Origin: Paramicrobacterium chengjingii
Lineage (GTDB): Bacteria > Actinomycetota > Actinomycetes > Actinomycetales > Microbacteriaceae
Length of the DNA: 64,000 nt
Assembly (NCBI RefSeq): GCF_011751765.2
Contig: NZ_CP061169.1
Span: 310,001 to 374,000 of the forward strand
Direction of reading: 5' to 3'
Numbering within the stretch: the stretch's first letter is position 1; each line of letters opens with the position of its first letter. The notes under the pieces are model-generated. The model searched no databases. It was not told where the DNA came from and was given only the letters and a program-made list of their open reading frames with translations. Shown here one piece after another: positions 1 through 64,000 of the stretch. Made by a program: the position numbers and the translations under genes.

Positions 1-1677
1 CGTGCGGCTGCCGTCGTGACGACGAGCGGTTCTGCCGTCGCTCATCTGCATCCGGCTGTACTCGAGGCGCATCACTCCGGGGTGCCACTGCTCGTGCTCA
101 CGGCCGACCGGCCCACAGAGCTGCAGGGAATCCGCAGCAATCAGACGACTGTGCAACCGGGAATCTTCGGCGGTGCTGTGAGGTTTGAGCGCACCGTCGC
201 CGCCCCGACTGGTAACACCAGCGAGACGGATCGCGCCGCGACTCTTGCGGCTCAAGCGTTGCGGGCTGCGAACGGCCGTGGCATCGCCGGGCCGGGTCCC
301 GTGCATCTGAACATCGCCTTCCGTGAGCCGCTGTCGTCGGCGGTGACGGTGCCGCCAGCCGCCAACTCGTCGGGTTCTGCCTCCCCGTCACCCTCCGCGA
401 CCCCCTCGGTCGCTGCCTCCCCGTTACCCCCGGGGACACTCGCCAAGAGTGGCGACGTTTTGTCCCCAAACCTCGCCCTTTTTGGCGGCGGTTCGGTTGC
501 AGACGGAGCGGCTGACCGGGGTGGCGGCGCGGGTGAAGGCGACATTGCGGCACAGAGCACAGACGACACGGATGCCGTGGCGCAGCGACCGTATGTCAGC
601 ACCCGATTCGAGCGACCGAGCGCGGTGCTCGACCCAGGGCCGCGCACCGTCGTGGTCGCTGGGCACGCCTCGGGCGCTGTGGCCGAAGAGCTCGCTCATG
701 CCGGCTCATGGCCGCTCATCGCCGAGGTGACGAGCGGTGCACGTTTCGGGCGCAACCTGGTTGTGCCGTACCGCGAGCTGCTGAGCGACCCGCAGTTTGG
801 CGGTCGCATCGAGCGTGTCGTCGTGTTCGGGCATCCAACGCTCAGCCGCGAAGTTCCGGCGCTACTGCAACGCGCCGAGGTCGAAGTGGTTGTCGTCGCA
901 CCAACCGGCATCGAGGCGTACAACCCGGGGCGCCGAGCCCGCATCGTCGCCACAGCATCCGTTGCCGATGGCTCCGCCGATCGGCACTGGCTCGGTACGT
1001 GGGTCGTTGCCTCGCGCGCCCTCGTCGATGCGGCCGACCGTGACGCTGCCCCGTCGCTCGACGACGGCCACTCCCACGATCCGGCTGCGCGTGCTCGCTT
1101 CGCCCGAGCAGAGTTCGCCGCCGTGCGCGCGCCTATCGACCGGCGGATGCTGGTGGAGGAGCTCTGGCGCTCGACGTGGCCGCACGACCGCCTCGTGCTC
1201 GCAGCATCCCGCTTGATTCGCGTTGCCGACGCGTTTGTCGCCGGAAAGAAGATTCCTGTGCACGCGAATCGCGGCCTCGCGGGCATCGACGGCACCATTG
1301 CCACAGCCCACGGCATCGCGAGTGCGCAGCAGCGCGAGGGGATGCCCGGGGTCACCCGGGTGCTCGTGGGAGATCTCGCTCTGCTGCACGACGCCGGCTC
1401 GCTGCTTGGCGGGCACGACGAGCTGTGGCCGCGCCTGCAGGTTGTGGTGGGCAACGACGGCGGCGGAACGATCTTCGACGGACTCGAAGTGGCGCAGTCA
1501 TCGCAGCGCGACCTCTTTGATCGTGTGCAGTACACGCCGCACAACGTTGACCTGGCTGCGCTGTCGACGGCCTACGGCTGGCAGCACGTGCTCGCGACGA
1601 ATCGTGCCGAGCTCGACAAAGCGCTCACAACCCCGCGCGAGTCGCCCGTGATCATCGAGGTGCTGCTCGAGCGCTGA
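1..1677 (+). CDS. menD: MenD, 2-succinyl-5-enolpyruvyl-6-hydroxy-3-cyclohexene-1-carboxylate synthase (5' partial)
   Basis: ThDP-dependent enzyme of menaquinone synthesis that joins 2-oxoglutarate to isochorismate. The frame is open to base 1, so the first part of the protein (roughly 70 residues by family comparison) lies outside the window. Visible are the conserved block around HPAVLEAHH, PLLVLTADRP and NQTT of the N-terminal domain, and near the C-terminus the ThDP/metal motif, GDLALLHD followed about 27 residues later by GNDGGGTIF. Between the first domain (ends VHLNIAFREPL) and the central domain (starts GPRTVVVAG) lies a Ser/Pro/Gly/Ala-rich stretch at about 352-594, longer than I expect for this linker, containing a perfect DNA hairpin. 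It converges on menF with 20 bp between the stops. Family assignment is secure; the role of the linker is unknown. Confidence 0.95.
   Translation, partial: RAAAVVTTSGSAVAHLHPAVLEAHHSGVPLLVLTADRPTELQGIRSNQTTVQPGIFGGAVRFERTVAAPTGNTSETDRAATLAAQALRAANGRGIAGPGPVHLNIAFREPLSSAVTVPPAANSSGSASPSPSATPSVAASPLPPGTLAKSGDVLSPNLALFGGGSVADGAADRGGGAGEGDIAAQSTDDTDAVAQRPYVSTRFERPSAVLDPGPRTVVVAGHASGAVAEELAHAGSWPLIAEVTSGARFGRNLVVPYRELLSDPQFGGRIERVVVFGHPTLSREVPALLQRAEVEVVVVAPTGIEAYNPGRRARIVATASVADGSADRHWLGTWVVASRALVDAADRDAAPSLDDGHSHDPAARARFARAEFAAVRAPIDRRMLVEELWRSTWPHDRLVLAASRLIRVADAFVAGKKIPVHANRGLAGIDGTIATAHGIASAQQREGMPGVTRVLVGDLALLHDAGSLLGGHDELWPRLQVVVGNDGGGTIFDGLEVAQSSQRDLFDRVQYTPHNVDLAALSTAYGWQHVLATNRAELDKALTTPRESPVIIEVLLER
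432..467. repeat. palindromic element inside the menD coding sequence
   Basis: Nested inverted repeat: outer arms GGGGACA (432-438) and TGTCCCC (461-467), inner arms TCGCCA (440-445) and TGGCGA (50-55 of the same line, 450-455) around AGAG. A second small hairpin, CGCC/GGCG around a T-rich loop, follows at 474-487. It lies in the low-complexity linker of MenD and is translated in frame. It looks like an inserted palindromic repeat unit, but no second copy was seen in this window. Confidence 0.6.
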
Positions 1678-1697
1678 CGCGCGCCCGTGCCGACTCG

Positions 1698-2972
1698 TCA
1701 GCCTTCGAGAGCGTCGATCACCGGACGGAATTTGATGCGCGTTTCCATGAGCTCGTTCTCTGGCACTGATTCGCCAACGACGCCGCAGCCCGCGTACGCG
1801 GTGATGGCGCCGTCGTCGAGCTGTGCGCACCGCAGAGCGATCGCCCACTCTCCGTCACCGTCGGCGCCGACCCAGCCAACGGGCCCGGCATAGCGTCCTC
1901 GGTCAAACGGTTCGAGGTCGTCGATCATCGCGATGGCGTCGGGCGTCGGTGCGCCGGCGACTGCCGCGGTCGGGTGCAGCGCCGCGATCAAGTCAAGAGA
2001 CGACGCACCATCGCTCAGTACGCCCTCAATATCGGTGGCGAGATGCCACAGGTTCGGCAGCTTGAGGGTGAATGGCACTTCGCTCGCGGCGAGATGGGAG
2101 GTGTGCATCTCGAGGGAGCGCACGACGCTCTGCACCGCGAACTCGTGCTCGTCGTTGTCTTTCTGCGACGTTGCAAGTGCCACGCTTGCGTGTTCGTCGG
2201 CTTCTGGGCCGTCGCCTCGTGCCGTCGTGCCCGCGAGAACCCGTGCGGTCACGGCGCCGTCGGTCACGCTCACAAGCGTCTCTGGGCTCGACCCGATGAG
2301 CCCGTCGACGGCGTAAGTCCAGCAGTCGGGGTAGCCCTGTGCTAAGTCGGTGACGAAACGTCGCACATCGCTGTCGGCCGGTACCGAGCCGACGAGGTCC
2401 CGCGCGAGCACGACCTTCTCGAGCTCGCCTGCGCGAATGCGACGCACTCCCTCAGCGACGTGCAGCTTGTATGAGTCAGCAGACTCCTGACCCTCCAGAA
2501 AATCAACACCGAAAGGCTCGCCGATGGGCGTCGTCTCTGCTGCAGCAGCTTCGGAGGCTTCAAGCATGCCGCCCCGTCCGGTATCGAGTTCGTCACCCTC
2601 GAAGCGAATGTGCGTGACCCAGTGGCGCCCGCTGCGGCGACCGACGACGGTCCGCGGAACGATCAGCACGCTTGTCGTCGTCGACAGCGACGAGAACGCG
2701 AATGCGCCGAATGCAATCAGGCCGGTGCCGGGAACGCCCACGCGATCAGAGACACGGGCGGATGCTGCCAGGCTCCGCCAGGCGGCGGCGGCATCGGTCA
2801 GACGTGTCTCGCCGGTGAACTCGAGGCGCAGGGCCTCGCCGATTCCGACAATGCCTGTGCCTTTGCGCAACCAGACGAGGGGTTCGGATTCGGAGGTATG
2901 AGGGATGAGGAGGGACACGTCGCCAACGGGGGTGGTGTCGACGACAAGCCTCGGTGTGTCGGGGTTGGTCAC
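1698..2972 (-). CDS. menF: MenF, isochorismate synthase
   Basis: Chorismate-binding enzyme, 424 aa, which isomerises chorismate to isochorismate as the entry step of menaquinone synthesis. The C-terminal half carries family landmarks: ELEKVVLARDL, SSPETLVSV, HPTAAVAGAPTPDA, ERGRY-type FDRGRYAGPVGW, and the terminal NELMETRIKFRPV. It faces menD, which uses its product. The GTG start at 2972 is preceded 6 nt upstream by a TATTCT box, so translation probably begins at the mRNA 5' end. Salicylate or other isochorismate-utilising enzymes share this fold, but the menD neighbour argues for the menaquinone role. Confidence 0.92.
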   Translation of the reverse strand: MTNPDTPRLVVDTTPVGDVSLLIPHTSESEPLVWLRKGTGIVGIGEALRLEFTGETRLTDAAAAWRSLAASARVSDRVGVPGTGLIAFGAFAFSSLSTTTSVLIVPRTVVGRRSGRHWVTHIRFEGDELDTGRGGMLEASEAAAAETTPIGEPFGVDFLEGQESADSYKLHVAEGVRRIRAGELEKVVLARDLVGSVPADSDVRRFVTDLAQGYPDCWTYAVDGLIGSSPETLVSVTDGAVTARVLAGTTARGDGPEADEHASVALATSQKDNDEHEFAVQSVVRSLEMHTSHLAASEVPFTLKLPNLWHLATDIEGVLSDGASSLDLIAALHPTAAVAGAPTPDAIAMIDDLEPFDRGRYAGPVGWVGADGDGEWAIALRCAQLDDGAITAYAGCGVVGESVPENELMETRIKFRPVIDALEG

Positions 2973-2978
2973 GCTTCA

Positions 2979-2984
2979 AGAATA
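2979..2984 (-). promoter_or_regulatory. -10 box for leaderless menF
   Basis: TATTCT on the minus strand, 6 nt before the GTG start at 2972, with no Shine-Dalgarno sequence. This is the TAnnnT plus 6-7 nt arrangement seen before many genes in this window. Confidence 0.5.
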
Positions 2985-3008
2985 CGCCGCGCTACCTGGA
3001 CGATTCGT

Positions 3009-3809
3009 TCAGCGATCAGTGTCGTCGTCGACGGGAGTAGAGGGTACGACGACGACCTCGACACCTGTCGCTTGGATCGACGCCAGGACGTCTTCGGGAG
3101 CGGAGTCATCTGTCACAAGCGTCCACGGCAGTGGCAGGCGAGCCCACCCGTGAACTGGGCTTTGACCGATTTTCTCGCCGTGTGCGAGAACATAGACGTT
3201 TCGAGCACGTCGGCAGACGAGCTCCTTGAATCTGAGCTGCTGCAGGTCGGCCTCGCTGATCTCGCCGTCAGGGCTGACGCCATCGGTTCCCAGAAATGCT
3301 GTGTCGAACGTCAGCCGCTCTACGGCAGCTTCAGCCAGTGGCCCGACGAAACCTTGGCTGAGAGGTCGATATTGTCCGCCAAGGCAGTACAGCTTTCCCG
3401 AGGGAAGGCCGGAGAGCGCGGTGATCACAGAGAGGTTCACTGTAGCTATCGACAAGTCTTCGATGTTTTTCAGCCGAGATGCCAGCGTGGCGACGGAAGA
3501 GCCGAGGTCTAGTAGAAGCGTGTCTCCGGGCAGAACCCGTTTGCGCGCCCACTCGGCAATGAGCACCTTCTGCTCGTGCGCCTCGCTCTGCCGTTCGCTG
3601 AGCGATGGCTCGGCATGGCCGACGAGGGCGATGGCGCCGCCGTAGGTGCGGGTGATCCGGCCCTCGCTCGTCAGCCGCGCAAGGTCCCGACGGATCGTCG
3701 ACGACGTGACGTTGAAGTAGACGGCGAGCTCGTCGACATTCGTTGGCCCGCTTGAGATCGCCAACTGAACGATCTTGTCGCGGCGTTCGACTGTCGACGC
3801 ATGGGTCAT
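3009..3809 (-). CDS. DeoR/GlpR-family transcriptional regulator
   Basis: 266 aa. An N-terminal DeoR winged helix (about residues 8-60, including TSSTIRRDLARL and the TYGGA turn) is followed by a DeoR C-terminal sugar-phosphate sensor domain (LLLDLGSS, LSVITAL, FLGTDGVS, LAHGEKIG). Its ATG overlaps the stop of the upstream kinase-dehydrogenase gene by ATGA, so the two are co-transcribed and translationally coupled. DeoR proteins usually sense a phosphorylated sugar intermediate of the pathway they control. The likely targets are the two divergent arms of this block, through the palindromes at 6099-6139. The effector is not deducible. Confidence 0.9.
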   Translation of the reverse strand: MTHASTVERRDKIVQLAISSGPTNVDELAVYFNVTSSTIRRDLARLTSEGRITRTYGGAIALVGHAEPSLSERQSEAHEQKVLIAEWARKRVLPGDTLLLDLGSSVATLASRLKNIEDLSIATVNLSVITALSGLPSGKLYCLGGQYRPLSQGFVGPLAEAAVERLTFDTAFLGTDGVSPDGEISEADLQQLRFKELVCRRARNVYVLAHGEKIGQSPVHGWARLPLPWTLVTDDSAPEDVLASIQATGVEVVVVPSTPVDDDTDR

Positions 3810-6007
3810 GCCTGCTCCCGGTTCGCTGCGAGTTCTATTGCCTGTCTCATGGCTTCGACCATGCTACGTGGATCGGCCTTGCCCGTGCCTGCAATGTCGA
3901 ATGCTGTGCCGTGATCCACAGACGTGCGAATCACGGGCAACCCGACAGTGATGTTCACGCCGGCCTCGATGCCCAGTACTTTGATGGGACCGTGCCCTTG
4001 GTCGTGGTACTGCGCGACGACGAGATCGTAGTCACCGCGTCCGGCGAGAAAGAACAGTGTGTCCGCGGGCAGAGGGCCGGTCACATCGATGCCCTGGGTG
4101 CGCGCTGCCTCGACGCCCGGTGCGATCTTCTCCGCTTCTTCTCCGTATCCGAAGAGCCCGCCTTCTCCAGCGTGAGGGTTGATCGACGCCACGCCGATAC
4201 GTGGATGCGGGTTGCCCGCTGCAACGAGTGCGTCATGACCGCGGCGGATCGTTCGCTCGACGAGCCCCGGCTCGATCTTCTCAACGGCGTCGATCAGACC
4301 GAGGTGAGTTGTGACGTGAATGACTTTCAACTTCGGCGTTGAGAGCATCATCGAGACCTCGTCGGTTCCCGTCAGCTTGGCGAGCATCTCCGTGTGCCCC
4401 GGGTAGATGTGGCCGCCGAGATGGAGTGCTTCTTTGTTCAGCGGCGCCGTGCAGATGGCGTCAATGCGGAGTTGCTGCGCGAACCGGCACGCTCGTGCAA
4501 TGTAGCGATAAGCAGCATCTCCGGCGACAGCAGACAGTGCACCCCATGCAAGGTCGCCTGGAATGAGATTCTCATCGATGACATTCAGCGTCCCGGGTTC
4601 GCAGATGGCGTCTTCAGGGGCGTCGATGATGTTCATCTTCGGCGATGTGCCGAGAAGTCGTGCAGCCTGCCGCAGCCGATTCGCATCGCCGATGATTATG
4701 GGCGTGCACGCGTTGATTATCTCCGCCTCCAGGAGGGCGGAAACAACGATCTCCGGGCCGACGCCAGCGGCGTCTCCCATTGTGACTGCAATGCGCGGTC
4801 TTCTTGTCATTGAATGATCCCTCGTGTGAGCGCGCTGAGGCGCGATTGGTGTGGTCAGATGCTCGATTGCATGAACAAGGCTGTCTCGTGTGCCGAAACT
4901 TCCCGGTCGCGTGACGATTCGTTTGCGCGAACGAGCGGTGGTCTCGATGAGTCCGGGTTCGATCGTCGCGGCGTAGGTGAGCGTGGTGATACCCAGCTCG
5001 TCGAGGAGGTGCCGGGCGGTTTCGCCGCCGGTCAGAATGAGATTGCGTTGTTCAGCGAGCCCTCTCAGAGCGTGAGCCAGATCGCTCGCAAGCTGTGAGC
5101 CGGCTGCGGGTCTGGTCGTCTTCGCCAGCGAGACGAGGACGACGTTGTCTCCAGAGAAACGTGTTGAATCCAGCGCGTCGAGTTGGTGCGGGTCGAGCTC
5201 GACCACCCGAACCCCTCGGCTTCTCACCTCGGCAACCTGTTCCGTTGCGGATGGCGCGGTGGTCCCCACCACGACGAGCACGGGAGAGATGGATGCCGGG
5301 CCGGTCGGCGCGACCGGCTGCAGCGGGGTCGACACTCCTGCAGAGTGCCGACGGAGCGCTTCGGCCAGCGCCCTGCTTCCGGCAAGGATCGCGTGCGCCG
5401 GTGCTGTCGAGACAATTGCGTCGAGGTCCGAATCGGTCCGCGCATCACAGATCACGATTCCTCTGCGCATGGCATGGAACTCTCGCAGACCACCGGCGCG
5501 GATTTCATCCATGGACAGCTCGACAGCAGCATCTCGAGCGAACAGCTCTGAGATTCGCCGGGGAGGCGCAGAAAGCTCATTCGCCCACATTTGTGTTTCA
5601 GACAGTGGCTTGCGTGCAATGCGCAGAATCCCGTCTTCCACCGTGCGATCCGACTGGGGGAGAGCTGGCGCCAGAATGACCATGGACTGCTCACCGAGAG
5701 CCGTGAGCTCACACCCTGTATTTCCGCGCAACAGGCTGTCGACCTTCTTGAAGATCGTCACGAAGTTCGGCAGACCGCTGGTGATTCGCGCGACAGTCGT
5801 GGCCGCGTGTTCCGGCTTGATGTCGCGGGATCCGGTGTCGACGACAAGCACGGGACTTCCAGGGAGCCAGAGGTCATCGATGTCGTCACGGGTTGGCGAG
5901 TGCAATACGATCCGTGCGCCATTCACCTGATCGAAGGCAAGAGCAGAAGCGACCTCGGCGGCTCCCGTCAAGTCGTCGGCAATCGCAAGAATCGGCGATA
6001 CAGCCAT
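3806..6007 (-). CDS. fused four-carbon acid sugar kinase (DUF1537) and PdxA2-type dehydrogenase
   Basis: 733 aa from the ATG at 6007, which has an AAAGGGGG ribosome site; a longer open frame to 6055 lacks one. Residues about 1-395 are a DUF1537 kinase: ADDLTGAAE near the N-terminus, FKKVDSLLRGN, TGGETA and RPGSFG. Residues about 400-733 are a PdxA-family NAD-dependent dehydrogenase: TMGDAAGVGPE, GHTEML, INPHAGEGG, QYHDQGHGPIK and the SVDHGTAFDIAGTG end. In characterised D-threonate pathways DtnK phosphorylates the acid at O4 and PdxA2 oxidises and decarboxylates it to dihydroxyacetone phosphate, normally as separate proteins. Here they share one frame, with an in-frame ATG at 4810 behind its own ribosome site. 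The substrate could be D-threonate, erythronate or a relative; B6 synthesis is unlikely in this context. Confidence 0.88.
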   Translation of the reverse strand: MAVSPILAIADDLTGAAEVASALAFDQVNGARIVLHSPTRDDIDDLWLPGSPVLVVDTGSRDIKPEHAATTVARITSGLPNFVTIFKKVDSLLRGNTGCELTALGEQSMVILAPALPQSDRTVEDGILRIARKPLSETQMWANELSAPPRRISELFARDAAVELSMDEIRAGGLREFHAMRRGIVICDARTDSDLDAIVSTAPAHAILAGSRALAEALRRHSAGVSTPLQPVAPTGPASISPVLVVVGTTAPSATEQVAEVRSRGVRVVELDPHQLDALDSTRFSGDNVVLVSLAKTTRPAAGSQLASDLAHALRGLAEQRNLILTGGETARHLLDELGITTLTYAATIEPGLIETTARSRKRIVTRPGSFGTRDSLVHAIEHLTTPIAPQRAHTRDHSMTRRPRIAVTMGDAAGVGPEIVVSALLEAEIINACTPIIIGDANRLRQAARLLGTSPKMNIIDAPEDAICEPGTLNVIDENLIPGDLAWGALSAVAGDAAYRYIARACRFAQQLRIDAICTAPLNKEALHLGGHIYPGHTEMLAKLTGTDEVSMMLSTPKLKVIHVTTHLGLIDAVEKIEPGLVERTIRRGHDALVAAGNPHPRIGVASINPHAGEGGLFGYGEEAEKIAPGVEAARTQGIDVTGPLPADTLFFLAGRGDYDLVVAQYHDQGHGPIKVLGIEAGVNITVGLPVIRTSVDHGTAFDIAGTGKADPRSMVEAMRQAIELAANREQA
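4808..4823 (-). promoter_or_regulatory. internal ribosome-binding site and start for the PdxA half
   Basis: Minus strand: GAGGG (4819-4823), 8 nt, then an in-frame ATG (4810) at the exact point where a free-standing PdxA would begin (MTRRPRIAVTMGD). It may let the ribosome make a separate dehydrogenase besides the fusion. Confidence 0.5.
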
Positions 6008-6053
6008 CACACCCCCTTTGATATTTCCTCGTCGATGCTCATCAAAACACGGC

Positions 6054-6059
6054 ATCGTA
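6054..6059 (-). promoter_or_regulatory. candidate -10 box for the kinase-dehydrogenase/DeoR operon
   Basis: TACGAT on the minus strand, about 46 nt before the preferred start at 6007. That distance leaves a short 5' leader carrying the AAAGGGGG ribosome site. The -35 region is not convincing. Confidence 0.3.
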
Positions 6060-6098
6060 GTTTATTGCGCATTTCACGCTAAAAGACTTGCGCGAAAT

Positions 6099-6139
6099 AT
6101 GCAAGCATGATTGCATTGCTAATCATCACGAACGTGATG
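6099..6139. promoter_or_regulatory. two palindromic operators in the divergent control region
   Basis: Perfect inverted repeat ATGCAA-N6-TTGCAT at 6099-6116 and a second perfect palindrome CATCACG-AA-CGTGATG at 6124-6139. They sit in the 182-bp gap between the divergent kinase-dehydrogenase and transporter operons, so a regulator here could control both arms. The DeoR protein encoded at 3009-3809 is the obvious candidate. Assignment of protein to site is inference. Confidence 0.5.
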
Positions 6140-6189
6140 CTTTTTCACCTGGTCGCTCTAAAAGCGTCTGACGATCGAGGAGGTCAAGG

Positions 6190-7809
6190 ATGACCGCGAA
6201 ATCTCAAGAAGTAGCTGCTTCACTCACTCCGGCTTCAACAGCGATGTTCTCACGGAGAGGACTACTACGTTTCGGCCTTGTCGCCGGCGCGGGCATCGCA
6301 TTCGCCCCCAGCCTCTCAGCGTGTGCGGGGCCGGGTGGCGGCGGCGCAGCGAGTGCGGCGTCTGGCACGCTCACCCTCGGGCTCAACCGTTCGCTCGTGA
6401 GCATCGACAACAAAATGAACCAGTTTGATGCGGCAGTGACCGTGCAGCGCGCGGTCCGCCAGGCTCTCACACGGGTCAGCGGCGATCTCACGATCAAGAA
6501 TGTTCTCGCTGAATCATTTGAAGCGGTATCGGACACCCAATGGAAGGTCGTCTTGCGGGACGATGCAGTCTATTCGGACGGCACGCCTGTCGTCGCAAAG
6601 GACGTGACAACGGCTCTCGACATGTACAAGCAGGTCGAGGGCGGCTTCCTGCAACCGCAGTTCTCAGAATGGCCCGTGGTCACGGAGGTGAGCGACAAGG
6701 AGCTCACGCTCGATACGCAGAAGCCAATTCCGACTCTCGACTTCCTGATGTCAAACGTCTTGATCACGCCAGCGGATGCCAATGAGCCCGCTGAACTTCA
6801 TGATGGCGTTGGGTCGGGACCGTACCTTGTGGAATCGAGCGAGAGCGGTTCTGGATCGTATGAGTTTGCGATCAACGAAGAATATTGGGGAGAAGCGCCC
6901 AAGATTGCGAAGGTGAACATTCGATTCATTTCGGAAGAGTCAAGTCGTGTTTCCGCCATTCGTGCCGGTGAGGTCGACGTCATCGACTCGATCACTCCAG
7001 AATCAGCAGAGCAGTTGAAGTCTGTTGACGGAATCGAGATCGATTCGGTGACGGGCACTCGTTTCAATCACCTCTTCTTTAACTTCCGTAAACCGAAAGA
7101 TCATCCCATTGCAAACCCCGAGGTGCGACGCGCCCTCAGTTACGCGGTGGACGGAAAGACGATCATCGATTCGATCTTCAGCGGGAACGCGGAGCAGGCT
7201 AACGGAGTGGTGCCCTTCACTCTGAACGGCTTCTCGGAGGTCGGCGAGTTCGCGTACGACCCGGACAAGGCGACGTCAGAGCTGAAGCGTCTCGGGGTGA
7301 AAGACCTTGCGCTGAACCTGATCTGGGAAGAAGGAGAGTACCCCGCTGACACGTTGGTGATGCAAGCTCTCGTAGAAATGTTCAGCGCTGTCGGAGTGAC
7401 GCTTTCGCTTAAATCGTTCGAGGCAGGCGGCGACATCGGCAAATGGCGTCGCGGTGAAGGAGGTGACTGGGACATTCTCGGTAACGGCTATGGCAATCAG
7501 ACAGGGCTCGCGCTGACGACAATGGAGGGAATGTACGCAGGAACCGCCGAGAAGGAGAAGACGCACGACTCGTATCACGGCTTCGTGTTCCCCGAGGTTG
7601 CCGATCTCATCCATCAGGCCACGTCGACGGGAGACGAGAGGGCGCGAAATGAGCTTCTCGCACAGGCCCAGCAGAAGACGTGGGATCTGACCCCGTCATT
7701 GTGGGCATTCGTGCCGAAGGTCTTGCTGGCACGTCGCACACGCGTGCAGAACCTCGAGCTCTCGCCCATCAACTCCTATGACCTCTCCGCGGTCAGCCTC
7801 AAGGACTAG
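6190..7809 (+). CDS. ABC transporter substrate-binding lipoprotein (SBP family 5, Dpp/Opp type)
   Basis: 539 aa, family 5 extracellular solute-binding protein. The N-terminus has a twin-arginine-like SRRGLLRF at residues 21-28, a hydrophobic stretch and the lipobox LSAC with Cys45, so it is probably exported folded and anchored as a lipoprotein. Family features include NVLAESFEAVSDTQW, GSGPYLVESSESG and RRALSYAVDG. The start has a strong GAGGAGGTCAAGG leader. It heads a five-gene importer operon, 9 nt before the first permease. Family 5 proteins bind peptides but also oligosaccharides, nickel and sugar-acid conjugates. The neighbouring kinase suggests a polyhydroxy acid or a conjugate of one. 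Confidence 0.9.
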   Translation: MTAKSQEVAASLTPASTAMFSRRGLLRFGLVAGAGIAFAPSLSACAGPGGGGAASAASGTLTLGLNRSLVSIDNKMNQFDAAVTVQRAVRQALTRVSGDLTIKNVLAESFEAVSDTQWKVVLRDDAVYSDGTPVVAKDVTTALDMYKQVEGGFLQPQFSEWPVVTEVSDKELTLDTQKPIPTLDFLMSNVLITPADANEPAELHDGVGSGPYLVESSESGSGSYEFAINEEYWGEAPKIAKVNIRFISEESSRVSAIRAGEVDVIDSITPESAEQLKSVDGIEIDSVTGTRFNHLFFNFRKPKDHPIANPEVRRALSYAVDGKTIIDSIFSGNAEQANGVVPFTLNGFSEVGEFAYDPDKATSELKRLGVKDLALNLIWEEGEYPADTLVMQALVEMFSAVGVTLSLKSFEAGGDIGKWRRGEGGDWDILGNGYGNQTGLALTTMEGMYAGTAEKEKTHDSYHGFVFPEVADLIHQATSTGDERARNELLAQAQQKTWDLTPSLWAFVPKVLLARRTRVQNLELSPINSYDLSAVSLKD

Positions 7810-7818
7810 TTACGTACG

Positions 7819-8751
7819 ATGCTTCGGTACCTGATCTCGCGCCTCGGGCAGAGCCTGCTCACGGTTTTTCTCACAATCTCCGCGGTTTTCGTACTCGTTC
7901 GCATGGCACCGGGCGACCCGGCATACTCGCTTGCCGGTCCGCTCGCCAGCACGGCCGAACTGGACCGTGTGCGCGAGAGCATGGGGCTCAACGAACCGCT
8001 CGTCACCCAGTACGTGATCTTTCTCAAAGACCTTGTGCAGGGAAACATCGGAATGTCGTACTCCTTCCGCGCTCCCGCCCTTGAAGTGGTGTTCGACCGC
8101 CTTCCGAACACTATTACGCTCGCCGCCGCTGCGATTCTGCTCACAGCTGTAATCGCGATTCCGCTCGGGGTGTGGATGGCGAAGAGGGCAGACACCAAGA
8201 GAGAGCTGACGGCGAACATTGTCACTATCGTCGGGCAGTCAATGCCCGACTTCTGGATCGGCGTGATGCTCATCACATTCTTCGCCGTGGCCATCCCGAT
8301 CTTTCCTGTGGCCGGGTTCGGCTCCTGGGCGGGAATCGTTTTGCCTGCGGCGACGATTGCCACGCTGCAAGTGGCATTGATCTCACGAATGGTGCGGAGA
8401 GAGATGGTGCAGAATCTCCAAGCTCCGTACTTTACGATCGCGCGTTCCCGAGGGGTGACGGGGCCGGCTCTCACCTGGGGATACGGATTCCGCAACTCTG
8501 CCGTTCCTGTCGTAACGGCGCTAGGCACACGATTCGCGAGCATGCTCAACGGCGTCGTCGTCGTGGAGGTCGTCTTCGGCTGGCCCGGAATTGGCTCCCT
8601 CGTGGTGCGAGCACTTGAAACTCGTGACTATCCACTGATCCAAGCGACAGTTGTCGTAACGGCAGTGCTGACGGTTGTCGTGCAACTGCTGATCGACCTC
8701 ACATATCCGCTACTCGATTCCCGAGTGAAGTTAGGAAAGGTGCAGGCATGA
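7819..8751 (+). CDS. ABC transporter permease, DppB type
   Basis: 310 aa inner-membrane permease. It opens with the family signature MLRYLISRLGQSLLTVF and VRMAPGDPA, has about six membrane segments, and near the C-terminus has the cytoplasmic coupling region (ARSRGVTGPAL) followed by VVEVVFGWPGIGSL. Its stop overlaps the next permease start as ATGA. It forms the translocation channel with the DppC-type subunit. Confidence 0.92.
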   Translation: MLRYLISRLGQSLLTVFLTISAVFVLVRMAPGDPAYSLAGPLASTAELDRVRESMGLNEPLVTQYVIFLKDLVQGNIGMSYSFRAPALEVVFDRLPNTITLAAAAILLTAVIAIPLGVWMAKRADTKRELTANIVTIVGQSMPDFWIGVMLITFFAVAIPIFPVAGFGSWAGIVLPAATIATLQVALISRMVRREMVQNLQAPYFTIARSRGVTGPALTWGYGFRNSAVPVVTALGTRFASMLNGVVVVEVVFGWPGIGSLVVRALETRDYPLIQATVVVTAVLTVVVQLLIDLTYPLLDSRVKLGKVQA

Positions 8752-9641
8752 CGAGCGTCACGACCAAAGGCACGAGCGCTGTCACCTCCAAACTCCTGCG
8801 AAAAGCAGGCTTTGCGCGCAAGGCCCGTGCGAGCAGGGTCAAGATCTGGACAGGCGCGGCCCTGACACTCGTTGTCGTGCTGCCCATCGTCTTCGTGCGA
8901 TCTCTGCCGATTCCCAGCGCCAGCGAACAGGGCCTCGCCGAGAGGATGCTGCCTCCGCTGACGGACGGGCACCTCTTTGGCACAGACCAGCTCGGGCGTG
9001 ACCTGCTCGCACGAGTGATGTACGGAGGGCAGGTTTCGCTGCTCATTGGGGTGCTCGCTGTCGTCATTTCGGGAACCATCGGCATTATTCTGGGTTCGCT
9101 CGCCGGGTACTACGGTGGAAAGGTCGACGGGATCATCTCACGACTCATCGAAGCCCAGCTTTCGCTGCCACTTCTCATGATGCTACTTCTTGTCGTCGCG
9201 CTCTTCGGATCGAGCATCCCGGTCATTACCTTCGTGATCGCGATAGCAAACTGGCCGGAGCCGGCACGGCTCACGCGATCCCTCGTTATGGTCGAGCGGG
9301 AGAAGCCATACGTAGAGGCGGCTCGAGTGCTCGGCGTCAAGCGACTCGGAGTGCTCGTGAAGCACGTTCTTCCGAATGTGATCGCTCAGGCAATCGTGGT
9401 TGTTCTCCTGCTGCTCGCCCAGGCCGTGCTTCTCGAAAGTGCTCTGAGCTTTCTCGGTGCTGGCCCGCAGCGCCCGTTTCCTACGTGGGGCAGAATCATC
9501 TCAGATGGACAAGATGTGATCACCAGCGCGTGGTGGCTTGTCACGCTTCCCGGTGTTGTCATCGCCTCCCTGGTCGTTGGTGTCAACCTTCTCGGTGACG
9601 GACTCAGAGACTTCTCTCGGCGAAAGAAGGCGTCACAATGA
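8748..9641 (+). CDS. ABC transporter permease, DppC type
   Basis: 297 aa. After a basic N-terminal tail and first membrane helix comes the family block GHLFGTDQLGRDLLARVMYGG, followed by five more helices; the coupling EAA-like loop is near EAARVLGVKRLG. It carries SALSFLGAG close to the end, as DppC proteins do. Starts and stops overlap both neighbours by ATGA, indicating tight translational coupling and fixed stoichiometry with the partner permease and ATPase. Confidence 0.92.
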   Translation: MTSVTTKGTSAVTSKLLRKAGFARKARASRVKIWTGAALTLVVVLPIVFVRSLPIPSASEQGLAERMLPPLTDGHLFGTDQLGRDLLARVMYGGQVSLLIGVLAVVISGTIGIILGSLAGYYGGKVDGIISRLIEAQLSLPLLMMLLLVVALFGSSIPVITFVIAIANWPEPARLTRSLVMVEREKPYVEAARVLGVKRLGVLVKHVLPNVIAQAIVVVLLLLAQAVLLESALSFLGAGPQRPFPTWGRIISDGQDVITSAWWLVTLPGVVIASLVVGVNLLGDGLRDFSRRKKASQ

Positions 9642-10447
9642 GTGTTCTTCGTGTCGAAGATCTTCAGATTGAACTGATGACCGACGCCGGGGTGATCCGC
9701 GCAGTGGACCGTGTGTCTTTCACCCTCGAGAAGGGGGAAACGGTGACGATCATCGGCGAGTCCGGCTCAGGAAAATCGACCACGGCCATGGGGATTCTCG
9801 GCCTGCTTCCCGCGGATCTCGCCGTGACAACAGGGATCGTCGAGATTCAGGGAATCGATGTGCTGGGCAAACCGAGGCAGCTTGAGAAAATGCGCGGTCG
9901 TCAGGTTGCGCTCATTCCGCAGGATCCGATGACTGCCCTGAGCCCGACCCACACAATCGGCAAACAGCTCGGCGGTGCCGTGCACCGCGGCTCGACTGTT
10001 CGGCTCAGCACCGCGCAGACAACGCAGAGGAGCATCGAGCTTCTCAATCACGTGAGGATCCCTGATCCCCGTGAGCAGCTCGATAAATACCCTCATCAGC
10101 TATCGGGGGGAATGCTTCAACGCGTGCTCATCGCGTCGGCGCTCGCGGCTGATCCGGTGCTCATCGTCGCTGACGAGCCAACGAGCGCTCTTGATGTGAC
10201 GGTGCAGGCAGGCATCCTGGATCTGCTTCTCACACTCCAAGAAGAATCGCAGTTGGCAATGCTTCTGATTACTCATGATCTTGGAGTCGCGCGCGTGGTC
10301 TCCGACCGCATCAAGGTGATGCGAAACGGCAGATTCGTCGACCGTGGGCCGGCTGATGAACTGGTCTCCCACCCGACAGTCGAGTACACGCGTCAACTCC
10401 TTGATGCGGTTCCTCAACTGGGTCCGTGGAACGGTGGTGCGCAATGA
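9638..10447 (+). CDS. ABC transporter ATP-binding protein, DppD type
   Basis: 269 aa nucleotide-binding subunit. Walker A is GESGSGKST, the Q-loop region is ALIPQDPMTALSPTH, the signature is LSGGMLQR and Walker B is LIVADEPTSALD. It is the first of the paired ATPases usual in Dpp/Opp importers. It is shorter than many DppD proteins and lacks a clear C-terminal Cys cluster for an Fe-S site. ATGA overlaps tie it to the genes on both sides. Confidence 0.92.
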   Translation: MSVLRVEDLQIELMTDAGVIRAVDRVSFTLEKGETVTIIGESGSGKSTTAMGILGLLPADLAVTTGIVEIQGIDVLGKPRQLEKMRGRQVALIPQDPMTALSPTHTIGKQLGGAVHRGSTVRLSTAQTTQRSIELLNHVRIPDPREQLDKYPHQLSGGMLQRVLIASALAADPVLIVADEPTSALDVTVQAGILDLLLTLQEESQLAMLLITHDLGVARVVSDRIKVMRNGRFVDRGPADELVSHPTVEYTRQLLDAVPQLGPWNGGAQ

Positions 10448-11310
10448 GCGAAGCGGCACTTCTCGACGTGAAAAGCCTGATCGTTGAATACCCCACGCGA
10501 TCAGGTCCATTCAGAGCCGTCGATAACGTCAGCTTTTCTGTGAAGCGGGGCAAGACTCTCGGGATTGTTGGTGAGTCAGGATGCGGCAAGTCGACGATCG
10601 CGCGCTCGATTGTGCGTCTGTTGCGACCGACGTCGGGGCAGATCGCACTCAACGGCGTCGATCTCGTGCCGATGTCTGAGCGACAGTTTCGGCCTCTGCG
10701 TTCGCGGATCCAGATGGTATTCCAAGATCCGTACGGATCGCTCAACCCGCGAATGACGGCGCAAGATCTCATTGCAGAGCCAATTGGCATGCGTGTGCGC
10801 GAGCTTTCCCGCGAACAACGACGCGTCAAGGCCCGTGAGTATCTTGAACGCGTCGGACTGCCAAGTACCGCTGCCGAACGGCGTGCTCACGAATTCTCCG
10901 GTGGGCAACGACAGCGCATCGGGATAGCACGGGCGCTTGCCTGCGAACCCGATCTCATTGTGCTCGATGAGGCGACGAGTGCGCTTGATGTTTCTGTGCA
11001 GGCTCAGATTCTTCGGCTCCTGAAAGATCTTCAAGACGAGACCCACAGCACGTTCATCGTCATCTCGCACAATCTCGGAGTCGTACGAGAGATCAGCGAA
11101 TCGGTTGTCGTGATGTCAAAGGGCCGAATCGTGGAACACGGCGACACGCAACGGGTGCTTGAGTCGCCGGTCGACCCGTACACGCGCACTCTGCGGGCTG
11201 CTGCTCTTGACCCGACGACCATGGTGGGCATCAAACCGCGTGAGGTGCTCAGCATGTTCCGGCAAGTGAGCACACCGACCGATGTCGTCCGCATGGCGAC
11301 GACCGAATAG
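10444..11310 (+). CDS. ABC transporter ATP-binding protein, DppF type
   Basis: 288 aa second nucleotide-binding subunit. Walker A is GESGCGKST, then MVFQDPYGSLNPRMT, signature FSGGQRQRIGIARAL and Walker B LIVLDEATSALDVSVQ, followed by a family C-terminal segment (PYTRTLRAAA). The chosen start is the ATG at 10444 overlapping the preceding stop; an in-frame GTG at 10426 would lie inside that gene. It completes the importer. Confidence 0.92.
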   Translation: MSEAALLDVKSLIVEYPTRSGPFRAVDNVSFSVKRGKTLGIVGESGCGKSTIARSIVRLLRPTSGQIALNGVDLVPMSERQFRPLRSRIQMVFQDPYGSLNPRMTAQDLIAEPIGMRVRELSREQRRVKAREYLERVGLPSTAAERRAHEFSGGQRQRIGIARALACEPDLIVLDEATSALDVSVQAQILRLLKDLQDETHSTFIVISHNLGVVREISESVVVMSKGRIVEHGDTQRVLESPVDPYTRTLRAAALDPTTMVGIKPREVLSMFRQVSTPTDVVRMATTE

Positions 11311-11323
11311 AGGAGAACACCCG

Positions 11324-12283
11324 ATGCAGCAAGACATCGTCACGGGTTCCGTGGCTCTGGGCACGATGACGTTCGGTGACACGGTCGATGAGAGTGTGGC
11401 GTCTCGTATGGTCGGCACAGCCCTCGATCGAGGTGCCACGATGATCGACACAGCAAACGGCTATGCGGGTGGAGAAAGCGAAAGGATGCTGTCGCGCATT
11501 CTGCCTCACGATCGAAGCAGCTTCCGCATCGCGACGAAGGCTGGAATGCCAACGGCAGATGCAGCAGGAAGACCACCGCTCTCGCGTTCTGCACTGGTTG
11601 ACAGTGTAAATAACAGCCTTAGACGGCTGAATCTTGACTACGTGGATGTGCTCTACCTGCATCAGCCCGACCGTGAGACACCACTCGATGAGACCGTGAC
11701 CGCCATAGCTGACCTGCACACGGCCGGCAAGATACGGGCGATCGGCGTGTCGAATTTCTCTGCATGGCAGGTAGCGGACGTTATCGCAACGGCCGATGCT
11801 CTTGGTGCGCCGGCCCCGGTCGTCGGTCAGCAGCTCTACAATTTGGTTGCGCGCAACGTCGAGCGAGAGTACATGGAGTTCGCTCGTACGCGTGGTCTGT
11901 TGACGATGGTCTACAACCCGTTAGCCGGGGGACTGCTCACAGGTAAGCACGCGTTGACCCAGAACCCAAGCAGTGGGCGCTTTGCGACATCGGGGCTCTC
12001 TGCCATGTATCGCAAGAGGTACTGGACACCAGAGCTCTTTGACGCGGTAGCACGGCTGCACGATGTTGCTCGAGTCGCAGAGATCTCGCTCGTCGAGGCG
12101 TCGTTCAGGTGGCTCTTGTCGCGACAAGCGGTGGACGCAGTCCTTGTCGGGGGGTCAAGTCTTGAGCAGCTTCAGCAGAACTTCGACTATCTCGACAAGG
12201 GGCCGCTTGACGCGCAGATTGTCGATGAACTCGACGAGCAGACGGCTCCCCTCTTCGGAGCAATGCCCCCATATAACCGGTGA
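11324..12283 (+). CDS. aldo/keto reductase
   Basis: 319 aa (beta/alpha)8 NADPH-dependent reductase. Family elements: DTANGYAGGESERML with the catalytic Asp and Tyr, IATKAG with the Lys, YVDVLYLHQPD with the His, IGVSNFSAWQ, and YNPLAGGLLTGK for cofactor binding. The start at 11324 follows an AGGAGAAC ribosome site 13 nt after the transporter operon, so it is probably in the same transcript. It may reduce an aldehyde released by the following aldolase, or oxidise the imported substrate. The substrate is unknown. Confidence 0.85.
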   Translation: MQQDIVTGSVALGTMTFGDTVDESVASRMVGTALDRGATMIDTANGYAGGESERMLSRILPHDRSSFRIATKAGMPTADAAGRPPLSRSALVDSVNNSLRRLNLDYVDVLYLHQPDRETPLDETVTAIADLHTAGKIRAIGVSNFSAWQVADVIATADALGAPAPVVGQQLYNLVARNVEREYMEFARTRGLLTMVYNPLAGGLLTGKHALTQNPSSGRFATSGLSAMYRKRYWTPELFDAVARLHDVARVAEISLVEASFRWLLSRQAVDAVLVGGSSLEQLQQNFDYLDKGPLDAQIVDELDEQTAPLFGAMPPYNR

Positions 12284-12315
12284 CGAATCAATAACAGACG
12301 TAAGGGAGAGCACGA

Positions 12316-13089
12316 ATGAGCGCGGCACACAATTTTGCAGCGAGGCTTCGGTCGAAGGAACGTCTTATCGGCTATTGGTCGATGATGGACGCTCACATCG
12401 TCGTTGAGCGCCTCGCTCGCGTCGGCTACGACTACATCTGCATCGATGGACAGCATGGGCTTCTCGACTACAAGGGTTGGCTCAACGCGCTCTTGGCAAT
12501 TGACGCGGGTGCAGCGCTGGGAAACACGCCGACTGTGGGCATGGTGCGAGTGCCCGCAAACGATCCTGCGTGGATCGGGCAGGCGCTTGATGCGGGCGCT
12601 GTGGGAGTTATCGTTCCTCTGATCAATACCGAGGCGGACGCGGCGCGAGCGTCTGACGCTGCCCATTACCCGCCTATGGGTACGCGGTCCTACGGGCCTA
12701 TGCGCGCCCAGCTGCGCATCTCGACTGATTTGGCCGAAGCCAACGAATCGGTCGTGTGCATTGCCATGATCGAGACGCCTCAGGGCTTGGAGAACGTCGC
12801 GGAGATTGCGGCGGTACCGGGCATCGATGCCCTGTACATCGGACCGAGCGATCTGCGGATCGCTGTTGGCGGTTCCAGTTCGACAGATGCTGCGGTCGAC
12901 TCGGTATTCTTGGAGGCGCTTCGCCGGGTCAGAGAAGCGGCTGGGGATCTGCCCGTCGGCATTCACACTCCGTCAGGGGAGGTCGCACACGCGAGGCTTG
13001 CGGAAGGCTTCGACTTCGTGACGATCGCGTCTGACCTCGTGCATCTTGAGCAAATCGCGACGTCGCATCTCGCTGTCGCGGGATCGTAG
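12316..13089 (+). CDS. HpcH/HpaI-family aldolase
   Basis: 257 aa class II, metal-dependent aldolase of the HpcH/HpaI family. Landmarks: the N-terminal YWSMMDAHIVVERLA, DYICIDGQHGLLDY (catalytic-site His), RVPANDPAWIGQALDAGA, MIETPQGLENV with the metal-binding Glu, and YIGPSDL with the metal-binding Asp. Relatives cleave 2-keto-3-deoxy sugar acids or 4-hydroxy-2-oxo acids to pyruvate plus an aldehyde. Last gene of the block, 32 nt after the reductase, with a GGGAGAG ribosome site. Its presence suggests that the imported compound is longer than four carbons or is processed by two branches. Confidence 0.85.
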   Translation: MSAAHNFAARLRSKERLIGYWSMMDAHIVVERLARVGYDYICIDGQHGLLDYKGWLNALLAIDAGAALGNTPTVGMVRVPANDPAWIGQALDAGAVGVIVPLINTEADAARASDAAHYPPMGTRSYGPMRAQLRISTDLAEANESVVCIAMIETPQGLENVAEIAAVPGIDALYIGPSDLRIAVGGSSSTDAAVDSVFLEALRRVREAAGDLPVGIHTPSGEVAHARLAEGFDFVTIASDLVHLEQIATSHLAVAGS

Positions 13090-13111
13090 TTCTCGCCCAG
13101 GTGCCGGCATC

Positions 13112-13117
13112 TAAACT
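13112..13117 (+). promoter_or_regulatory. -10 box for leaderless menG
   Basis: TAAACT, 6 nt before the ATG at 13124. No -35 match is obvious. Confidence 0.4.
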
Positions 13118-13123
13118 GAGGGC

Positions 13124-13834
13124 ATGAGCAAGAGCGCAGATCTCGAGAAGCAGCCCGAGCAGGTGTCGGCGATGTTCGATGAGGTCGCCGAACGCTACGA
13201 TCTCACGAACGACGTGCTTTCGGTCGGGAACGACCGCTTGTGGCGGCTCGCACTGCGCCGTGCCGTCGATCCACTTCCCGGCGATCGCGTGCTCGACCTC
13301 GCCGCAGGCACCGGCACGTCGAGCGCTGCACTCGCCGCGACGGGAGCGACCGTTGTCGCCGCCGATTTCTCTGCGGGAATGATCGCGGAGGGCCGTCGTC
13401 GATTCGGGCACCTGCCGAACATCGATTTCATCGAGGCTGACGCCACGAATCTCCCTTTCGCAGACGACGAATTCGATGCCGTCACCATCTCGTTCGGCCT
13501 GCGCAACGTCGTTGACCCGAAGAAGGCGCTCGTCGAGATGCTGAGGGTGACCAAGCCCGGTGGACGCCTTGTGGTGTGCGAGTTCTCCACGCCGCCGACC
13601 GCCCTCGTGCGCAGCGCCTACAACCTCTACATAGCCAAGATCATGCCGCTTATTGTGCGCGTCGTCAGCTCCAACTCCGAGGCATACACGTACCTCAACG
13701 AGTCGATCCGCGCCTGGCCCGATCAGAAGGGTCTCGCACTGTGGCTGCGTGAGGCCGGGTGGGGCAACGTCGAGCATCGCAACCTCACTGCAGGGATCGC
13801 GGCAATGCACCGCGCGTTCAAGCCCGGCGGGTAA
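13124..13834 (+). CDS. menG: MenG/UbiE, demethylmenaquinone methyltransferase
   Basis: 236 aa SAM-dependent methyltransferase for the last step of menaquinone synthesis. The family N-terminus [20 protein letters not shown] is followed by the SAM site [12 protein letters not shown], then FVDAD-like [27 protein letters not shown] and the C-terminal [12 protein letters not shown]. Neighbours are consistent: the polyprenyl synthase downstream makes the side chain and menD/menF lie upstream beyond the catabolic block. It has its own leaderless promoter, so it does not depend on the upstream operon. Confidence 0.95.
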
Positions 13835-13872
13835 CGGCATCCGGTATCGAAGCTGTGACGTCCGAGGACGGA

Positions 13873-13878
13873 TAGGGT
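13873..13878 (+). promoter_or_regulatory. -10 box for leaderless polyprenyl synthase gene
   Basis: TAGGGT, 6 nt before the GTG at 13885. This favours that GTG over the in-frame GTG two codons later. Confidence 0.45.
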
Positions 13879-13884
13879 AGTGGG

Positions 13885-14949
13885 GTGGATGTGAGCACGA
13901 CCCCTCGCGACACTCGACTGTCGCAGCAGCTGGGCCTAACCGAGCGCATGATGATGAGCCCGGCGATGCGTCGTGTCGTCAGCGAGATCGACGAAGGACT
14001 TGTTGAGATCGAACGTCAGCTGATCGGCGACCTCGAGTTCACGGATTCGGTGGCGGACGCGTCGGGACGCTACCTTCTCGAGGCGGGTGGCAAACGTGTG
14101 CGCCCCATGCTCATTCTTCTCGCTGCGCAGCTCGGCGACGGCAACACACAAGATGTCTACGATGCCGCGAAGGCGATCGAGATCACCCACCTCGCGTCGC
14201 TGTACCACGACGATGTCATGGACCACGCAGACCGCCGCCGTGGGGTGCCGAGCGCACACACCGTGTGGGGCAATTCGGTAGCGATTCTTACGGGAGACCT
14301 GCTGTTTGCTCGTGCGAGCCAGCTGATGGCGAACCTCGGCGAGAAGGCAATCAGGCTTCAGGCAGACACATTCGAGCGCCTCGTGCTCGGTCAGCTGCAC
14401 GAGACAGTCGGCCCCGAGAACGGTGAAGACGAAGAGAAGCACTACATTCAGGTTCTTGCCGACAAGACCGGTTCTCTCATCTCGACAGCTGCACGCGCCG
14501 GAGCACTTTTCGCCAATGCACCAGGAGACGTGCAAGGCCCGCTGCGCGAGTACGGCGAGAAGATCGGTGTCGCTTTTCAGCTCGTCGACGACGTCATCGA
14601 CCTTTCTCCGCAGCCCGAGCAGACGGGCAAAGTGCCGGGAACGGATCTGCGCCAGGGCGTCGCAACGCTGCCCATGATCTACCTCCGTCAAAGTGCACAG
14701 ACGGATGCCGCCGACGCGGACCTCGTGCGACGGATCGATGCCGAGTCGGGCGACCTCGACACCGCGACATCCGAATCATTCGCCAACGCCGTTGGGGAGC
14801 TTTATGCGCACCCGGTGACGGAGCGCACCCGTGCCGAGGCGAAGAAGTGGGCGGCCGAGGCGATCGCCGCTCTTGACGGTTTGCCTGATGGGCCCGTGAG
14901 AGAAGCCCTCAATCGATTTGGCCGCAAGCTGGCCGACAGAGACAAATAA
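13885..14949 (+). CDS. all-trans polyprenyl diphosphate synthase (menaquinone side chain)
   Basis: 354 aa IspA/IspB-type long-chain prenyltransferase. First Asp-rich motif DDVMD in LYHDDVMDHADRRRG, second DDVID in FQLVDDVIDLSP, with GGKRVRPMLI and GNSVAILTGDLLFA in between. It condenses isopentenyl diphosphate onto an allylic primer; placement after menG points to the menaquinone tail. The exact chain length cannot be read from sequence. GTG start. Confidence 0.92.
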   Translation: MDVSTTPRDTRLSQQLGLTERMMMSPAMRRVVSEIDEGLVEIERQLIGDLEFTDSVADASGRYLLEAGGKRVRPMLILLAAQLGDGNTQDVYDAAKAIEITHLASLYHDDVMDHADRRRGVPSAHTVWGNSVAILTGDLLFARASQLMANLGEKAIRLQADTFERLVLGQLHETVGPENGEDEEKHYIQVLADKTGSLISTAARAGALFANAPGDVQGPLREYGEKIGVAFQLVDDVIDLSPQPEQTGKVPGTDLRQGVATLPMIYLRQSAQTDAADADLVRRIDAESGDLDTATSESFANAVGELYAHPVTERTRAEAKKWAAEAIAALDGLPDGPVREALNRFGRKLADRDK

Positions 14950-14990
14950 GCGCCCGCGTCACCCGCAGCGTACCCAACCAAAGGAATCAT

Positions 14991-16349
14991 GTGACAAAGC
15001 TGAGACTCGCCGTTGTCGGTGCCGGCCCGGCAGGTATCTACGCCTCGGACATCCTCTTGAAGGCAGAGCGCAAGTTCGACGTGTCGATTGATCTGTTTGA
15101 GCAGCTCCCTGCACCGTACGGACTCGTTCGCTACGGTGTCGCTCCTGACCACCCGCGCATCAAGGGGATCATCAATGCTCTGCGTGATGTGCTCGATCGG
15201 GGCGACATTCGCATTTTCGGAAACGTCCGTTATGGAGAAGACGTCACGCTCGACGACCTCAAGAATCACTACAACGCAGTGATCTTCGCAACGGGTGCCA
15301 TTCGCGACCACAGTCTCGACGTGCCTGGCGTCGAACTCGAGGGTTCCTACGGCGCGGCGAGCTTTGTCAACTGGTACGACGGGCACCCCGATGTGCCGCG
15401 CGAGTGGCCGCTCAACCACAAGTCTGTCGCTGTTGTCGGCAATGGAAACGTCGCCCTCGACGTGGCGCGTGTGCTCGCGAAGCATGCTGACGACTTGCTG
15501 CCAACCGAGATTCCCGACAATGTGTATGAGGGTCTTCAGGCGTCGCAGGTGACCGACGTGCATGTCTTCGGGCGTCGTGGTCCGGCTCAGGTGAAGTTCA
15601 CCCCGCTCGAGCTGCGTGAGTTGGGCGAGCTGAACGACGTTGACATGGTGCTCTATGAGGAAGATTTCGATTATGACGAAGCCTCGAAGCAGGCGATCGC
15701 CAGCAACAAGCAGGTGATGGTCATCGACCGCATCATGACCAAGTGGCGTGAGCGCGAGACCGGCCAGGCGTCGCGTCGCCTTCACTTGCATTTCTACGCA
15801 AAACCACTCGAAGTTCTCGATGATGGTCAGGGGAATGTGGCCGCATTCCGATACGAGCGGACGCGCCCCGATGGTGAGGGCGGAGTAGAAGGAACGGGCG
15901 AGATTCGCGAGGTGGAGATCGGGCAGCTGTACCGTGCGATTGGTTATTTCGGCTCGCCGCTTGACGGCATCCCCTTCGATAAGAAACTCGGGATTGTGCC
16001 CAACCATGAGGGTCGGGTGATGGATCGCAAGACAAACGAGCAGGTGCATGGGGTCTATGCCACGGGCTGGATCAAGCGTGGCCCGATCGGTCTCATCGGC
16101 CATACCAAGTCGGATGCGATGGAGACGGTGTCGCACATCATCAACGATCAAGGCAATTGGTGGACGCCGGATTCGCCCGAGGAGCAGGCGATCGTAGATC
16201 TTCTTGACGAACGCGGTGTCGAGTACACGGACCTTGATGGCTGGCACAACCTGGATGCGCATGAGGTCGCCCTCGGCGAGCCGCACGAGCGTGCCCGCAT
16301 TAAGGTCGTTCCGCGCGACGAGATGGTGAAGATCTCCCGCGGGAAGTAG
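14991..16349 (+). CDS. FprA-type ferredoxin/flavodoxin-NADP+ reductase
   Basis: 452 aa, similar to mycobacterial FprA and mitochondrial adrenodoxin reductase. FAD motif VVGAGPAGIYASD at the N-terminus, PYGLVRYGVAPDHP, NADP-binding VVGNGNVALDVARVL, FGRRGPAQVKFT, and ATGWIKRGPIGLIGHTKSDA near the end. It transfers electrons from NADPH to ferredoxins or flavodoxins in the cytosol. GTG start at 14991 behind AAAGGA. It is 41 nt after the polyprenyl synthase stop. Confidence 0.93.
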   Translation: MTKLRLAVVGAGPAGIYASDILLKAERKFDVSIDLFEQLPAPYGLVRYGVAPDHPRIKGIINALRDVLDRGDIRIFGNVRYGEDVTLDDLKNHYNAVIFATGAIRDHSLDVPGVELEGSYGAASFVNWYDGHPDVPREWPLNHKSVAVVGNGNVALDVARVLAKHADDLLPTEIPDNVYEGLQASQVTDVHVFGRRGPAQVKFTPLELRELGELNDVDMVLYEEDFDYDEASKQAIASNKQVMVIDRIMTKWRERETGQASRRLHLHFYAKPLEVLDDGQGNVAAFRYERTRPDGEGGVEGTGEIREVEIGQLYRAIGYFGSPLDGIPFDKKLGIVPNHEGRVMDRKTNEQVHGVYATGWIKRGPIGLIGHTKSDAMETVSHIINDQGNWWTPDSPEEQAIVDLLDERGVEYTDLDGWHNLDAHEVALGEPHERARIKVVPRDEMVKISRGK

Positions 16350-16398
16350 CTCGGCGCTCAGAACCCGATGTCGCGACGTGTTCGCAGAGGGCGGGCGG

Positions 16399-17184
16399 TT
16401 AGGGTGCGGGATAGTAGAACGGGAGGCGCTCACTCCACTCACCGATAGTGAATGTCAGATACTCCCCGTTTCCAGGGTCGGACTTGCCAAACTCATCCTG
16501 GAACGTGAGGTGCAGGGATTCGTTGCCGTCGCCGGTGGTCTCAAACCAGCTCGCAAAGCTATTGGCCACCTCCACCGAGATTGAGTCGCTGTTCATCCCC
16601 GGTCCGCACTGCGGCTGGCCCAGGTCCAGGCTGCCGCTCAGATACCAGGACCCGTCGGCCTGCACCCAGTCGTATTCGACATTCGAGATTTCATACGTTT
16701 CGGGGTCTGCCTCTTCGATATCGACTTCCCACGATTTCGTGACCTGCTGTGGTGCGGCATCGGTCACAGACGCGAACCCGAAGATGTCCTCGATCCACGA
16801 AAAGATCGCAATCATCTTATTGACTTTGTTGCCGCCAGTGGGAACCGTGTCTTCCGCGTGCCCGACAATGACCCCGCCGAACTCCGTTTCGCTTTCCGAC
16901 GGGTTTTCGGGGAGATCAAACTTGAGTGTTAACGTGCTTCCTTCGGGTATTTGTCGACCATCACTCGTGGTGATCGTAATCGCGGTATCCACATATTGTT
17001 CGCCCCCGCATACAACGAGCTTTGCCGAAAAATCTTGCAACACCAGAAGGTCTGCCGTGATGATGACGGGTGGTGTTGTGGATGCTGCAGCTGCAGGTGT
17101 AGCGGCGGCGACTGCGATGACAGGCACCGACCAGGCGCCCACCTTCATCAGCGTTCGGCGATCTGTTTGCGGCTCGATAGACAT
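16399..17184 (-). CDS. secreted protein of unknown function with Tat-type signal
   Basis: 261 aa. The N-terminus has DRRTLMKVGAWSVPVIAVAAA and an Ala-rich cleavage region, a twin-arginine signal common in actinobacterial wall or secreted proteins. The mature part is acidic, rich in Thr/Ser/Asp and beta-prone, with few Cys; no enzyme motif or sortase LPxTG was seen. The start has GAGGGG 5 nt before the ATG. It stands alone, divergent from a TetR gene with about 160 bp between. I do not recognise the family. Confidence 0.75.
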   Translation of the reverse strand: MSIEPQTDRRTLMKVGAWSVPVIAVAAATPAAAASTTPPVIITADLLVLQDFSAKLVVCGGEQYVDTAITITTSDGRQIPEGSTLTLKFDLPENPSESETEFGGVIVGHAEDTVPTGGNKVNKMIAIFSWIEDIFGFASVTDAAPQQVTKSWEVDIEEADPETYEISNVEYDWVQADGSWYLSGSLDLGQPQCGPGMNSDSISVEVANSFASWFETTGDGNESLHLTFQDEFGKSDPGNGEYLTFTIGEWSERLPFYYPAP

Positions 17185-17330
17185 GGGTGCCCCTCAGCTT
17201 GTTGTGCCACGAATCGCAGTGGACGCTACTCCCGTGTGACGCTGATTGCGCCCCACGTTCGGGGGTCGCAGCGGGCGGTTAGTCCACGCTGTTCCGGCTG
17301 AATTGTTGGGAGACAGAAGGGTATACAGCG

Positions 17331-17336
17331 TACAGT
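17331..17336 (+). promoter_or_regulatory. -10 box upstream of tetR (17343)
   Basis: TACAGT, 6 nt before the ATG at 17343; the overlapping GTATAC-N3-GTAC sequence (about 17321-17333) could be an operator half-site pair. Confidence 0.35.
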
Positions 17337-17342
17337 CGCCGA

Positions 17343-17963
17343 ATGTCACAGTGCGGTAACGAACGGGGACTGACGAGTGAAAACTGCCGTTTCGGGTGTC
17401 TTCTTGAAGTGATGATTGCGAAGACGGAATTGGTGCATGCGGCGATCGCTCTCGCCGACGAAGGTGGGCTTGATGGCGTGAGCATGCGCAAGCTTGCCAA
17501 GAGTCTCGACGTGTCACCCATGGGGATCTACCACCACGTGAATGATCGAGACGACCTTCTCGACGAGATGGCACGCACGATCACCGGAACGCAGGCCATC
17601 GTCACGGCAGAAGGCGAAGGAGCGCGTGAGTTGCTCGTGCACTACGCTTTCACGGTTCTCGGCTCGCTCTGCAGTCACCCCTGGCTGCTGCATATGGTCA
17701 TGACACCAGGCCGCGTACACCAGCTGGTGGCGCCAAACGACATGCAGCGCCTGCTCGACGCGCTCGGCGCAGCGGGACTTGACGCCGACCAATGCCGCGA
17801 CAGCGTTCTCGGAGTGAGCGCGCTCGCCGTCGGGTCGGCCAGCTTTGTGGTGGAGTCCGATCGATGCCGCGACGACGTTGTTCACGCTCTCGAGAGTGCG
17901 CTCAGGGCGATGACCGCTGGGCTGACCGATGAAGCACCGCGAGCACGGTTAGCCCAGGTCTGA
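17343..17963 (+). CDS. TetR-family transcriptional regulator
   Basis: 206 aa. TetR HTH at about residues 30-72: AIALADEGGLDGVSMRKLAKSLDVSPMGIYHHVNDRDDLLD, read here in two parts, with a helical ligand domain after it. Two starts are possible: ATG 17343 fits a leaderless promoter, while ATG 17412 (183 aa) gives a more typical N-terminus; the 23 extra residues are Cys-rich and less coding-like. It converges on the alcohol dehydrogenase gene, stops overlapping by 15 nt. The target could be the divergent secreted protein or itself. Confidence 0.85.
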   Translation: MSQCGNERGLTSENCRFGCLLEVMIAKTELVHAAIALADEGGLDGVSMRKLAKSLDVSPMGIYHHVNDRDDLLDEMARTITGTQAIVTAEGEGARELLVHYAFTVLGSLCSHPWLLHMVMTPGRVHQLVAPNDMQRLLDALGAAGLDADQCRDSVLGVSALAVGSASFVVESDRCRDDVVHALESALRAMTAGLTDEAPRARLAQV

Positions 17964-18992
17964 GAGATCGATGACGAACCGATACCGCACGTCGTTGCGG
18001 GCAAGACGGTCGAGTGCCGTATTGACCTGTGAAGAGGGGAGCACTTCGACGTCCGCCACAATGTCGTTCTCGCCGCAGAAATCCAAGAGCTCCTGTGTAT
18101 AAAGGCGACCCCCGCTGCCGGCGGAGGTCAGGCTTTTGCGACCGATGAGCACCGACAGAATGTCAAGTTTCACCTCGCCGAGATATCCGACCACGCACAG
18201 CGCCCCGTCGAGGGCGAGAGCATCCAAGTAAGGCTTAAGCGGATGCTCGACAGCAATCGTGTCGATGATGAGGTCATAGCGCCCGCGCGCTCTGCTCTGC
18301 GCGTCTTCGTCCGTGGAGACGATCACGTCATCGGCGCCGAGGGCTCGTGCGTCGTTGGCTTTGGACGGAGACGTGGTAAACACCGTCACCGACGCACCAC
18401 GTGCTCGCGCAAGCTTGACGGCAAGGTGCCCGAGGCCGCCCAATCCCACCACGCCGACGGTGGTGCCAGGGCCGACGTTCCGTTGGCTCAGCGGCTCCCA
18501 GACCGTAATCCCTGCACACATTAATGGGGCAACGGCTGCCGAGTTAAGGTGTGCCGGGCGATGGTAGACGAATCTCTGGTCCGCTACATACTCATGGGCA
18601 TAGGCGCCAAGCGTCGCAGAGCCATCGACGCGGTCCCGGCCGCCATAGGTTGTCGTAGGGAACTCTCGACAGAAGTTCTGCTGTTCGCTTCGGCACATGT
18701 CGCACACTCCGCAGGAGTCCACGATGTTGCCGACGGCAACGGGATCGCCTACAGCGAACCCGACGACCTCCGTGCCGATCGCGCTGACCGTGCCGACGAA
18801 CTCGTGACCGGGGACAAGCAGCTCATCTGATCCACTGGCCTCATGATCGTGCAGAGCGTGGAGGTCAGAGTGGCAGACACCGCAATAGGTGACTTCGATG
18901 GCGACGTCAGACGGTCTGAGGTCACGACGTTCGATTCGCTGTGCGGTGACGGCTGATGATCCGCGTGCCCCATATGCCATCGTGTGACGCAT
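17949..18992 (-). CDS. zinc-dependent alcohol dehydrogenase (cinnamyl-alcohol/AdhC-YahK type)
   Basis: 347 aa medium-chain dehydrogenase. Catalytic zinc residues lie in CGVCHSDLH and PGHEFVG; the structural-zinc Cys cluster is CGVCDMCRSEQQNFC; the NADP-binding motif is GVVGLGGLGHLAVKLARA. Relatives reduce aldehydes with NADPH. The start at 18992 has a GAAGGACAC ribosome site; the open frame extends 13 codons further without one. It is divergent from the TetR gene at 19085 and its leader holds two matching operators, so it is very probably repressed by that TetR. Confidence 0.92.
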   Translation of the reverse strand: MRHTMAYGARGSSAVTAQRIERRDLRPSDVAIEVTYCGVCHSDLHALHDHEASGSDELLVPGHEFVGTVSAIGTEVVGFAVGDPVAVGNIVDSCGVCDMCRSEQQNFCREFPTTTYGGRDRVDGSATLGAYAHEYVADQRFVYHRPAHLNSAAVAPLMCAGITVWEPLSQRNVGPGTTVGVVGLGGLGHLAVKLARARGASVTVFTTSPSKANDARALGADDVIVSTDEDAQSRARGRYDLIIDTIAVEHPLKPYLDALALDGALCVVGYLGEVKLDILSVLIGRKSLTSAGSGGRLYTQELLDFCGENDIVADVEVLPSSQVNTALDRLARNDVRYRFVIDLSDLG

Positions 18993-19012
18993 ACTGTGTC
19001 CTTCCAAGAAAA

Positions 19013-19028
19013 CAAACTGGTTAGTTTG
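19013..19028. promoter_or_regulatory. TetR operator copy 1
   Basis: CAAACT-GGTT-AGTTTG, perfect 6-bp arms, just upstream of the alcohol dehydrogenase start on the minus strand. Confidence 0.6.
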
Positions 19029-19056
19029 CAATGTAATGCATCACGGTCCATAGGTG

Positions 19057-19072
19057 CAAACTGACTAGTTGG
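19057..19072. promoter_or_regulatory. TetR operator copy 2
   Basis: CAAACT-GACT-AGTTGG, the same half-site and spacing as copy 1 with one mismatch. It directly abuts the TAATCT -10 box of the tetR gene, so binding would block that promoter. Confidence 0.6.
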
Positions 19073-19078
19073 TAATCT
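19073..19078 (+). promoter_or_regulatory. -10 box for leaderless tetR (19085)
   Basis: TAATCT, 6 nt before the ATG at 19085. Confidence 0.5.
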
Positions 19079-19084
19079 GGAGTT

Positions 19085-19672
19085 ATGGCAGAAGCAACGC
19101 TGACGGCACGGGGGATTGCGACACGACGGCGAATTCTGGATGCCGCGACCGCGGAGTTCGCCGCGCACGGCATCGCCGGTGCGCGAGTGGATCGCATCGC
19201 GGCATCCGCTCGCACGAACAAGGCGCAGCTCTACGCCTACTTCGGCAGCAAGGATGCCTTGTTTGACGCGATCTTCGACGCGTCGATGCAGCACATGCTC
19301 GACGCTGTGCCGATTGATGCCGATGACCTTGCGGATTGGGCCGTTCGTCTCTACGACGAGTACCTTGAGCGCCCAGAGCTCATTCGCCTGGCGACGTGGG
19401 CGCGGCTTGAGCGGCGACCGGTCGGGCATCTTTCTGCCGATTCGCGGCGGGTCGACGAAGAGAAACTCGCGGCGATTGCAGATGCTCAAGCATCCGGAAC
19501 GATCGTCGGTGACGTTGCTGCGTTTGACGTGATGGCCATGGTGATCGCGATGTCAATGGCGTGGTCGCCTGTGAGCAACGTCTATGCGGCAACGTCGGGG
19601 GAGCCCGATGATGTGCATAGCGCGCGACGCGAGTTTCTGCGTACTTCTGTTGCACGGGCCATCGCGGTTTGA
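19085..19672 (+). CDS. TetR-family regulator of the divergent alcohol dehydrogenase
   Basis: 195 aa. HTH at about residues 10-55 (ILDAATAEFAAHGIAG, VDRIAASARTNKAQLYAYF, GSKDALF) followed by a helical ligand-binding domain (QASGTIVGDVAAFDVMAMV). The two repeated CAAACT operators in the 92-bp divergent gap imply control of its own gene and of the alcohol dehydrogenase. The inducer is probably an aldehyde, alcohol or related electrophile, which is inference from the target. Confidence 0.9.
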   Translation: MAEATLTARGIATRRRILDAATAEFAAHGIAGARVDRIAASARTNKAQLYAYFGSKDALFDAIFDASMQHMLDAVPIDADDLADWAVRLYDEYLERPELIRLATWARLERRPVGHLSADSRRVDEEKLAAIADAQASGTIVGDVAAFDVMAMVIAMSMAWSPVSNVYAATSGEPDDVHSARREFLRTSVARAIAV

Positions 19673-19681
19673 AGGTGAAGC

Positions 19682-19727
19682 CATGGTCGCGACTGCACAC
19701 ATGAGGGGAAAGTGAGCCGCGACCATG
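19682..19727. repeat. inverted repeat, 10-bp arms
   Basis: CATGGTCGCG (19682-19691) and CGCGACCATG (19718-19727) with a 26-nt loop. It lies just after the tetR stop. There is no T tract, so it is not a classic terminator. Confidence 0.5.
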
Positions 19728-19734
19728 ACCCCTA

Positions 19735-19757
19735 AAACATGAATAATACTCATGTTT
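19735..19757. promoter_or_regulatory. palindrome, possible operator of the hydrolase gene
   Basis: AAACATGA-N7-TCATGTTT with perfect 8-bp arms, about 80 bp upstream of the hydrolase promoter. AT-rich against its surroundings. The 173-bp gap 19673-19845 otherwise holds only the neighbouring inverted repeat and the promoter. Confidence 0.4.
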
Positions 19758-19833
19758 AAGGTTCCCCGGTGCCCCCAGTGAGGGGCTCGTTGCGGCAACG
19801 TCAGAAGAACGCTATCGCTTCCAGCGACTTCGA

Positions 19834-19839
19834 TACGCT
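19834..19839 (+). promoter_or_regulatory. -10 box for leaderless hydrolase gene
   Basis: TACGCT, 6 nt before the ATG at 19846. Confidence 0.5.
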
Positions 19840-19845
19840 GACTGT

Positions 19846-20838
19846 ATGGTCACGTGGGAGCCGGACATCCTCGGGGAGCGCTTCGAGCGCGCCACTCTGC
19901 CGCTCACGCCCGACCCTCAAGGCGAGGTTGTCGCAACATTGGTGCGCACTCGCCGTTCTGCACTGCAGCGACTCGCGGCATCCGTCACACCGCTTTCAGA
20001 CGTTGACGTGCTCTACGTTCACGGGTGGGTCGACTACTTCTTTCAGCGTCATCTTGCAGAGGCCTGGGAAAGTGCGGGCGCCCGCTTTCACGCTGTTGAC
20101 CTGAGAAAGTATGGTCGGAGCTTGCGCGAGCACCAGACTCCTGGCTATATCAGTGACCTCGACACGTACGACGAAGACATCGAGGTGGCTCTCTCGGCGA
20201 TGGGGCATGGCGAGGCGCAGTCAACGAACCGGCGGCTGTTCATCATGGCGCACTCGACGGGCGGACTCACAATGAGCCTGTGGGTCAATCGGCATCCGGG
20301 GCGCGCGAGCGCACTTGTGCTCAACAGCCCGTGGCTCGAGTTTCAGATCGGCGGACTCGGGCGAGAGGCGTTGACGCCCTTGCTTGAGATCGGAGCGCGC
20401 ATTACACCACTTCGTTCGCTTCCGCAGGTGGACTTCGGCTTTTATACGCGCACGATCTCCGATCAATTCGAAGGCGAGTGGCGCATCGACCCGCGGTGGC
20501 GCCCAGAGCGAGGATTCGCCACGCACACCGCCTGGCTCGCCGCCGTGTTCACCGCACAGCGAAAGGTGGCCACGGGTCTTTCCATCGACGTTCCCGTGCT
20601 CGCGCTTTTGTCGTCGAAATCCACGATCTCGCGCACCTGGTCGGAGGAGATGCGTACGTCAGACATTGTGCTCAACGTGGATGAGGTTGCCCAGCGGGTT
20701 CCGCGACTGGGACGAAACGTGACGCTGGTTCGCATCGACGGAGCGATGCATGACGTCACCTTGTCGGCGGCTCCTGTGCGCGAACGCGTGCGTTCCGAAT
20801 TGCGGCGTTGGCTCAACGGGTACGGGCGTACACGGTGA
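19846..20838 (+). CDS. alpha/beta hydrolase
   Basis: 330 aa. The nucleophile elbow is AHSTGG (Ser about residue 138), after VLYVHGWVDYF (oxyanion-hole region) and DLRKYGRS. The catalytic His is probably in DGAMHDVTLS near the C-terminus. It resembles serine hydrolases/lysophospholipases of the Hydrolase_4 group. It has no signal peptide and is likely cytosolic. It is 46 nt upstream of a membrane protein gene that has its own promoter. The substrate is unknown. Confidence 0.85.
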   Translation: MVTWEPDILGERFERATLPLTPDPQGEVVATLVRTRRSALQRLAASVTPLSDVDVLYVHGWVDYFFQRHLAEAWESAGARFHAVDLRKYGRSLREHQTPGYISDLDTYDEDIEVALSAMGHGEAQSTNRRLFIMAHSTGGLTMSLWVNRHPGRASALVLNSPWLEFQIGGLGREALTPLLEIGARITPLRSLPQVDFGFYTRTISDQFEGEWRIDPRWRPERGFATHTAWLAAVFTAQRKVATGLSIDVPVLALLSSKSTISRTWSEEMRTSDIVLNVDEVAQRVPRLGRNVTLVRIDGAMHDVTLSAAPVRERVRSELRRWLNGYGRTR

Positions 20839-20871
20839 CAACTACCCATGGATGCCTGTGCGGCAAGAGGT

Positions 20872-20877
20872 TATCCT
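20872..20877 (+). promoter_or_regulatory. -10 box for leaderless membrane protein gene
   Basis: TATCCT, 7 nt before the ATG at 20885. It decides this start over the longer open frame, which would begin inside the hydrolase gene. Confidence 0.5.
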
Positions 20878-20884
20878 GACCGGC

Positions 20885-21988
20885 ATGACAGAGCAGCAGC
20901 CATGGCAGCCTCAACAGCCGCCGCAGCCTCAACAATCGATGTCGCAGCCTCTGCACCAGGCTGGTCCCCCCGCGGTCTTGACCGCACTCATCGCATCGGC
21001 ATTCATCGTCGTAATTGCGATCGTCGACACCGTTCTGGGGATTGTGAAACTGACCATCGCGTTCGGGCCGGACTTCAGCCCAATCCTCTACACGTTCATT
21101 CCGACCGTGCTCTTTGCGCTCGCAGCCTTCCTTTCGCTTGCGTTCATCAAACCGGTTCCGTTACGTCAACCTGTGGCGGCCGTTGCTGTGCCCCTGCTGA
21201 TCGCCGGCGGCATCGGCTTCATCGTGCTCATCGTGATGCAAATCATCTTCGCCACATTTGACTCGATGTCGGGTCGCCCGTTCACGCTGAACCTGGGTAG
21301 TGTCATTGCGACAACGCTCATCTACACGCTCGTGCTCACGTGTGGCGCGCTTTTCGCACGGGCGAATTCCCAGGCGCAAGAACTTCGCGCTGGCGTGCCG
21401 GTGGGACAAAGTTCAATTCCGGCCGCGCTGTTCGTTGCAGGAGTGGCGACGGCTGAATCCGCCATTGTCACGTTGCTTTTTTCGCTTGGACTCATCGATT
21501 TTGCAATGGTATTGCCGTGGGTGGGCCTTGCATTGCTGCGCGGCGCATTCTTCGGCGTCGGCGTTTTCCTGACTGTCGCGTTCATTCGTCCGCTCGCGCG
21601 GAATCGAGGTACCGCGGACGTTGCCATCGGCGCCGTCATTTCCGGTGCCCTGGGCTACGCTGCGATGCTTCTTTTCGGTATCGCGGCATCTTTGTTCCAA
21701 GGTGGCCTTGGGCACTTCTTCGCGTTCACCGTCTTCGAAATGATGGTGAACGCGATCGACGGGATGGCTGTCGTCGCGCTTTCGATCCTCGCGCTCTTGG
21801 CCTGGCGCGGGCAGCGCGTGCTGACCCAACCCCAGTCACCTCAGGGCCGGTGGCCGCAGCATCCTGGCCCGCAGAATTCAGCGGCTGTGCAGCCACCCGC
21901 CAACCCGTACGTGCCACCGCAGCAGCCGGGCCAACAGGGGCAGCAGAATCCCCGTGGGCAGATGCCGCCGTGGCGGCCCGAGGCGTAG
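20885..21988 (+). CDS. multi-pass membrane protein with Pro/Gln-rich tails
   Basis: 367 aa. A cytoplasmic-looking N-terminal tail rich in Gln, Pro and Trp (TEQQPWQPQQPPQPQQ) is followed by about eight hydrophobic segments and a C-terminal tail again rich in Pro, Gln and Gly (VPPQQPGQQGQQNPRG). The helices carry few charged residues and there is no transporter signature that I recognise. Such PQ-rich tails are common on actinobacterial membrane proteins of unknown function. I do not recognise the family. Confidence 0.8.
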   Translation: MTEQQPWQPQQPPQPQQSMSQPLHQAGPPAVLTALIASAFIVVIAIVDTVLGIVKLTIAFGPDFSPILYTFIPTVLFALAAFLSLAFIKPVPLRQPVAAVAVPLLIAGGIGFIVLIVMQIIFATFDSMSGRPFTLNLGSVIATTLIYTLVLTCGALFARANSQAQELRAGVPVGQSSIPAALFVAGVATAESAIVTLLFSLGLIDFAMVLPWVGLALLRGAFFGVGVFLTVAFIRPLARNRGTADVAIGAVISGALGYAAMLLFGIAASLFQGGLGHFFAFTVFEMMVNAIDGMAVVALSILALLAWRGQRVLTQPQSPQGRWPQHPGPQNSAAVQPPANPYVPPQQPGQQGQQNPRGQMPPWRPEA

Positions 21989-22004
21989 CACGGGCAGCGC
22001 GTTC

Positions 22005-22619
22005 TCACACACGGCGGATGAGCGGGAGCACAATATCGTCGACGAACTCGACGATGGCTGCGGCTGTCGGCGGCGCGAACGTCATCACGTACTCGTGACG
22101 GAAGAGCGTGAAGGGAAGGTCGACGATGCGAGGCGTGAGCTTGTCGGCATCCACTTCGCCTCGCTCGACGGCACGTGCCAGAATCGTCGTCACCGAGGTA
22201 TCGCGTGAGCCGAGCATGTCGGCGCGCAGCTCCGCGGGCGTCAGCCCAACGTCTTCGAAGTGGCTTGACGCGAGCGCTGTCAGCATCGCCGCTACCGAGT
22301 TTTCAGGACCCGACGCGTTGCGCAGCGATTGAATGAGATCGTCACGCACGTTGCCCGTATTGGGGGTCTTCGGTACTACCGAGGCGCCGCGCTGCCGCAC
22401 AGTCGCGCGCAACAGTTCTTCGCGACTGCTCCACCGGCGGTAAAGCACGGGTTTGCTCGTGCGTGCACGCGCGGCGACCGTGTCGACGGTGAATCGCGCA
22501 TACCCTTCTGCGAGAAGCTGATCCCAGGCGGCCGCCAAGATGGCATCCTCAAGTTCTGCTCCGCGTCTGCGCGTCTTGGCGGCATCCACTTGCTTATCCC
22601 TTCGTCGCAGAAGCTTCAT
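22005..22619 (-). CDS. TetR-family repressor of the adjacent efflux pump
   Basis: 204 aa from ATG 22619; five more in-frame codons are possible. The HTH (EDAILAAAWDQLLAEGYARF, DTVAARARTSKPVLYRRW, SSREELL) sits near residues 20-65, with a TetR C-terminal helical domain after it. The start lies inside the last codons of the MFS gene, a 26-nt overlap, so they are one operon. The near-perfect 30-bp palindrome ahead of the operon (24040-24069) is the likely binding site, giving drug-inducible autoregulation. Confidence 0.9.
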   Translation of the reverse strand: MKLLRRRDKQVDAAKTRRRGAELEDAILAAAWDQLLAEGYARFTVDTVAARARTSKPVLYRRWSSREELLRATVRQRGASVVPKTPNTGNVRDDLIQSLRNASGPENSVAAMLTALASSHFEDVGLTPAELRADMLGSRDTSVTTILARAVERGEVDADKLTPRIVDLPFTLFRHEYVMTFAPPTAAAIVEFVDDIVLPLIRRV

Positions 22620-24030
22620 CGTCAAGGCTCTCACGGCGGAACGCGATCGCGGGAATGAGCGCGACGGCGGTGATGCCGATCAGCCACCAGAACGCCGTCT
22701 GATATCCGGCCGTCACGTCGGTGGCTGCGGAGTTTTGCAGCACGACCGCCACCACGGCGATGCCCAGAGATGCTCCGATTTGCTGCACGATTCGGGTCAC
22801 CATTGTCGCGTGCGCCATCTCCTCGTGCTCGACATCGGCATAGGCCACCATCATGGGGGCCATGATCACGGCCCCGACTCCGAGACCGCGGACAAAGAGA
22901 GCGCAACCCAGCCACCATCCGCTCGCGTCGGGGTCGGCGACCGCAAACGGGATGGTTGCAAGCGCGGTGAGCAGAAAGGCGCCGATCGTAAGCGCCCGTG
23001 CTCCGAACCGGGCGGCAAGTCTGCCCGCCACGATGCGTGCAAGCAACGCGCCGACTCCCTGCGGAACGAGCACGAGGGCGGCGGACAGGATGCTGTCTCC
23101 GCGAACCTGCTGCCAATAGAGGGGGAGCAAGAACATTCCGGCGAACATCGTGGCACCCGCCGTAAACAGCGTGCCCGACGATGCGGCAAGCGATCGCAGC
23201 CGCAAGAGCGAGATATTGACAGCTGCACGAACGCCGCGGCGGACCGCCCACGTGATGAATGCGCCAATAAGTGCGAGACCGCCCGCGAGCGGTACGAGAA
23301 CGTCTGCTTGCCCGAATCCGCCGTCTGACGCGACGTTTGAGAGGCCGAGCACGATGCAGACAAGTGACGGAATAAGGAGGGCGAGTCCGATCACATCGAC
23401 CCGTGTGCTCTGTGGGCTCCGCGGAGCATCCGGGGCGATCAACCGCCAGGCCATCACGAGTCCCACGCCGATGAGGGGCACGTTGATCAGGAAGAGCCAG
23501 CGCCAGCCTGCGGCATTCAAGACGATGCCGCCGAGCACGGGCCCGATGACCGGGCCCAGCGCGAGGGGCACGCTGATCGCTGCGATTGTTGTTGCCATCA
23601 CCTTCGTGCTTGCCTTGCCGATCGCCTGGACGGCGAGGGTCTGCATGAGTGGGAAGATCATGCCTGCCCCGAAGCCCTGCAATGCGCGAAAGACAATGAG
23701 GCTCGTGTCATTCCACGCGCATGCGCACGCTACCGAGAAGATCACGAAGATCGTGAGCGTCGCCATCCACGATCGTTTGCCGCCGAATGTGCTTTGCGCC
23801 CACCCGCTGAGAGGGATCGCCGCTACGAGTGCAAGAAGGTACGCAGTGACGACCCACTGAATTGTTGTGGGTGTCGAGTGCAGATCGGTGCTCACGTGAT
23901 CGAGAGCGATCGTCACGATCGTCGAGTCGAGAATGGCAGCAGCCCCGCCGACGATGAGTGCCGCGAGCGTGCGCGTGGTCGCGGGGTGCAGGTGCTCGGT
24001 TGCGGATGTTGGGGTGGATGCCGTGCTCAT
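22594..24030 (-). CDS. MFS drug efflux transporter, DHA2 (EmrB/QacA) family
   Basis: 478 aa, about 14 membrane helices. The family motif LDSTIVTIALDHV is in helix 1, with TTIQWVVTAYLLALVAAIPL, GWAQSTFGGKRSW and the antiporter motif C region PLALGPVIGPVLGG. It is a proton-driven multidrug exporter. The start at 24030 has AAGGAGCGCT in front. It is transcribed with tetR. Typical members export cationic drugs, dyes or antibiotics; the substrate is not predictable here. Confidence 0.92.
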   Translation of the reverse strand: MSTASTPTSATEHLHPATTRTLAALIVGGAAAILDSTIVTIALDHVSTDLHSTPTTIQWVVTAYLLALVAAIPLSGWAQSTFGGKRSWMATLTIFVIFSVACACAWNDTSLIVFRALQGFGAGMIFPLMQTLAVQAIGKASTKVMATTIAAISVPLALGPVIGPVLGGIVLNAAGWRWLFLINVPLIGVGLVMAWRLIAPDAPRSPQSTRVDVIGLALLIPSLVCIVLGLSNVASDGGFGQADVLVPLAGGLALIGAFITWAVRRGVRAAVNISLLRLRSLAASSGTLFTAGATMFAGMFLLPLYWQQVRGDSILSAALVLVPQGVGALLARIVAGRLAARFGARALTIGAFLLTALATIPFAVADPDASGWWLGCALFVRGLGVGAVIMAPMMVAYADVEHEEMAHATMVTRIVQQIGASLGIAVVAVVLQNSAATDVTAGYQTAFWWLIGITAVALIPAIAFRRESLDDEASATKG

Positions 24031-24039
24031 AGCGCTCCT

Positions 24040-24069
24040 TATATTAGAAACCGATCGGTATCTAATATA
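24040..24069. promoter_or_regulatory. 30-bp palindromic TetR operator
   Basis: Arms TATATTAGAAACCGA and TCGGTATCTAATATA are reverse complements except for one base pair. It lies 10 bp from the MFS start and overlaps its ribosome-site leader. A degenerate second copy (AGAAACC, then AGTATCC) follows at about 24088-24105. Confidence 0.75.
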
Positions 24070-24112
24070 GGCGCACTTTTGCATTTAAGAAACCACTAAG
24101 TATCCTATTTTC

Positions 24113-25702
24113 TCAATGTGGCTCCTGCCCGAGAGGATTCCTTGTGGCCGAGCGCGCCTGAGCGAGAGCATCGAGGGCGAGCGTGAGCTCAGCGCGCACC
24201 TTGGCAGACGTGAGATTCCGACTCAGCAGCTGTTCTACCTTCTGAATGTGCTTTCGCAGGGTGTGCCGGTGAATGCCGAGGCTCGCCGCTGCGGGGTGCA
24301 ATGCGCCGTTGTGCTCCAGCCACACGCCGAGCGCTGTGACGAGCGCGGTTCCGTGCGCGGCATCGTGGTCGGCTACCGGACGCAGCATCGCGCGGGCGAG
24401 CGACCGAGCAGCGTCCGTGTCGAGAACGGCGTCGAAGCCGGCATCCGTCACCTGGTCGAAGCGAGCAACAACGCCTTCTGCTCGCGTCCGACCGAGTGCA
24501 CGTTCGGCCTCCGTCACAGCGCGAGGTATGTCATCGAGAGTGGTGAACGACGACAGGCCAACGCGGATGCCGTGGCGCTTCGCGATCGCGTCGGCCAACG
24601 ACTCGTCTGATGCTGTGGGGCCGGGGGTCTCTGCGGCGGGAAACAGCGCCGCGAGACACAGGCCGTCGCGCGCGATGAAGACGGTGCCGAGTTTCGGATC
24701 CGAGAGTACGGAATCAAGCGCGCTCGAGTGCGGAACGACGCGCGGTGCGACCTGGGAGCGTGGCTCTTGTTCGTGCGGTGCGGGGCTGCTCAGCAGTCCG
24801 ACCACCACCGGATCTTTCGGAAGGGAACCGCCGGCGAGCTGTCGTGCCAACGCAACGTCTCCGGCGCGCAAACTCGACCACGCGCCGGTGCGCAACGCAA
24901 GAGATGCCTCGGCGAGGGAACGCCGCTGTTCAAGAGCCATAACCGCGAGGGCGACGACACTTGCAACGACGCTCTGTGCCGCATTGTCGAGAGGGCCCGC
25001 TACGGCGAGCACGCCACGCAGCTGCCCGCCGCGCCCGATGGTCTGGAGAAGTACGCCGTTGTCTGTCTCAATAGCGGTGGGGATGCCGCGATCGAGCAAT
25101 CGCCGTGTGTCGGACTGAACCTCGAGCGGAGCGGGAACCGCGTGCAGCGCATCGCCCCGCGCGTCGAAGAGCGTAACGGGGCGGTCGAGCAGCCGCGAAA
25201 GTTCGACGATGCTCGAGTGCAGACCGTCGTTGCGCAGCGCAGCGAGCGAGATCGAGCGTTGCGCATCTGCCGCCCATGCACTGCGCCCCTGCGCCTCGGC
25301 CGTAACGAGGTCGGCGACATAACGCGTAACAGCGATGAAGGGTGTGCGATACGGAACGTCGAAAAGGGGCATCTGCTCGCGCTGGCACGCGGTGACCAGT
25401 TCAGCGGGGACATTGCTGATCACTCCCGTGGCGAAGCCGATGGCTCGAATTCCGAATGTCGCGAGACGCGTGACATAGTCGTCGACTGTGTCATTCGCAG
25501 TGTGGTCGAATTGTCGGCCCGTGGTGAGCACGACGTTGCCCTCGGCAAGAAAGGGCGTCGGGTCGTCCAGGTCGGTGCCCGCGACCCACGTAATGCTCTG
25601 ATCGAGTGGGTGGACGGTGGGCGACGCCGTCTCGGGCAACCGCGAGAGAAGACGCAGCCCGAGGTCGTCGCGGGCAAGAAGCCGTCGGACAGTAATCGCC
25701 AT
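24113..25702 (-). CDS. PucR-family transcriptional regulator of the GABA genes
   Basis: 529 aa from ATG 25702; the open frame extends upstream without coding character. An N-terminal PucR domain (TVRRLLARDDLGLRLLS, ITWVAGTDLDDP, VVLTTGRQFD) is followed by a GAF/GGDEF-like middle and a C-terminal PucR HTH (ALHPAAASLGIHRHTLRKHI, then KVRAELTLALDAL). It is divergent from gabT across 130 bp holding repeated GGTGCC half-sites. PucR proteins act as activators or repressors of purine, GABA and amino-acid catabolism; GABA or a polyamine product is the likely signal here. Confidence 0.88.
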   Translation of the reverse strand: MAITVRRLLARDDLGLRLLSRLPETASPTVHPLDQSITWVAGTDLDDPTPFLAEGNVVLTTGRQFDHTANDTVDDYVTRLATFGIRAIGFATGVISNVPAELVTACQREQMPLFDVPYRTPFIAVTRYVADLVTAEAQGRSAWAADAQRSISLAALRNDGLHSSIVELSRLLDRPVTLFDARGDALHAVPAPLEVQSDTRRLLDRGIPTAIETDNGVLLQTIGRGGQLRGVLAVAGPLDNAAQSVVASVVALAVMALEQRRSLAEASLALRTGAWSSLRAGDVALARQLAGGSLPKDPVVVGLLSSPAPHEQEPRSQVAPRVVPHSSALDSVLSDPKLGTVFIARDGLCLAALFPAAETPGPTASDESLADAIAKRHGIRVGLSSFTTLDDIPRAVTEAERALGRTRAEGVVARFDQVTDAGFDAVLDTDAARSLARAMLRPVADHDAAHGTALVTALGVWLEHNGALHPAAASLGIHRHTLRKHIQKVEQLLSRNLTSAKVRAELTLALDALAQARSATRNPLGQEPH

Positions 25703-25705
25703 GAT

Positions 25706-25752
25706 GGTGCCATTATGTACTGATTTGTGTCCAAAAGGTGCCAAAAAGGCAC
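25706..25752. promoter_or_regulatory. GGTGCC half-sites in the pucR-gabT divergent region
   Basis: GGTGCC at 25706-25711 and again at 25737-25742, the latter forming a palindrome GTGCC-AAAAA-GGCAC (25738-25752). A 31-bp step between the copies puts them on the same helical face. Candidate sites for the PucR protein. Confidence 0.45.
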
Positions 25753-25832
25753 ACACGAGCACTGTGCGCGCTTCGTAGCATGGAAGCAGAACGGCACAGA
25801 GCCTTGGCGCAGAACCTGATGTGGAGAATGCG

Positions 25833-27206
25833 ATGACCATTGCAGAACCGGTGTACACGGCAGGTGGGCCGGCCCTTCCGCAGGAGCGACGTCTCGTCAC
25901 CAGCATCCCCGGGCCCCGATCGGCTGAACTTGCCGCGCGAAAGCGTAACGCTGTCGCGGCCGGTGTCGGCACGACGATGCCCGTTTACGCGACTGCGGCA
26001 GGCGGGGGAGTCGTTGTCGACGTTGACGGCAACTCGCTCATCGACCTCGGATCAGGCATTGCCGTCACGGGAGTGGGCAACGCGCACCCTGGCGTTGTAA
26101 AGGCCATCGCCGAGCAGGCAGAACGCGCGACGCACACGTGCTTCATGGTGACCCCATATGAGGGTTACGTTGCAGTGGCCGAGGCGCTCAACCGGCTCAC
26201 CCCAGGCGAGCACGCCAAGCGCAGCGCACTGTTCAACTCGGGCGCAGAGGCCGTGGAGAACGCCGTCAAGATTGCCCGCGCCCACACCGGAAGGCAAGCC
26301 GTCGTCGCATTTGACCACGCTTATCACGGGCGTACGAATCTCACGATGGCTCTGACGGCGAAGTCGATGCCGTACAAGAAGGGCTTCGGGCCGTTCGCAC
26401 CAGAGGTGTACCGCGCACCCGTCTCATACCCGTTTCGAGACGGAGGAATGAGCGGGCCGGATGCTGCTCGCGCAGCGATCAGCCGAATTGAAACGCAGGT
26501 CGGCGCCGACCAGCTTGCCGCGATCATCATCGAGCCGATTCTCGGCGAAGGCGGGTTCATTGTTCCCGCCGAAGGCTTTCTGACGACTCTCGCCCGTTGG
26601 GCACGAGAGAACGGCGTGGTGTTCATCGCTGACGAAGTGCAGACCGGCTTTGCCCGCACCGGCCGAATGTTCGCGAGCGAGCATGAGGCAATCGTGCCCG
26701 ACCTCGTGACGACAGCGAAGGGAATCGCAGGCGGAATGCCACTCTCGGCCGTTACCGGACGTGCAGAGATGATGGATGCTGTGCACGGAGGTGGCCTCGG
26801 CGGAACGTACGGCGGCAACCCCGTTGCGTGCGCGGCAGCATTGGCGGCCATCGACGCGTTCGAAAACGACGGACTGTGCGAGGCCGCCGAACGCATCGGC
26901 GAAGTCATCACGCGCCGTTTTGGCGAAATCGCCGGGTCAGATCCCAGAGTCGGCGATGTGCGCGGCCGGGGCGCCATGATCGCCGTCGAATTCGTCAAAC
27001 CGTCAACAGGCGAACCGGATGCCGCGTTAGCGGCCCGTGTTGCGGCATCCGCCCATACCCAGGGTGTGATCGTGCTGACCTGCGGAACGTTTGGAAACGT
27101 GATCCGTTTTCTGCCTCCGCTGACCATCCCCCTCGAGCTGCTCGTTGAGGGCATCGACATCGTGGCAACGGCATTGCGCGATGCGGCACACGACGCGGGC
27201 ACGTGA
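25833..27206 (+). CDS. gabT: 4-aminobutyrate aminotransferase
   Basis: 457 aa class III PLP aminotransferase that converts GABA plus 2-oxoglutarate to succinate semialdehyde and glutamate. Signatures: LIDLGSGIAVTGVGNAHP, FFNSGAEAVENAVK-type LFNSGAEAVENAVKIAR, FDHAYHGRTN, IIEPILGEGGFIVP, FIADEVQTGFARTG and the PLP lysine in TTAKGIAGGMPLSAV. The start 25833 follows GTGGAGAATGC. First of three dehydrogenase/transaminase genes read in one direction. Confidence 0.95.
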   Translation: MTIAEPVYTAGGPALPQERRLVTSIPGPRSAELAARKRNAVAAGVGTTMPVYATAAGGGVVVDVDGNSLIDLGSGIAVTGVGNAHPGVVKAIAEQAERATHTCFMVTPYEGYVAVAEALNRLTPGEHAKRSALFNSGAEAVENAVKIARAHTGRQAVVAFDHAYHGRTNLTMALTAKSMPYKKGFGPFAPEVYRAPVSYPFRDGGMSGPDAARAAISRIETQVGADQLAAIIIEPILGEGGFIVPAEGFLTTLARWARENGVVFIADEVQTGFARTGRMFASEHEAIVPDLVTTAKGIAGGMPLSAVTGRAEMMDAVHGGGLGGTYGGNPVACAAALAAIDAFENDGLCEAAERIGEVITRRFGEIAGSDPRVGDVRGRGAMIAVEFVKPSTGEPDAALAARVAASAHTQGVIVLTCGTFGNVIRFLPPLTIPLELLVEGIDIVATALRDAAHDAGT

Positions 27207-27213
27207 ACACGGT

Positions 27214-27270
27214 TTCTGCAGGCTGACAAACACTCTGCAGGCCAACACAGACTCTGCACGCCAACACAGG
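27214..27270 (+). repeat. three tandem imperfect 19-bp repeats between gabT and gabD
   Basis: Units at 27214-27232, 27233-27251 and 27252-27270 share the pattern (C/T)TCTGCAGGCCAACACAG with one to a few changes; unit 2 and unit 3 differ at two positions. They fill most of the 100-bp gap ahead of the gabD ribosome site. They could be regulator sites or a short tandem expansion. Confidence 0.65.
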
Positions 27271-27306
27271 CTGGCGCGCGACAATTGCATCAGAAGGAGA
27301 TGTCCC

Positions 27307-28758
27307 ATGATTTCAGAGAAAGATCTGCTCGCGAAGGTTCCCACTGGGCTGTTCATCGGCGGTGAATGGAAGAACTCCGACTCCACGTTTTCCGTCACAG
27401 ACCCCTCGTCCGGCGCGGCGCTTGTCGAGATCGCAAACGCGACAGTGGCCGAAGGCACTGCGGCTCTTGACGCCGCCGTCGCTGCCCAAAACGACTGGGC
27501 GGCAACGCCGGCACGCACGCGCTCGAACATTCTGCGCAACGCGTTTGACCTCATGCAGGAGCGGCGTGACGAGTTTGCGCTGTTGATGACGCTCGAGATG
27601 GGTAAGCCGCTTGCCGAGTCGAACGGCGAAGTCACCTACGGCGGCGAGTTTCTTCGCTGGTTCAGCGAAGAGGCAGTGCGCATAGCAGGCCGCTACGGCA
27701 TGAACCCCGAGGGCACGGGACGCGCGATTGTGTCGCAGCATCCGGTCGGCCCCTGCTTTCTCATCACCCCGTGGAACTTTCCGCTCGCCATGGCGACCCG
27801 CAAGATCGCGCCGGCTCTCGCCGCTGGGTGCACCGTTGTCGTCAAGCCGGCCTCGCTCACACCGCTGACAACTCTGTACTTCGCGAAGCTGCTCGAAGAC
27901 GTCGGGCTGCCGAAGGGCGTCGTGAACGTTGTCACGACGAAGCGCACGGGAGACGTGTCTGACGCGATCATCGCCGACCACAGGCTGCGCAAGCTCAGCT
28001 TCACCGGCTCGACGCCCGTGGGTCAGGATCTCATCGCCAAGTCTGCGCAGAACGTGCTGCGCACCTCAATGGAGCTTGGCGGAAATGCGCCGTTCCTCGT
28101 CTTCGACGACGCCGACCTCGACGCGGCAGTCGACGGTGCGATCGCTGCGAAGTTCCGCAACATCGGCCAGGCGTGCACGGCGGCAAACCGTTTCATTGTG
28201 CACGAGTCGATCGCCGACGAGTTTGCCAGCCGCGTGACAGAGCGTGTGAAGGCAATGCGCATCGGGCGCGGCACCGAAGACGGCATCACGATCGGCCCTC
28301 TCATCAATGACGGCGCTGTCGACAAGGCTGATCGGCTCGTTCAGGATGCCGTCGGTCACGGTGCCTCGCTGCTGCACGGCGGGTCGCGGGTTGAGGGTGA
28401 CGGAAGCTTCTACGAGCCCACGGTGATCTCCGGGGTCTCGAGCGACTCCGAGATTCTTCGGGAGGAGATCTTCGGGCCGGTTCTCGCAATTGCACCATTC
28501 TCCACAGAAGACGAGGCAGTAGCCATGGCGAACGGCGTGGAATACGGGCTCATCGCCTACGCGTTCACGCAGGATCTTGCGCGCGGGCATCGGCTGATCG
28601 AGCGTCTCGAATCGGGCATGGTCGGGCTCAATGCCGGCGTCATCTCCAACGCGGCCGCACCCTTCGGCGGAGTCAAGCAGTCGGGTCTCGGCCGCGAAGG
28701 CGGACTCGAAGGCATCCACGAGTATCTCAACACCAAGTACACGATGATGCCGGCCTGA
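27307..28758 (+). CDS. gabD: NAD(P)-dependent succinate-semialdehyde dehydrogenase
   Basis: 483 aa aldehyde dehydrogenase. Active-site Glu lies in MELGGNAPFLVFDDADLD and catalytic Cys in NIGQACTAANR; other family blocks are FLITPWNFPLAMATRK, FTGSTPVGQDL and EIFGPVLAI. It oxidises the GabT product to succinate, which feeds the TCA cycle. Start 27307 behind AGAAGGAGAT; longer in-frame starts would overlap gabT and lack ribosome sites. Confidence 0.94.
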   Translation: MISEKDLLAKVPTGLFIGGEWKNSDSTFSVTDPSSGAALVEIANATVAEGTAALDAAVAAQNDWAATPARTRSNILRNAFDLMQERRDEFALLMTLEMGKPLAESNGEVTYGGEFLRWFSEEAVRIAGRYGMNPEGTGRAIVSQHPVGPCFLITPWNFPLAMATRKIAPALAAGCTVVVKPASLTPLTTLYFAKLLEDVGLPKGVVNVVTTKRTGDVSDAIIADHRLRKLSFTGSTPVGQDLIAKSAQNVLRTSMELGGNAPFLVFDDADLDAAVDGAIAAKFRNIGQACTAANRFIVHESIADEFASRVTERVKAMRIGRGTEDGITIGPLINDGAVDKADRLVQDAVGHGASLLHGGSRVEGDGSFYEPTVISGVSSDSEILREEIFGPVLAIAPFSTEDEAVAMANGVEYGLIAYAFTQDLARGHRLIERLESGMVGLNAGVISNAAAPFGGVKQSGLGREGGLEGIHEYLNTKYTMMPA

Positions 28759-28828
28759 CGGCACGTGGGGGCGGGGTCACAAGCCCTGCCCTCACACGGC
28801 ATCCGATCATCGCAAGGGAGCGATCACC

Positions 28829-30268
28829 ATGGCAGCACCACTGCAGAACGCGGCACCACTTCACAACTTTGTCGGCGGGCGTTTCGTACCGGCAGCAGGC
28901 ACAGGAAAGATCGACGTCGTCAGCCCTGTCACCGAGAGTATCGTCGCGGTGTCGCCCATTTCGAACGCCGCAGATGTGGATGCTGCGTTCGACGCGGCGA
29001 AGACGGCAGCGACCTCGTGGGGTCGCACCACTCCCGGTGAACGACAGGCGGCATTGCTCGCTTTCGCAGACGCGCTGGAAGCTCGCGCAGACGAGATTGT
29101 TGAGGCGCAGCACCGCAACACGGGACAGCCGAAAGAGACGGTTCGTGTCGAAGAGGTGATCACCGGCTGCGATCAGATTCGCTACTTTGCCGGCGCAGCC
29201 CGCGTGCTCGAGGGGGCTGCGGCAAGCGAGTACTTCGAGGGGCACACCTCGTATGTGAGGCGTGAGCCCATCGGTGTTGTCGCTCAGGTGACGCCGTGGA
29301 ACTACCCTTTCATGATGGCCGTGTGGAAGATTGCACCCGCTATTGCGGCAGGAAACACGACGGTGCTCAAACCGAGCGATACGACGCCGGAGTCGACTCT
29401 GGTGCTCGCGGATGCGAGCAGAGGTGTTCTGCCAGATGGCGTGCTGAACGTCGTGCTGGGTGACGCCTCCACGGGTGAACTGATGGCGGAGCATCCGGTG
29501 CCCGGCCTCGTCTCGATCACGGGGTCAGTGCGGGCGGGCCGCGAGGTCGCGGCGTCCGCGTCGAAATTGCTGCATCGTTCGCACCTTGAACTGGGCGGCA
29601 AAGCGCCAGCAGTGGTGTTCGATGACGTCGATCTCGCTTCGACGGCCGACGCACTCGCCGAGTCCGGGTACTTCAACGGAGGGCAGGACTGCACGGCGGT
29701 CACGCGCGTGCTCGTGCACGATTCGGTGCATGATGCACTGGTGACGGAGTTGGTTCGCGCCGCCGAGGCGACGAAGACGGGAATGGATGCTGATGCGCTC
29801 TATGGTCCGCTCAACAATGCGAGCCACTTTGCCAAAGTGCAGGCCGTGCTCGATGACCTGCCCGCGCACGCCACCGTGGCGACGGGCGGGCGCCGCGTGG
29901 GGGAGCAGGGCTTCTTTTTCGCTCCGACCGTTGTGACGGGAGTGCAGCAGAGCGACGCGTGCGTGCAGCAGGAGACGTTTGGCCCCGTGATCACCGTGCA
30001 GTCGTTCCATGATGAGGCCGAGGCGATTGAACTTGCGAACGGAGTCGACTACGGTCTGGCTGCGAGCGTCTGGACGACCGACCATGCACGGGCGATGCGG
30101 CTCACCCGAGATCTCGATTTCGGATGCGTCTGGGTGAACACGCACATTCTGCTGACCGCGGAGATGCCGCATGGCGGCTTCAAGATGTCGGGCTACGGCA
30201 AGGACCTCTCGATGTATGGTCTCGAAGATTACACCCGAGTGAAGCACGTGATGCACGCGCTCGACTGA
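28829..30268 (+). CDS. gamma-aminobutyraldehyde dehydrogenase
   Basis: 479 aa aldehyde dehydrogenase. Catalytic Glu in LELGGKAPAVVFDDVDL, Cys in NGGQDCTAVTR, and TPWNYPFMMAVWKIAP. The C-terminal block GGFKMSGYGKDLSMYGLEDY is typical of aminobutyraldehyde dehydrogenases of putrescine breakdown. It oxidises 4-aminobutanal to GABA, the GabT substrate. AAGGGAG ribosome site at 28814-28820. A putrescine aminotransferase or oxidase and a transporter, needed to feed it, are not in the window. Confidence 0.9.
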   Translation: MAAPLQNAAPLHNFVGGRFVPAAGTGKIDVVSPVTESIVAVSPISNAADVDAAFDAAKTAATSWGRTTPGERQAALLAFADALEARADEIVEAQHRNTGQPKETVRVEEVITGCDQIRYFAGAARVLEGAAASEYFEGHTSYVRREPIGVVAQVTPWNYPFMMAVWKIAPAIAAGNTTVLKPSDTTPESTLVLADASRGVLPDGVLNVVLGDASTGELMAEHPVPGLVSITGSVRAGREVAASASKLLHRSHLELGGKAPAVVFDDVDLASTADALAESGYFNGGQDCTAVTRVLVHDSVHDALVTELVRAAEATKTGMDADALYGPLNNASHFAKVQAVLDDLPAHATVATGGRRVGEQGFFFAPTVVTGVQQSDACVQQETFGPVITVQSFHDEAEAIELANGVDYGLAASVWTTDHARAMRLTRDLDFGCVWVNTHILLTAEMPHGGFKMSGYGKDLSMYGLEDYTRVKHVMHALD

Positions 30269-30326
30269 CAGCGCAGGGCACACCGGGCGCTCCCGTCGCA
30301 TCGTTCTCGATGTGACTCGATTGTTT

Positions 30327-30878
30327 CTACGGTGCGGGCAGCACCTCAAGAAACGCCTTCATCCAGGTTCCATTGTCTGGCCATGCGCGGGCGCTCACGA
30401 GGTTGCCGTCTACAACGGCTCCGCCGTCCTCGAAGACACCGCCGGCTGTCTCGACGTCGACGGCGAGCTCGGGGTATGCAGACGTTGTTCTGCCTTTCAA
30501 TACGCCGGCGGCAGCGAGAATCAGCGGGCCGTGGCATGTGACGGCCACGGGTGCGTTCTTCTCCATGAAGTGCCGAACGATGCGTTTCGCGTCAGGGTTG
30601 TTGCGTACATATTCCGGAGCGCGCCCGCCGGGAACGACGGCGGCGACGTAGTCGTCGGGGTTGACGTCGGCGAACGCGATGTCGGCGGGCCAATGATGCC
30701 CGGGGCCTTCGGTGTACGTGTCGAATCCGTCAATGAAGTTGTGCACGACGAACTGCAGCTTCTTCTTTTCTGGTGCGGCAATGTGCACCTCGAAGCCTGC
30801 CTCCTGCAGTCGGTGGTACGGGTAGAAGACCTCAAGGGTCTCTGCAGCATCCCCGGTAAGTATCACGATTTTCGACAC
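30327..30878 (-). CDS. DJ-1/PfpI-family protein
   Basis: 183 aa, class I glutamine-amidotransferase-like fold. The nucleophile Cys with His is in VTCHGPLILAAAG, and the Glu elbow region is VVPGGRAPEYV. Starts with GTG at 30878, 5 nt after a perfect AAGGAGG; an ATG at 30896 is excluded because the ribosome site would lie inside the gene. Relatives are stress-related deglycases or peptidases, or have no proven function. It stands alone, convergent with the GABA genes. Confidence 0.88.
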   Translation of the reverse strand: MSKIVILTGDAAETLEVFYPYHRLQEAGFEVHIAAPEKKKLQFVVHNFIDGFDTYTEGPGHHWPADIAFADVNPDDYVAAVVPGGRAPEYVRNNPDAKRIVRHFMEKNAPVAVTCHGPLILAAAGVLKGRTTSAYPELAVDVETAGGVFEDGGAVVDGNLVSARAWPDNGTWMKAFLEVLPAP

Positions 30879-31108
30879 GAGTACCTCCTTGTACATGAGC
30901 GGGTGCGCTCACCTTTATCTTCGACGATCTTCTGTGGTGAGACAAGGCTCCTCTGCTGATGGCCCCTGTCGGCGGCCGAGCACATGCACATTGATAACCA
31001 GGCATGTGTGATCGCCCCACGCCCCTGCCGGGTCGACGGGTTTGGGAGCATTATCGTGTCAGCGCAACGGTGCCTCAGGTTCGAGACTGCGTGACCAGAT
31101 CGAGCGTC
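30879..31108. other. intergenic gap upstream of the DJ-1 gene
   Basis: 230 bp between the HNH gene stop and the DJ-1 start, both on the minus strand. It must hold the DJ-1 promoter, but I see no clear -10/-35 pair, repeat or ORF of coding character. Confidence 0.4.
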
Positions 31109-32620
31109 TCAGAACGGCGCGGCGACGGGGACTTCAGATCTCCGGTCACTGCCAGAGTCGCCAGGAGCTTCCGCCGCTTCGGCAAATTGCACGTTACTTG
31201 TGCGAGGGACCACGTATCGTTTGCCCAATGGTGACGTCCAGACGAGCTCGCCGTCGGCAGTGCGCTCGAGTTGCCATTTCGTGTGGTGCTTGAGCATGTG
31301 GTCTGGCTTGCACAGCGCTGCAACGTTCGTCAGTTTCGTCTCGCCACCGTATTGCCAGTCGTGTGTATGGTCCAGATCACAGGTGGTGGCGGGACGGTTG
31401 CAGCCGATGCCGCAACACATTTCGTCGCGAAGCTCCACTGCCCGCCTCAAATCTGACGGGACTGCGTAACTGTCGCGCCCTACTGAGAGCACGGCACCCG
31501 TTTCCGGATGAGTGAGCAGCCGGGTGAAGCTTGGTGCCTGAGCGGCGAGTCGTCGTGCGGTCTCTGGGCTGATGGGGCCATACCCGTCAAGGTTGCCCGG
31601 TGCATTTGTCGTACCGATGAGCGTCTCGACGGAAACCGTGACGTGCACGGTGGGTCGAATGCCGCCGAGCCGATCAGCACCGATGTCGGCCGGGCCGACG
31701 CCGGGGGCACTCTCTGGATCGACAAGGAACCCCTTCATCGTGGCGTCGATGAAGGCATCCGCCTGAATCTGAGCCTGGGTGCGTTGATCGCCAGCCGCTT
31801 TGAGCGCGCGACCCGTTGCACGCGCCGCGTGATGAATTGACTGTACGACCTCCGCACGGGCGAAGAGCGTGATCGACGCCATTCCGTCGTCCATGCACGT
31901 CACGTACACGCGCCGATCTTCGGCCGCTCGTTCTGTGCGTTCTGTGATCGTGTCGGGAAACATGTCTTCGCGAATGCGCTTCGCACGTGTGCGAAACTGC
32001 GTCGGCGTCATCGACGACGCTTTCGGCAACGCGCGCGCCTCGAACTCACGAGCATCCGGCTCTGAGAGCCCTGTGACTTGCCCCGCGATCGTCAGTGCAT
32101 GAGAGAGCATGATCTCACCGGACTCCAGGGCCTTCACGGTGTCGGGCAGGCCACCCACGAGGTCCTCCGCATCGTCAAGCATTCCCCGAGCGGCACCCGG
32201 AGTGATGCGGAGCTCGCCCGCGACTTCGTGAGCGAGACTGCGTCGCACCCACATCTCGTCATCGGCAGTCAGGTTGCCCGACGCCCGCTTGGACATCGGA
32301 ATGAAAATATCTGGATGCTGTAGTGCGCTCTGCAACATCGAATACAGACGCCGCAATCGAGATGCCTCAGCCGCGGCTATGGCCGCGGAATCAGAACGCA
32401 TACCCCGCACATCGGCAACCAGCGATGCCCTCACGGAGCTCCTGGAAGGCGCAGCCTCAGTGCCCGATTCGGGCCTGGCGCCCGGCACAGGTTCTGACCC
32501 TCGCTCGGGCGCGGGTTGCGGCGCAGCGTAACCCGAAGGCTGCGGTTGATTCGACCTGTTCTTCTCCTCCGGCGGTTCATTGCCGCCCAGGTCTGGAGGA
32601 CTATCTCGGAAATCATCCAC
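31109..32620 (-). CDS. DUF222 and HNH-endonuclease domain protein
   Basis: 503 aa. A Pro/Glu/Ser-rich N-terminus leads into a DUF222 helical region (about residues 60-330), then an HNH nuclease module: CCGIGCNRPATTCDLDHTHD with zinc-type Cys, then NVAALCKPDHMLKHH. This family is numerous in actinobacteria (the 13E12 repeat group) and its function is not established. GTG start at 32620 is the first codon after an upstream stop. A 72-codon ORF in another frame begins with ATG 32649, 7 nt after a TAGTTT box, so the messenger may start there. A 22-bp palindrome lies further upstream. Confidence 0.85.
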   Translation of the reverse strand: MDDFRDSPPDLGGNEPPEEKNRSNQPQPSGYAAPQPAPERGSEPVPGARPESGTEAAPSRSSVRASLVADVRGMRSDSAAIAAAEASRLRRLYSMLQSALQHPDIFIPMSKRASGNLTADDEMWVRRSLAHEVAGELRITPGAARGMLDDAEDLVGGLPDTVKALESGEIMLSHALTIAGQVTGLSEPDAREFEARALPKASSMTPTQFRTRAKRIREDMFPDTITERTERAAEDRRVYVTCMDDGMASITLFARAEVVQSIHHAARATGRALKAAGDQRTQAQIQADAFIDATMKGFLVDPESAPGVGPADIGADRLGGIRPTVHVTVSVETLIGTTNAPGNLDGYGPISPETARRLAAQAPSFTRLLTHPETGAVLSVGRDSYAVPSDLRRAVELRDEMCCGIGCNRPATTCDLDHTHDWQYGGETKLTNVAALCKPDHMLKHHTKWQLERTADGELVWTSPLGKRYVVPRTSNVQFAEAAEAPGDSGSDRRSEVPVAAPF

Positions 32621-32677
32621 GCATCAATGAGACCACACACGACCGACATTAATTCGAAACTAGGTTAATCTGTGGAT

Positions 32678-32699
32678 AACTAATATTCGAAGATTAGTT
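32678..32699. promoter_or_regulatory. 22-bp palindrome upstream of the DUF222/HNH gene
   Basis: AACTAAT-A-TTCGAA-G-ATTAGTT: symmetric except for one base pair, centred on TTCGAA. A second TTCGAA lies at 32653-32658 (within AATTCGAAAC). The 122-bp region 32621-32742 is clearly AT-rich compared with its surroundings. Operator or structural site. Confidence 0.55.
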
Positions 32700-32742
32700 C
32701 GAGAAGCTACGTGACGCAAAGTGCCAGTTCTGACCGCGAAAT

Positions 32743-33231
32743 CTACCGCATGTTGATGAACTGCAGATCGATGTCGAGGTCACTGCCCTTGAGGAGTGCG
32801 ATGGTCGACTGCAGGTCGTCACGACTCTTCGACTGCACGCGTAGCTCATCGCCTTGAATCTGGCTCTTCACGCTCTTTGGCGCCTCGTCGCGAATGATCT
32901 TCGAGATCTTCTTCGCCTGATCGCTCGCAATGCCATCCTTGAGCCCGACCTCGATACGGTATTCCTTGCCGCTGGGGTAGGGCTCGCCATCCTCGAGGCT
33001 CTTGAGAGAGATGCCGCGCTTGATGAACTTGGTCTGCACGACGTCGAGAATCGCCTTCACGCGCTCCTCGGTGTTCGCCTTGAGGAGGATGGATTCGCCC
33101 GACCACTCGACTGAAGGGTCTGTTCCCTTGAAGTCGTAGCGCTGCGTCACTTCCTTGCGCGCCTGGTTAACGGCGTTCTCCGCCTCCATCTTGTCGACCT
33201 TGCTGACGATGTCAAACGATGAATCTGCCAT
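32743..33231 (-). CDS. yajQ: YajQ-family nucleotide-binding protein
   Basis: 162 aa, full length for the family. The N-terminus [19 protein letters not shown] and QRYDFKGTD, then [10 protein letters not shown] and the C-terminal [15 protein letters not shown] are diagnostic. Relatives bind nucleotides and, in some bacteria, cyclic di-GMP, and affect gene expression. The start ATG 33231 is 6 nt after TAGCAT, pointing to a leaderless message. Confidence 0.93.
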
Positions 33232-33237
33232 GCCCAC

Positions 33238-33243
33238 ATGCTA
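33238..33243 (-). promoter_or_regulatory. -10 box for leaderless yajQ
   Basis: TAGCAT on the minus strand, 6 nt before the ATG at 33231. Confidence 0.45.
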
Positions 33244-33275
33244 GCCGCAGTTGGATCGAAGTACTCATTCCACGC

Positions 33276-33848
33276 TCAGGCTTCGTCGACCGCTCGCACG
33301 ATCCGCGCGGGTGAGCCCACGACGATCATGCCTGGCGGAACATCCTTTGTCACGACGGAGGCGGCGCCGACGACGGCATCCTCACCGATTGTGACCCCCG
33401 GAAGCACGGTGACGTTGGCACCGAGCCACACATTATTGCCGAGAGTGATGGGGCCCGGATGCATGTCGGCGCGGTGCAGCGGATCGATATCGTGATTGAG
33501 AGTGGCGAACACGGCATTGTGGCCGATCAAACAGTCGTCGCCGATCGTGACACCGGCCTGATCTTGAAACCGGCAGCCAGAGTTGATAAAGACGCGTTTG
33601 CCCAGTGTGATGTTCTTGCCAAAGTCGGAGGCGAACGGCGGAAACACCGTGACCGTCTCATCGACAGGGGCGCCGATCAGCTCGGCGAGCAGCTCTCGAA
33701 CGCGCGCTGGCTCGTGGTAGCCGCCGTTGAGCTTGCCTGTGATGCGCAATGCTTCTTGGCTGGTGCGGTGCATCACCTCGTGCAGGGGTGAGTCTCCCGT
33801 GATGGTGCGACCGGAGTTGAGTACCTCAAGAAGATCGTTGAGCTGCAT
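33276..33848 (-). CDS. sugar O-acetyltransferase (maltose/nodulation acetyltransferase type)
   Basis: 190 aa left-handed beta-helix acyltransferase. The N-terminal Mac-like domain (ALRITGKLN) is followed by hexapeptide repeats (GKRVFINSGCRFQDQAGVTI, IGHNAVFATLNHDID, LGNNVWLGANVTVLPGVTIG) and the catalytic His in TLNHD. It moves an acetyl group from acetyl-CoA to a sugar hydroxyl. The biological acceptor is unknown. ATG 33848 follows TAGCCT by 6 nt. Confidence 0.9.
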   Translation of the reverse strand: MQLNDLLEVLNSGRTITGDSPLHEVMHRTSQEALRITGKLNGGYHEPARVRELLAELIGAPVDETVTVFPPFASDFGKNITLGKRVFINSGCRFQDQAGVTIGDDCLIGHNAVFATLNHDIDPLHRADMHPGPITLGNNVWLGANVTVLPGVTIGEDAVVGAASVVTKDVPPGMIVVGSPARIVRAVDEA

Positions 33849-33854
33849 GCTTTG

Positions 33855-33860
33855 AGGCTA
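33855..33860 (-). promoter_or_regulatory. -10 box for leaderless acetyltransferase gene
   Basis: TAGCCT on the minus strand, 6 nt before the ATG at 33848. Confidence 0.5.
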
Positions 33861-33877
33861 CCGCCGATCGATCGGCA

Positions 33878-34948
33878 TCAGTTGGCGAAGACCACGGGCA
33901 GAACTCGTGACGCGATCCAGTACGCCACGGCCAGGCCGATCACCACGATGAGCGTCCAGTTGACCCCACGGCGCAGCCGACGGCCCGGGGTTGCCACTCG
34001 ATTGTCGGTGGATTCGCGGGCGCCGAGGGGCGCCGCGCCCGTCGTCACCGTGCGCTCATCGCGATAGAGTTTCGTGCGATTGGCAGCCTTGGCACCGACA
34101 ACTGTGACGATCTGCAGCATCCGCCTCCAGACAGAAGCATCAAGTGCCTCGTACTTCTTTGTGGAGTAGAAGAACATCCAGTCGTCGACGATCTCGACGT
34201 CATAGAGGGCGACATTGTCGATCAGCAGTGCCATAAGGTCGGGCGTGAAGATGTAGAGAGCGTCTCGTTCGTACCCTGACGGGCAGTAGAGCGTAAACGA
34301 ATCGTCGAAGTTGCCCTCAAGCGAAAGCACCTGATCGCCCGCGAGAGTATGCGGCAGGTTGGAGCCGAACACGCCGTTATTGGCGCGCGCATCGAGCACG
34401 ATATTGGGAAGGCGCCGGTCAAGCTTGACGGCGATGTAGTGCCAGGTGTGGTTCCTGCTGCTCTTGCCGCTTCCGGTTGTGTATTGATAGTTGGCGATGT
34501 CGAAGATGTGGTCGTCGCCCCCGAACACGCGCTCCGACGCAAACCGCTTCTTGCCCAGAGAAAACAGCATTCCCGGGTAGGGCGGGCCGGCGACCCGCGG
34601 CTGCATCGCCCAACCGTTTGCCCGAGCGAAGTTCGCGAGCTGACACCATGTTGCCCACGATGTGTGCGCTTTCACGAGCATGACGACGACGGCGGCGGCC
34701 GCTGCGCCCATGATGACAAAGCCAGCGAACCACTCTGCGCCGTTGCCCCCGGTCACGAGCGGTATTGCACTGGCAAGAGCACCAACAACGATGAGTGCCG
34801 CGACAGAAATCAATATGCGCGAGATTGTGGTGGATGCTGCCGCCGAGGCGCCGTAACGTCCCGCTCTGACGTCGCTTCGAAACGCTGACACATCGCTCTT
34901 CGCCACAGGTGCCTTCAGTGGCTGGTAGTTGATGGTGCTCGTGGTCAT
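33878..34948 (-). CDS. membrane protein of unknown function
   Basis: 356 aa from ATG 34948; the open frame extends upstream but into a region without a start signal. A short soluble N-terminus is followed by two close hydrophobic helices (about residues 40-60 and 72-92), a large soluble region of about 200 residues rich in aromatic residues and beta-prone (HIFDIANYQYTTG, WHYIAVKLDRRLPNI), and a last helix at the C-terminus (LIVVIGLAVAYWIA). I do not recognise the family; it resembles other actinobacterial membrane proteins with an extended cytoplasmic domain. It lies downstream of the LysR gene on the same strand. Confidence 0.75.
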   Translation of the reverse strand: MTTSTINYQPLKAPVAKSDVSAFRSDVRAGRYGASAAASTTISRILISVAALIVVGALASAIPLVTGGNGAEWFAGFVIMGAAAAAVVVMLVKAHTSWATWCQLANFARANGWAMQPRVAGPPYPGMLFSLGKKRFASERVFGGDDHIFDIANYQYTTGSGKSSRNHTWHYIAVKLDRRLPNIVLDARANNGVFGSNLPHTLAGDQVLSLEGNFDDSFTLYCPSGYERDALYIFTPDLMALLIDNVALYDVEIVDDWMFFYSTKKYEALDASVWRRMLQIVTVVGAKAANRTKLYRDERTVTTGAAPLGARESTDNRVATPGRRLRRGVNWTLIVVIGLAVAYWIASRVLPVVFAN

Positions 34949-34954
34949 GTCCTG

Positions 34955-34960
34955 AGCGTA
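34955..34960 (-). promoter_or_regulatory. -10 box for leaderless membrane protein gene
   Basis: TACGCT on the minus strand, 6 nt before the ATG at 34948. It fixes the start. Confidence 0.5.
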
Positions 34961-35033
34961 TGGAACGTGAGTCGGGTGCTCAACGGGGAGTGGTGCCCAG
35001 TCAGAGGTGCCCGGAAAGCGGGGCTCGGCAGCC

Positions 35034-35951
35034 TTACGGTGCGATCTCGGCGACCGCCTCCGCGAGTGCTGTGCGCACGGCAAGCACACCGGGACGTGAC
35101 GCATTGGCGGGTCTGGCCGACGTGAACACCTCGCGCTGCGGATTGCCCGGTAACGAATGCAGACTCACGGACGGAGCCTCGCCGGCCCACACCAGGTCGG
35201 GGAGCAGACCCACGGCGTTGCCGCTGCGGATCAGGCGAATGTGCGCCATGAGATCGGCGGTTTCGAACCGCACATCTGGCTCGAATCCCGCGTGACGGCA
35301 CAGTTGCTGTGCCCAGCTGCGCGACGCTGTTCCCTCTGGCTCCATCACCCAGGGGAGCGTGCGAACGGATGCCGCAAAGTCGGCGACGGCGGCGATCGAC
35401 GCGTCTGCGGCATCCGGTTTCGGCGGCATCGCAAGTCGAATCGCGTCGTGCCCCAACGGCACACGGTCGAGGTCGGTGCGGAGCGCCCGAGTGTGCCCGG
35501 GGTACTGCTCGGCGATGACAAGGTCGAAGTCTCGGGCAGACACCTCAAAGAGCGCCTCGTCAGGCTCGCGCTCCACGGTGATCACGCGCAATTGCGGATG
35601 CTGCTCGGCGACGAGGCTGATCGCGCGTGGAATGATCGCGTGCGCCGCCGATTGAAAGACGGCGAGCCTCACGGTGCCCGATACCGATGCAAGTGTCTGG
35701 GACACTGCTGACTCTGCAGCCTCGAGTCCGTCGAGAAGAGTGGCAGCGTGTGCGGCGAGCACCTCGCCCTGCGGGGTCAATGCGACACGGCGTCCCACCT
35801 TCTTCACGAGAGGAACGCCGACCTCCCGCTCCAACTGGGCAAGCTGCTGCGACACGGCGGATGGGCTGTAGGCGAGGGCGTCTGCCACTGCAGAGAGGGT
35901 GCCGCGCAACTTCAGCTCGTGAAGCACGCGCAGTCGTCGCATGTCCAGCAT
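35034..35951 (-). CDS. LysR-family transcriptional regulator
   Basis: 305 aa from ATG 35951, which has a GGGGGAGA leader; longer in-frame starts lack one. Winged HTH at about residues 1-60 (MRRLRVLHELKLRGTLSAVA, YSPSAVSQQLAQLEREVG), linker helix, then a periplasmic-binding-like effector domain. No obvious target: the next gene on the strand has its own promoter, and the upstream neighbour is a GNAT gene in the same direction with 189 bp between. The effector is unknown. Confidence 0.9.
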   Translation of the reverse strand: MLDMRRLRVLHELKLRGTLSAVADALAYSPSAVSQQLAQLEREVGVPLVKKVGRRVALTPQGEVLAAHAATLLDGLEAAESAVSQTLASVSGTVRLAVFQSAAHAIIPRAISLVAEQHPQLRVITVEREPDEALFEVSARDFDLVIAEQYPGHTRALRTDLDRVPLGHDAIRLAMPPKPDAADASIAAVADFAASVRTLPWVMEPEGTASRSWAQQLCRHAGFEPDVRFETADLMAHIRLIRSGNAVGLLPDLVWAGEAPSVSLHSLPGNPQREVFTSARPANASRPGVLAVRTALAEAVAEIAP

Positions 35952-36140
35952 CCGCAGTCTCCCCCATTGTGAAGCAGGTGTGTTGAATAGTCTCGCAGAC
36001 TCAATGACTGTCGTGATGAATCGCGGAGTTTGGTGCATCGAGAGTCGTGGCACGAGACAGTAAACAGCACGGAACGAGGTCTCTGGTCAGAGACAGTATT
36101 GACGGAATCCCCTGAGCGCGCGTGTTCACATGGGAATCGC

Positions 36141-36590
36141 CTACGTGCGCGCTGTCGGTGTGAAGCGAAGCGCGTTTGTGTCCCGCCGCACGAATCCAAC
36201 AGATTCATATAATCGCAGTGCGGACTTGCGAGCCGGTCTCGAGGTGAGATCGAGGGTGCGGAGTCCTCGATTGGTTGCGAGTTCCGTCATCCGCACAAGC
36301 AGCGCTCGGGCGATGCCCTTCCCGCGCATCGTCTCATCGACCACCACGTCTTCCACATGACCCCGCACGCCCGAAGGCAGCGGGAAGGTGACGAACGTTG
36401 CAGCACCGACGATTCGTCCGTTCTCGCGCACGACCAGCAATTCAGTTGCGTCATGGGTGACGATCGTCGTCAGACGGCTCTGGTCGAACGTCGCCGTTCG
36501 TGACAGCTGTGTGAGAAGGTGTGCGATGTCAGCTGCGTCGGCATCGGTGACGGACGATAGGACTTCGACTTTGGGCAGTAGCTCGCTCAT
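36141..36590 (-). CDS. GNAT-family N-acetyltransferase
   Basis: 149 aa GNAT fold. The acetyl-CoA loop is VVDETMRGKGIARALLVRM (R/QxxGxG/A form RGKGIA), with LLVVRENGRIVGAATF before it. C-terminal strand FVRRDTNALRF. Acceptor unknown; these may modify small amines, antibiotics or proteins. ATG 36590 is 6 nt after TATGTT. Confidence 0.88.
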   Translation of the reverse strand: MSELLPKVEVLSSVTDADAADIAHLLTQLSRTATFDQSRLTTIVTHDATELLVVRENGRIVGAATFVTFPLPSGVRGHVEDVVVDETMRGKGIARALLVRMTELATNRGLRTLDLTSRPARKSALRLYESVGFVRRDTNALRFTPTART

Positions 36591-36596
36591 CTCGAC

Positions 36597-36602
36597 AACA
36601 TA
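36597..36602 (-). promoter_or_regulatory. -10 box for leaderless GNAT gene
   Basis: TATGTT on the minus strand, 6 nt before the ATG at 36590. Confidence 0.45.
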
Positions 36603-36990
36603 GCGTGCTCAGAGCCAAGAGCGGTCACAGTGATCCGATGAGGCGGTGATGGGTCAGCGCCCGCAGAAACTTCCGACATGCGATCCTCGATCAGCGTGCA
36701 CGAGACAGCTAGTGACGTCGTGGCTGGTGGACACTGCGAACGTGATGAGGGAATACAGAAGTTCCGATAAATCGTACTGTTCGTATGTGGATCGACAAAC
36801 GAGACAGCAACAGTCGTTATCTAGCGCGTCGCGATCAATCCGTCGTGGACGTTTCATTTACCGTGTCTGGCAGAGGGCGATCGTGAACCATGCCGATACG
36901 GGACAGGGCTCCAGCATCTGAAGTGGCTGAAAAGACTGCTGTGGCGCGCGAACCGCGGCGGTACTCAGCGCAACTCGCACGTTGGCGTAA
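36603..36990. other. gene-poor divergent region between GNAT and putA
   Basis: About 390 bp with a lower GC stretch at roughly 36730-36860 and no ORF of coding character. Two short frames that could extend putA or run antisense (36654-36857) have poor codon use. No repeat or hairpin of note was seen; the putA promoter lies at its right edge. Confidence 0.4.
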
Positions 36991-36996
36991 TAGTCT
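36991..36996 (+). promoter_or_regulatory. -10 box for leaderless putA
   Basis: TAGTCT, 7 nt before the ATG at 37004. It supports that start over the upstream in-frame ATG at 36890. Confidence 0.4.
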
Positions 36997-37003
36997 CGGG
37001 GGC

Positions 37004-40000
37004 ATGGCACAGGCATCGATGCAGACTCTGCGGCACGAGCTCGCTCACGAAGCGGTGCAGTTGGCGCACACCTGGGTTCGCGAAAGCGCAGACTACCCGG
37101 TGGACCCCGCTGCTGAACGACTGGCCGGTGTGTTGAAAGACCCCAACGGATTGCCCTTCACCGTTGGCTTCGTTGATGGCGTGATGCGGCCAGAGGACCT
37201 CTTCGTCGCGGGATACGGCTTGCAGAAGGTGGCGAAGCTGACACCAAAGTTCCTGCCCTGGTACATGCGCGCAGCCATCGCGTGCGGAGGTGTTCTCGGG
37301 CCGGTGATTCCCGGCATTGTCATTCCGATCTCTCGTCGGGTGCTGCGCGAGATGGTCGGCCACCTTGTTGTTGACGCCACCCCGCAGAAGCTCGGCCCGG
37401 CGATCGCCCAACTGCGCGCAGACGGTTCTCGGCTCAACCTCAACCTGTTGGGCGAGGCGGTGCTGGGGGAGGAGGAGGCGCAACGGCGCTTCGACGGAAC
37501 ACTGCGACTGCTGGAGCGCGACGACGTCGACTACGTGTCGATCAAAGTATCGTCGATTGTCTCGCAGCTGTCGTTGTGGGCATTCGACGAGGCGGTCGAG
37601 CACGTCGTCGAGAAGCTCATTCCGCTCTACCGGGTGGCCGCTGACGCCGAGAGGCGTGGCTACCGCAAGTTCATCAACCTCGACATGGAGGAGTACCGCG
37701 ACCTCGACCTCACGATCGCGGTGTTCACGCGCGTGCTCGAGCACGACGACCTGAAATACCTTGAGGCCGGCATCGTTCTGCAGTCCTACCTCCCCGACGC
37801 GCTCGCCGCCATGCAGCAGCTCACAGCGTGGGCGCGCCTACGTCGGACCAGCGGGGGTGCTCCCATCAAGGCACGCCTCGTGAAAGGCGCGAACATTCAG
37901 ATGGAGAACGTCGACGCGCAAATCCACGGCTGGCCGAATGCACCGTACTCCGAAAAGCAGGATACCGACGCGAACTTCAAGCGCGTGCTCGAATGGTCGC
38001 TCACGCCAGAGAATACGGATGCCGTCAGAATCGGCGTCGCCGGTCACAATCTCTTCGACGTCGCATACGCGTGGCTTCTCGCGCAGCGACGGGGCGTTAC
38101 GGATGCCGTTGAGTTCGAGATGCTTCTGGGCATGGCGACCGGCCAGGCACAGGCCGTGCGGCGCGTCGTGGGCAACCTGCTGCTGTATACGCCCGTCGTC
38201 AATCCGCATGAGTTCGACGTCGCCATCTCGTACCTCATCCGCAGACTGGAAGAGAACGCGTCGCCAGAAAACTACATGTCTGTTGTCTTCGAGCTGCACG
38301 AAGACAACGCGCTGCTTGAACGCGAGGCACAGCGCTTCCTCTCCTCAGTGGAGGAGCTGGGGCGCGATGGCGGTGCCCCTCCCGAGCCGAACCGAACGCA
38401 GAATCGCCAGACAGAGTGGACGCTCGCGGGCGATCTTCCCGCAGGGACGAGCGCCGATGGTCAGCGCGTCGACGACGAGAGCAGTGAGCCCACGGCATCC
38501 GTCACGGCCGACGTCACCGATGGGCGCGCGGATGAAGGCCTGACGCAGCAGGTGCTTCACCTGGGTCGCCCGGCCGCTGATGAACCAGGTCCATTCGACA
38601 CAACGCGAGTCTTCACCGGACGATTCGATGCCGTTACGCGCAGTGACGCCGGCATGCCCGGGTTTCACAACACGCCAGACACCGATCCGGCCATTCCCGC
38701 GAACCGCGAGTGGGGCCGGGGAATTATCTCGCGCATGGAATCCTCGAGCCTCGGCATCGATGAGGTTCACGCGCACACGGTGACGGATGCTGTCGAACTG
38801 GAGCGCATTATCGAGACAGTGCGGAGCGCCGGCGCCGAGTGGGGTGCGAAATCGGGTGCCGATCGCAGCGCCGTGATCGAGCGCGCCGCCGACACGCTGT
38901 CTGCGCATCGAGACCGCCTTCTTGAGGTAATGGGCTCCGAGGCAGGGAAGACCATCGGTGAAGGTGACCCCGAAGTGAGCGAGGCGATCGACTTCGCCCA
39001 CTATTACGCCGCGCAGGCACGCCAGCTCGACCGCGTCCAGGGTGCCGTGTTCGAGCCGTCGAAACTCATCGTGGTGACACCGCCGTGGAACTTCCCGCTC
39101 GCCATCCCGTCCGGGGGTGTGCTCGCGGGGCTCGCCTCGGGAGCCGGCGTGATCCTCAAACCCGCGCCGCAGGCCGAGCGAACCGCCGCCGTGATGGTGG
39201 AGGCGCTCTGGGAGGCCGGCGTGCCGCGTGAGCTGCTCGCGTACGTGTCGATTCAGGAGGGCGAGCTCGGCAAACAGCTCATCTCGCACGACGCGGTCGA
39301 TCGCGTGATTCTGACCGGCGCGTGGGACACCGCCAAGCTGTTCCGCTCGTGGAGACCGACGTTGCCGCTGCTGGCCGAGACGAGCGGCAAGAACGCACTC
39401 GTGGTGATGCCGAGCGCAGACATGGACCTCGCGGCGGCCGATCTTGTGAAGAGCGCTTTCGGCCACGCGGGGCAGAAATGCTCGGCATCCAGTCTGGTTA
39501 TTCTCGTCGGCTCGGCTGCCAAGTCAGAGCGGTTCCACCGCCAGCTCGTGGATGCCGCCATGTCGCTGCGCGTCGGGTACCCCTCAGACCCGAGCGCACA
39601 AATGGGACCGATCATCGAACCGGCCGAGGGCAAGCTGCTGCACGCGCTCACCGAACTCGGCGTCGGCGAGGAATGGCTCGTCGAGCCAAAGCGCCTCGAC
39701 CGGTCGGGGCAGTTGTGGTCTCCCGGGATCCGCACCGGTGTGAAGGCGGGATCGTACTTTCATCTCACCGAGTTCTTCGGCCCCGTGCTCGGCGTCATGC
39801 ATGCCCGTACGCTCGGTGATGCCATTCGATACGTCAATGCCATCGACTACGGCCTGACGTCGGGGCTGCACACGCAAGACTCGGGCGATCTCGCCGAATG
39901 GCTCGCTGGTGTGGAGGCCGGCAACCTCTACGTCAACCGCGGCATCACGGGCGCCATCGTGCAGCGCCAGCCGTTTGGCGGGTGGAAGCGCTCGTCTGTC

Positions 40001-40735
40001 GGTGCGGGAACGAAGGCGGGCGGGCCGAGCTATCTGTATGGTCTCGGATCGTGGCGCCCGGCGCGCGGCAGCTCCAGCTCAACACTTCACCTGCGTGGGC
40101 TTGACTCACGCATCACGCGGCTGATCGAGGCGGCGCAGCCGTCGATGGAGTATGAACAGTTCGACGTGCTGCGCCGAAGTGCACTCTCTGACGCCGTCGC
40201 GTGGGCAAACGAATACGGCGAGGTGACGGATGCTACGGGGCTCGACGTGGAGCGCAACCTCCTGCGTTACCGACCGGTGCCGGTCGCGGTGCGTGCCGCA
40301 GAGGACGCCGCACTTGGCGAGGTGCTGCGGGTTGTCGTCGCGGGTGTGCGCGCCAAGTCGCGGGTGACGGTGAGCACGGCGTCTGCCTTGCCGACGGCGG
40401 TGTTGCGGGTGCTCGACGGGCTCGGCATCTCGGTGACTGTCGAGTTCGACGCCGAGTGGGTGCAGCGCACAGCACACCCGCCGGCATTTGCGGGTGAAGC
40501 CACCGCGACGCGTGTTCCGCGAGTGCGGTTGGTGGGGTCGGATGCTGAGCGTCGCGCGGCTCTGCACCAGCAACTCGCCATCGCGGTAGATGGCGACCCC
40601 GACGTCGCTGTCTACGCCGGCCCCGTGACGCAGTCAGGTCGTATCGAGATGCTGCCGTTCTTGCGCGAGCAGGCGATCTCGATCACGGCGCACCGATTTG
40701 GCAACCTCGACCCGTGGAGCAACGACGTCATCTGA
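37004..40735 (+). CDS. putA: bifunctional proline dehydrogenase / L-glutamate-gamma-semialdehyde dehydrogenase
   Basis: 1243 aa from ATG 37004 (36890 would add 38 atypical residues). The proline dehydrogenase barrel spans about residues 70-460, with LVKGANIQMENVDAQIHGW and the FAD/proline region before LIRRLEENAS. The aldehyde dehydrogenase half starts near 590: TPPWNFPLAIPSGG, AETSGKNALVV with the Glu, and GHAGQKCSASSL with the catalytic Cys. A Ser/Asp/Glu-rich linker of about 100 residues joins them. The last 200 residues match the extra C-terminal domain of long PutAs. No N-terminal ribbon-helix-helix domain is present, so it is not a self-repressor. It oxidises proline to glutamate at the membrane. 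Confidence 0.93.
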   Translation: MAQASMQTLRHELAHEAVQLAHTWVRESADYPVDPAAERLAGVLKDPNGLPFTVGFVDGVMRPEDLFVAGYGLQKVAKLTPKFLPWYMRAAIACGGVLGPVIPGIVIPISRRVLREMVGHLVVDATPQKLGPAIAQLRADGSRLNLNLLGEAVLGEEEAQRRFDGTLRLLERDDVDYVSIKVSSIVSQLSLWAFDEAVEHVVEKLIPLYRVAADAERRGYRKFINLDMEEYRDLDLTIAVFTRVLEHDDLKYLEAGIVLQSYLPDALAAMQQLTAWARLRRTSGGAPIKARLVKGANIQMENVDAQIHGWPNAPYSEKQDTDANFKRVLEWSLTPENTDAVRIGVAGHNLFDVAYAWLLAQRRGVTDAVEFEMLLGMATGQAQAVRRVVGNLLLYTPVVNPHEFDVAISYLIRRLEENASPENYMSVVFELHEDNALLEREAQRFLSSVEELGRDGGAPPEPNRTQNRQTEWTLAGDLPAGTSADGQRVDDESSEPTASVTADVTDGRADEGLTQQVLHLGRPAADEPGPFDTTRVFTGRFDAVTRSDAGMPGFHNTPDTDPAIPANREWGRGIISRMESSSLGIDEVHAHTVTDAVELERIIETVRSAGAEWGAKSGADRSAVIERAADTLSAHRDRLLEVMGSEAGKTIGEGDPEVSEAIDFAHYYAAQARQLDRVQGAVFEPSKLIVVTPPWNFPLAIPSGGVLAGLASGAGVILKPAPQAERTAAVMVEALWEAGVPRELLAYVSIQEGELGKQLISHDAVDRVILTGAWDTAKLFRSWRPTLPLLAETSGKNALVVMPSADMDLAAADLVKSAFGHAGQKCSASSLVILVGSAAKSERFHRQLVDAAMSLRVGYPSDPSAQMGPIIEPAEGKLLHALTELGVGEEWLVEPKRLDRSGQLWSPGIRTGVKAGSYFHLTEFFGPVLGVMHARTLGDAIRYVNAIDYGLTSGLHTQDSGDLAEWLAGVEAGNLYVNRGITGAIVQRQPFGGWKRSSVGAGTKAGGPSYLYGLGSWRPARGSSSSTLHLRGLDSRITRLIEAAQPSMEYEQFDVLRRSALSDAVAWANEYGEVTDATGLDVERNLLRYRPVPVAVRAAEDAALGEVLRVVVAGVRAKSRVTVSTASALPTAVLRVLDGLGISVTVEFDAEWVQRTAHPPAFAGEATATRVPRVRLVGSDAERRAALHQQLAIAVDGDPDVAVYAGPVTQSGRIEMLPFLREQAISITAHRFGNLDPWSNDVI

Positions 40736-40795
40736 CGCGCTTCGCCGTCAGCGCACGCCGTCCTGCCCACAGAGTGACCTTGCCACTCGTCGATT

Positions 40796-41347
40796 TCACA
40801 AGGGGAGCACGTGGGGCGAGGCGCGTAAGCCGCGCCCCGCTGTGATGAGGTCGAGAATTGTCGAGCCGTCCATGGCCGGGAACGGATCGAAGTGCGCGCC
40901 GAACAGGCTCTCGCCTTCCCACCGGCGCAACAGCTCGCGCGCCCCGTCGAGATAGGCCGGAACGCTCGATGTCGGGAACCGGGCGCCGAGTCGAACTCTG
41001 TCGCGATTTCCGCAGAGAAAGTCGCCGGTGAAAATCAAGCCATGGCTGTGATCGATCAGCCCGATAGAACCGGCCGTGTGACAGGGGAGGTGGGTGATCT
41101 CGATCGGGCGCTCGCCGATGTGATCGTAGTGGCTGTGCGAAGCGATCACGGTGACAGGGATGCCGCGAGGCACAATGTGCTCCACAATCGGGCGGATGTT
41201 GCGCTTCCCCGGCCCCGAGTAAGCGCGCTTGGTGCTGACGAGGACGTATTCGTTGTTCTGCTGAACGTACTTCGGCTCTGAGATCACAAAAGTCGTGTCG
41301 TCAACGGCGCCGACCGAATACCAGTCGTCGCCAGGGCCGACAAGCAT
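40796..41347 (-). CDS. metallo-beta-lactamase-fold hydrolase, probably internally deleted
   Basis: 183 aa from ATG 41347. Metal-site pieces are present: SHSHYDHIG (HxHxDH), CHTAGS (second His), FTGDFLCG (Asp) and GAHFDPFP (last His). However, only about 15 residues separate HxHxDH from the second His, against the 50-70 usual in the fold, and the strand before the first motif also looks short (KRAYSGPG). This could be an in-frame deletion that removed a structural segment. A longer open frame to 41617 runs into the toxin gene on the other strand. The start lies 3 nt from a divergent ORF. Function is doubtful. Confidence 0.6.
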   Translation of the reverse strand: MLVGPGDDWYSVGAVDDTTFVISEPKYVQQNNEYVLVSTKRAYSGPGKRNIRPIVEHIVPRGIPVTVIASHSHYDHIGERPIEITHLPCHTAGSIGLIDHSHGLIFTGDFLCGNRDRVRLGARFPTSSVPAYLDGARELLRRWEGESLFGAHFDPFPAMDGSTILDLITAGRGLRASPHVLPL

Positions 41348-41350
41348 CCG

Positions 41351-41431
41351 ATGCCGACGATCACTCCGAAGGAGTGGGCTGAGCAGAAAGAGGATCTGCT
41401 GGACCGGCCGTCGCTCATGGAGATCCAATGA
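41351..41431 (+). CDS. 26-aa ORF overlapping the PIN toxin gene, possible antitoxin remnant
   Basis: Starts ATG 41351, ends in TGA overlapping the ATG of the PIN gene as ATGA. It begins MPTITPKEW, is strongly charged (KEDLLDRPS) and ends SLMEIQ, which resembles the tail of a VapB-type antitoxin rather than a full one of 60-90 residues. Its start codon is 3 nt from the divergent metallo-hydrolase start. It may be a truncated antitoxin that still gives translational coupling. Confidence 0.4.
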   Translation: MPTITPKEWAEQKEDLLDRPSLMEIQ

Positions 41432-41850
41432 ATCCGATGGACGAGCACGCGGTGCTCGTTGATGCAAACGTCGTACTGCACGCGTTGGGCAACGATGGGG
41501 GGAAGGCCGATCGTTGCCGGGTCTACCTTGAAAGCCTGTGGGAAGGACGAGGTCGAGCATACGCGAGCAGGGAGATGCTGCAGGAAATGGTGCATCATCG
41601 GATGCGGCGGGACTCACGTGAACTCGCCGTTGCCGCGGTTCGCCGTGTCGAGCCGATGTTTATCGTGCTGAACTTCGATCACGAGGTGCTCGAACTTGCT
41701 CGCGAGCTCATCGAGCGCACGAACGTCCGTGGGCGCGACGCCGTGCATGCCGCAACAGCCCTCGCCTACGGCATTGAGACCATCGCGTCGTCAGACCCGG
41801 CTTTCGACGGCATCCCGGGCCTTCTTCGCGTCGATCCGCTCGCGGCGTAG
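41428..41850 (+). CDS. PIN-domain protein, VapC-type toxin
   Basis: 140 aa, typical length. Acidic Mg2+ site residues are present: Asp12 in LVDANVVLH, Glu53 in MLQEMVHH, Asp104 in RGRDAVHAATAL and Asp123 in ASSDPAFDG. PIN toxins cut RNA (tRNA, rRNA or mRNA). It is coupled to a very short upstream ORF rather than to a full antitoxin. If the antitoxin is really lost the toxin should be toxic or inactive; alternatively the antitoxin lies elsewhere. Confidence 0.85.
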   Translation: MNPMDEHAVLVDANVVLHALGNDGGKADRCRVYLESLWEGRGRAYASREMLQEMVHHRMRRDSRELAVAAVRRVEPMFIVLNFDHEVLELARELIERTNVRGRDAVHAATALAYGIETIASSDPAFDGIPGLLRVDPLAA

Positions 41851-41911
41851 TTCGCTGAGCAACGGACGTGCCCGGTCTCGGAGTGCGCTGCACAGAGAGG
41901 CAGGCGCGGTC

Positions 41912-41970
41912 CGGCGGGATTGACGCGCGTTGCGTGGTGTTCGGCGGGACTGGCGCGCATTGTGCAGAGG
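41912..41970 (+). repeat. imperfect direct repeat, 30-bp period
   Basis: CGGCGGGATTGACGCGCGTT at 41912 recurs as CGGCGGGACTGGCGCGCATT at 41942, 30 bp later, with three changes in the first 20 bases. Non-coding gap of 225 bp between the PIN gene and the transporter. Confidence 0.6.
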
Positions 41971-41972
41971 CG

Positions 41973-42010
41973 GGGACATCGTGCATGGGTGTGCGGGTGC
42001 ACGATGTCCC
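41973..42010. repeat. strong hairpin, 13-bp arms
   Basis: GGGACATCGTGCA (41973-41985) and TGCACGATGTCCC (41998-42010) with a 12-nt loop. No T tract on either strand, so not a standard terminator. Directly next to the 30-bp repeat. Confidence 0.65.
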
Positions 42011-42062
42011 AAACTATGCACCTTGCACCAAACTCATCGTCGACGAATGATCGTCCGCGACG

Positions 42063-42068
42063 GATAAT
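42063..42068 (+). promoter_or_regulatory. -10 box for leaderless MFS gene
   Basis: GATAAT, close to TATAAT, 7 nt before the ATG at 42076. Confidence 0.4.
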
Positions 42069-42075
42069 CAGAGGT

Positions 42076-43476
42076 ATGGATTCTGTCGCGCCCGACGCTC
42101 GCGCCAAGAGGCTCGTACTCGTCGTGGCGATCCTCGCGTCGTTCGTGTCGTTTCTCGACGGCTCGATCGTCAACGTTGCGCTACCGGCAATCGAGAACGA
42201 GCTCGGAGGCGGCCTTGCCGTTCAGCAATGGGTTGTCGACTCGTACATGCTCACACTCGGCGCGTTCATTCTGCTCGCCGGGTCGTTGTCTGACTCGTTC
42301 GGCCGGGGTCGCGTGCTCACTGCGGGGCTCGTGTGGTTCGGCATCACGTCGCTGCTGTGCGCGATCGCGCCGACGGCAACCCTGCTGATCGTTGCTCGCG
42401 CCCTGCAGGGCATCGCGGCTGCGCTTCTCGTTCCGAGTTCGCTCGCCATCATCACGTCCACCTTCGACGACAACGAACGCGGCCGCGCGATCGGCACCTG
42501 GACGGCGTGGACCGGAACCGCCATGATCATCGGCCCGTTGCTCGGCGGCGGGCTCGTCGACCTCGTCAGTTGGCGGCTCATCTTCGGCATCAATGTTCTC
42601 CCCATCGCCTTCACCCTCGTGCTTATGGCGCGGATGCCGCGTCAGCCGCGCCCGACAGCGGCGGTGCGCGTCGATGTGCTCGGTGCTGTGCTCGGAGCCG
42701 CGGGTCTCGGCGGCCTCGTGTTCGCGCTCATCGAGCAACAGCGGTTTGGCTGGGCGAGCCCGATCGTCGCGATCCCGCTCCTGGTCGGTATTGCCGCATC
42801 CGCCGCATTTATCTTCTGGCAGGCGAAGTCGCGTGCTCCCATGCTTCCACTGAGTCTCTTTCGTGCACGAAACTTCTGGGTCGGCAACGTGGCGACGGTG
42901 TTTGTGTACGGCGCGCTGAGCTTCGGGACGTTCGTGATCGTCATCTATCTGCAGCAGGTCGCCGGTTTCGCCGCAACGCTCGCGGGGATCGCGCTCATGC
43001 CGCCGACGCTCGTGATGCTTGCGCTTTCCGGCCGAATGGGCGATTTGGCGAGCCGGCTTGGTCCGCGCTTCTTCATGAGCGTCGGCCCGATTGTCGCGGG
43101 GTTGGGGTTCGCTTTGATGCTCACGGTGACGCCGGAGATCAACTACTGGCTGCAGCTGCTTCCCGGTCTGCTGATTTTCGGCCTCGGCCTGTCGATCACC
43201 GTCGCCCCGCTGACGAGTGCCATTCTCGGGGCGATCGAACCGGCTCGTGCGGGCATCGCCTCGGCGGTGAACAACGCGGTATCGCGTGTTGCGGGGCTCG
43301 TGAGCGTTGCGTGCGCCGCCCTGATCATCGGCGGCACCCTCGATATCGACGGCTACAGACGAGCCATGGCGGCGACGGCGATCATGCTCGTAGCGGGCGG
43401 AATCATCTCGGGAATCGGCATTGTGAACAGGCGGCTCTCAGCAGATGCTGTGATTCTTCCAGACGGGGGCGGGTAG
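42076..43476 (+). CDS. MFS transporter, DHA2 (EmrB/QacA) family
   Basis: 466 aa, about 14 helices. Helix 1 carries LDGSIVNVALPAIENELGG, then VQQWVVDSYMLTLGAFILLAGSL, DSFGRGRVLTAG and GTAMIIGPLLGGGLVD (motif C). Proton-coupled exporter of drugs or metabolites. The long open frame upstream (from 41920) lacks coding character, and the start with the -10 box is preferred. No regulator adjacent; the next gene, an LCP protein, follows by 40 nt. Confidence 0.9.
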   Translation: MDSVAPDARAKRLVLVVAILASFVSFLDGSIVNVALPAIENELGGGLAVQQWVVDSYMLTLGAFILLAGSLSDSFGRGRVLTAGLVWFGITSLLCAIAPTATLLIVARALQGIAAALLVPSSLAIITSTFDDNERGRAIGTWTAWTGTAMIIGPLLGGGLVDLVSWRLIFGINVLPIAFTLVLMARMPRQPRPTAAVRVDVLGAVLGAAGLGGLVFALIEQQRFGWASPIVAIPLLVGIAASAAFIFWQAKSRAPMLPLSLFRARNFWVGNVATVFVYGALSFGTFVIVIYLQQVAGFAATLAGIALMPPTLVMLALSGRMGDLASRLGPRFFMSVGPIVAGLGFALMLTVTPEINYWLQLLPGLLIFGLGLSITVAPLTSAILGAIEPARAGIASAVNNAVSRVAGLVSVACAALIIGGTLDIDGYRRAMAATAIMLVAGGIISGIGIVNRRLSADAVILPDGGG

Positions 43477-43516
43477 TGTTCCCCACCATGCCCAAACTCA
43501 GCGGAAGGATGCTGCC

Positions 43517-44788
43517 ATGAGCAGTCGTCACACGAGCGAAGCGCCGGTGCGTCACGGCCGTCAGCCTCGCCGCAGCGGCCTGCGGACGACGCTGAAGGTG
43601 GCCATCGCATCGGTGGCAGTGCTGGCGTTAACCGTTGTCGGAGTTGCAGCGTGGGGCGTTGCCGACATCTTCGGCCGGCTCGATCGAGGAGGCGTGTCGC
43701 TTCCGGGAAACTCCGGCCAGGCCGTCCCCGACGTCAACGCGATCGAGGGCGGCTTCAACCTTCTCCTTGTCGGCAGCGACAGCCGTGAGGGGCAGGGCGA
43801 CGGCTTCGGCGATCCGAAGCAATTGACGGGTCAGCTCAACGACGTCACCATCCTCGTGCACATCTCAGAAGACCACTCGAATGCCACGGCCATTTCGATT
43901 CCGCGCGACACGTTCGTCGACGTGCCGGCGTGCCCCTATCCACAAGACAAAGACGGCACTGTTCCCGAGGGCGAGCAGCCTCCAGCCGGCATCCAGAAAG
44001 TGAACACCACGCTCAAGCACGGCGGTCTCGGCTGTACCGCTGCGACAGTGCAGGAACTTACCGGGCTGACCGTGCACTATGCCGGTGCCATTCAGTTCAA
44101 CGGTGTCACTGCCATGGCTAATGCGATCGGCGGCGTCGAGGTGTGCCTGAGTGAGCCGATTGTCGACCCGAAGACCAACCTCGATCTGCCGGCGGGCGAC
44201 GTCACGCTGAAGGGCGAGACGGCGCTGCAGTTTCTGCGCACGCGCTACGGAGTCGGTGACGGGTCGGACCTCGGCCGCATCAGCAACCAGCAGGTGTACA
44301 TGTCGGCGCTCATGCGCAAGATATTGTCGGGCGAGACTCTCTCCAACCCGGTCAAGCTCTACAACCTGGCAAACGTCGCTGCCGACAACATGACGCTGTC
44401 CAACGAGCTCAGCAACCCCAACACCATGGTGTCGATCGCGTTGGCGCTCAAGGGCATGCCCACCGAGAACATCACGTTCGTGAAATTTCCCACCGGGTCG
44501 GGAATGCTCAATGGTCAAGAGGGTGAGATCCCGGTGGAGCAAGACGCTGCGGCACTGCTTGACGCCGTCAAAGCCGATCGCAGTCTCTCCATTACGGGCG
44601 GAACGGGCGAATACGGTGCTGTGCCGAAGGATGGGGCCTCCACGGAACCGCCTGCGGATGATGGCGAGACGACGCCCCCCGAGGATGATGCGACCTCTCC
44701 GCCTTCCACGGACGGCCCCGTCGACCTGCCCGACAGCGTTAAGGGGCAGACGGCGGCAGATGAGACCTGCTCGAACGGAAACGGTTGA
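43517..44788 (+). CDS. LytR-CpsA-Psr (LCP) family cell-wall glycopolymer transferase
   Basis: 423 aa. Basic N-terminus, one membrane helix (about residues 25-50, TLKVAIASVAVLALTVVGV), then the extracellular LCP domain: LLVGSDSREGQG, ATAISIPRDTFVDVP with the conserved Arg/Asp, FNGVTAMANAIGGVEV, and FLRTRYGVGDGSDLGRISNQQ. LCP enzymes attach secondary wall polymers (arabinogalactan or teichoic-type) to peptidoglycan. The tail from about residue 375 is acidic and Pro/Thr/Glu-rich, probably disordered. GGAAGGATGC precedes the start. Confidence 0.93.
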   Translation: MSSRHTSEAPVRHGRQPRRSGLRTTLKVAIASVAVLALTVVGVAAWGVADIFGRLDRGGVSLPGNSGQAVPDVNAIEGGFNLLLVGSDSREGQGDGFGDPKQLTGQLNDVTILVHISEDHSNATAISIPRDTFVDVPACPYPQDKDGTVPEGEQPPAGIQKVNTTLKHGGLGCTAATVQELTGLTVHYAGAIQFNGVTAMANAIGGVEVCLSEPIVDPKTNLDLPAGDVTLKGETALQFLRTRYGVGDGSDLGRISNQQVYMSALMRKILSGETLSNPVKLYNLANVAADNMTLSNELSNPNTMVSIALALKGMPTENITFVKFPTGSGMLNGQEGEIPVEQDAAALLDAVKADRSLSITGGTGEYGAVPKDGASTEPPADDGETTPPEDDATSPPSTDGPVDLPDSVKGQTAADETCSNGNG

Positions 44789-44830
44789 CCTGTCACGTCT
44801 GAGGAGGCAAAACTTCGGCAAAACGGTCAC

Positions 44831-44836
44831 TATTGT
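44831..44836 (+). promoter_or_regulatory. -10 box for leaderless DUF4440 gene
   Basis: TATTGT, 6 nt before the ATG at 44843. Confidence 0.5.
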
Positions 44837-44842
44837 GGATTC

Positions 44843-45202
44843 ATGACGAACCGTGAAGCGGAGGACGATGTCCAAGTGCGTGCCGCGGAGATCGCTCTGC
44901 TCTCACCGGAAACGAGGCGCGACAGTGCGCGGGTGCGTGAGCTGCTCCACGAGGACTTCACTGAGATCGGACGCTCGGGTCGGCGGTGGACGCGCGACGA
45001 GATTCTCGATCTGCTTGTGAACGAAGATCGAAGCGCGGCTCCGCAGACCGACGAGTGGGTCTTCACGGAGCTGGCCGCGGGAGTCGTTCTCGTGACCTAC
45101 CGGATCGTCGAGGGCGCCGAAGAGAGTCGGCATTCATCGATCTGGGAGACTACGTCGGGCGTGCCACGGATGCGTTTTCACCAGGGGACTCGGAGCGATT
45201 GA
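44843..45202 (+). CDS. DUF4440-type (NTF2-like) protein
   Basis: 119 aa, SnoaL/NTF2-like fold as suggested by the LLSPETRRDSARVRELLHEDF start, FTEIGRSGRRWTRDEIL, and the strand pattern to SIWETTSG. These proteins dimerise and may bind or degrade small molecules; no activity can be assigned. It is a single small gene before the dihydrofolate-reductase-like gene. Confidence 0.75.
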   Translation: MTNREAEDDVQVRAAEIALLSPETRRDSARVRELLHEDFTEIGRSGRRWTRDEILDLLVNEDRSAAPQTDEWVFTELAAGVVLVTYRIVEGAEESRHSSIWETTSGVPRMRFHQGTRSD

Positions 45203-45243
45203 GCGCGGTTTCCCGCGGTATTCCGAAGATCGGTGGTGAAGCG

Positions 45244-45249
45244 TAGCAT
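45244..45249 (+). promoter_or_regulatory. -10 box for leaderless reductase gene
   Basis: TAGCAT, 7 nt before the ATG at 45257. It supports this start over an in-frame GTG 24 nt upstream. Confidence 0.5.
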
Positions 45250-45256
45250 CGGGCGC

Positions 45257-45790
45257 ATGACCACCCACTACTACACGGCATCGAGCCTTGACGGGTTTAT
45301 CGCGACTCCAGAGAATTCGCTGGACTGGCTGCTGAAACAAGACATCGACCTCGACGGGCCAATGGCGTACCCTGCGTTCATCCAGAGGATGGGTGCCATC
45401 GCCATGGGCGCGACCACCTATGAAGCCATCCATGCGGAAGAAGACGAAGACGGTTGGCCATACACGCGGCCGTCATGGGTGTTTACCCACCGCACGTTGT
45501 CCGCATCGGAGGGTGCTGACGTGCGCTTCGTGCAGGGGGAGGTTCGCGCCGTGCATGAGGAGATGACTGCAGCTGTTCCGGGGAAGGACCTCTGGGTCAT
45601 GGGCGGGGGAGAACTCGCCGGCCAGTTTGCCGACGCCGGCCTTCTCGACGAGGTGTGGGTGCAGTATGCGCCCGTCATGCTCGGTGCCGGTGCGCCGCTC
45701 TTTCCTCGAGCACTCGATCTCGAGCTCATCGACACGGCCCGAAACAAGGCATTCCTTTGCGGCCGCTTCCGTGTGAAGGGTGCACTGTAA
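45257..45790 (+). CDS. RibD C-terminal / dihydrofolate reductase-like protein
   Basis: 177 aa. N-terminal YTASSLDGFIATPENSLDWL with the pocket residues of the DHFR-like fold, then AIAMGATTYEAI, VMGGGELAGQFADAGLLDEVWV and the C-terminal strands. Members use NADPH; some act on riboflavin precursors or unknown substrates. Too divergent from true DHFR or RibD for an assignment. It is followed by a strong hairpin. Confidence 0.85.
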   Translation: MTTHYYTASSLDGFIATPENSLDWLLKQDIDLDGPMAYPAFIQRMGAIAMGATTYEAIHAEEDEDGWPYTRPSWVFTHRTLSASEGADVRFVQGEVRAVHEEMTAAVPGKDLWVMGGGELAGQFADAGLLDEVWVQYAPVMLGAGAPLFPRALDLELIDTARNKAFLCGRFRVKGAL

Positions 45791-45798
45791 GTGCGCAA

Positions 45799-45834
45799 AT
45801 CGGGCGGATGCCGCTGCCACAGCATCCGCCCGAT
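45799..45834. terminator. inverted repeat after the reductase gene
   Basis: ATCGGGCGGATGC (45799-45811) and GCATCCGCCCGAT (45822-45834) with a 10-nt loop, then ATTGTA. A very stable stem, weak T tract; probably a terminator or a transcript-stabilising hairpin. Confidence 0.5.
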
Positions 45835-45851
45835 ATTGTAGGCTCCGCGAG

Positions 45852-46049
45852 CTAGTCTTCCTGACGCCCCGAACGGTGAGCGCCCTCGGTCACCTGTGCC
45901 TCGATCGAGATCGCCTCGCGCTCCCGCGTCGCGAGATCTTCGGCGGCCAGCCGCTGCTCCTCAGCCATCGGCCCGAGGATCATGTCGATCACCAGGGGCG
46001 CGACGGGGTAGCCGTATCGGCGCATGAAGAACCCGACGACTCCGAGCAC
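45852..46049 (-). pseudogene. C-terminal remnant of a TctA-type tripartite tricarboxylate transporter permease
   Basis: A short frame encodes VLGVVGFFMRRYGYPVAPLV then IDMILGPMAEEQ, matching the last membrane segment and tail of TctA permeases (about 500 aa) but nothing before it. The open frame continues upstream to 46199 with residues that do not fit the family, over the aquaporin leader. A degraded relic of a TctABC citrate/tricarboxylate transporter is the simplest reading; no TctB or TctC is nearby. Confidence 0.55.
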
Positions 46050-46225
46050 GCGCTGACGACCACTCAGCCCGTCAGGTCTGCGCACCGCACCAGAACAACG
46101 CGCGCCGTGCTGCGCGGTGCTCTTGTGCACCCCGCAACGCGGGCGTACTGTGCAAAATGAGAGCCCCGTTTCACACGAGACCCTCGGAAGTAGAGACATC
46201 GATGTCGATACCCAGGAGGCTCATC

Positions 46226-47161
46226 ATGAGTGACATCACACCTCTGCGCGGTGCGCTGCGGCACGGCAGCGGCCTGAAGCGCCTGAACGGCACGTGGGGG
46301 GAGGTGCTCGCGGAATTTCTCGGAACATTCGTTCTGATCGCCTTTGGGGACGGAGTCGTCGCCATGGCCGTCGCCGGGTTGCCGGGTTCTGGGCGCACCG
46401 AAGACCCGACATCGTTTTTTCTCGGAGCGGGTGACTGGCTGCTGATCGGCTGGGGATGGGCGTTCGCCGTGGCGTTCGGCGTCTATGTCGCTGGGGGAGT
46501 CAGCGGTGCCCACATCAACCCCGCGGTGACGCTGGCCTTCGCCGTCAGACGACGTTTCCCCTGGAAGAAGGTTGTGCCGTATATCGTCGCGCAGGTGGTG
46601 GGGGCATTTGTCGGTGCCGCCCTGGTGTACCTGTTGTACTTCGATGCGATCAATGCGTTCAACGAGGCGATGGGCGTCGCTCGAACGGATCCAGACGGGA
46701 ACATCACGTTCTCGATCTTCGCGACGTTCCCTGCGCCGTATTTCGACGGCAACATGTGGATTCCCCTTGCCGACCAGATCACCGGCACGGCATTCCTCGT
46801 GATGTTCGTAGCGGCGATCATCGACATGCGAAACGCCGCTGTCAAGGCGGGACTTGGCCCGCTGCTGATCGGTCTCGCCGTTGCAGCGATCGGAATGTCG
46901 TTCGGTGCCAACGCGGGGTATGCAATTAACCCGGCGCGTGACTTCGGACCGCGGCTGTTCGCATGGATGGCCGGCTGGGGCGACGTCGCCCTGCCTGGCA
47001 CTGTCGATGGTTCGTTCAGCGCCTACTTCTGGGTGCCGATCGTGGGGCCGCTCATCGGTGGAGTGATCGGCGTTCTGCTCTATGACCTGTTCATCGGCGA
47101 CATCCTCCACTCGCGGCAGCTCGTTGGTGAGAGCGAACCGGCGGGGCGCACGAAGAACTGA
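46226..47161 (+). CDS. glpF: glycerol uptake facilitator / aquaglyceroporin
   Basis: 311 aa MIP-family channel. The two half-helix motifs are GAHINPAVTLA and GYAINPARDFGPRLF; the Asp after the second NPAR is the glycerol-facilitator mark. Six membrane helices plus two re-entrant loops. The start at 46226 has AGGAGG 6 nt upstream; a longer frame from 46157 is unlikely. No glycerol kinase or dehydrogenase is adjacent, so the partner in metabolism is elsewhere. Could also pass other small polyols. Confidence 0.9.
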   Translation: MSDITPLRGALRHGSGLKRLNGTWGEVLAEFLGTFVLIAFGDGVVAMAVAGLPGSGRTEDPTSFFLGAGDWLLIGWGWAFAVAFGVYVAGGVSGAHINPAVTLAFAVRRRFPWKKVVPYIVAQVVGAFVGAALVYLLYFDAINAFNEAMGVARTDPDGNITFSIFATFPAPYFDGNMWIPLADQITGTAFLVMFVAAIIDMRNAAVKAGLGPLLIGLAVAAIGMSFGANAGYAINPARDFGPRLFAWMAGWGDVALPGTVDGSFSAYFWVPIVGPLIGGVIGVLLYDLFIGDILHSRQLVGESEPAGRTKN

Positions 47162-47339
47162 GGACCAGCGCTGTGAAGTGATTGCCGGAGTCTGGCTGAG
47201 GTTGCGCCAGGCAACGGCCGGCGGAACCGGGACTCTGCAGGCGCGTCTCATGACGGCATCCGGTGGCATGATGGAGGACACCCGATGTCGCCGGCGACAG
47301 ATCGGCGACGCTCGCACGACGATTCAAAGGAGAACTCTC

Positions 47340-48932
47340 GTGTTTCACAGCCCGTTTTCTGACGTGGAGATTCCCGACCTCAGCGTCTACGACTATCTGT
47401 TCGCAGACCTGAGTGATGCGGACGCCACTCGCATCGCTCTCATCGACCCGGCCACCGGCATCGAGACCACGTACGGCGCGCTCAAAGCTCAGATCGACGC
47501 GTTCGCCGGTGCGCTTGCTGTGCGCGGCGTCGACAGCGACACCGTCGTTGGACTTCTCTGCCCGAACGTCCCGGCCTTCGCCACGGTTTTCCACGGCATC
47601 CTCAGGCTTGGCGCCGCCGTGACGACGTTCAACTCCATGTACACGTCAGCCGAGATCGAAAAGCAGATCGAGGATGCTGGCGCCACCTGGATCATCACGG
47701 TCGGCCCGCTGCTGCCCCATGCTGCCGAAGCCGCTGAGACGTGCGGCATCCCCGCCGACCACGTCATTGTGCTCGACGGCGCCGAGGGGCACCCGAACCT
47801 GCGCGAACTGCTGAGCGAACAGCGGACGCCGCCCCAGGTGACTGTCGACTCGGCTACGCACCTTGCCGTGCTTCCGTACTCGTCGGGTACAACGGGAACG
47901 CCGAAGGGCGTCGAACTCAGCCACCGCAACCTCGTCGCCAACGTTGAGCAATCGCGGGTGAACATCGACCTGCACGACACCGACCGAGTGCTCGCTGTGC
48001 TGCCGTTTTTTCACATCTACGGCATGACCGTATTGCTCAACCTCGCCTTGCGCCAACGTGCGAGCCTCGTGACGATGCCTCGGTTCGACCTAGTCGAGTT
48101 TCTCACTAACATTCAGCACCACGGGTGCACGTACCTCTATATTGCGCCGCCGATCGCCGTCGCGCTGGCGAAGCATCCGGTCGTCGATGACTACGACATC
48201 TCGACGGTGCACTCGGTATTCTCGGGTGCTGCCCCGCTCGACGGCGCGACGGCAGAGCGCGCGGGCGAGCGCATCCATGCCCGGGTGATGCAGGGCTACG
48301 GGCTGACCGAGACGAGCCCCGTGACGCACGCCGTGCCGTACATGCGTGACGACATCCCGCTGAGCTCGGTTGGCGTGCTGTTGCCGAACACGCTGTGCAA
48401 GCTGGTTGATCCGGAGAGCGGTGCCGAGATCACCGAGTTTGGCGACGATGGCGATACCGCTGCTGGAGAACTCTGGATCAAGGGGCCTCAGGTGATGATG
48501 GGGTATCTGAACCGGCCGGAAGCCACAGCGGATGCGATTGACGACGACGGCTTCTTTCACACCGGCGATGTCGCAACGTGCAATGAGGGCGGCTGGTTCA
48601 CGATCGTGGATCGCGTGAAGGAGCTCATCAAATACCACGGCTATCAGGTGCCGCCTGCCGAGTTGGAGGCGCTGCTGCTCGGGCACCCGAGTATCGCCGA
48701 CGTCGCCGTGATCGGCGTGCTCGACGATGAGGGGCAGGAAATCCCGAAGGCATTCGTCGTGCCGGCGGCCGAGGGCGACGTGACGGCTGACGATGTGATG
48801 TCGTACGTCGCTGAGCGGGTGGCGCCGTATAAGAAGATCCGCAGCGTCGAATTCGTCGAATCGATTCCGAAGTCGAGTTCCGGAAAGATCTTGCGCAAAG
48901 ACCTGCGAGCTCGCGAGGGTGCGGCATCGTAG
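47340..48932 (+). CDS. AMP-forming acyl-CoA ligase, 4-coumarate-CoA ligase type
   Basis: 530 aa from GTG 47340 with AAAGGAGA in front; the longer frame from 47082 overlaps the glycerol facilitator and is not used. ANL-superfamily motifs: LPYSSGTTGTPKGVELSHRN (P-loop), GYGLTETSPVTH, GELWIKGPQVMMGY, GDVATCNEGGWFTIVDRVKE, and the catalytic Lys in PKSSSGKILRKDLR. It activates a carboxylic acid to an acyl-adenylate then to the CoA thioester. The aromatic-acid-like family name is formal; the substrate could be a fatty or phenylpropanoid acid. Confidence 0.9.
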   Translation: MFHSPFSDVEIPDLSVYDYLFADLSDADATRIALIDPATGIETTYGALKAQIDAFAGALAVRGVDSDTVVGLLCPNVPAFATVFHGILRLGAAVTTFNSMYTSAEIEKQIEDAGATWIITVGPLLPHAAEAAETCGIPADHVIVLDGAEGHPNLRELLSEQRTPPQVTVDSATHLAVLPYSSGTTGTPKGVELSHRNLVANVEQSRVNIDLHDTDRVLAVLPFFHIYGMTVLLNLALRQRASLVTMPRFDLVEFLTNIQHHGCTYLYIAPPIAVALAKHPVVDDYDISTVHSVFSGAAPLDGATAERAGERIHARVMQGYGLTETSPVTHAVPYMRDDIPLSSVGVLLPNTLCKLVDPESGAEITEFGDDGDTAAGELWIKGPQVMMGYLNRPEATADAIDDDGFFHTGDVATCNEGGWFTIVDRVKELIKYHGYQVPPAELEALLLGHPSIADVAVIGVLDDEGQEIPKAFVVPAAEGDVTADDVMSYVAERVAPYKKIRSVEFVESIPKSSSGKILRKDLRAREGAAS

Positions 48933-48940
48933 AAGCTCAG

Positions 48941-49768
48941 TTAAACCGGCGACAACAGGTTGAGCACGTGCGCGCAGGTTCGAGCGACGGCGTCCCGGGC
49001 CGGGCTGATGTATTTTCGAGGGTCTGTTCCGTCATGAGTCCCGAGCCAATCTGAGACCGCATGGGTGTATGCGACGTTGAGAGCTGTTCCAATATTGATC
49101 TTTCTCATACCTGCAGAGACAGCTGTGGTGAGCTCGCTGTCGGGCACTCCCGACGATCCGTGCAAGACGAGTGGAACGTCGACGGATTGCGCGATCGCGT
49201 GAATAAGGTCCGTGTCGAGGTGCGCTGACCGGGTTGTCATCGCGTGAGAAGACCCAACGGCTACGGCGAGGGAATCCACTCCCGTGAGGTCGACGAAGTG
49301 GGCAGCGTCGTCAGGGCGAGTTCGCACTCCAGGTGTGTGAGCTCCTTCTTTTCCTCCGATCTCGCCCAACTCGGCTTCAACCCACACGCCAACGTCATGC
49401 CCCCACTCGGCAACACGGCGCGTCGAGACCACGTTGTCGGCAAAATCTTGAGCGGCAGCATCGAACATGACAGAGCTGAAACCCAGATCTCGTGCCGAGC
49501 GCGCAAGCTCAATGTCGGTGATGTGATCGAGGTGGAGCACGACAGTGGCGCTGGACTCCTCGGCCACCGCGATCATCGATTTCGCAATGGCGCGTGAACC
49601 CCGATGAAACGCGATGGCGTTCTGGGACAGCTGGAGAATGACCGGACGATTTACCTCTTCTGCCGCCTGCACGATCGCCTCGGCATGCTCGAGAGTGATC
49701 ACGTTGAAGGCCGCGGCCGCCTCTGATGCCGACATGTCGCTAAAGAGCGTGTGCGCAGAAATGATCAT
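48941..49768 (-). CDS. class II ketose-bisphosphate aldolase
   Basis: 275 aa from ATG 49768; the frame runs on upstream over the regulator gene but without coding character. Zn2+ ligands and loops: AFNVITLEHAEAIVQAAEEV, VVLHLDHITD, WVEAELGEIGGKEG, VDSLAVAVGSSHA, LVLHGSSGVPD and RKINIGT. It cleaves fructose-1,6- or tagatose-1,6-bisphosphate to DHAP and glyceraldehyde-3-phosphate. Placed divergent from a DeoR, a 1-phosphofructokinase-type kinase and a PTS, so it finishes the same sugar pathway. No D-tagatose marker was seen. Confidence 0.9.
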   Translation of the reverse strand: MIISAHTLFSDMSASEAAAAFNVITLEHAEAIVQAAEEVNRPVILQLSQNAIAFHRGSRAIAKSMIAVAEESSATVVLHLDHITDIELARSARDLGFSSVMFDAAAQDFADNVVSTRRVAEWGHDVGVWVEAELGEIGGKEGAHTPGVRTRPDDAAHFVDLTGVDSLAVAVGSSHAMTTRSAHLDTDLIHAIAQSVDVPLVLHGSSGVPDSELTTAVSAGMRKINIGTALNVAYTHAVSDWLGTHDGTDPRKYISPARDAVARTCAHVLNLLSPV

Positions 49769-49790
49769 GCTGTTGATCTTGACAAGAACC

Positions 49791-49835
49791 GCAAGCAAAT
49801 GCAAGACTAACCAATCAATCCCAACCTCACTTGCA
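49791..49835. promoter_or_regulatory. GCAAG half-sites in the aldolase-deoR divergent region
   Basis: GCAAG at 49791 and at 49801, and the reverse complement CTTGC at 49830-49834 (arms TGCAAG 49800-49805 and CTTGCA 49830-49835). These lie in the 87-bp gap between two divergent genes, with the regulator gene on the right. Candidate DeoR operators. Confidence 0.4.
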
Positions 49836-49855
49836 ATATTCGCCAAGGAGAGTTC

Positions 49856-50626
49856 ATGAATTCGACGTCGTTGATGGCCGCCGAACGTCAGCAGAGGCTT
49901 CTCGAGACGCTGCGCACATTCGGAAAGATCAGCGCGGCAGAAGCCGCGGCCGATCTGGAAACATCGACGGAGACGATTCGAAAAGATCTCATAATTCTTG
50001 AGCAACGTGGGCTGCTTCGCCGCGTCCACGGCGGAGCATTGCACCTTGAGTCGATGACATTTGAACCTGACGTCGCATCGCGCCAAGACAACCTCGATGA
50101 GAAGTCGCGCATTGCGGCGGCGGCAACGAGGTTTCTTCCGGAGGGCGGCGCAGTTCTCATCGATGCGGGCTCGACGGCGCGGGCAGTCGCAGACCATTTT
50201 CCCAACCGCTCGATGAGCGTGTTTACAAACGCTTTGGCGATCGCTGTCGCACTTCTGCCGCTTGAGAATGTCGCGGTGTCGACATTCGGCGGGCGAGTGC
50301 GTGCTGCCACGACGGCGGAGGTCGGGGCTGTCACAGTGGCCGCGATCAATCAGATGCACTTCGATGTCGCCATCGTCGGCACGAACGCCATTTCGGCGGA
50401 GCACGGCCTCGCAACTCCCGATCAGGAGGAAGCGGCCATCAAAGCCGCGATGATTCGCAACTCTGCAAAGGTCGTTCTGCTTGCAGATCACACGAAGTTC
50501 GCCCAGCGTTCGCTTGTTCGGTACGCGGATGTCTCCGACATCGATGTTGTCGTCACCGGCCAAGAGCTTGAGTCTCCCCATCGACGGTCTCTTGACGAGG
50601 TCGACGTCGAAGTGGTCTTTGCATGA
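49856..50626 (+). CDS. DeoR/GlpR-family regulator of the sugar PTS locus
   Basis: 256 aa. DeoR HTH (AERQQRLLETLRTFGKISAA, TSTETIRKDLIILEQRGL, RRVHGGA) followed by a DeoR C-terminal domain with a sugar-phosphate site (LIDAGSTARAVA, TNALAIAVALL, HFDVAIVGTNA, LLADHTKFA). AAGGAGAG precedes the start. It overlaps the kinase start by ATGA. It probably responds to fructose-1-phosphate or a related sugar phosphate and controls the PTS operon and the divergent aldolase. Confidence 0.92.
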   Translation: MNSTSLMAAERQQRLLETLRTFGKISAAEAAADLETSTETIRKDLIILEQRGLLRRVHGGALHLESMTFEPDVASRQDNLDEKSRIAAAATRFLPEGGAVLIDAGSTARAVADHFPNRSMSVFTNALAIAVALLPLENVAVSTFGGRVRAATTAEVGAVTVAAINQMHFDVAIVGTNAISAEHGLATPDQEEAAIKAAMIRNSAKVVLLADHTKFAQRSLVRYADVSDIDVVVTGQELESPHRRSLDEVDVEVVFA

Positions 50627-51573
50627 TCGTCACAGTGACGCCTTCTCCGGCCATCGACTGGACCATACATGTGGCGTCGTTCAGTCTCGATTCCGTCAAC
50701 CACATCACGCAAGGAACGCGAGAGTCTTCCGGCAAGGGCTTGAACGTATCGTGGGCGCTTCATCGCGCGGGCATCAGCACGGTCGCCGTTTTCCCGGGTG
50801 GTGGCACCAACGGTGAGCTCATGCGTGAGGAGCTCTCACGGGCGGGTATGCCATTCGTTCGTGTAGAGACCCATACCAACGTGCGCACGAACATCACGTT
50901 GGTGTCCCCTGGACACTCAACGAAGATCAATGAAGCCGGGGTGGCGCTCTCCCCCATACAGCGGGAGCACCTCGTTGACCGAGCGGTAGCCGCAAGTGCA
51001 TCGGCAGACACGGCGTTGATCTGCGGGAGCCTGCCCGCAGGAACTCCGAATGACTACGTTAGGCATCTCGTCGAGCGGCTCGCTGCCGTCGGTGTCGACG
51101 TTATTGTCGACAGTTCTGGCAGACCGCTCGAGCGAGCACTTGATGCGCGCCCGCATCTCATCAAACCGAACGTGCACGAACTGGCCACTCTCGTGAGCCG
51201 CGATCTTCGCAGTCACGGCGACGTCGTCGATGCAGCGCGCATTGCGATTAGTCGGGGAGCTGTCGCGGTACTTGCAAGCCTCGGGGCCGATGGCGCAATG
51301 TATGTCGACTCCGACACAGCACTCATCGCCACTGCTCGAGACGTGCCATTCGTCAACTCTGTCGGCGCCGGCGATGCACTTCTGGCCGGGTATGTTTCCG
51401 AGACTGCAGAGGCTGCTGCTCGCTTGAAGAACGCTGTGCTGTGGGCCTCCAGCGCCGTCGCCCACGAGAGCACGTTGTTTCCCGTTCGTCCGGAATTCGC
51501 GGAGCGCATCAGCGTGCACACCGTCGATGCGCCCGATGCAATTTTGTCAGAACCGTCAGTTCGCTTGTCGTAA
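50623..51573 (+). CDS. 1-phosphofructokinase / LacC-type PfkB-family kinase
   Basis: 316 aa ribokinase-like sugar kinase. The N-terminus MIVTVTPSPAIDWTIHV, GKGLNVSWALHRAG, VRTNITLVSPG, and the PfkB signature near the C-terminus, VNSVGAGDALLAGY with the catalytic Asp. It uses ATP to phosphorylate a sugar monophosphate imported by the PTS, usually fructose-1-phosphate to the bisphosphate. Tagatose-6-phosphate kinase (LacC) cannot be excluded. It sits between regulator and transporter. Confidence 0.88.
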   Translation: MIVTVTPSPAIDWTIHVASFSLDSVNHITQGTRESSGKGLNVSWALHRAGISTVAVFPGGGTNGELMREELSRAGMPFVRVETHTNVRTNITLVSPGHSTKINEAGVALSPIQREHLVDRAVAASASADTALICGSLPAGTPNDYVRHLVERLAAVGVDVIVDSSGRPLERALDARPHLIKPNVHELATLVSRDLRSHGDVVDAARIAISRGAVAVLASLGADGAMYVDSDTALIATARDVPFVNSVGAGDALLAGYVSETAEAAARLKNAVLWASSAVAHESTLFPVRPEFAERISVHTVDAPDAILSEPSVRLS

Positions 51574-51603
51574 ACGACACGCAATGTGAAAGGAGAACTT
51601 CCC

Positions 51604-53094
51604 ATGACCGGTGAGTTCATCGTCGCTGCAACCGGCTGCCCCACGGGCGTAGCGCACACATTCATGGCCGAGGCCGCTCTCAAGAAAGCTGCGGCCGCGC
51701 GAGGCATTGAGATCCGGGTCGAGACCCACGGCCAAATCGGGCTTGAGAACGGCCTGACTTCCGACGAGATCTCGCGGGCGGTCGGGGTGATTGTCGCCGC
51801 TGACAAAGACGTGGATTCCGGACGATTCTCGGGAAAGCACGTTGTAGAGGTGGGCGTCAAGGAGGGAATTCACAATCCGGACGCACTCATTGATCGGCTG
51901 TTGGCAGAGACATCATCTGCACAAGCAGCGTCGCAAACGCCGGCGTCTGGCGGAGCCGGCACGGGTCAGCCGCGCGACGAAAACGACTTTCTCAACGTAG
52001 CCGCAATTGATACTCACACAGGCGACGGGTGGCGCAAGCACGGGCGTGCGGTCTACAAGCACCTTATGAACGGCGTATCGCACATGCTTCCGTTCGTCGT
52101 GGGCGGGGGCGTGCTGCTGGCAGCATCCTTCCTCTTCGGCATCTATTCGGCGGATCCCACAAACGACCAATACAACCCCATCGCTGAGATGCTGAATACA
52201 GTCGGAAGTCTCGGGCTCGGGCTCATGGTTCCCGTACTCTCGGCATTTATCGCCTCGTCGATATCGTCTCGGCCAGGTCTCACTGTCGGGTTGATCACCG
52301 GGATGCTGGCGAGCACGATGGGCACAGGCTTTCTCGGAGGCATCATCACGGGCTTCCTGTCCGGCTACGGAATGCAGCTTCTCGGCCTGCTCCTTTCAAA
52401 GATGCCAGCGGCTCTTGCCGGGCTCAAGGCGATCTTCCTGTTCCCCGTGTTGGGCACGCTCATCTTTGGAGGCATCACCTATGTCATCAGCGCTCCAATG
52501 GCGCAGATCTCGACGGGGCTTGAAGACGTCCTGACCCGATTCCAGGGCGCAAACCCCCTCATTCTTGGTCTCGTGCTCGGAATCATGTGCGCTTTCGATA
52601 TGGGAGGGCCTGTGAACAAGGCAGCCTATGTCACAGGAGTCGCATTGCTCGGTGACGGGAACATCACATTCATGGCCGCAGTCTCAGCTGCATGCATCGC
52701 CCCACCGATCGTTACCGCAATTGCGGTTTCTCTGTTCCCGCGAGGATTCGAACCGGGTGAGCGGCGGGCCGGGTACGTCAACTATGCGCTGGGCTCAACC
52801 CACATCACCGAGGGAGCGATTCCGTTTGCCGCGCGGAACCCCCTCGTCGTCATTCCGATTCTGATGCTTTCCAGCTCGATCGCCGCAGTGCTCTCATTGA
52901 TCTGGGGAGCAGGTTCCCCCGCTCCCCACGGCGGCTTCCTCGTGTTGCCCGTCGTGACCAATCCGCTTCTCTGGGTGCTGGCCATCGTCATCGGGTCGGC
53001 CGTCGGCGGCATCCTGTTCGGCCTCTATCGGCTTCGCAATTCTCGGCGACCCGCTGCCGCGACAACGTCAACCGGCGTTCGCGCTACCGCATGA
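51604..53094 (+). CDS. PTS fructose-family EIIBC
   Basis: 496 aa from ATG 51604 behind AAAGGAGAAC. The N-terminal EIIB domain has the phosphocysteine in CPTGVAHTFMAEAALKKAA (Cys about residue 11), then a Ser/Ala/Gln linker near residue 110, then the EIIC domain with about nine helices (GVSHMLPFVVGGGVLLA, LSGYGMQLLGLLLSK, CAFDMGGPVNKAAYVTG). It imports and phosphorylates a hexose (fructose family). The general PTS proteins EI and HPr are encoded elsewhere. Operon with the kinase and EIIA. Confidence 0.92.
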   Translation: MTGEFIVAATGCPTGVAHTFMAEAALKKAAAARGIEIRVETHGQIGLENGLTSDEISRAVGVIVAADKDVDSGRFSGKHVVEVGVKEGIHNPDALIDRLLAETSSAQAASQTPASGGAGTGQPRDENDFLNVAAIDTHTGDGWRKHGRAVYKHLMNGVSHMLPFVVGGGVLLAASFLFGIYSADPTNDQYNPIAEMLNTVGSLGLGLMVPVLSAFIASSISSRPGLTVGLITGMLASTMGTGFLGGIITGFLSGYGMQLLGLLLSKMPAALAGLKAIFLFPVLGTLIFGGITYVISAPMAQISTGLEDVLTRFQGANPLILGLVLGIMCAFDMGGPVNKAAYVTGVALLGDGNITFMAAVSAACIAPPIVTAIAVSLFPRGFEPGERRAGYVNYALGSTHITEGAIPFAARNPLVVIPILMLSSSIAAVLSLIWGAGSPAPHGGFLVLPVVTNPLLWVLAIVIGSAVGGILFGLYRLRNSRRPAAATTSTGVRATA

Positions 53095-53114
53095 CAAGGA
53101 GAAGGGACACGACC

Positions 53115-53552
53115 ATGGAACTCTTGACGAGAGAAAACATTCAGCTCGACATCGAGGCCGCGACGAAGGAGCAGGCACTCGCGTTTGTTGCCGACCTCGT
53201 CGTGAAACGGGGATACAGCGCCGACGCGGCAGGCGTGCTTGACGGTCTCAAGGAGCGGGAATCTCAGCTCTCGACGTCACTCATGAGCGGCATCGCCATT
53301 CCTCACACAAGGCATGCGTCCGTTCAGAACCCTGCCGTTCTTGTCGTTCGCTTGGCGTCGTCTGTCGATTGGACGGATGACAATGTGCACGTGTTGATCG
53401 CGATGCTCGTGCCGGATGGAGGAGATAACACGACGCACTTGCAGCTGCTCGCGCAGGTGTCGCGTGCGCTCATCGAAGACGACGTTCAGCGCGCAGTCAT
53501 CGAGGGCACTGCAGATGAGATCTTCAGTGAACTTGCCGGGCGGCTGAACTAG
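53115..53552 (+). CDS. PTS fructose-family EIIA
   Basis: 145 aa from ATG 53115 with AAGGAGAAGGG upstream; an ATG at 53091 overlapping the previous stop is the alternative. PTS EIIA type-2 fold, phosphohistidine in GIAIPHTRHASVQNP. It receives phosphate from HPr and passes it to the EIIB Cys of the preceding protein. Last gene of the operon. Confidence 0.9.
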   Translation: MELLTRENIQLDIEAATKEQALAFVADLVVKRGYSADAAGVLDGLKERESQLSTSLMSGIAIPHTRHASVQNPAVLVVRLASSVDWTDDNVHVLIAMLVPDGGDNTTHLQLLAQVSRALIEDDVQRAVIEGTADEIFSELAGRLN

Positions 53553-53579
53553 AACACCTGCATGCCGGCGGTGCCGAGG

Positions 53580-53951
53580 TCACGGACGGATGCCGAGGGC
53601 CGACCGGGTGTAGTCGAGTGCGCTCGCGGCATCCACCTTCAACTCACGCGCGAGCGCTGCGTAGTCGCTTGCTGCGCGCTGCAGCCGCTGTTGGGTGGCA
53701 TCGCCCTGTGCCGAGACGAACGACCCGCTGCGGCCACGCGTCTCGATAAGACCGTCTTCTTCGAGTGCACGGTATGCCTTCGCCACAGTGTTCGCGGCGA
53801 GATGGAGCTCGGTGGCGAGCCCCCGCACGGTCGGCAGTTTGTCGCCCGCAGCTACGGCGCCATTTCTCACGGCATCGATCAGCTGAGAGCGAAGCTGCTC
53901 GAACGCCGGCTCACCCAGCTCCGCATCAATCGGTGAAAACGGCTTCGCCAC
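53580..53951 (-). CDS. GntR-family regulator (YtrA type, short)
   Basis: 123 aa from GTG 53951, close behind AGGAGG; 18 more in-frame codons are open. Winged HTH: AFEQLRSQLIDAVRNGAVAA, LPTVRGLATELHLAANTVAKAYRAL, then GLIETRGRSGSFV. It lacks a large effector domain, as YtrA-type regulators do. It is divergent from the flavin monooxygenase; the gap holds a direct repeat GTGTGACAAG/TGTGGCAAG (about 53970-53990) that may be its site. Confidence 0.88.
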   Translation of the reverse strand: MAKPFSPIDAELGEPAFEQLRSQLIDAVRNGAVAAGDKLPTVRGLATELHLAANTVAKAYRALEEDGLIETRGRSGSFVSAQGDATQQRLQRAASDYAALARELKVDAASALDYTRSALGIRP

Positions 53952-54019
53952 CGGGCCTCCTGTCGTTGGTGTGACAAGTGTGGCAAGGGCACGCGGATGC
54001 CGCAAGCCGCACGCGAGCG

Positions 54020-54025
54020 TACGGT
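54020..54025 (+). promoter_or_regulatory. -10 box for leaderless monooxygenase gene
   Basis: TACGGT, 6 nt before the ATG at 54032. Confidence 0.5.
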
Positions 54026-54031
54026 GGAGTC

Positions 54032-55546
54032 ATGGACACCGACGTTATCGTGGTTGGCGCCGGCCCAACCGGTCTGATGCTGGCGGCGTGGCTGGCTGAG
54101 CTCGAAATCGACGCAGTGATCGTCGACGGCAAGCACGAGCCGACGCGCGAATCGCGGGCCATCGGTCTTCAGGCGCGATCAATCGAGATCTACGATCAGC
54201 TCGGCGTCGCCGATGTCGTCATGCAGAACGTGCGCGAGGCGCCGGCCGCGCGGCCAGGGTACGGGCGCACTATGTTCAACGCCGTCGAGTTCGGCTCCAT
54301 CGGTGAGGGGCAGACACCGTACCCGCAACTCTACATTCTCGAGCAAAGTCGCAATGAGCGCATACTCGTCGACGCGATGAAGGTTCGGGGCCGAGACGTC
54401 GAGTGGGGAACCACGTTTGTGGCAATCGAGGAGGTCGACGGGGGAGTCTCCGTGCGACTCATCGACGACGCCGGAGTGGAGCGCGCGATCACGGCGCGCT
54501 ACGTTGTGGCTGCTGACGGGGCCTCGTCACCCGTGCGCGAGTCACAGGGCATCGCATTCGAGGGCACGACGAACGACGAGATCTTCTGCGTGATCGACGC
54601 GGTCGGCATCGAGGGTCTCGACGACGACGCCATCAACATTCGCCCGTCCGAGAGCGACATGCTGCTGACGTTTCCCATGGAAGGCGAGAAACACGCCCGT
54701 GTCATCACACTGGTGAGCGATGGGGCAGACGATGATCAGGATGCTCTCGAGGCAGCCGTCCGCGAGCGGATCGGCACGGTGTTCGGCGTGACGTGGAAAT
54801 CGCACACCTGGTTCGCCACCTATCGCGTGCACCATCGCGTAGCCGAGCGGTTTCGCGACGGCGCGGTGTTTCTCGCCGGAGACGCAGGGCATGTGCATTC
54901 TCCGGTCGGCGCTCAAGGAATGAACACGGGCTTACAAGATGCCCACAACCTCGCGTTCGCGTTTGCCGACGTGCTGAACAATGGCGCCGACGACAGCATC
55001 CTCGACCGATATGAGACCGAGCGGATGCCGGTGGCCCGCCACCTGATCGAGACGACGGACCGGCTGTTTTCGTTCGTCACCTCGCCCGACCCGGTCGCGA
55101 GAACGCTGCGACGCATTGGCCCGCGATTGCTCGCGCCGATTATCACGAGGGTCGTTCCGCGCACCTGGGTCGGCAACCGCGGTTTCGGCTATCTCGCGCA
55201 GCTGCGTGTGCGGTACCCCTTTTCGGGAAGCGTTCACGATGATGGCTCCCGTGACGACATTGTCGGTCGACGGCTGCCGTGGACGGGCCGCAACTTTGAG
55301 GCGCTGCGCTCTCTGCGGTGGCAGGTGCACGAGTACGGCACAGTGAACCCGAGCGTCGTGAGCGCGCTGGAGCGCGAACTGGGCTGCGAGGTTCACGTCT
55401 TTGCCGCGGCGCCCGACACACCGCTCGTTGCGGGCGAGTTCTATCTTGTGCGACCCGATGGGTACGTTGTTGCTCGAGCACATGCCTCCGAGGCTGCTTC
55501 GACGTTTGCCGCCGAGCTGCCCAATCGTCGTACCCTCGAAGGGTAG
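54032..55546 (+). CDS. FAD-dependent aromatic monooxygenase (PHBH fold, group A)
   Basis: 504 aa. FAD-binding VIVVGAGPTGLMLAAWLAEL at the N-terminus, the pyrophosphate motif RESRAIGLQARSIEIYDQLG, the DG-like ADGASSPVRESQGI, and the second FAD site LAGDAGHVHSPVGAQGMNTG. The C-terminal thioredoxin-like domain (to LPNRRTLEG) is typical of hydroxylases acting on aromatic polyketides or phenols. NADPH is the likely donor. It may work with the following oxidoreductase. Substrate unknown. Confidence 0.9.
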   Translation: MDTDVIVVGAGPTGLMLAAWLAELEIDAVIVDGKHEPTRESRAIGLQARSIEIYDQLGVADVVMQNVREAPAARPGYGRTMFNAVEFGSIGEGQTPYPQLYILEQSRNERILVDAMKVRGRDVEWGTTFVAIEEVDGGVSVRLIDDAGVERAITARYVVAADGASSPVRESQGIAFEGTTNDEIFCVIDAVGIEGLDDDAINIRPSESDMLLTFPMEGEKHARVITLVSDGADDDQDALEAAVRERIGTVFGVTWKSHTWFATYRVHHRVAERFRDGAVFLAGDAGHVHSPVGAQGMNTGLQDAHNLAFAFADVLNNGADDSILDRYETERMPVARHLIETTDRLFSFVTSPDPVARTLRRIGPRLLAPIITRVVPRTWVGNRGFGYLAQLRVRYPFSGSVHDDGSRDDIVGRRLPWTGRNFEALRSLRWQVHEYGTVNPSVVSALERELGCEVHVFAAAPDTPLVAGEFYLVRPDGYVVARAHASEAASTFAAELPNRRTLEG

Positions 55547-55570
55547 GCAACACGTTTCGGGAGGCGCTTC

Positions 55571-56470
55571 ATGCTGGCGGTCAGCTACGACGAGTTCGGT
55601 GACAGTTCGGTGATGCGCGTTGGACAGCGCGACGAGCCGCACGCGCGCGAAGGTCGCGTGCGCATTCGGGTTCAGGCAGCGGGAGTGAACACGGCAGACG
55701 TCAAGAAGCGCAACGGGCAGATGGGCGAGGCGACGTTTCCCGCCACTCCGGGGTTTGACGCCGCTGGCATTGTCGACGAGGTCGGCGAGGGAATCGAGCA
55801 TGTTGCCGTCGGCGATGAGGTGTTCGGCTGGGGGTTTCGCACCCACGCGGAGTTCGCCGTGCTGAAGCACGTGGTGCAGAAGCCCCCGATGCTTGGCTGG
55901 ACGAACGCTGCGGCGCTGCCGCTTGTCACCGAGACGGCAGAGCGTTGTCTACGGCTGCTGAACGTGCGCGACGGGCAGACTCTCGTCATCGAAGGCGCGT
56001 CGGGCGGCGTCGGCGCGGCAGCTGTGCAGCTCGCGCGTGCCCGCGGCGCCCGGGTGATCGGCACGGCATCTGTGCGCAATCACGACTACCTTGCATCGCT
56101 CGGTGCCGAACCGGTGAGGTACGGTCGCGGCATCGGCGAACGCGTGCGGGGGATTGCCGACCATGTCGACGCCGTTCTCGACACCGCCGGCTCCGGGTCG
56201 ATGCCCGAGCTGATCACGCTCGTTGACGACGCCGCCCAGGTGGTCTCGGTCGCAGATTTCAGCGCACCGGAGCTTGGGGCGCGTGCGACCGGTGGCGGCG
56301 CGGACGGCGCGTGGGACATTTTGGCCGAGGTGCCACGCCTCATCGCCACACACGGGTACGAAGTGCGTGTCGACTCCGTGTTTCCGCTCGTGGATGCTGC
56401 GGCAGCATTCGACCGCGTCGAGAAGGGCAGGCCGCAGGGCAAGGTCGTGCTCGACGTCTCGCTCTCGTAG
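55571..56470 (+). CDS. quinone oxidoreductase-like MDR enzyme
   Basis: 299 aa zinc-less medium-chain dehydrogenase. Substrate domain at the N-terminus (RIRVQAAGVNTADVKKRNGQ, ATPGFDAAGIVDEVGEG), NADPH-binding motif IEGASGGVGAAAVQLARARGA, C-terminal KGRPQGKVVLDVS. Reduces quinones or enones. GGGAGG 6 nt before the start, 24 nt after the monooxygenase stop, so probably one operon. Confidence 0.9.
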   Translation: MLAVSYDEFGDSSVMRVGQRDEPHAREGRVRIRVQAAGVNTADVKKRNGQMGEATFPATPGFDAAGIVDEVGEGIEHVAVGDEVFGWGFRTHAEFAVLKHVVQKPPMLGWTNAAALPLVTETAERCLRLLNVRDGQTLVIEGASGGVGAAAVQLARARGARVIGTASVRNHDYLASLGAEPVRYGRGIGERVRGIADHVDAVLDTAGSGSMPELITLVDDAAQVVSVADFSAPELGARATGGGADGAWDILAEVPRLIATHGYEVRVDSVFPLVDAAAAFDRVEKGRPQGKVVLDVSLS

Positions 56471-56541
56471 CGGTCGCGTTCACGTGAGTGCAGTGGTTCG
56501 TCCCTCCCGGACACTCGTAGGTTCGGAGTTCCCACGCAGAC

Positions 56542-56570
56542 CGCGGCGTGTCGGTCACCGACACGCCGCG
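56542..56570. terminator. perfect 29-bp palindrome after the oxidoreductase gene
   Basis: Arms CGCGGCGTGTCGGT (56542-56555) and ACCGACACGCCGCG (56557-56570) around a single C. Strong stem, no T tract; it may end the monooxygenase-oxidoreductase transcript or be a structural repeat. Confidence 0.45.
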
Positions 56571-56700
56571 CGGGGCACCACATCTCCGAATGTGAGAACA
56601 GCGACTCGACGCGCAAGCCACTGCTCACTGGTGCGGCTTTCGATGATCATGAACCTGCCATGGTCCGGAGGACACGCAAAGGTTGTTATTGCATGACGTC

Positions 56701-56856
56701 ATGAGAATGACTGCCGACGAGCTGCTCTGCATCGTCGATGGATATGCTCGGAAGTTTCCTGATGGTGACACACCGTTACGCATCCTCGCGCGACTTACGG
56801 AGGAACTCGGCGAGGTGGTCTGGCTGCCGAGCTTTCCGCGCTGTCGGCAGCGGTGA
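56701..56856 (+). pseudogene. frameshifted MazG-like nucleotide pyrophosphohydrolase remnant
   Basis: The 51-codon frame reads MTADELLCIVDGYARKF then DTPLRILARLTEELGEVV, with the EELGE metal motif of MazG-like proteins, and then ends. Reading the neighbouring frame from about 56818 gives LAAELSALSAAVIANRA, the expected continuation after EELGE, so one base was gained or lost near 56815-56822. Nothing of the rest of a MazG domain remains. Weak match; a decayed gene is the best explanation. Confidence 0.4.
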
Positions 56857-57144
56857 TCGCAAATCGTGCGACGGTGCTGATCGTGGCCCGCCGCGGCGTG
56901 GCACATTACTGGGCTGTGGCGTCTGGGGCGTGTTGTCTGCGCCGGCCTCTCCGCATGGCCTGCCCCGCTGCACGTCTGTTCATGTGGCTCACGGTGCCAG
57001 GTTTCCATGGCAGTTTTGACCAGTTGGGCCGCACGAACTGACGTTGACGGCGGACTACGCGGACAGCATCGCGCGTCACCGATCGGCGCGGTAGCCACTT
57101 GCGGGTTCGCGCGCGCGGTGGTGTGCTGGGCGAAGGGGTGCCTC

Positions 57145-58668
57145 ATGGAAATGACGGGGCTGGTCGACGCGTTCGGCCTTCTCGACGCCCGCGACTACAC
57201 AATCGCGCGCGAGGTGCTGCAGCGCGGCATCGCCGCCGTCTTCGTGATCGCGTTCGCGTCGGCGTTCGCCCAGTTTCCCGCGCTGCTCGGAGAACACGGC
57301 CTTCTGCCCGCGCCGGCGTTCATCGCCCGTACATCGGGGCGGCGATTGCCGAGCGTCTTCCGCCTGCGCGCCTTTCGCTACAGTGACCGAATGCTGCGCG
57401 GCGTCGCCGCGGTCGGCGTCGCCATTGCGGCATCCGTCGTTCTTGGTCTGCCCCAGCTGGGCCCGCCGTGGCTGCCGCTTGTCGCCTTCGCGCTGCTGTG
57501 GGTGCTGTACCTGTCGATCGCGAACATCGGGCAGGTGTTCTACGGGTTTGGGTGGGAGTCGCTGCTGCTCGAGGCCGGTGCCATTGCCGCGTTTCTCGGG
57601 TCACACGAGAGCGCGCCCCCGCTGCTGATTGTGGTGTTCTTCTGGTGGCTTGTCGTACGCATCGAGCTGGGCGCCGGACTCATCAAAATCCGCGGTGACA
57701 GCAGCTGGCGTGACCTCACCGCAATGACGTATCACCACGAGACGCAGCCGATGCCCGGGCCGCTCAGTCGCCTTGCGCATCTGCTGCCGACAGCGGTGCA
57801 CCGCGCCGAAACGCTCGGCAACCACGTCGTGCAGTTGGGCATGCCGCTGCTGCTGTTCGCTCCTCAGCCGATCGCGGGGTGCGCGGCGACGCTGATCATC
57901 GTCACGCAGCTGTGGCTCGTTGTCACGGGCAACTTCGCGTGGCTCAACTGGATGACGATCATCGTCGCATTCTCGGGGGTGAGCGACTCGTTCCTCGCCT
58001 GGATCACCGGACACAGCACGTCAAGTGCGAGCTGGAGTTGGTTCGGGGTGCCGCTAGGCGGGCAGAGCGAGCCGGATGCTGTGGGCATCACAGCATCCAC
58101 ATCACCGATCTGGTGGCTCGCCCTCACGACAGCTGTATTTCTCGTCTTCGCGTGGCTCAGCGTACCTGCTGTGGCCAACCTGTTCTCGCGCGGGCAGCTG
58201 ATGAATGCGGGGTTCAATCGCTTGGGCATCGGCAATGCGTACGGCGCGTTCGGCAGCGTGACGCGGGTGCGGCGCGAGGTGGTGATTGAGGGAACGCTCG
58301 CCGAGCATCCCGGCGACGACGACTGGCTGGCCTACGAGTTCAAGGGAAAACCGGGAGCCACCGCATATCGGCCGCGACAGTTCGCGCCCTACCACCTGCG
58401 CTTGGATTGGCAGATGTGGTTTCTCGCCCTCGGCGATTGGAACGCCACCTGGTTTGCACGGCTCGTGGAGAAGCTTCTTATCGCGGACAGGGCACTGCTC
58501 CGGCTGCTTCGCGTCGATCCGTTTGGCGGTGTGGCCCCGCGCGCGGTGCGTGCACGCGTGTTCTCGTATCGGTTTGCCACGCGCGCTGAAAAGCGGGAGA
58601 CGGGCGACATCTGGATGCGGCGAGAGCTTGCCGTTCTGGTGCAGCCGACGAGCCGGGTTCCGCAATGA
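57145..58668 (+). CDS. lipase maturation factor (LMF) family membrane protein
   Basis: 507 aa from ATG 57145 behind AAGGGG; the open frame extends 46 codons upstream without coding character. Multiple membrane helices (about seven). Family landmarks: QVFYGFGWESLLLEAG, WWLVVRIELGAGLIKIRGD, DLTAMTYHHETQPMPGPLS, and the C-terminal FAPYHLRLDWQMWFLALGDWNAT and LLRVDPFGG. Eukaryotic LMF1 helps lipases fold in the ER. The bacterial function is unknown. It is followed by the structured region and a terminator. Confidence 0.88.
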   Translation: MEMTGLVDAFGLLDARDYTIAREVLQRGIAAVFVIAFASAFAQFPALLGEHGLLPAPAFIARTSGRRLPSVFRLRAFRYSDRMLRGVAAVGVAIAASVVLGLPQLGPPWLPLVAFALLWVLYLSIANIGQVFYGFGWESLLLEAGAIAAFLGSHESAPPLLIVVFFWWLVVRIELGAGLIKIRGDSSWRDLTAMTYHHETQPMPGPLSRLAHLLPTAVHRAETLGNHVVQLGMPLLLFAPQPIAGCAATLIIVTQLWLVVTGNFAWLNWMTIIVAFSGVSDSFLAWITGHSTSSASWSWFGVPLGGQSEPDAVGITASTSPIWWLALTTAVFLVFAWLSVPAVANLFSRGQLMNAGFNRLGIGNAYGAFGSVTRVRREVVIEGTLAEHPGDDDWLAYEFKGKPGATAYRPRQFAPYHLRLDWQMWFLALGDWNATWFARLVEKLLIADRALLRLLRVDPFGGVAPRAVRARVFSYRFATRAEKRETGDIWMRRELAVLVQPTSRVPQ

Positions 58669-58738
58669 AAAACCGGAGCGTGTATGCCCCTCGTTTAGGG
58701 GTCAGAATCCGATACTCTGTACGTGGCGACATCGGCGG

Positions 58739-58862
58739 CACTGCCGCGATTGTCGTTTGAGGGAAATGCGGTCCGTGTGCAGTGGTTGGGGACCCACCCG
58801 TCTTCGGGTGGATAGCCGCGGGCGGCATGGAGGCAGGATGGGGGCATCCTGCCTCCTTTCTT
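58739..58862 (+). ncRNA. structured intergenic RNA candidate ending in a terminator
   Basis: In a 206-bp gap the plus strand can form three successive stems: CACTGC/GCAGTG (58739-58744 with 58779-58784) enclosing CCGC/GCGG; the tight CCACCCG/CGGGTGG stem (58794-58811) with a TCTT loop; and the terminator stem (58829-58856) followed by TTTCTT. A TACTCT box at 58713-58718 could start it. It does not match tRNA, SRP, tmRNA or any riboswitch that I recognise. It may be an sRNA or the 3' UTR of the LMF gene. Confidence 0.35.
58829..58862 (+). terminator. Rho-independent terminator
   Basis: GGAGGCAGGAT (58829-58839), loop GGGGGC, ATCCTGCCTCC (58846-58856), then TTTCTT: perfect 11-bp stem with a T tract on the plus strand only. 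It ends transcription coming from the LMF side, before the convergent thrE gene. Confidence 0.8.
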
Positions 58863-58874
58863 GTGCGCTGTTCG

Positions 58875-60323
58875 CTACCGCGTTCGGCGCGCGCGCCGCA
58901 GCGAAATCTCAGCGGCGCGGTCGAGACCGAAGCTGCGTCGTGCGAGGTGCCCGCCGATCGTTGTGCCCGCCGCAAGGCCGATGCCGACGGCGAGGGCGAC
59001 AAACAGTTCGCCGAGCGCGGCGACGATTCCCTGGGGGCCGTCCATGAGCGTGTACAGGCCGCGGTACACCGTGAGCCCAGGGATGAGTCCGATGATGCCG
59101 GCCATGGTGAGCGCGGCCTCCGGCACCATGATCCAGCGGTACACGAGATAGCTGAGCACGCCGGCAACAATGCCGGCGACGCCCGGCGCGAGTCCCGGGT
59201 CTGGCATCAGGGGGCTGACGATGAAGAAAACGGCGAACACGATGGCGGCCAGAATGGCCATAATCGGCGCGATGACCATGCGCACGTATGAGGTCAGCGT
59301 AAAGCCGATGCCGATGAGCGCTGCCCCGGCCATTCCGGCCCAGATATTGTCGGTGCGGCCGAGGCTTGTGCCGACGTCAATGGGAATGCCGACGCGCATC
59401 GCGAGGCCGATGGTGAGCGAGATTCCCACAGCCAGGCCAAGGGTCATCATGATGACCTCGAGGCCGCGAGACGAGGCAGTGATGTAGTACCCGTCGATGG
59501 CGTCTCGAGCAGCTGCAGTCAGGCCGATTCCCGACAGTAGCAGCATGATTCCCGAGATCACGATCACCGTCGGTTGCACTTCGCTGGTGAGCTCGAACCC
59601 CAATGTTCGCGTCCAATACAGAAGTCCGGCAATTCCGGTGATCACGAAGGCGGCGGCCATTTGAACGAAGAACGCTGAGATTCCCCATCTCTCCAGTCGT
59701 CGCGTGACAATGTCGGCGATGATCGCCGAGATTGCGGCAGCGACGATGACGATGAAACTGGCGTCGTACATAACGACGACCCCCGCGGCAAGAATCGCCT
59801 TTCCAGCCGACACGACCCAGCGCCGATACGGATGCGGCTGCTGCAGAATCTCGCTGAGATGCTGGCGTGCGAGGTCGGGGTCGACCGGATCCGTTGCCGA
59901 AGTGATCTCGTCCATGAGCCGGTAGACGTCACGAAGCCGCGTGTAGTCGGTCGTGCGCACCTTAACGACGCGCATGACCGAGATGGGGTCTTCATCGAGC
60001 CCGCGGTGCACCGAAACGGTGATGGAGCTGAAATGAATATCGACGTGCATGCCGGTGATGCCGAAGCTGGAGCTCAGTCGAAGCACCTGAGCGACCGTAT
60101 CGGCAGCCGAGGCGCCCGTGGCGATCATTGTCTCGCCGACGCGAAGGCACAGCTCGATCACGGAGCGTGCGTGTCTCTGCGACACGGCATCGTCGCTGCC
60201 GGGGAGCGCGATGCGCTGTGTCGGCATGCCCATGCCGCGCACCATTCCCCCGGCGAGACCCTTGAGCGACTCGCTCAATCGTGCGCGGAGCTGGCGCTGC
60301 CTCTTGCTGCTCTGATCGCCCAT
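58875..60323 (-). CDS. thrE: threonine/serine exporter, ThrE family
   Basis: 482 aa with the ThrE architecture: a soluble N-terminal half (about residues 1-150; HARSVIELCLRVGETMIATG, ATDTVAQ-type SAADTVAQVLRL, GITGMHVDIHFSSITVSV) and about ten membrane helices in two groups (DUF1212 then DUF3815). It exports L-threonine and L-serine by proton antiport in corynebacteria. Start ATG 60323 is 6 nt after TACGCT. It lies next to an Lrp-type regulator, with the same strand and 17 nt between. Confidence 0.92.
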   Translation of the reverse strand: MGDQSSKRQRQLRARLSESLKGLAGGMVRGMGMPTQRIALPGSDDAVSQRHARSVIELCLRVGETMIATGASAADTVAQVLRLSSSFGITGMHVDIHFSSITVSVHRGLDEDPISVMRVVKVRTTDYTRLRDVYRLMDEITSATDPVDPDLARQHLSEILQQPHPYRRWVVSAGKAILAAGVVVMYDASFIVIVAAAISAIIADIVTRRLERWGISAFFVQMAAAFVITGIAGLLYWTRTLGFELTSEVQPTVIVISGIMLLLSGIGLTAAARDAIDGYYITASSRGLEVIMMTLGLAVGISLTIGLAMRVGIPIDVGTSLGRTDNIWAGMAGAALIGIGFTLTSYVRMVIAPIMAILAAIVFAVFFIVSPLMPDPGLAPGVAGIVAGVLSYLVYRWIMVPEAALTMAGIIGLIPGLTVYRGLYTLMDGPQGIVAALGELFVALAVGIGLAAGTTIGGHLARRSFGLDRAAEISLRRARRTR

Positions 60324-60329
60324 GGTTCT

Positions 60330-60335
60330 AGCGTA
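60330..60335 (-). promoter_or_regulatory. -10 box for leaderless thrE
   Basis: TACGCT on the minus strand, 6 nt before the ATG at 60323. It falls between the thrE start and the lrp stop, so thrE need not depend on the lrp promoter. Confidence 0.45.
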
Positions 60336-60340
60336 AAACC

Positions 60341-60778
60341 TTAGTCAATCGGGCGGTCAATCAACCGCGAAAGCACGATTGACGACCGTGTGTGATCGAC
60401 GTTGGGGGCAACACGCACGCGCTCGAGGGCGTCTTCGAGAGCGGGGATGCTGCGGGCGCGAATGTGCACCATGGCATCGGCGCTTCCCGACACCGTGCAC
60501 GCCTCCACAACCTCGGGAACATGGCTCATCATGCGGCGAAGCTCATCGGGCGCGACGGTGCCACGACAGAAGAGCTCGACGTAGGCTTCGGTGCGTCGGC
60601 CGTCGATTGCTGGATCGACCTGCACCGTGAATCCGCGAATCACTCCGTCGGAGACGAGACGATCGACGCGGCGTTTCACCGCTGATGCTGAGAGGCCGAC
60701 GACGTGCCCGATATCGCCGTACCCGGCGCGCGCATTCTGCCGGAGCAGATCGATGATTCCACGGTCAATATTGTCCAT
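60341..60778 (-). CDS. Lrp/AsnC-family transcriptional regulator
   Basis: 145 aa from ATG 60778; ATG 60787 and GTG 60796 are in frame but fit the promoter less well. HTH (MDNIDRGIIDLLRQNARAGY, VGLSASAVKRRVDRL) then the RAM ligand domain (VSGSADAMVHIRARSIPALE). Lrp proteins sense amino acids and control their catabolism and export. It is divergent from the DDAH-type gene and upstream of thrE, so both may be targets. The ligand may be arginine, citrulline or a branched/hydroxy amino acid. Confidence 0.9.
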   Translation of the reverse strand: MDNIDRGIIDLLRQNARAGYGDIGHVVGLSASAVKRRVDRLVSDGVIRGFTVQVDPAIDGRRTEAYVELFCRGTVAPDELRRMMSHVPEVVEACTVSGSADAMVHIRARSIPALEDALERVRVAPNVDHTRSSIVLSRLIDRPID

Positions 60779-60785
60779 GTATGTC

Positions 60786-60791
60786 ATTCTA
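60786..60791 (-). promoter_or_regulatory. -10 box for leaderless lrp
   Basis: TAGAAT on the minus strand, 7 nt before the ATG at 60778. Confidence 0.5.
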
Positions 60792-60803
60792 AACACAGAA
60801 ACT

Positions 60804-60827
60804 TGCGTTCAGCCGTGACAGAACGCA
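60804..60827. promoter_or_regulatory. palindrome in the lrp-ddaH divergent region
   Basis: TGCGTTC (60804-60810), 10-nt spacer, GAACGCA (60821-60827). It lies upstream of the lrp -10 box in the 182-bp gap and is a candidate binding site for the Lrp-type protein. Confidence 0.5.
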
Positions 60828-60960
60828 GGAATCATGCACAGCTTCGGATGCTTTCGCGCGGCGTCGATGCAAGAATTAAGCACGGAGGCGTGCCCGAGCG
60901 AATCGCGGCCGGGCCAAGAGGACAGCGTCCGCCGCATCTGAGATATTCACTGGAGACGCT

Positions 60961-61818
60961 ATGACCAGCACCGAATCCGTCACCGTACCCGCACGCGAGC
61001 GCACGCCCAACCCGCGTACGTACCTGATGTGCCGCCCCGAGCACTTCACGGTTTCCTACCGCATCAACCCGTGGATGGAGCCAGAGAACCCCACGGACAC
61101 GGCCCGCGCGGTGGCGCAATGGCAGACCTTGTATGACACGTATGTGTCGCTGGGGCACACGATTGAGCTGATTGACCCGCTTGAGGGCCTGCCCGACATG
61201 GTCTACACCGCGAACGGCGGTTTCGTGATCGACGGCATCGCCTATGGCGCGCAGTTCACCTACCCCGAGCGTCAGCCCGAGGGCCCCGCGTTCATGGAAT
61301 GGTTCGGCGCCAACGGATACCGGGTCGTCGAACCGAAGAACGTCAACGAGGGCGAGGGCGACCTGCTTCTTGTCGGGGACACCGTCCTTGCCGGCACGGG
61401 GTTTCGCACAAGCATCGAGAGTCACCGCGAAGTTGCCGAGACTTTCGACCGCGAAGTCATCTCACTGAACCTCGTCAATCCGAGCTTCTACCACCTCGAC
61501 ACGGCGATCTCGGTGCTCGACCCGCTCACGGGAGATGACGACGCGAACATCGCGTACCTGCCCAGCGCCTTTGACGATGCGTCACGAGCTCTTCTCGAGA
61601 AGCGGTACCCGAATGCCATTCACGTGAGTGAAGAGGACTCCCGCATTCTCGGGCTCAACTCGATTTCAGACGGTTACAACGTCGTGATTGCTCAGCGTGC
61701 GACTGGTTTCGAGGGCCAGCTGCGTGAGCGTGGCTATAACCCCATCGGCGTCGACCTCTCCGAGCTGCTGCTCGGCGGCGGCGGCGTCAAGTGCTGCACT
61801 TTGGAGCTGCGCCGCTGA
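60961..61818 (+). CDS. dimethylarginine dimethylaminohydrolase-type amidinohydrolase (DDAH)
   Basis: 285 aa guanidino-group-modifying enzyme. Visible catalytic elements: MVYTANGGFVID, NEGEGDLLLVGDTVLAGTGFR (Glu and Asp), FYHLDTAISVL with the catalytic His, and the active-site Cys in GGVKCCTLEL at the C-terminus. It releases dimethylamine from dimethylarginine, or ammonia from arginine-like compounds, giving citrulline. An arginine deiminase-like or related hydrolase is possible. Probably controlled by the divergent Lrp protein. Two hairpins and a terminator follow. Confidence 0.88.
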   Translation: MTSTESVTVPARERTPNPRTYLMCRPEHFTVSYRINPWMEPENPTDTARAVAQWQTLYDTYVSLGHTIELIDPLEGLPDMVYTANGGFVIDGIAYGAQFTYPERQPEGPAFMEWFGANGYRVVEPKNVNEGEGDLLLVGDTVLAGTGFRTSIESHREVAETFDREVISLNLVNPSFYHLDTAISVLDPLTGDDDANIAYLPSAFDDASRALLEKRYPNAIHVSEEDSRILGLNSISDGYNVVIAQRATGFEGQLRERGYNPIGVDLSELLLGGGGVKCCTLELRR

Positions 61819-61827
61819 CACACCCTC

Positions 61828-61850
61828 GCGCGTGGCCTGACACCACGCGC
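61828..61850. repeat. hairpin after the DDAH-type gene
   Basis: GCGCGTGG (61828-61835), loop CCTGACA, CCACGCGC (61843-61850). It stands 10 nt after the DDAH stop and just before the terminator. Confidence 0.5.
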
Positions 61851-61856
61851 CGGGAC

Positions 61857-61900
61857 GGGGTGACGGTGATTCAACTGCGGATCGCCGTCACCCCATTTTC
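61857..61900 (+). terminator. Rho-independent terminator of the DDAH-type gene
   Basis: GGGGTGACGGTGAT (61857-61870), 10-nt loop, ATCGCCGTCACCCC (61881-61894), with one G-T pair, followed by ATTTTC. It reaches over the stop codon of the convergent tetR gene. Confidence 0.8.
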
Positions 61901-62487
61901 GTGCTGTGTTGTGGGATAGTGCCCGTCTCGCCGATCGTCGCCACTGCCTCAGCGAGTTCGTCTCCGCTTGGAAGTGAATTCGGGTCGAGCAACCAGAGGA
62001 TGCCGAGGCTCTGTGTGAGCACGTAGTACAGGCGGGCAATGGAGGTCGCCTGTCGCTCTTCGAGCTCCGGGTGAGCGACGACGAGGTTCTCCGCCATCCC
62101 CCGATACCCCTCCGCGACGGCCTCGTGCAGTTTGTGACTTTCTCTCGGATCTCGCAGAACACGGACAACGTTCTCGAGACTCGCAAGGAGAGCCTCCTTA
62201 TTGTCGGAGAACACCGATGGAAGCTCGTTCACGAGAGTTGAAAAGCCGTCGATCAGTGACGCGCCCGTGCCTTCGAGCACGAGGTTCTCGAGATCATCAC
62301 CAATGCCGGTTCCGAGCGCCTCCACGAGTGCCTCGGTCACCAAACGATCCTTCGAGCCGAAATGGTAACCAATCGCGGCAAGGCTCACACCGGCCGCAGT
62401 GGCAATGTCCCGTGCTGTCGTCTTGGCAATGCCCTGCTCGGCGATGACCCTCCGTGCTCCCGCCAGCAAGTCTTCTCTGTTTCCCAT
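61888..62487 (-). CDS. TetR-family regulator of the divergent monooxygenase
   Basis: 199 aa. HTH at residues 5-50: DLLAGARRVIAEQGIAKTTA, RDIATAAGVSLAAIGYHFGS, KDRLVTEAL; helical ligand-binding domain after it. Start 62487 is 6 nt after TAGAAT. Three related operator boxes lie in the 104-bp divergent gap (62506-62563), two overlapping the core promoter regions of both genes, so the TetR likely represses itself and the monooxygenase. Confidence 0.92.
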   Translation of the reverse strand: MGNREDLLAGARRVIAEQGIAKTTARDIATAAGVSLAAIGYHFGSKDRLVTEALVEALGTGIGDDLENLVLEGTGASLIDGFSTLVNELPSVFSDNKEALLASLENVVRVLRDPRESHKLHEAVAEGYRGMAENLVVAHPELEERQATSIARLYYVLTQSLGILWLLDPNSLPSGDELAEAVATIGETGTIPQHSTKMG

Positions 62488-62493
62488 GGCTCG

Positions 62494-62499
62494 ATTCTA
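62494..62499 (-). promoter_or_regulatory. -10 box for leaderless tetR (62487)
   Basis: TAGAAT on the minus strand, 6 nt before the ATG at 62487. Confidence 0.55.
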
Positions 62500-62505
62500 G
62501 TCAAG

Positions 62506-62570
62506 CGTCTCAGACATTTGTATTAGACAAACAAGGCCGATTCCTGTACAAATGTCTTAGACAAATGTAC
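62506..62570. promoter_or_regulatory. cluster of three TetR operator boxes
   Basis: Consensus TGTCTTAGACA, near-perfect 11-mer. Copies: CGTCTCAGACA at 62506-62516, TGTATTAGACA at 62519-62529, TGTCTTAGACA at 62553-62563. The last copy is embedded in a larger symmetric frame, GTACA at 62546-62550 and TGTAC at 62566-62570, centred at 62558. The second and third copies are 34 bp apart, about three helical turns. Confidence 0.65.
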
Positions 62571-62591
62571 AAATTGAGGAAATGGGCTCGA

Positions 62592-63833
62592 ATGACTACA
62601 GAAACTCCCCACGTTCTGATCTCAGGCGGTGGAATCGCTGGCACGGCGCTCGCTCTGCGTCTCGTGGAGCAGGGCATCCGCACAACCGTCGTCGAGAGAG
62701 CCGAAGCGCCCCGTGAGGGAGGGCAGGTCGTCGATCTTCGGGGAGCAAGCCGCGTTGTGGCCGAGCAGATGGGACTCATGCCTGGAATCCGCGAGTATCA
62801 ACTCCATGAGAAGGGCATCGCCTACATCGGCTCTCGTGGTGCCGTGTACGCCCGAATGTCGATGGAGGACTACGACGGAAAAGGCGCAGTGGCTGAGATT
62901 GAGATCGCACGCGGTGACCTGCACCGCGTGCTTCTCAAACGTCTTGACGAGGCGAGCGGGGCTGCGCCGGGGCTTTTGAGCCTTCGCTATGGCGAGCACA
63001 TCGCCGCTCTCGAACAAAACGACGACGGTGTGAACATTGCGTTCGCGTCGGGAGCGGCCGATCGATTCGACCTTGTCGTCGGCGGTGATGGAGTGCACTC
63101 GGCGACTAGGCGCATGGGCGTCGGACCCGAGGAAGACTTCTCGACGTATCTCGGCGGCTACACTGCATTCTTCAGTATGCCGACGCCAGCCGGAATCGAG
63201 CCCGGCTGGTTCACAATGCGAGCTGTGCCGGGAGTCGCGGTCGGCGTGAGGCCCGGCCCAGACCCCGACACCTCGATGGTCCTCGTGATGATTCGAATGG
63301 ATCGTCACCCCGCATTGCGGCGTGACCGCGCTGCTCAACTGGCGTTGGTGCGTCGGATGGTTTCCGCCGCCGGCTGGCATGCCCCGGCGATGCTGGCAGC
63401 GCTCGAGCAATCGCAGGACTTCTATTTCGATGAGCTAGTTCGCATCGAGGTTCCTGACGTCTCGCACGGCCGCGTCACGTTGATCGGCGACGCCGCTTCG
63501 TCTGGTTCGCCGCTGTCGGGAATGGGAACGGCGACGGCGCTCATCGGTGCCTACCTCCTCGCCGCCGAGATCGCGGCGTCGCCCGATGACGTTGTTGCAG
63601 CGACGAGTCGCTATGCCACGGCGATTGCACCCTTTTCGGAGGCGGGGCAGGTGCTCCCCGGAGGTGGCATTCGCTTCATGGTTCCGAGAAGCACGGTCGG
63701 AAGCGTTATGTCGCAATGGGTCATGCGCGTCCTGGTCTCTCGCGCCCTGAGACCGACAATGAAGCGCATGGTCGGCGGAGGTCAGAACACTGCGCCGGCG
63801 CTGCCACAGAATGACCCAGTCGGGCACCATTAG
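62592..63833 (+). CDS. FAD-dependent monooxygenase (PHBH-like)
   Basis: 413 aa from ATG 62592; the open frame begins upstream over the operators and is rejected. FAD motif [48 protein letters not shown], the conserved [10 protein letters not shown], and the second FAD site [24 protein letters not shown]. Related to TetX/RdmE-type flavoproteins that act on tetracyclines and anthracycline-like or other aromatic compounds; no C-terminal thioredoxin-like domain. Regulated by the divergent TetR, a usual arrangement for substrate-inducible detoxification. Substrate unknown. Confidence 0.9.
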
Positions 63834-63882
63834 GCTTGATGATCGCGTGCCGTTGATGTGCAGGTCGGAAGGGGGAGTCGTC

Positions 63883-64000
63883 GTGGTAGAAACGCTCGTC
63901 ATCATCCCGACCTACAACGAGAGGGCAAACATCGCCGATGTCGTCGCGCGGGTTCGCAGCTCTGTCTCAGACGCGCACGTTCTCGTGGTCGACGATGCCT
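63883..64000 (+). CDS. polyprenol-phosphate mannosyltransferase-like glycosyltransferase (3' partial)
   Basis: Only the first 39 codons are in the window: [20 protein letters not shown] then AHVLVVDDA, the GT2 family start with the nucleotide-sugar Asp pair, as in actinobacterial Ppm1 C-terminal domains. It would transfer mannose from GDP-mannose to polyprenol phosphate for protein or wall-glycan mannosylation. GTG 63883 follows GAAGGGGGAG; an ATG at 63856 is an alternative start. Confidence 0.8.

Follow-up and report, generated by a model that had tools for sequence, protein, structure and literature searches.

The window (the whole 64,000-nucleotide stretch of DNA analysed) carries a block of ten genes, ~10.1 kb in length, between the menaquinone genes menF and menG, and all named genes were verified at their coordinates as open frames with strong Pfam matches. 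On the minus strand lie a gene for a DeoR-family repressor (3009..3809; DeoRC, E 1.3e-34; HTH_DeoR, E 1.1e-13) and one for a 749-residue fusion of a DUF1537 kinase with a PdxA-type dehydrogenase/decarboxylase (Kin-PdxA; 3806..6055); these two genes adjoin each other in many relatives. The plus strand encodes a family-5 solute-binding protein (SBP_bac_5, 6190..7809; Pfam E 3.9e-62), DppB- and DppC-type permeases (7819..8751 and 8748..9641; Pfam), DppD- and DppF-type ATPases (9638..10447 and 10426..11310; Pfam and curated-family profiles), an aldo/keto reductase (AKR, 11282..12283; Pfam and solved relatives) and an HpcH/HpaI class II pyruvate aldolase (12316..13089; Pfam E 1.4e-30). The divergent intergenic region holds a putative DeoR operator, the 17-bp imperfect palindrome TTGCGCGAAATATGCAA (6088..6104), and a second operator-like site with two mismatches (6065..6081). 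A site within two mismatches was found in 53 of 54 intergenic regions, the window's own included, and the core TGCGCGAA is matched exactly in 47 of the 54 (shuffles: mean 1.47, maximum 5). We infer that DeoR would repress from this shared intergenic operator.

The block is a clean insertion that splits the menaquinone cluster (MenF, 1698-2972; MenG, 13124-13834). In the congener G199 (locus L161), window positions 611-3016 correspond to L161 10348-12751 and positions 13108-16325 to L161 12755-15972; because both flanks align to near-contiguous segments, about 10.09 kb is extra in the window. menF adjoins menG and the block is absent in congeners G148 and G001, and the block is present at the same site in G085 (Microbacterium sp. 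MPKO10, on the same contig as locus L046), so that it is missing in three of the four congeners searched. GC content is 59.8% in the block and 67.5% and 61.7% in the flanks. The gene set is also kept in other genera, and the block may be a horizontally mobile catabolic cassette.

The kinase part of Kin-PdxA covers about residues 22-393 (SBD_N, E 2.8e-33; NBD_C, E 8.3e-16) and the PdxA part about residues 421-743 (Pfam E 1.3e-101). Both domains of a DUF1537 kinase together with a PdxA are what the D-threonate pathway (DtnK-PdxA2) calls for in genes, and all are present. The nearest NCBIfam entry to the kinase is D-threonate kinase (104.5 bits, cut-off 450), an enzyme named in a review (PMC10971088), followed by 3-oxo-tetronate kinase (73.0). 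The PdxA part lies above the generic PdxA cut-off (352.6 > 290.35) and below that of the curated D-threonate 4-phosphate dehydrogenase (342.8 < 583). Because both parts score under the curated D-threonate cut-offs, we describe Kin-PdxA as one that probably works like DtnK-PdxA2 rather than filing it as a member. Some DUF1537 kinases use other acids, e.g., 3-oxo-isoapionate. In L046 the kinase and PdxA are two genes with a single in-frame stop between them; the fusion was ruled out as a special feature, 38 of 80 relatives being fused according to a simple gene finder. The PdxA loci L033-L037, L039 and L041 have neither the aldolase nor the AKR, so Kin-PdxA also exists without them.

The window aldolase exceeds the HpcH/HpaI gathering score (106.7 > 25 bits) and falls below the cut-off for the curated 2-dehydro-3-deoxyglucarate aldolase GarL (133.4 < 406.75); its top PDB match is a hydroxyketoacid aldolase and the next is GarL. 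The closest solved relatives of the AKR are AKR7A aflatoxin aldehyde reductases, and AKR7A2, the human enzyme, goes by the name of succinic semialdehyde reductase (PMC10221418). We propose that the window AKR would reduce tartrate semialdehyde (2,3-dihydroxy-4-oxobutanoate). The five-part DppABCDF-type importer is complete in the window and scores below the curated Dpp cut-offs (e.g., DppA 92.2 < 1005, DppB 174 < 590, DppC 199.6 < 483). Read by eye, the N-terminus of its binding protein contains a stretch resembling a twin-Arg motif and the letters LSAC, which resemble a lipobox.

Co-conservation was assessed in the neighbourhoods of 80 HpcH aldolase relatives. PdxA lay nearby in 61, and every one of those 61 also had the AKR. 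Distance-matrix correlations (n=62), which include shared species history, were 0.945 for HpcH-AKR (null maximum 0.312), 0.653 for HpcH-PdxA (0.166) and 0.689 for PdxA-AKR (0.17). The original prediction had treated the genes as one catabolic unit and named their co-conservation as a test of it, and on both counts the core genes bear it out. In the HpcH tree, cluster-linked and unlinked copies are grouped (5 changes; shuffled mean 14.1) and the linked copies are not one clade, so the presence of HpcH is not by itself diagnostic of the system; copies from Kribbella, Saccharopolyspora and Actinophytocola have other neighbours. Locus L059, though labelled a cyanobacterium, was treated as Rhodococcus sp. 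IEGM 1409 after its record title. The importer is a replaceable part. A complete Dpp set occurs in 47 of the 80 loci, and an MHS-type MFS transporter in seven, six of which lack the complete set; by inference an Nramp-like transporter can also replace Dpp in Actinobacteria, and in Proteobacteria a sodium:solute symporter takes its place. This interchangeability suggests that the substrate is a small free organic acid. The amide- or peptide-like conjugate once suggested therefore finds no support, although 47 of 80 loci keep the complete set.

Orthologous loci on proteobacterial plasmids were reached via BNR_2, a sialidase-fold protein, and 14 such loci (identity ≥43%) were read. All 14 have PdxA, an iron alcohol dehydrogenase and a DapA-family aldolase, the latter two standing in for the AKR and HpcH/HpaI while PdxA is kept; neither stand-in was found above threshold in the 80 HpcH loci. 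The HpcH/HpaI and DapA families both carry out pyruvate aldol cleavage. The proteobacterial DapA proteins form two main groups only 20-30% alike, and GxKxS and LYxIP, presumably the Schiff-base Lys and the Tyr of DapA proteins, are kept in 13 of 13 aligned. The Methylobacterium iron alcohol dehydrogenase scores 233 bits on ErcA, 223 on sulfoacetaldehyde reductase and, in fourth place, 203 on 4-hydroxybutyrate dehydrogenase, all below cut-off, and the Pantoea PdxA is above that of the curated D-threonate 4-phosphate dehydrogenase (666.3 > 583). Non-homologous replacement of aldolase and reductase suggests a chemistry of pyruvate cleavage, aldehyde reduction, C4-acid phosphorylation and PdxA oxidation/decarboxylation, and the displacement pattern places the steps on a single line and not in two independent routes.

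Judging by family and displacement pattern, the block has candidate enzymes to cleave off pyruvate, to reduce the aldehyde and to convert a C4 acid to DHAP. The importer would bring in a seven-carbon 2-keto-3-deoxy aldaric acid, which the aldolase would split to pyruvate and tartrate semialdehyde; the AKR would reduce the latter to threonate, the kinase domain would form 4-phosphothreonate, and the fused PdxA domain would oxidize C3 and decarboxylate, yielding DHAP and CO2. The net conversion would be C7 di-acid to pyruvate, DHAP and CO2. We are fairly confident of the order aldolase, reductase, kinase, PdxA. The protein families agree with the earlier proposals of a C4 acid routed to DHAP by DUF1537 and PdxA, of a second aldolase releasing pyruvate and an aldehyde, and of a longer sugar acid as substrate. 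The C3 and C4 products imply a 3-deoxy-hept-2-ulosaric acid. As the particular compound we tentatively favor, at somewhat short of even odds, 3-deoxy-D-lyxo-hept-2-ulosaric acid (Dha) of rhamnogalacturonan II (RG-II), because its constitution is exactly pyruvate plus the C4 aldehyde-acid and because the D-lyxo configuration yields D-threonate, as only two of the eight C7 isomers do. D-Threonate is the substrate of the nearest characterized kinase/dehydrogenase pair, and Dha, a rare sugar of plant pectin, is to our knowledge the sole natural 3-deoxy-hept-2-ulosaric acid. For the whole explanation, a mobile cassette for a C7 2-keto-3-deoxy aldaric acid with Dha favored, we estimate a probability of roughly 55%, each reaction being predicted from sequence. 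We found no description in the open-licence literature searched of a Dha catabolic route or, as the original prediction had held, of this exact gene combination.

BNR_2 occurs in 49 of the 80 HpcH loci and, like an SDR, is carried by most block-type loci. Neither lies beside the block in the window; BNR_2 is likewise absent beside the cluster in L046 and four Rhodococcus loci, and a search without a positive control gave no match in the window's genome. Neither protein has a firm role in the pathway. The 50 fold matches listed for the BNR_2 model comprise 48 sialidases or constructs holding one, one pseudaminidase and one titled a designed metalloprotein. The entry 5mqr ('Beta-L-arabinobiosidase'), which we take to be BT1020, the Dha hydrolase, came behind sialidases, and kinship of BNR_2 with GH143 was dropped because this match gained no strength from a 21-row profile (E 0.047 to E 0.039). 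Among 30 neighbouring proteins scanned, cluster genes included, the only polysaccharide-degrading ones were a pectate lyase (L060) and BNR_2 itself, with no other pectin-related protein. The apiosidase family, taken as a marker of RG-II degradation, occurred in 4 of 21 HpcH-positive genomes, not filtered for linkage, versus 34 of 375, which is not significant (p 0.13), with no match in the window's genome. A bolder reading, which we rate as less likely than not, is that the block encodes the intracellular Dha pathway and that this arose on two or more separate occasions, in Actinobacteria and Proteobacteria, from unrelated aldolases and reductases. D-Threonate would then be an intermediate and not a nutrient, and in many carriers cytosolic BNR_2 would be a new enzyme acting on Dha, whether as lactonase, mutarotase or hydrolase. 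If true, this would show how carbon from a plant cell-wall sugar that is among the least studied is used and would provide a natural source of D-threonate, and a set of 'exo-alpha-sialidase' annotations in plant-associated bacteria would belong to a pathway unrelated to sialic acid itself; a handful of purified enzymes would be enough to test it.

The same enzyme order might serve another ulosaric acid, either another C7 stereoisomer, since six of the eight give C4 acids other than D-threonate, or a 3-hydroxylated 2-keto-heptarate cleaved to hydroxypyruvate for use via a Streptomyces-type 2-hydroxyacid dehydrogenase. The hydroxyketoacid aldolase match of the window enzyme fits this, and a PGDH-like 2-hydroxyacid dehydrogenase gene, which would suit hydroxypyruvate, occurs in 12 of the 80 HpcH loci (11 Streptomyces, one Tamaricihabitans). 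However, that gene is missing in the other 68 and is not beside the window block, the Pantoea PdxA is the curated D-threonate enzyme, and the parallel clusters have aldolases of the DapA family, presumably pyruvate enzymes, so we consider this unlikely. It is less probable still that, in line with the original prediction, a conjugate is imported and split, the C4 acid going through Kin-PdxA and the other half through HpcH and AKR: peptides or conjugates are frequent cargo of Dpp-type importers, and many loci have the full set and the hydrolase-fold BNR_2, but small-acid transporters stand in for Dpp, BNR_2 is not always beside the cluster, and aldolase and reductase are swapped together while PdxA stays.

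A plain threonate/erythronate pathway with accessory aldolase and AKR would accord with the loci that have Kin-PdxA alone and with a D-threonate route reportedly described with DUF1537 kinase and PdxA only. The invariable presence of the AKR in the PdxA-bearing HpcH loci, and of aldolase and alcohol dehydrogenase in the proteobacterial ones, makes this very unlikely. Vitamin B6 synthesis by PdxA next to a peptide importer draws on the generic PdxA score, yet is already contradicted and has next to no probability; we rejected it by inference, because the genome has PdxS (PF01680, E 2.7e-106) and its only PdxA match sits in a block missing from most of the congeners searched.

The preferred route, C7 acid to pyruvate and DHAP, resembles several known systems in part. 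Sialic-acid catabolism employs NanA, NanQ/YhcH and a transporter, and the proteobacterial version likewise has a DapA-superfamily aldolase, a protein of sialidase fold, in many cases a sodium:solute symporter and, in Pantoea and Klebsiella, YhcH (the Pantoea protein is above the TIGR00022 cut-off and scores 96 < 160 on N-acetylneuraminate anomerase); in contrast, these loci have a C4-acid kinase and PdxA, with no N-acetylmannosamine genes annotated alongside. The GH143 Dha hydrolase of B. thetaiotaomicron is described as having a sialidase-like five-bladed beta-propeller (PMC6811678). Its action on RG-II would set the proposed substrate free, whereas BNR_2 matches sialidases with six blades and has no close sequence similarity to this hydrolase. 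With the D-threonate pathway, reportedly described by Zhang et al. in 2016 with the kinase DtnK and PdxA2, the block shares a DUF1537 kinase, a PdxA dehydrogenase and DHAP as end product; it differs in its importers and in that aldolase and aldehyde reductase precede, so that threonate would be an intermediate. The GarL-GarR-GarK route for glucarate and galactarate takes a 2-keto-3-deoxy aldarate to pyruvate and a semialdehyde acid, followed by reduction and a kinase, the same step order as proposed here; the block's semialdehyde would be C4 rather than C3, its reductase and kinase are of other families and no dehydratase was seen in the block. In the lower homoprotocatechuate route, HpaI cleaves a C7 dicarboxylate to pyruvate and succinic semialdehyde, a C4 acid handled by AKR7-like reductases; the block's substrate would be a trihydroxy analogue of that dicarboxylate, and the product would be kept as a sugar acid.

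The catabolic block of the window (a DeoR regulator, a fused DUF1537 kinase-PdxA, a Dpp-type importer, an aldo/keto reductase (AKR) and an HpcH/HpaI aldolase (HpcH)) is a widespread, modular pathway, not a jumble. All the genes listed in the original prediction are present, with open frames. The host genome is a single contig of 3.62 Mb (window at C1:310001-374000), in which menF and menG flank the block on either side. When aligned to the congener G199, window positions 611-3016 and 13108-16325 matched DNA only 3 bases apart, so that the window carries 10.09 kb more and the block appears as a clean ~10 kb insertion (3017-13107) between divergent menF and menG, with an empty site in G199. menF also adjoins menG, without the block, in the congeners G148 and G001, and in Microbacterium sp. 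MPKO10 (G085, region L046), a member of the window's genus, the block occupies the corresponding site. Inspection by eye of the printed junction stretches revealed no obvious repeat. Past the menaquinone genes, a 263-aa open frame (16448-17239) gave no match to Pfam at E 0.001.

For 54 loci, one of them the window's, the gene finder could set the limits of the divergent intergenic region, and all of these regions have a version of the imperfect 17-base palindrome TTGCGCGAAWYRYGCWA; 25 had no mismatch, 21 had one, 7 had two and 1 had three. The core, TGCGCGAA, was exact in 47 of the 54, versus a mean of 1.47 and a maximum of 5 in shuffled sequence. Because these regions, themselves related, are also the source of the consensus, this putative DeoR operator motif represents conservation, not independent proof. 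In the window, operator-like sites lie at 6088-6104 and 6065-6081; a scan of the whole window allowing ≤3 mismatches gave 7 matches, which is not above chance (mean 4.39).

Linkage was assessed with a profile built from three HpcH rows, which found 124 relatives in named genomes; the best 80 of the 124 (78 actinobacterial and 2 proteobacterial, judged from record titles) were used, and neighboring genes were scored by tblastn with fixed bit thresholds. Among these best 80 of 124, PdxA was near HpcH in 61, AKR in 65, both together in 61, and a complete Dpp set in 47; a sialidase-fold gene (BNR_2) was found in 49, an SDR gene in 47, a 2-hydroxyacid dehydrogenase and an Nramp-like gene in 12 each, and an MHS-type MFS transporter in 7. 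As the sample was drawn by HpcH, these counts give the frequency of HpcH linkage, not the commonness of the system. Four of the 80 loci had AKR with PdxA below threshold: in L074 and L089, PdxA runs over the end of the stretch examined; L048 is a 4.8 kb contig without PdxA over threshold; and in L063 PdxA was absent from the neighborhood read. The 15 of 80 loci with none of the scored genes came from Kribbella (seven), Saccharopolyspora (two), Actinophytocola (two), Thermoactinospora, one Micrococcaceae MAG and Proteobacteria (two). The Kribbella loci (L047, L050, L054, L055, L058, L061, L114) have a related HpcH in a different conserved neighborhood, with a carboxyltransferase and an acyl-CoA dehydrogenase. 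The distances of HpcH, AKR and PdxA correlated (62 loci). Within the window's family, 55/299 genomes matched some part of the kinase-PdxA protein, and the whole set occurred only in L032 and L038 among 14 family regions read (three ending at contig ends). In Streptomyces loci including L049, L053, L057, L060 and L138, a PGDH-like 2-hydroxyacid dehydrogenase gene comes close behind HpcH, together with one for an Nramp-family transporter, the gene ends overlapping in several loci; the Nramp relative looks as if it had turned organic-acid carrier. A pectate lyase gene (L060:3870-4982) adjoins the cluster of Streptomyces sp. NBC_01016.

PdxA converts 4-phospho-C4 acids to DHAP, and some DUF1537 kinases act on acids other than C4 acids. 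C4 acids are described as substrates of DUF1537 kinases (PMC10971088). Two more such kinases are encoded outside the window, at G000:C1:3277856 and 3367773 of the host genome. The C4 acid for the kinase would arise by reduction of 2,3-dihydroxy-4-oxobutanoate, and this aldehyde plus pyruvate would derive from 4,5,6-trihydroxy-2-oxoheptanedioate, a 3-deoxy-hept-2-ulosaric acid. The nearest relatives of the block's AKR are AKR7A enzymes, of which AKR7A2 carries the name succinic semialdehyde reductase (PMC10221418); the substrate in that name is the proposed aldehyde without its hydroxyl groups. No dehydratase common to the clusters was seen, mandelate-racemase-type genes occurring in L052 and L136 only; the imported compound may therefore already be a 3-deoxy-hept-2-ulosaric acid. 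A natural compound of this constitution is 3-deoxy-D-lyxo-hept-2-ulosaric acid (Dha), whose D-lyxo configuration leads by Fischer bookkeeping to D-threonate. Dha is described as a seven-carbon sialic acid analogue (PMC6811678) and as a component of rhamnogalacturonan II (RG-II) (PMC6353982). It is our best single guess for the substrate, albeit a tentative one.

The BNR_2 gene that lies 3' of HpcH in many relatives (L106:10766-12013) was used to search plasmids, and matched 314 of 72,556 records. Fifteen places (L131-L137, L139-L146) were read, taken from the best matches plus an even spread, together with one extra region picked by HpcH (L138, Streptomyces albus). All 14 loci read at ≥43% identity had PdxA, an iron-containing alcohol dehydrogenase (iron-ADH) and a DapA-family aldolase, gene content being taken from annotation and sequence search (tblastn for the unannotated Klebsiella region). 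A DUF1537 kinase was in the region in 12/14, being partial in Roseomonas and absent from two Pantoea regions. Seven of the 14 had a sodium:solute symporter and six a Dpp-type importer beside the cluster; L137 had neither. The region of a haloarchaeal match (L145, 27%) lacked PdxA, iron-ADH, DapA and kinase. HpcH/HpaI aldolases are metal-dependent and DapA is lysine-dependent, so the two have only their reaction in common: a 4-hydroxy-2-keto acid undergoes pyruvate aldol cleavage. What AKR and iron-ADH share is the reduction of aldehydes. The enzyme order we infer is supported by two assemblies of non-homologous enzymes (probability about 0.7). Among the DapA proteins, two main groups can be distinguished that are 20-30% identical to each other, L135 standing apart, and the iron-ADH proteins also split, at about 30%, which suggests, from sequence identity, more than one recruitment.

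BNR_2 has a sialidase fold (AlphaFold mean pLDDT 84, 14-row alignment; Foldseek), and Pantoea and Klebsiella loci have a YhcH gene; the modeled fold and YhcH would fit a cyclic ulosonic acid. No signal peptide was seen by eye, so BNR_2 is probably cytosolic. BNR_2 and SDR are both absent beside the window's block, and a search run without a positive control did not find BNR_2 in the host genome. The 'exo-alpha-sialidase' genes of rhizobia, Pantoea and Methylobacterium (L131-L137, L139-L144, L146) are tied to C4-acid catabolism genes, and that annotation is therefore probably misleading. Soil or plant genera account for many of the carriers, but some of the plasmid records (Roseomonas, Klebsiella) are of clinical origin, and soil and plant habitats would be compatible with many plant compounds. 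A co-occurrence test did not show an association of the clusters with RG-II breakdown. The proposed pathway brings bacterial use of Dha within reach of direct tests. In Azospirillum, a fumarylacetoacetate-hydrolase-family gene (L134:10236-11000) is inserted between BNR_2 and SDR; it might signal an alternative oxidative branch, and recalls diketo-acid hydrolysis routes.
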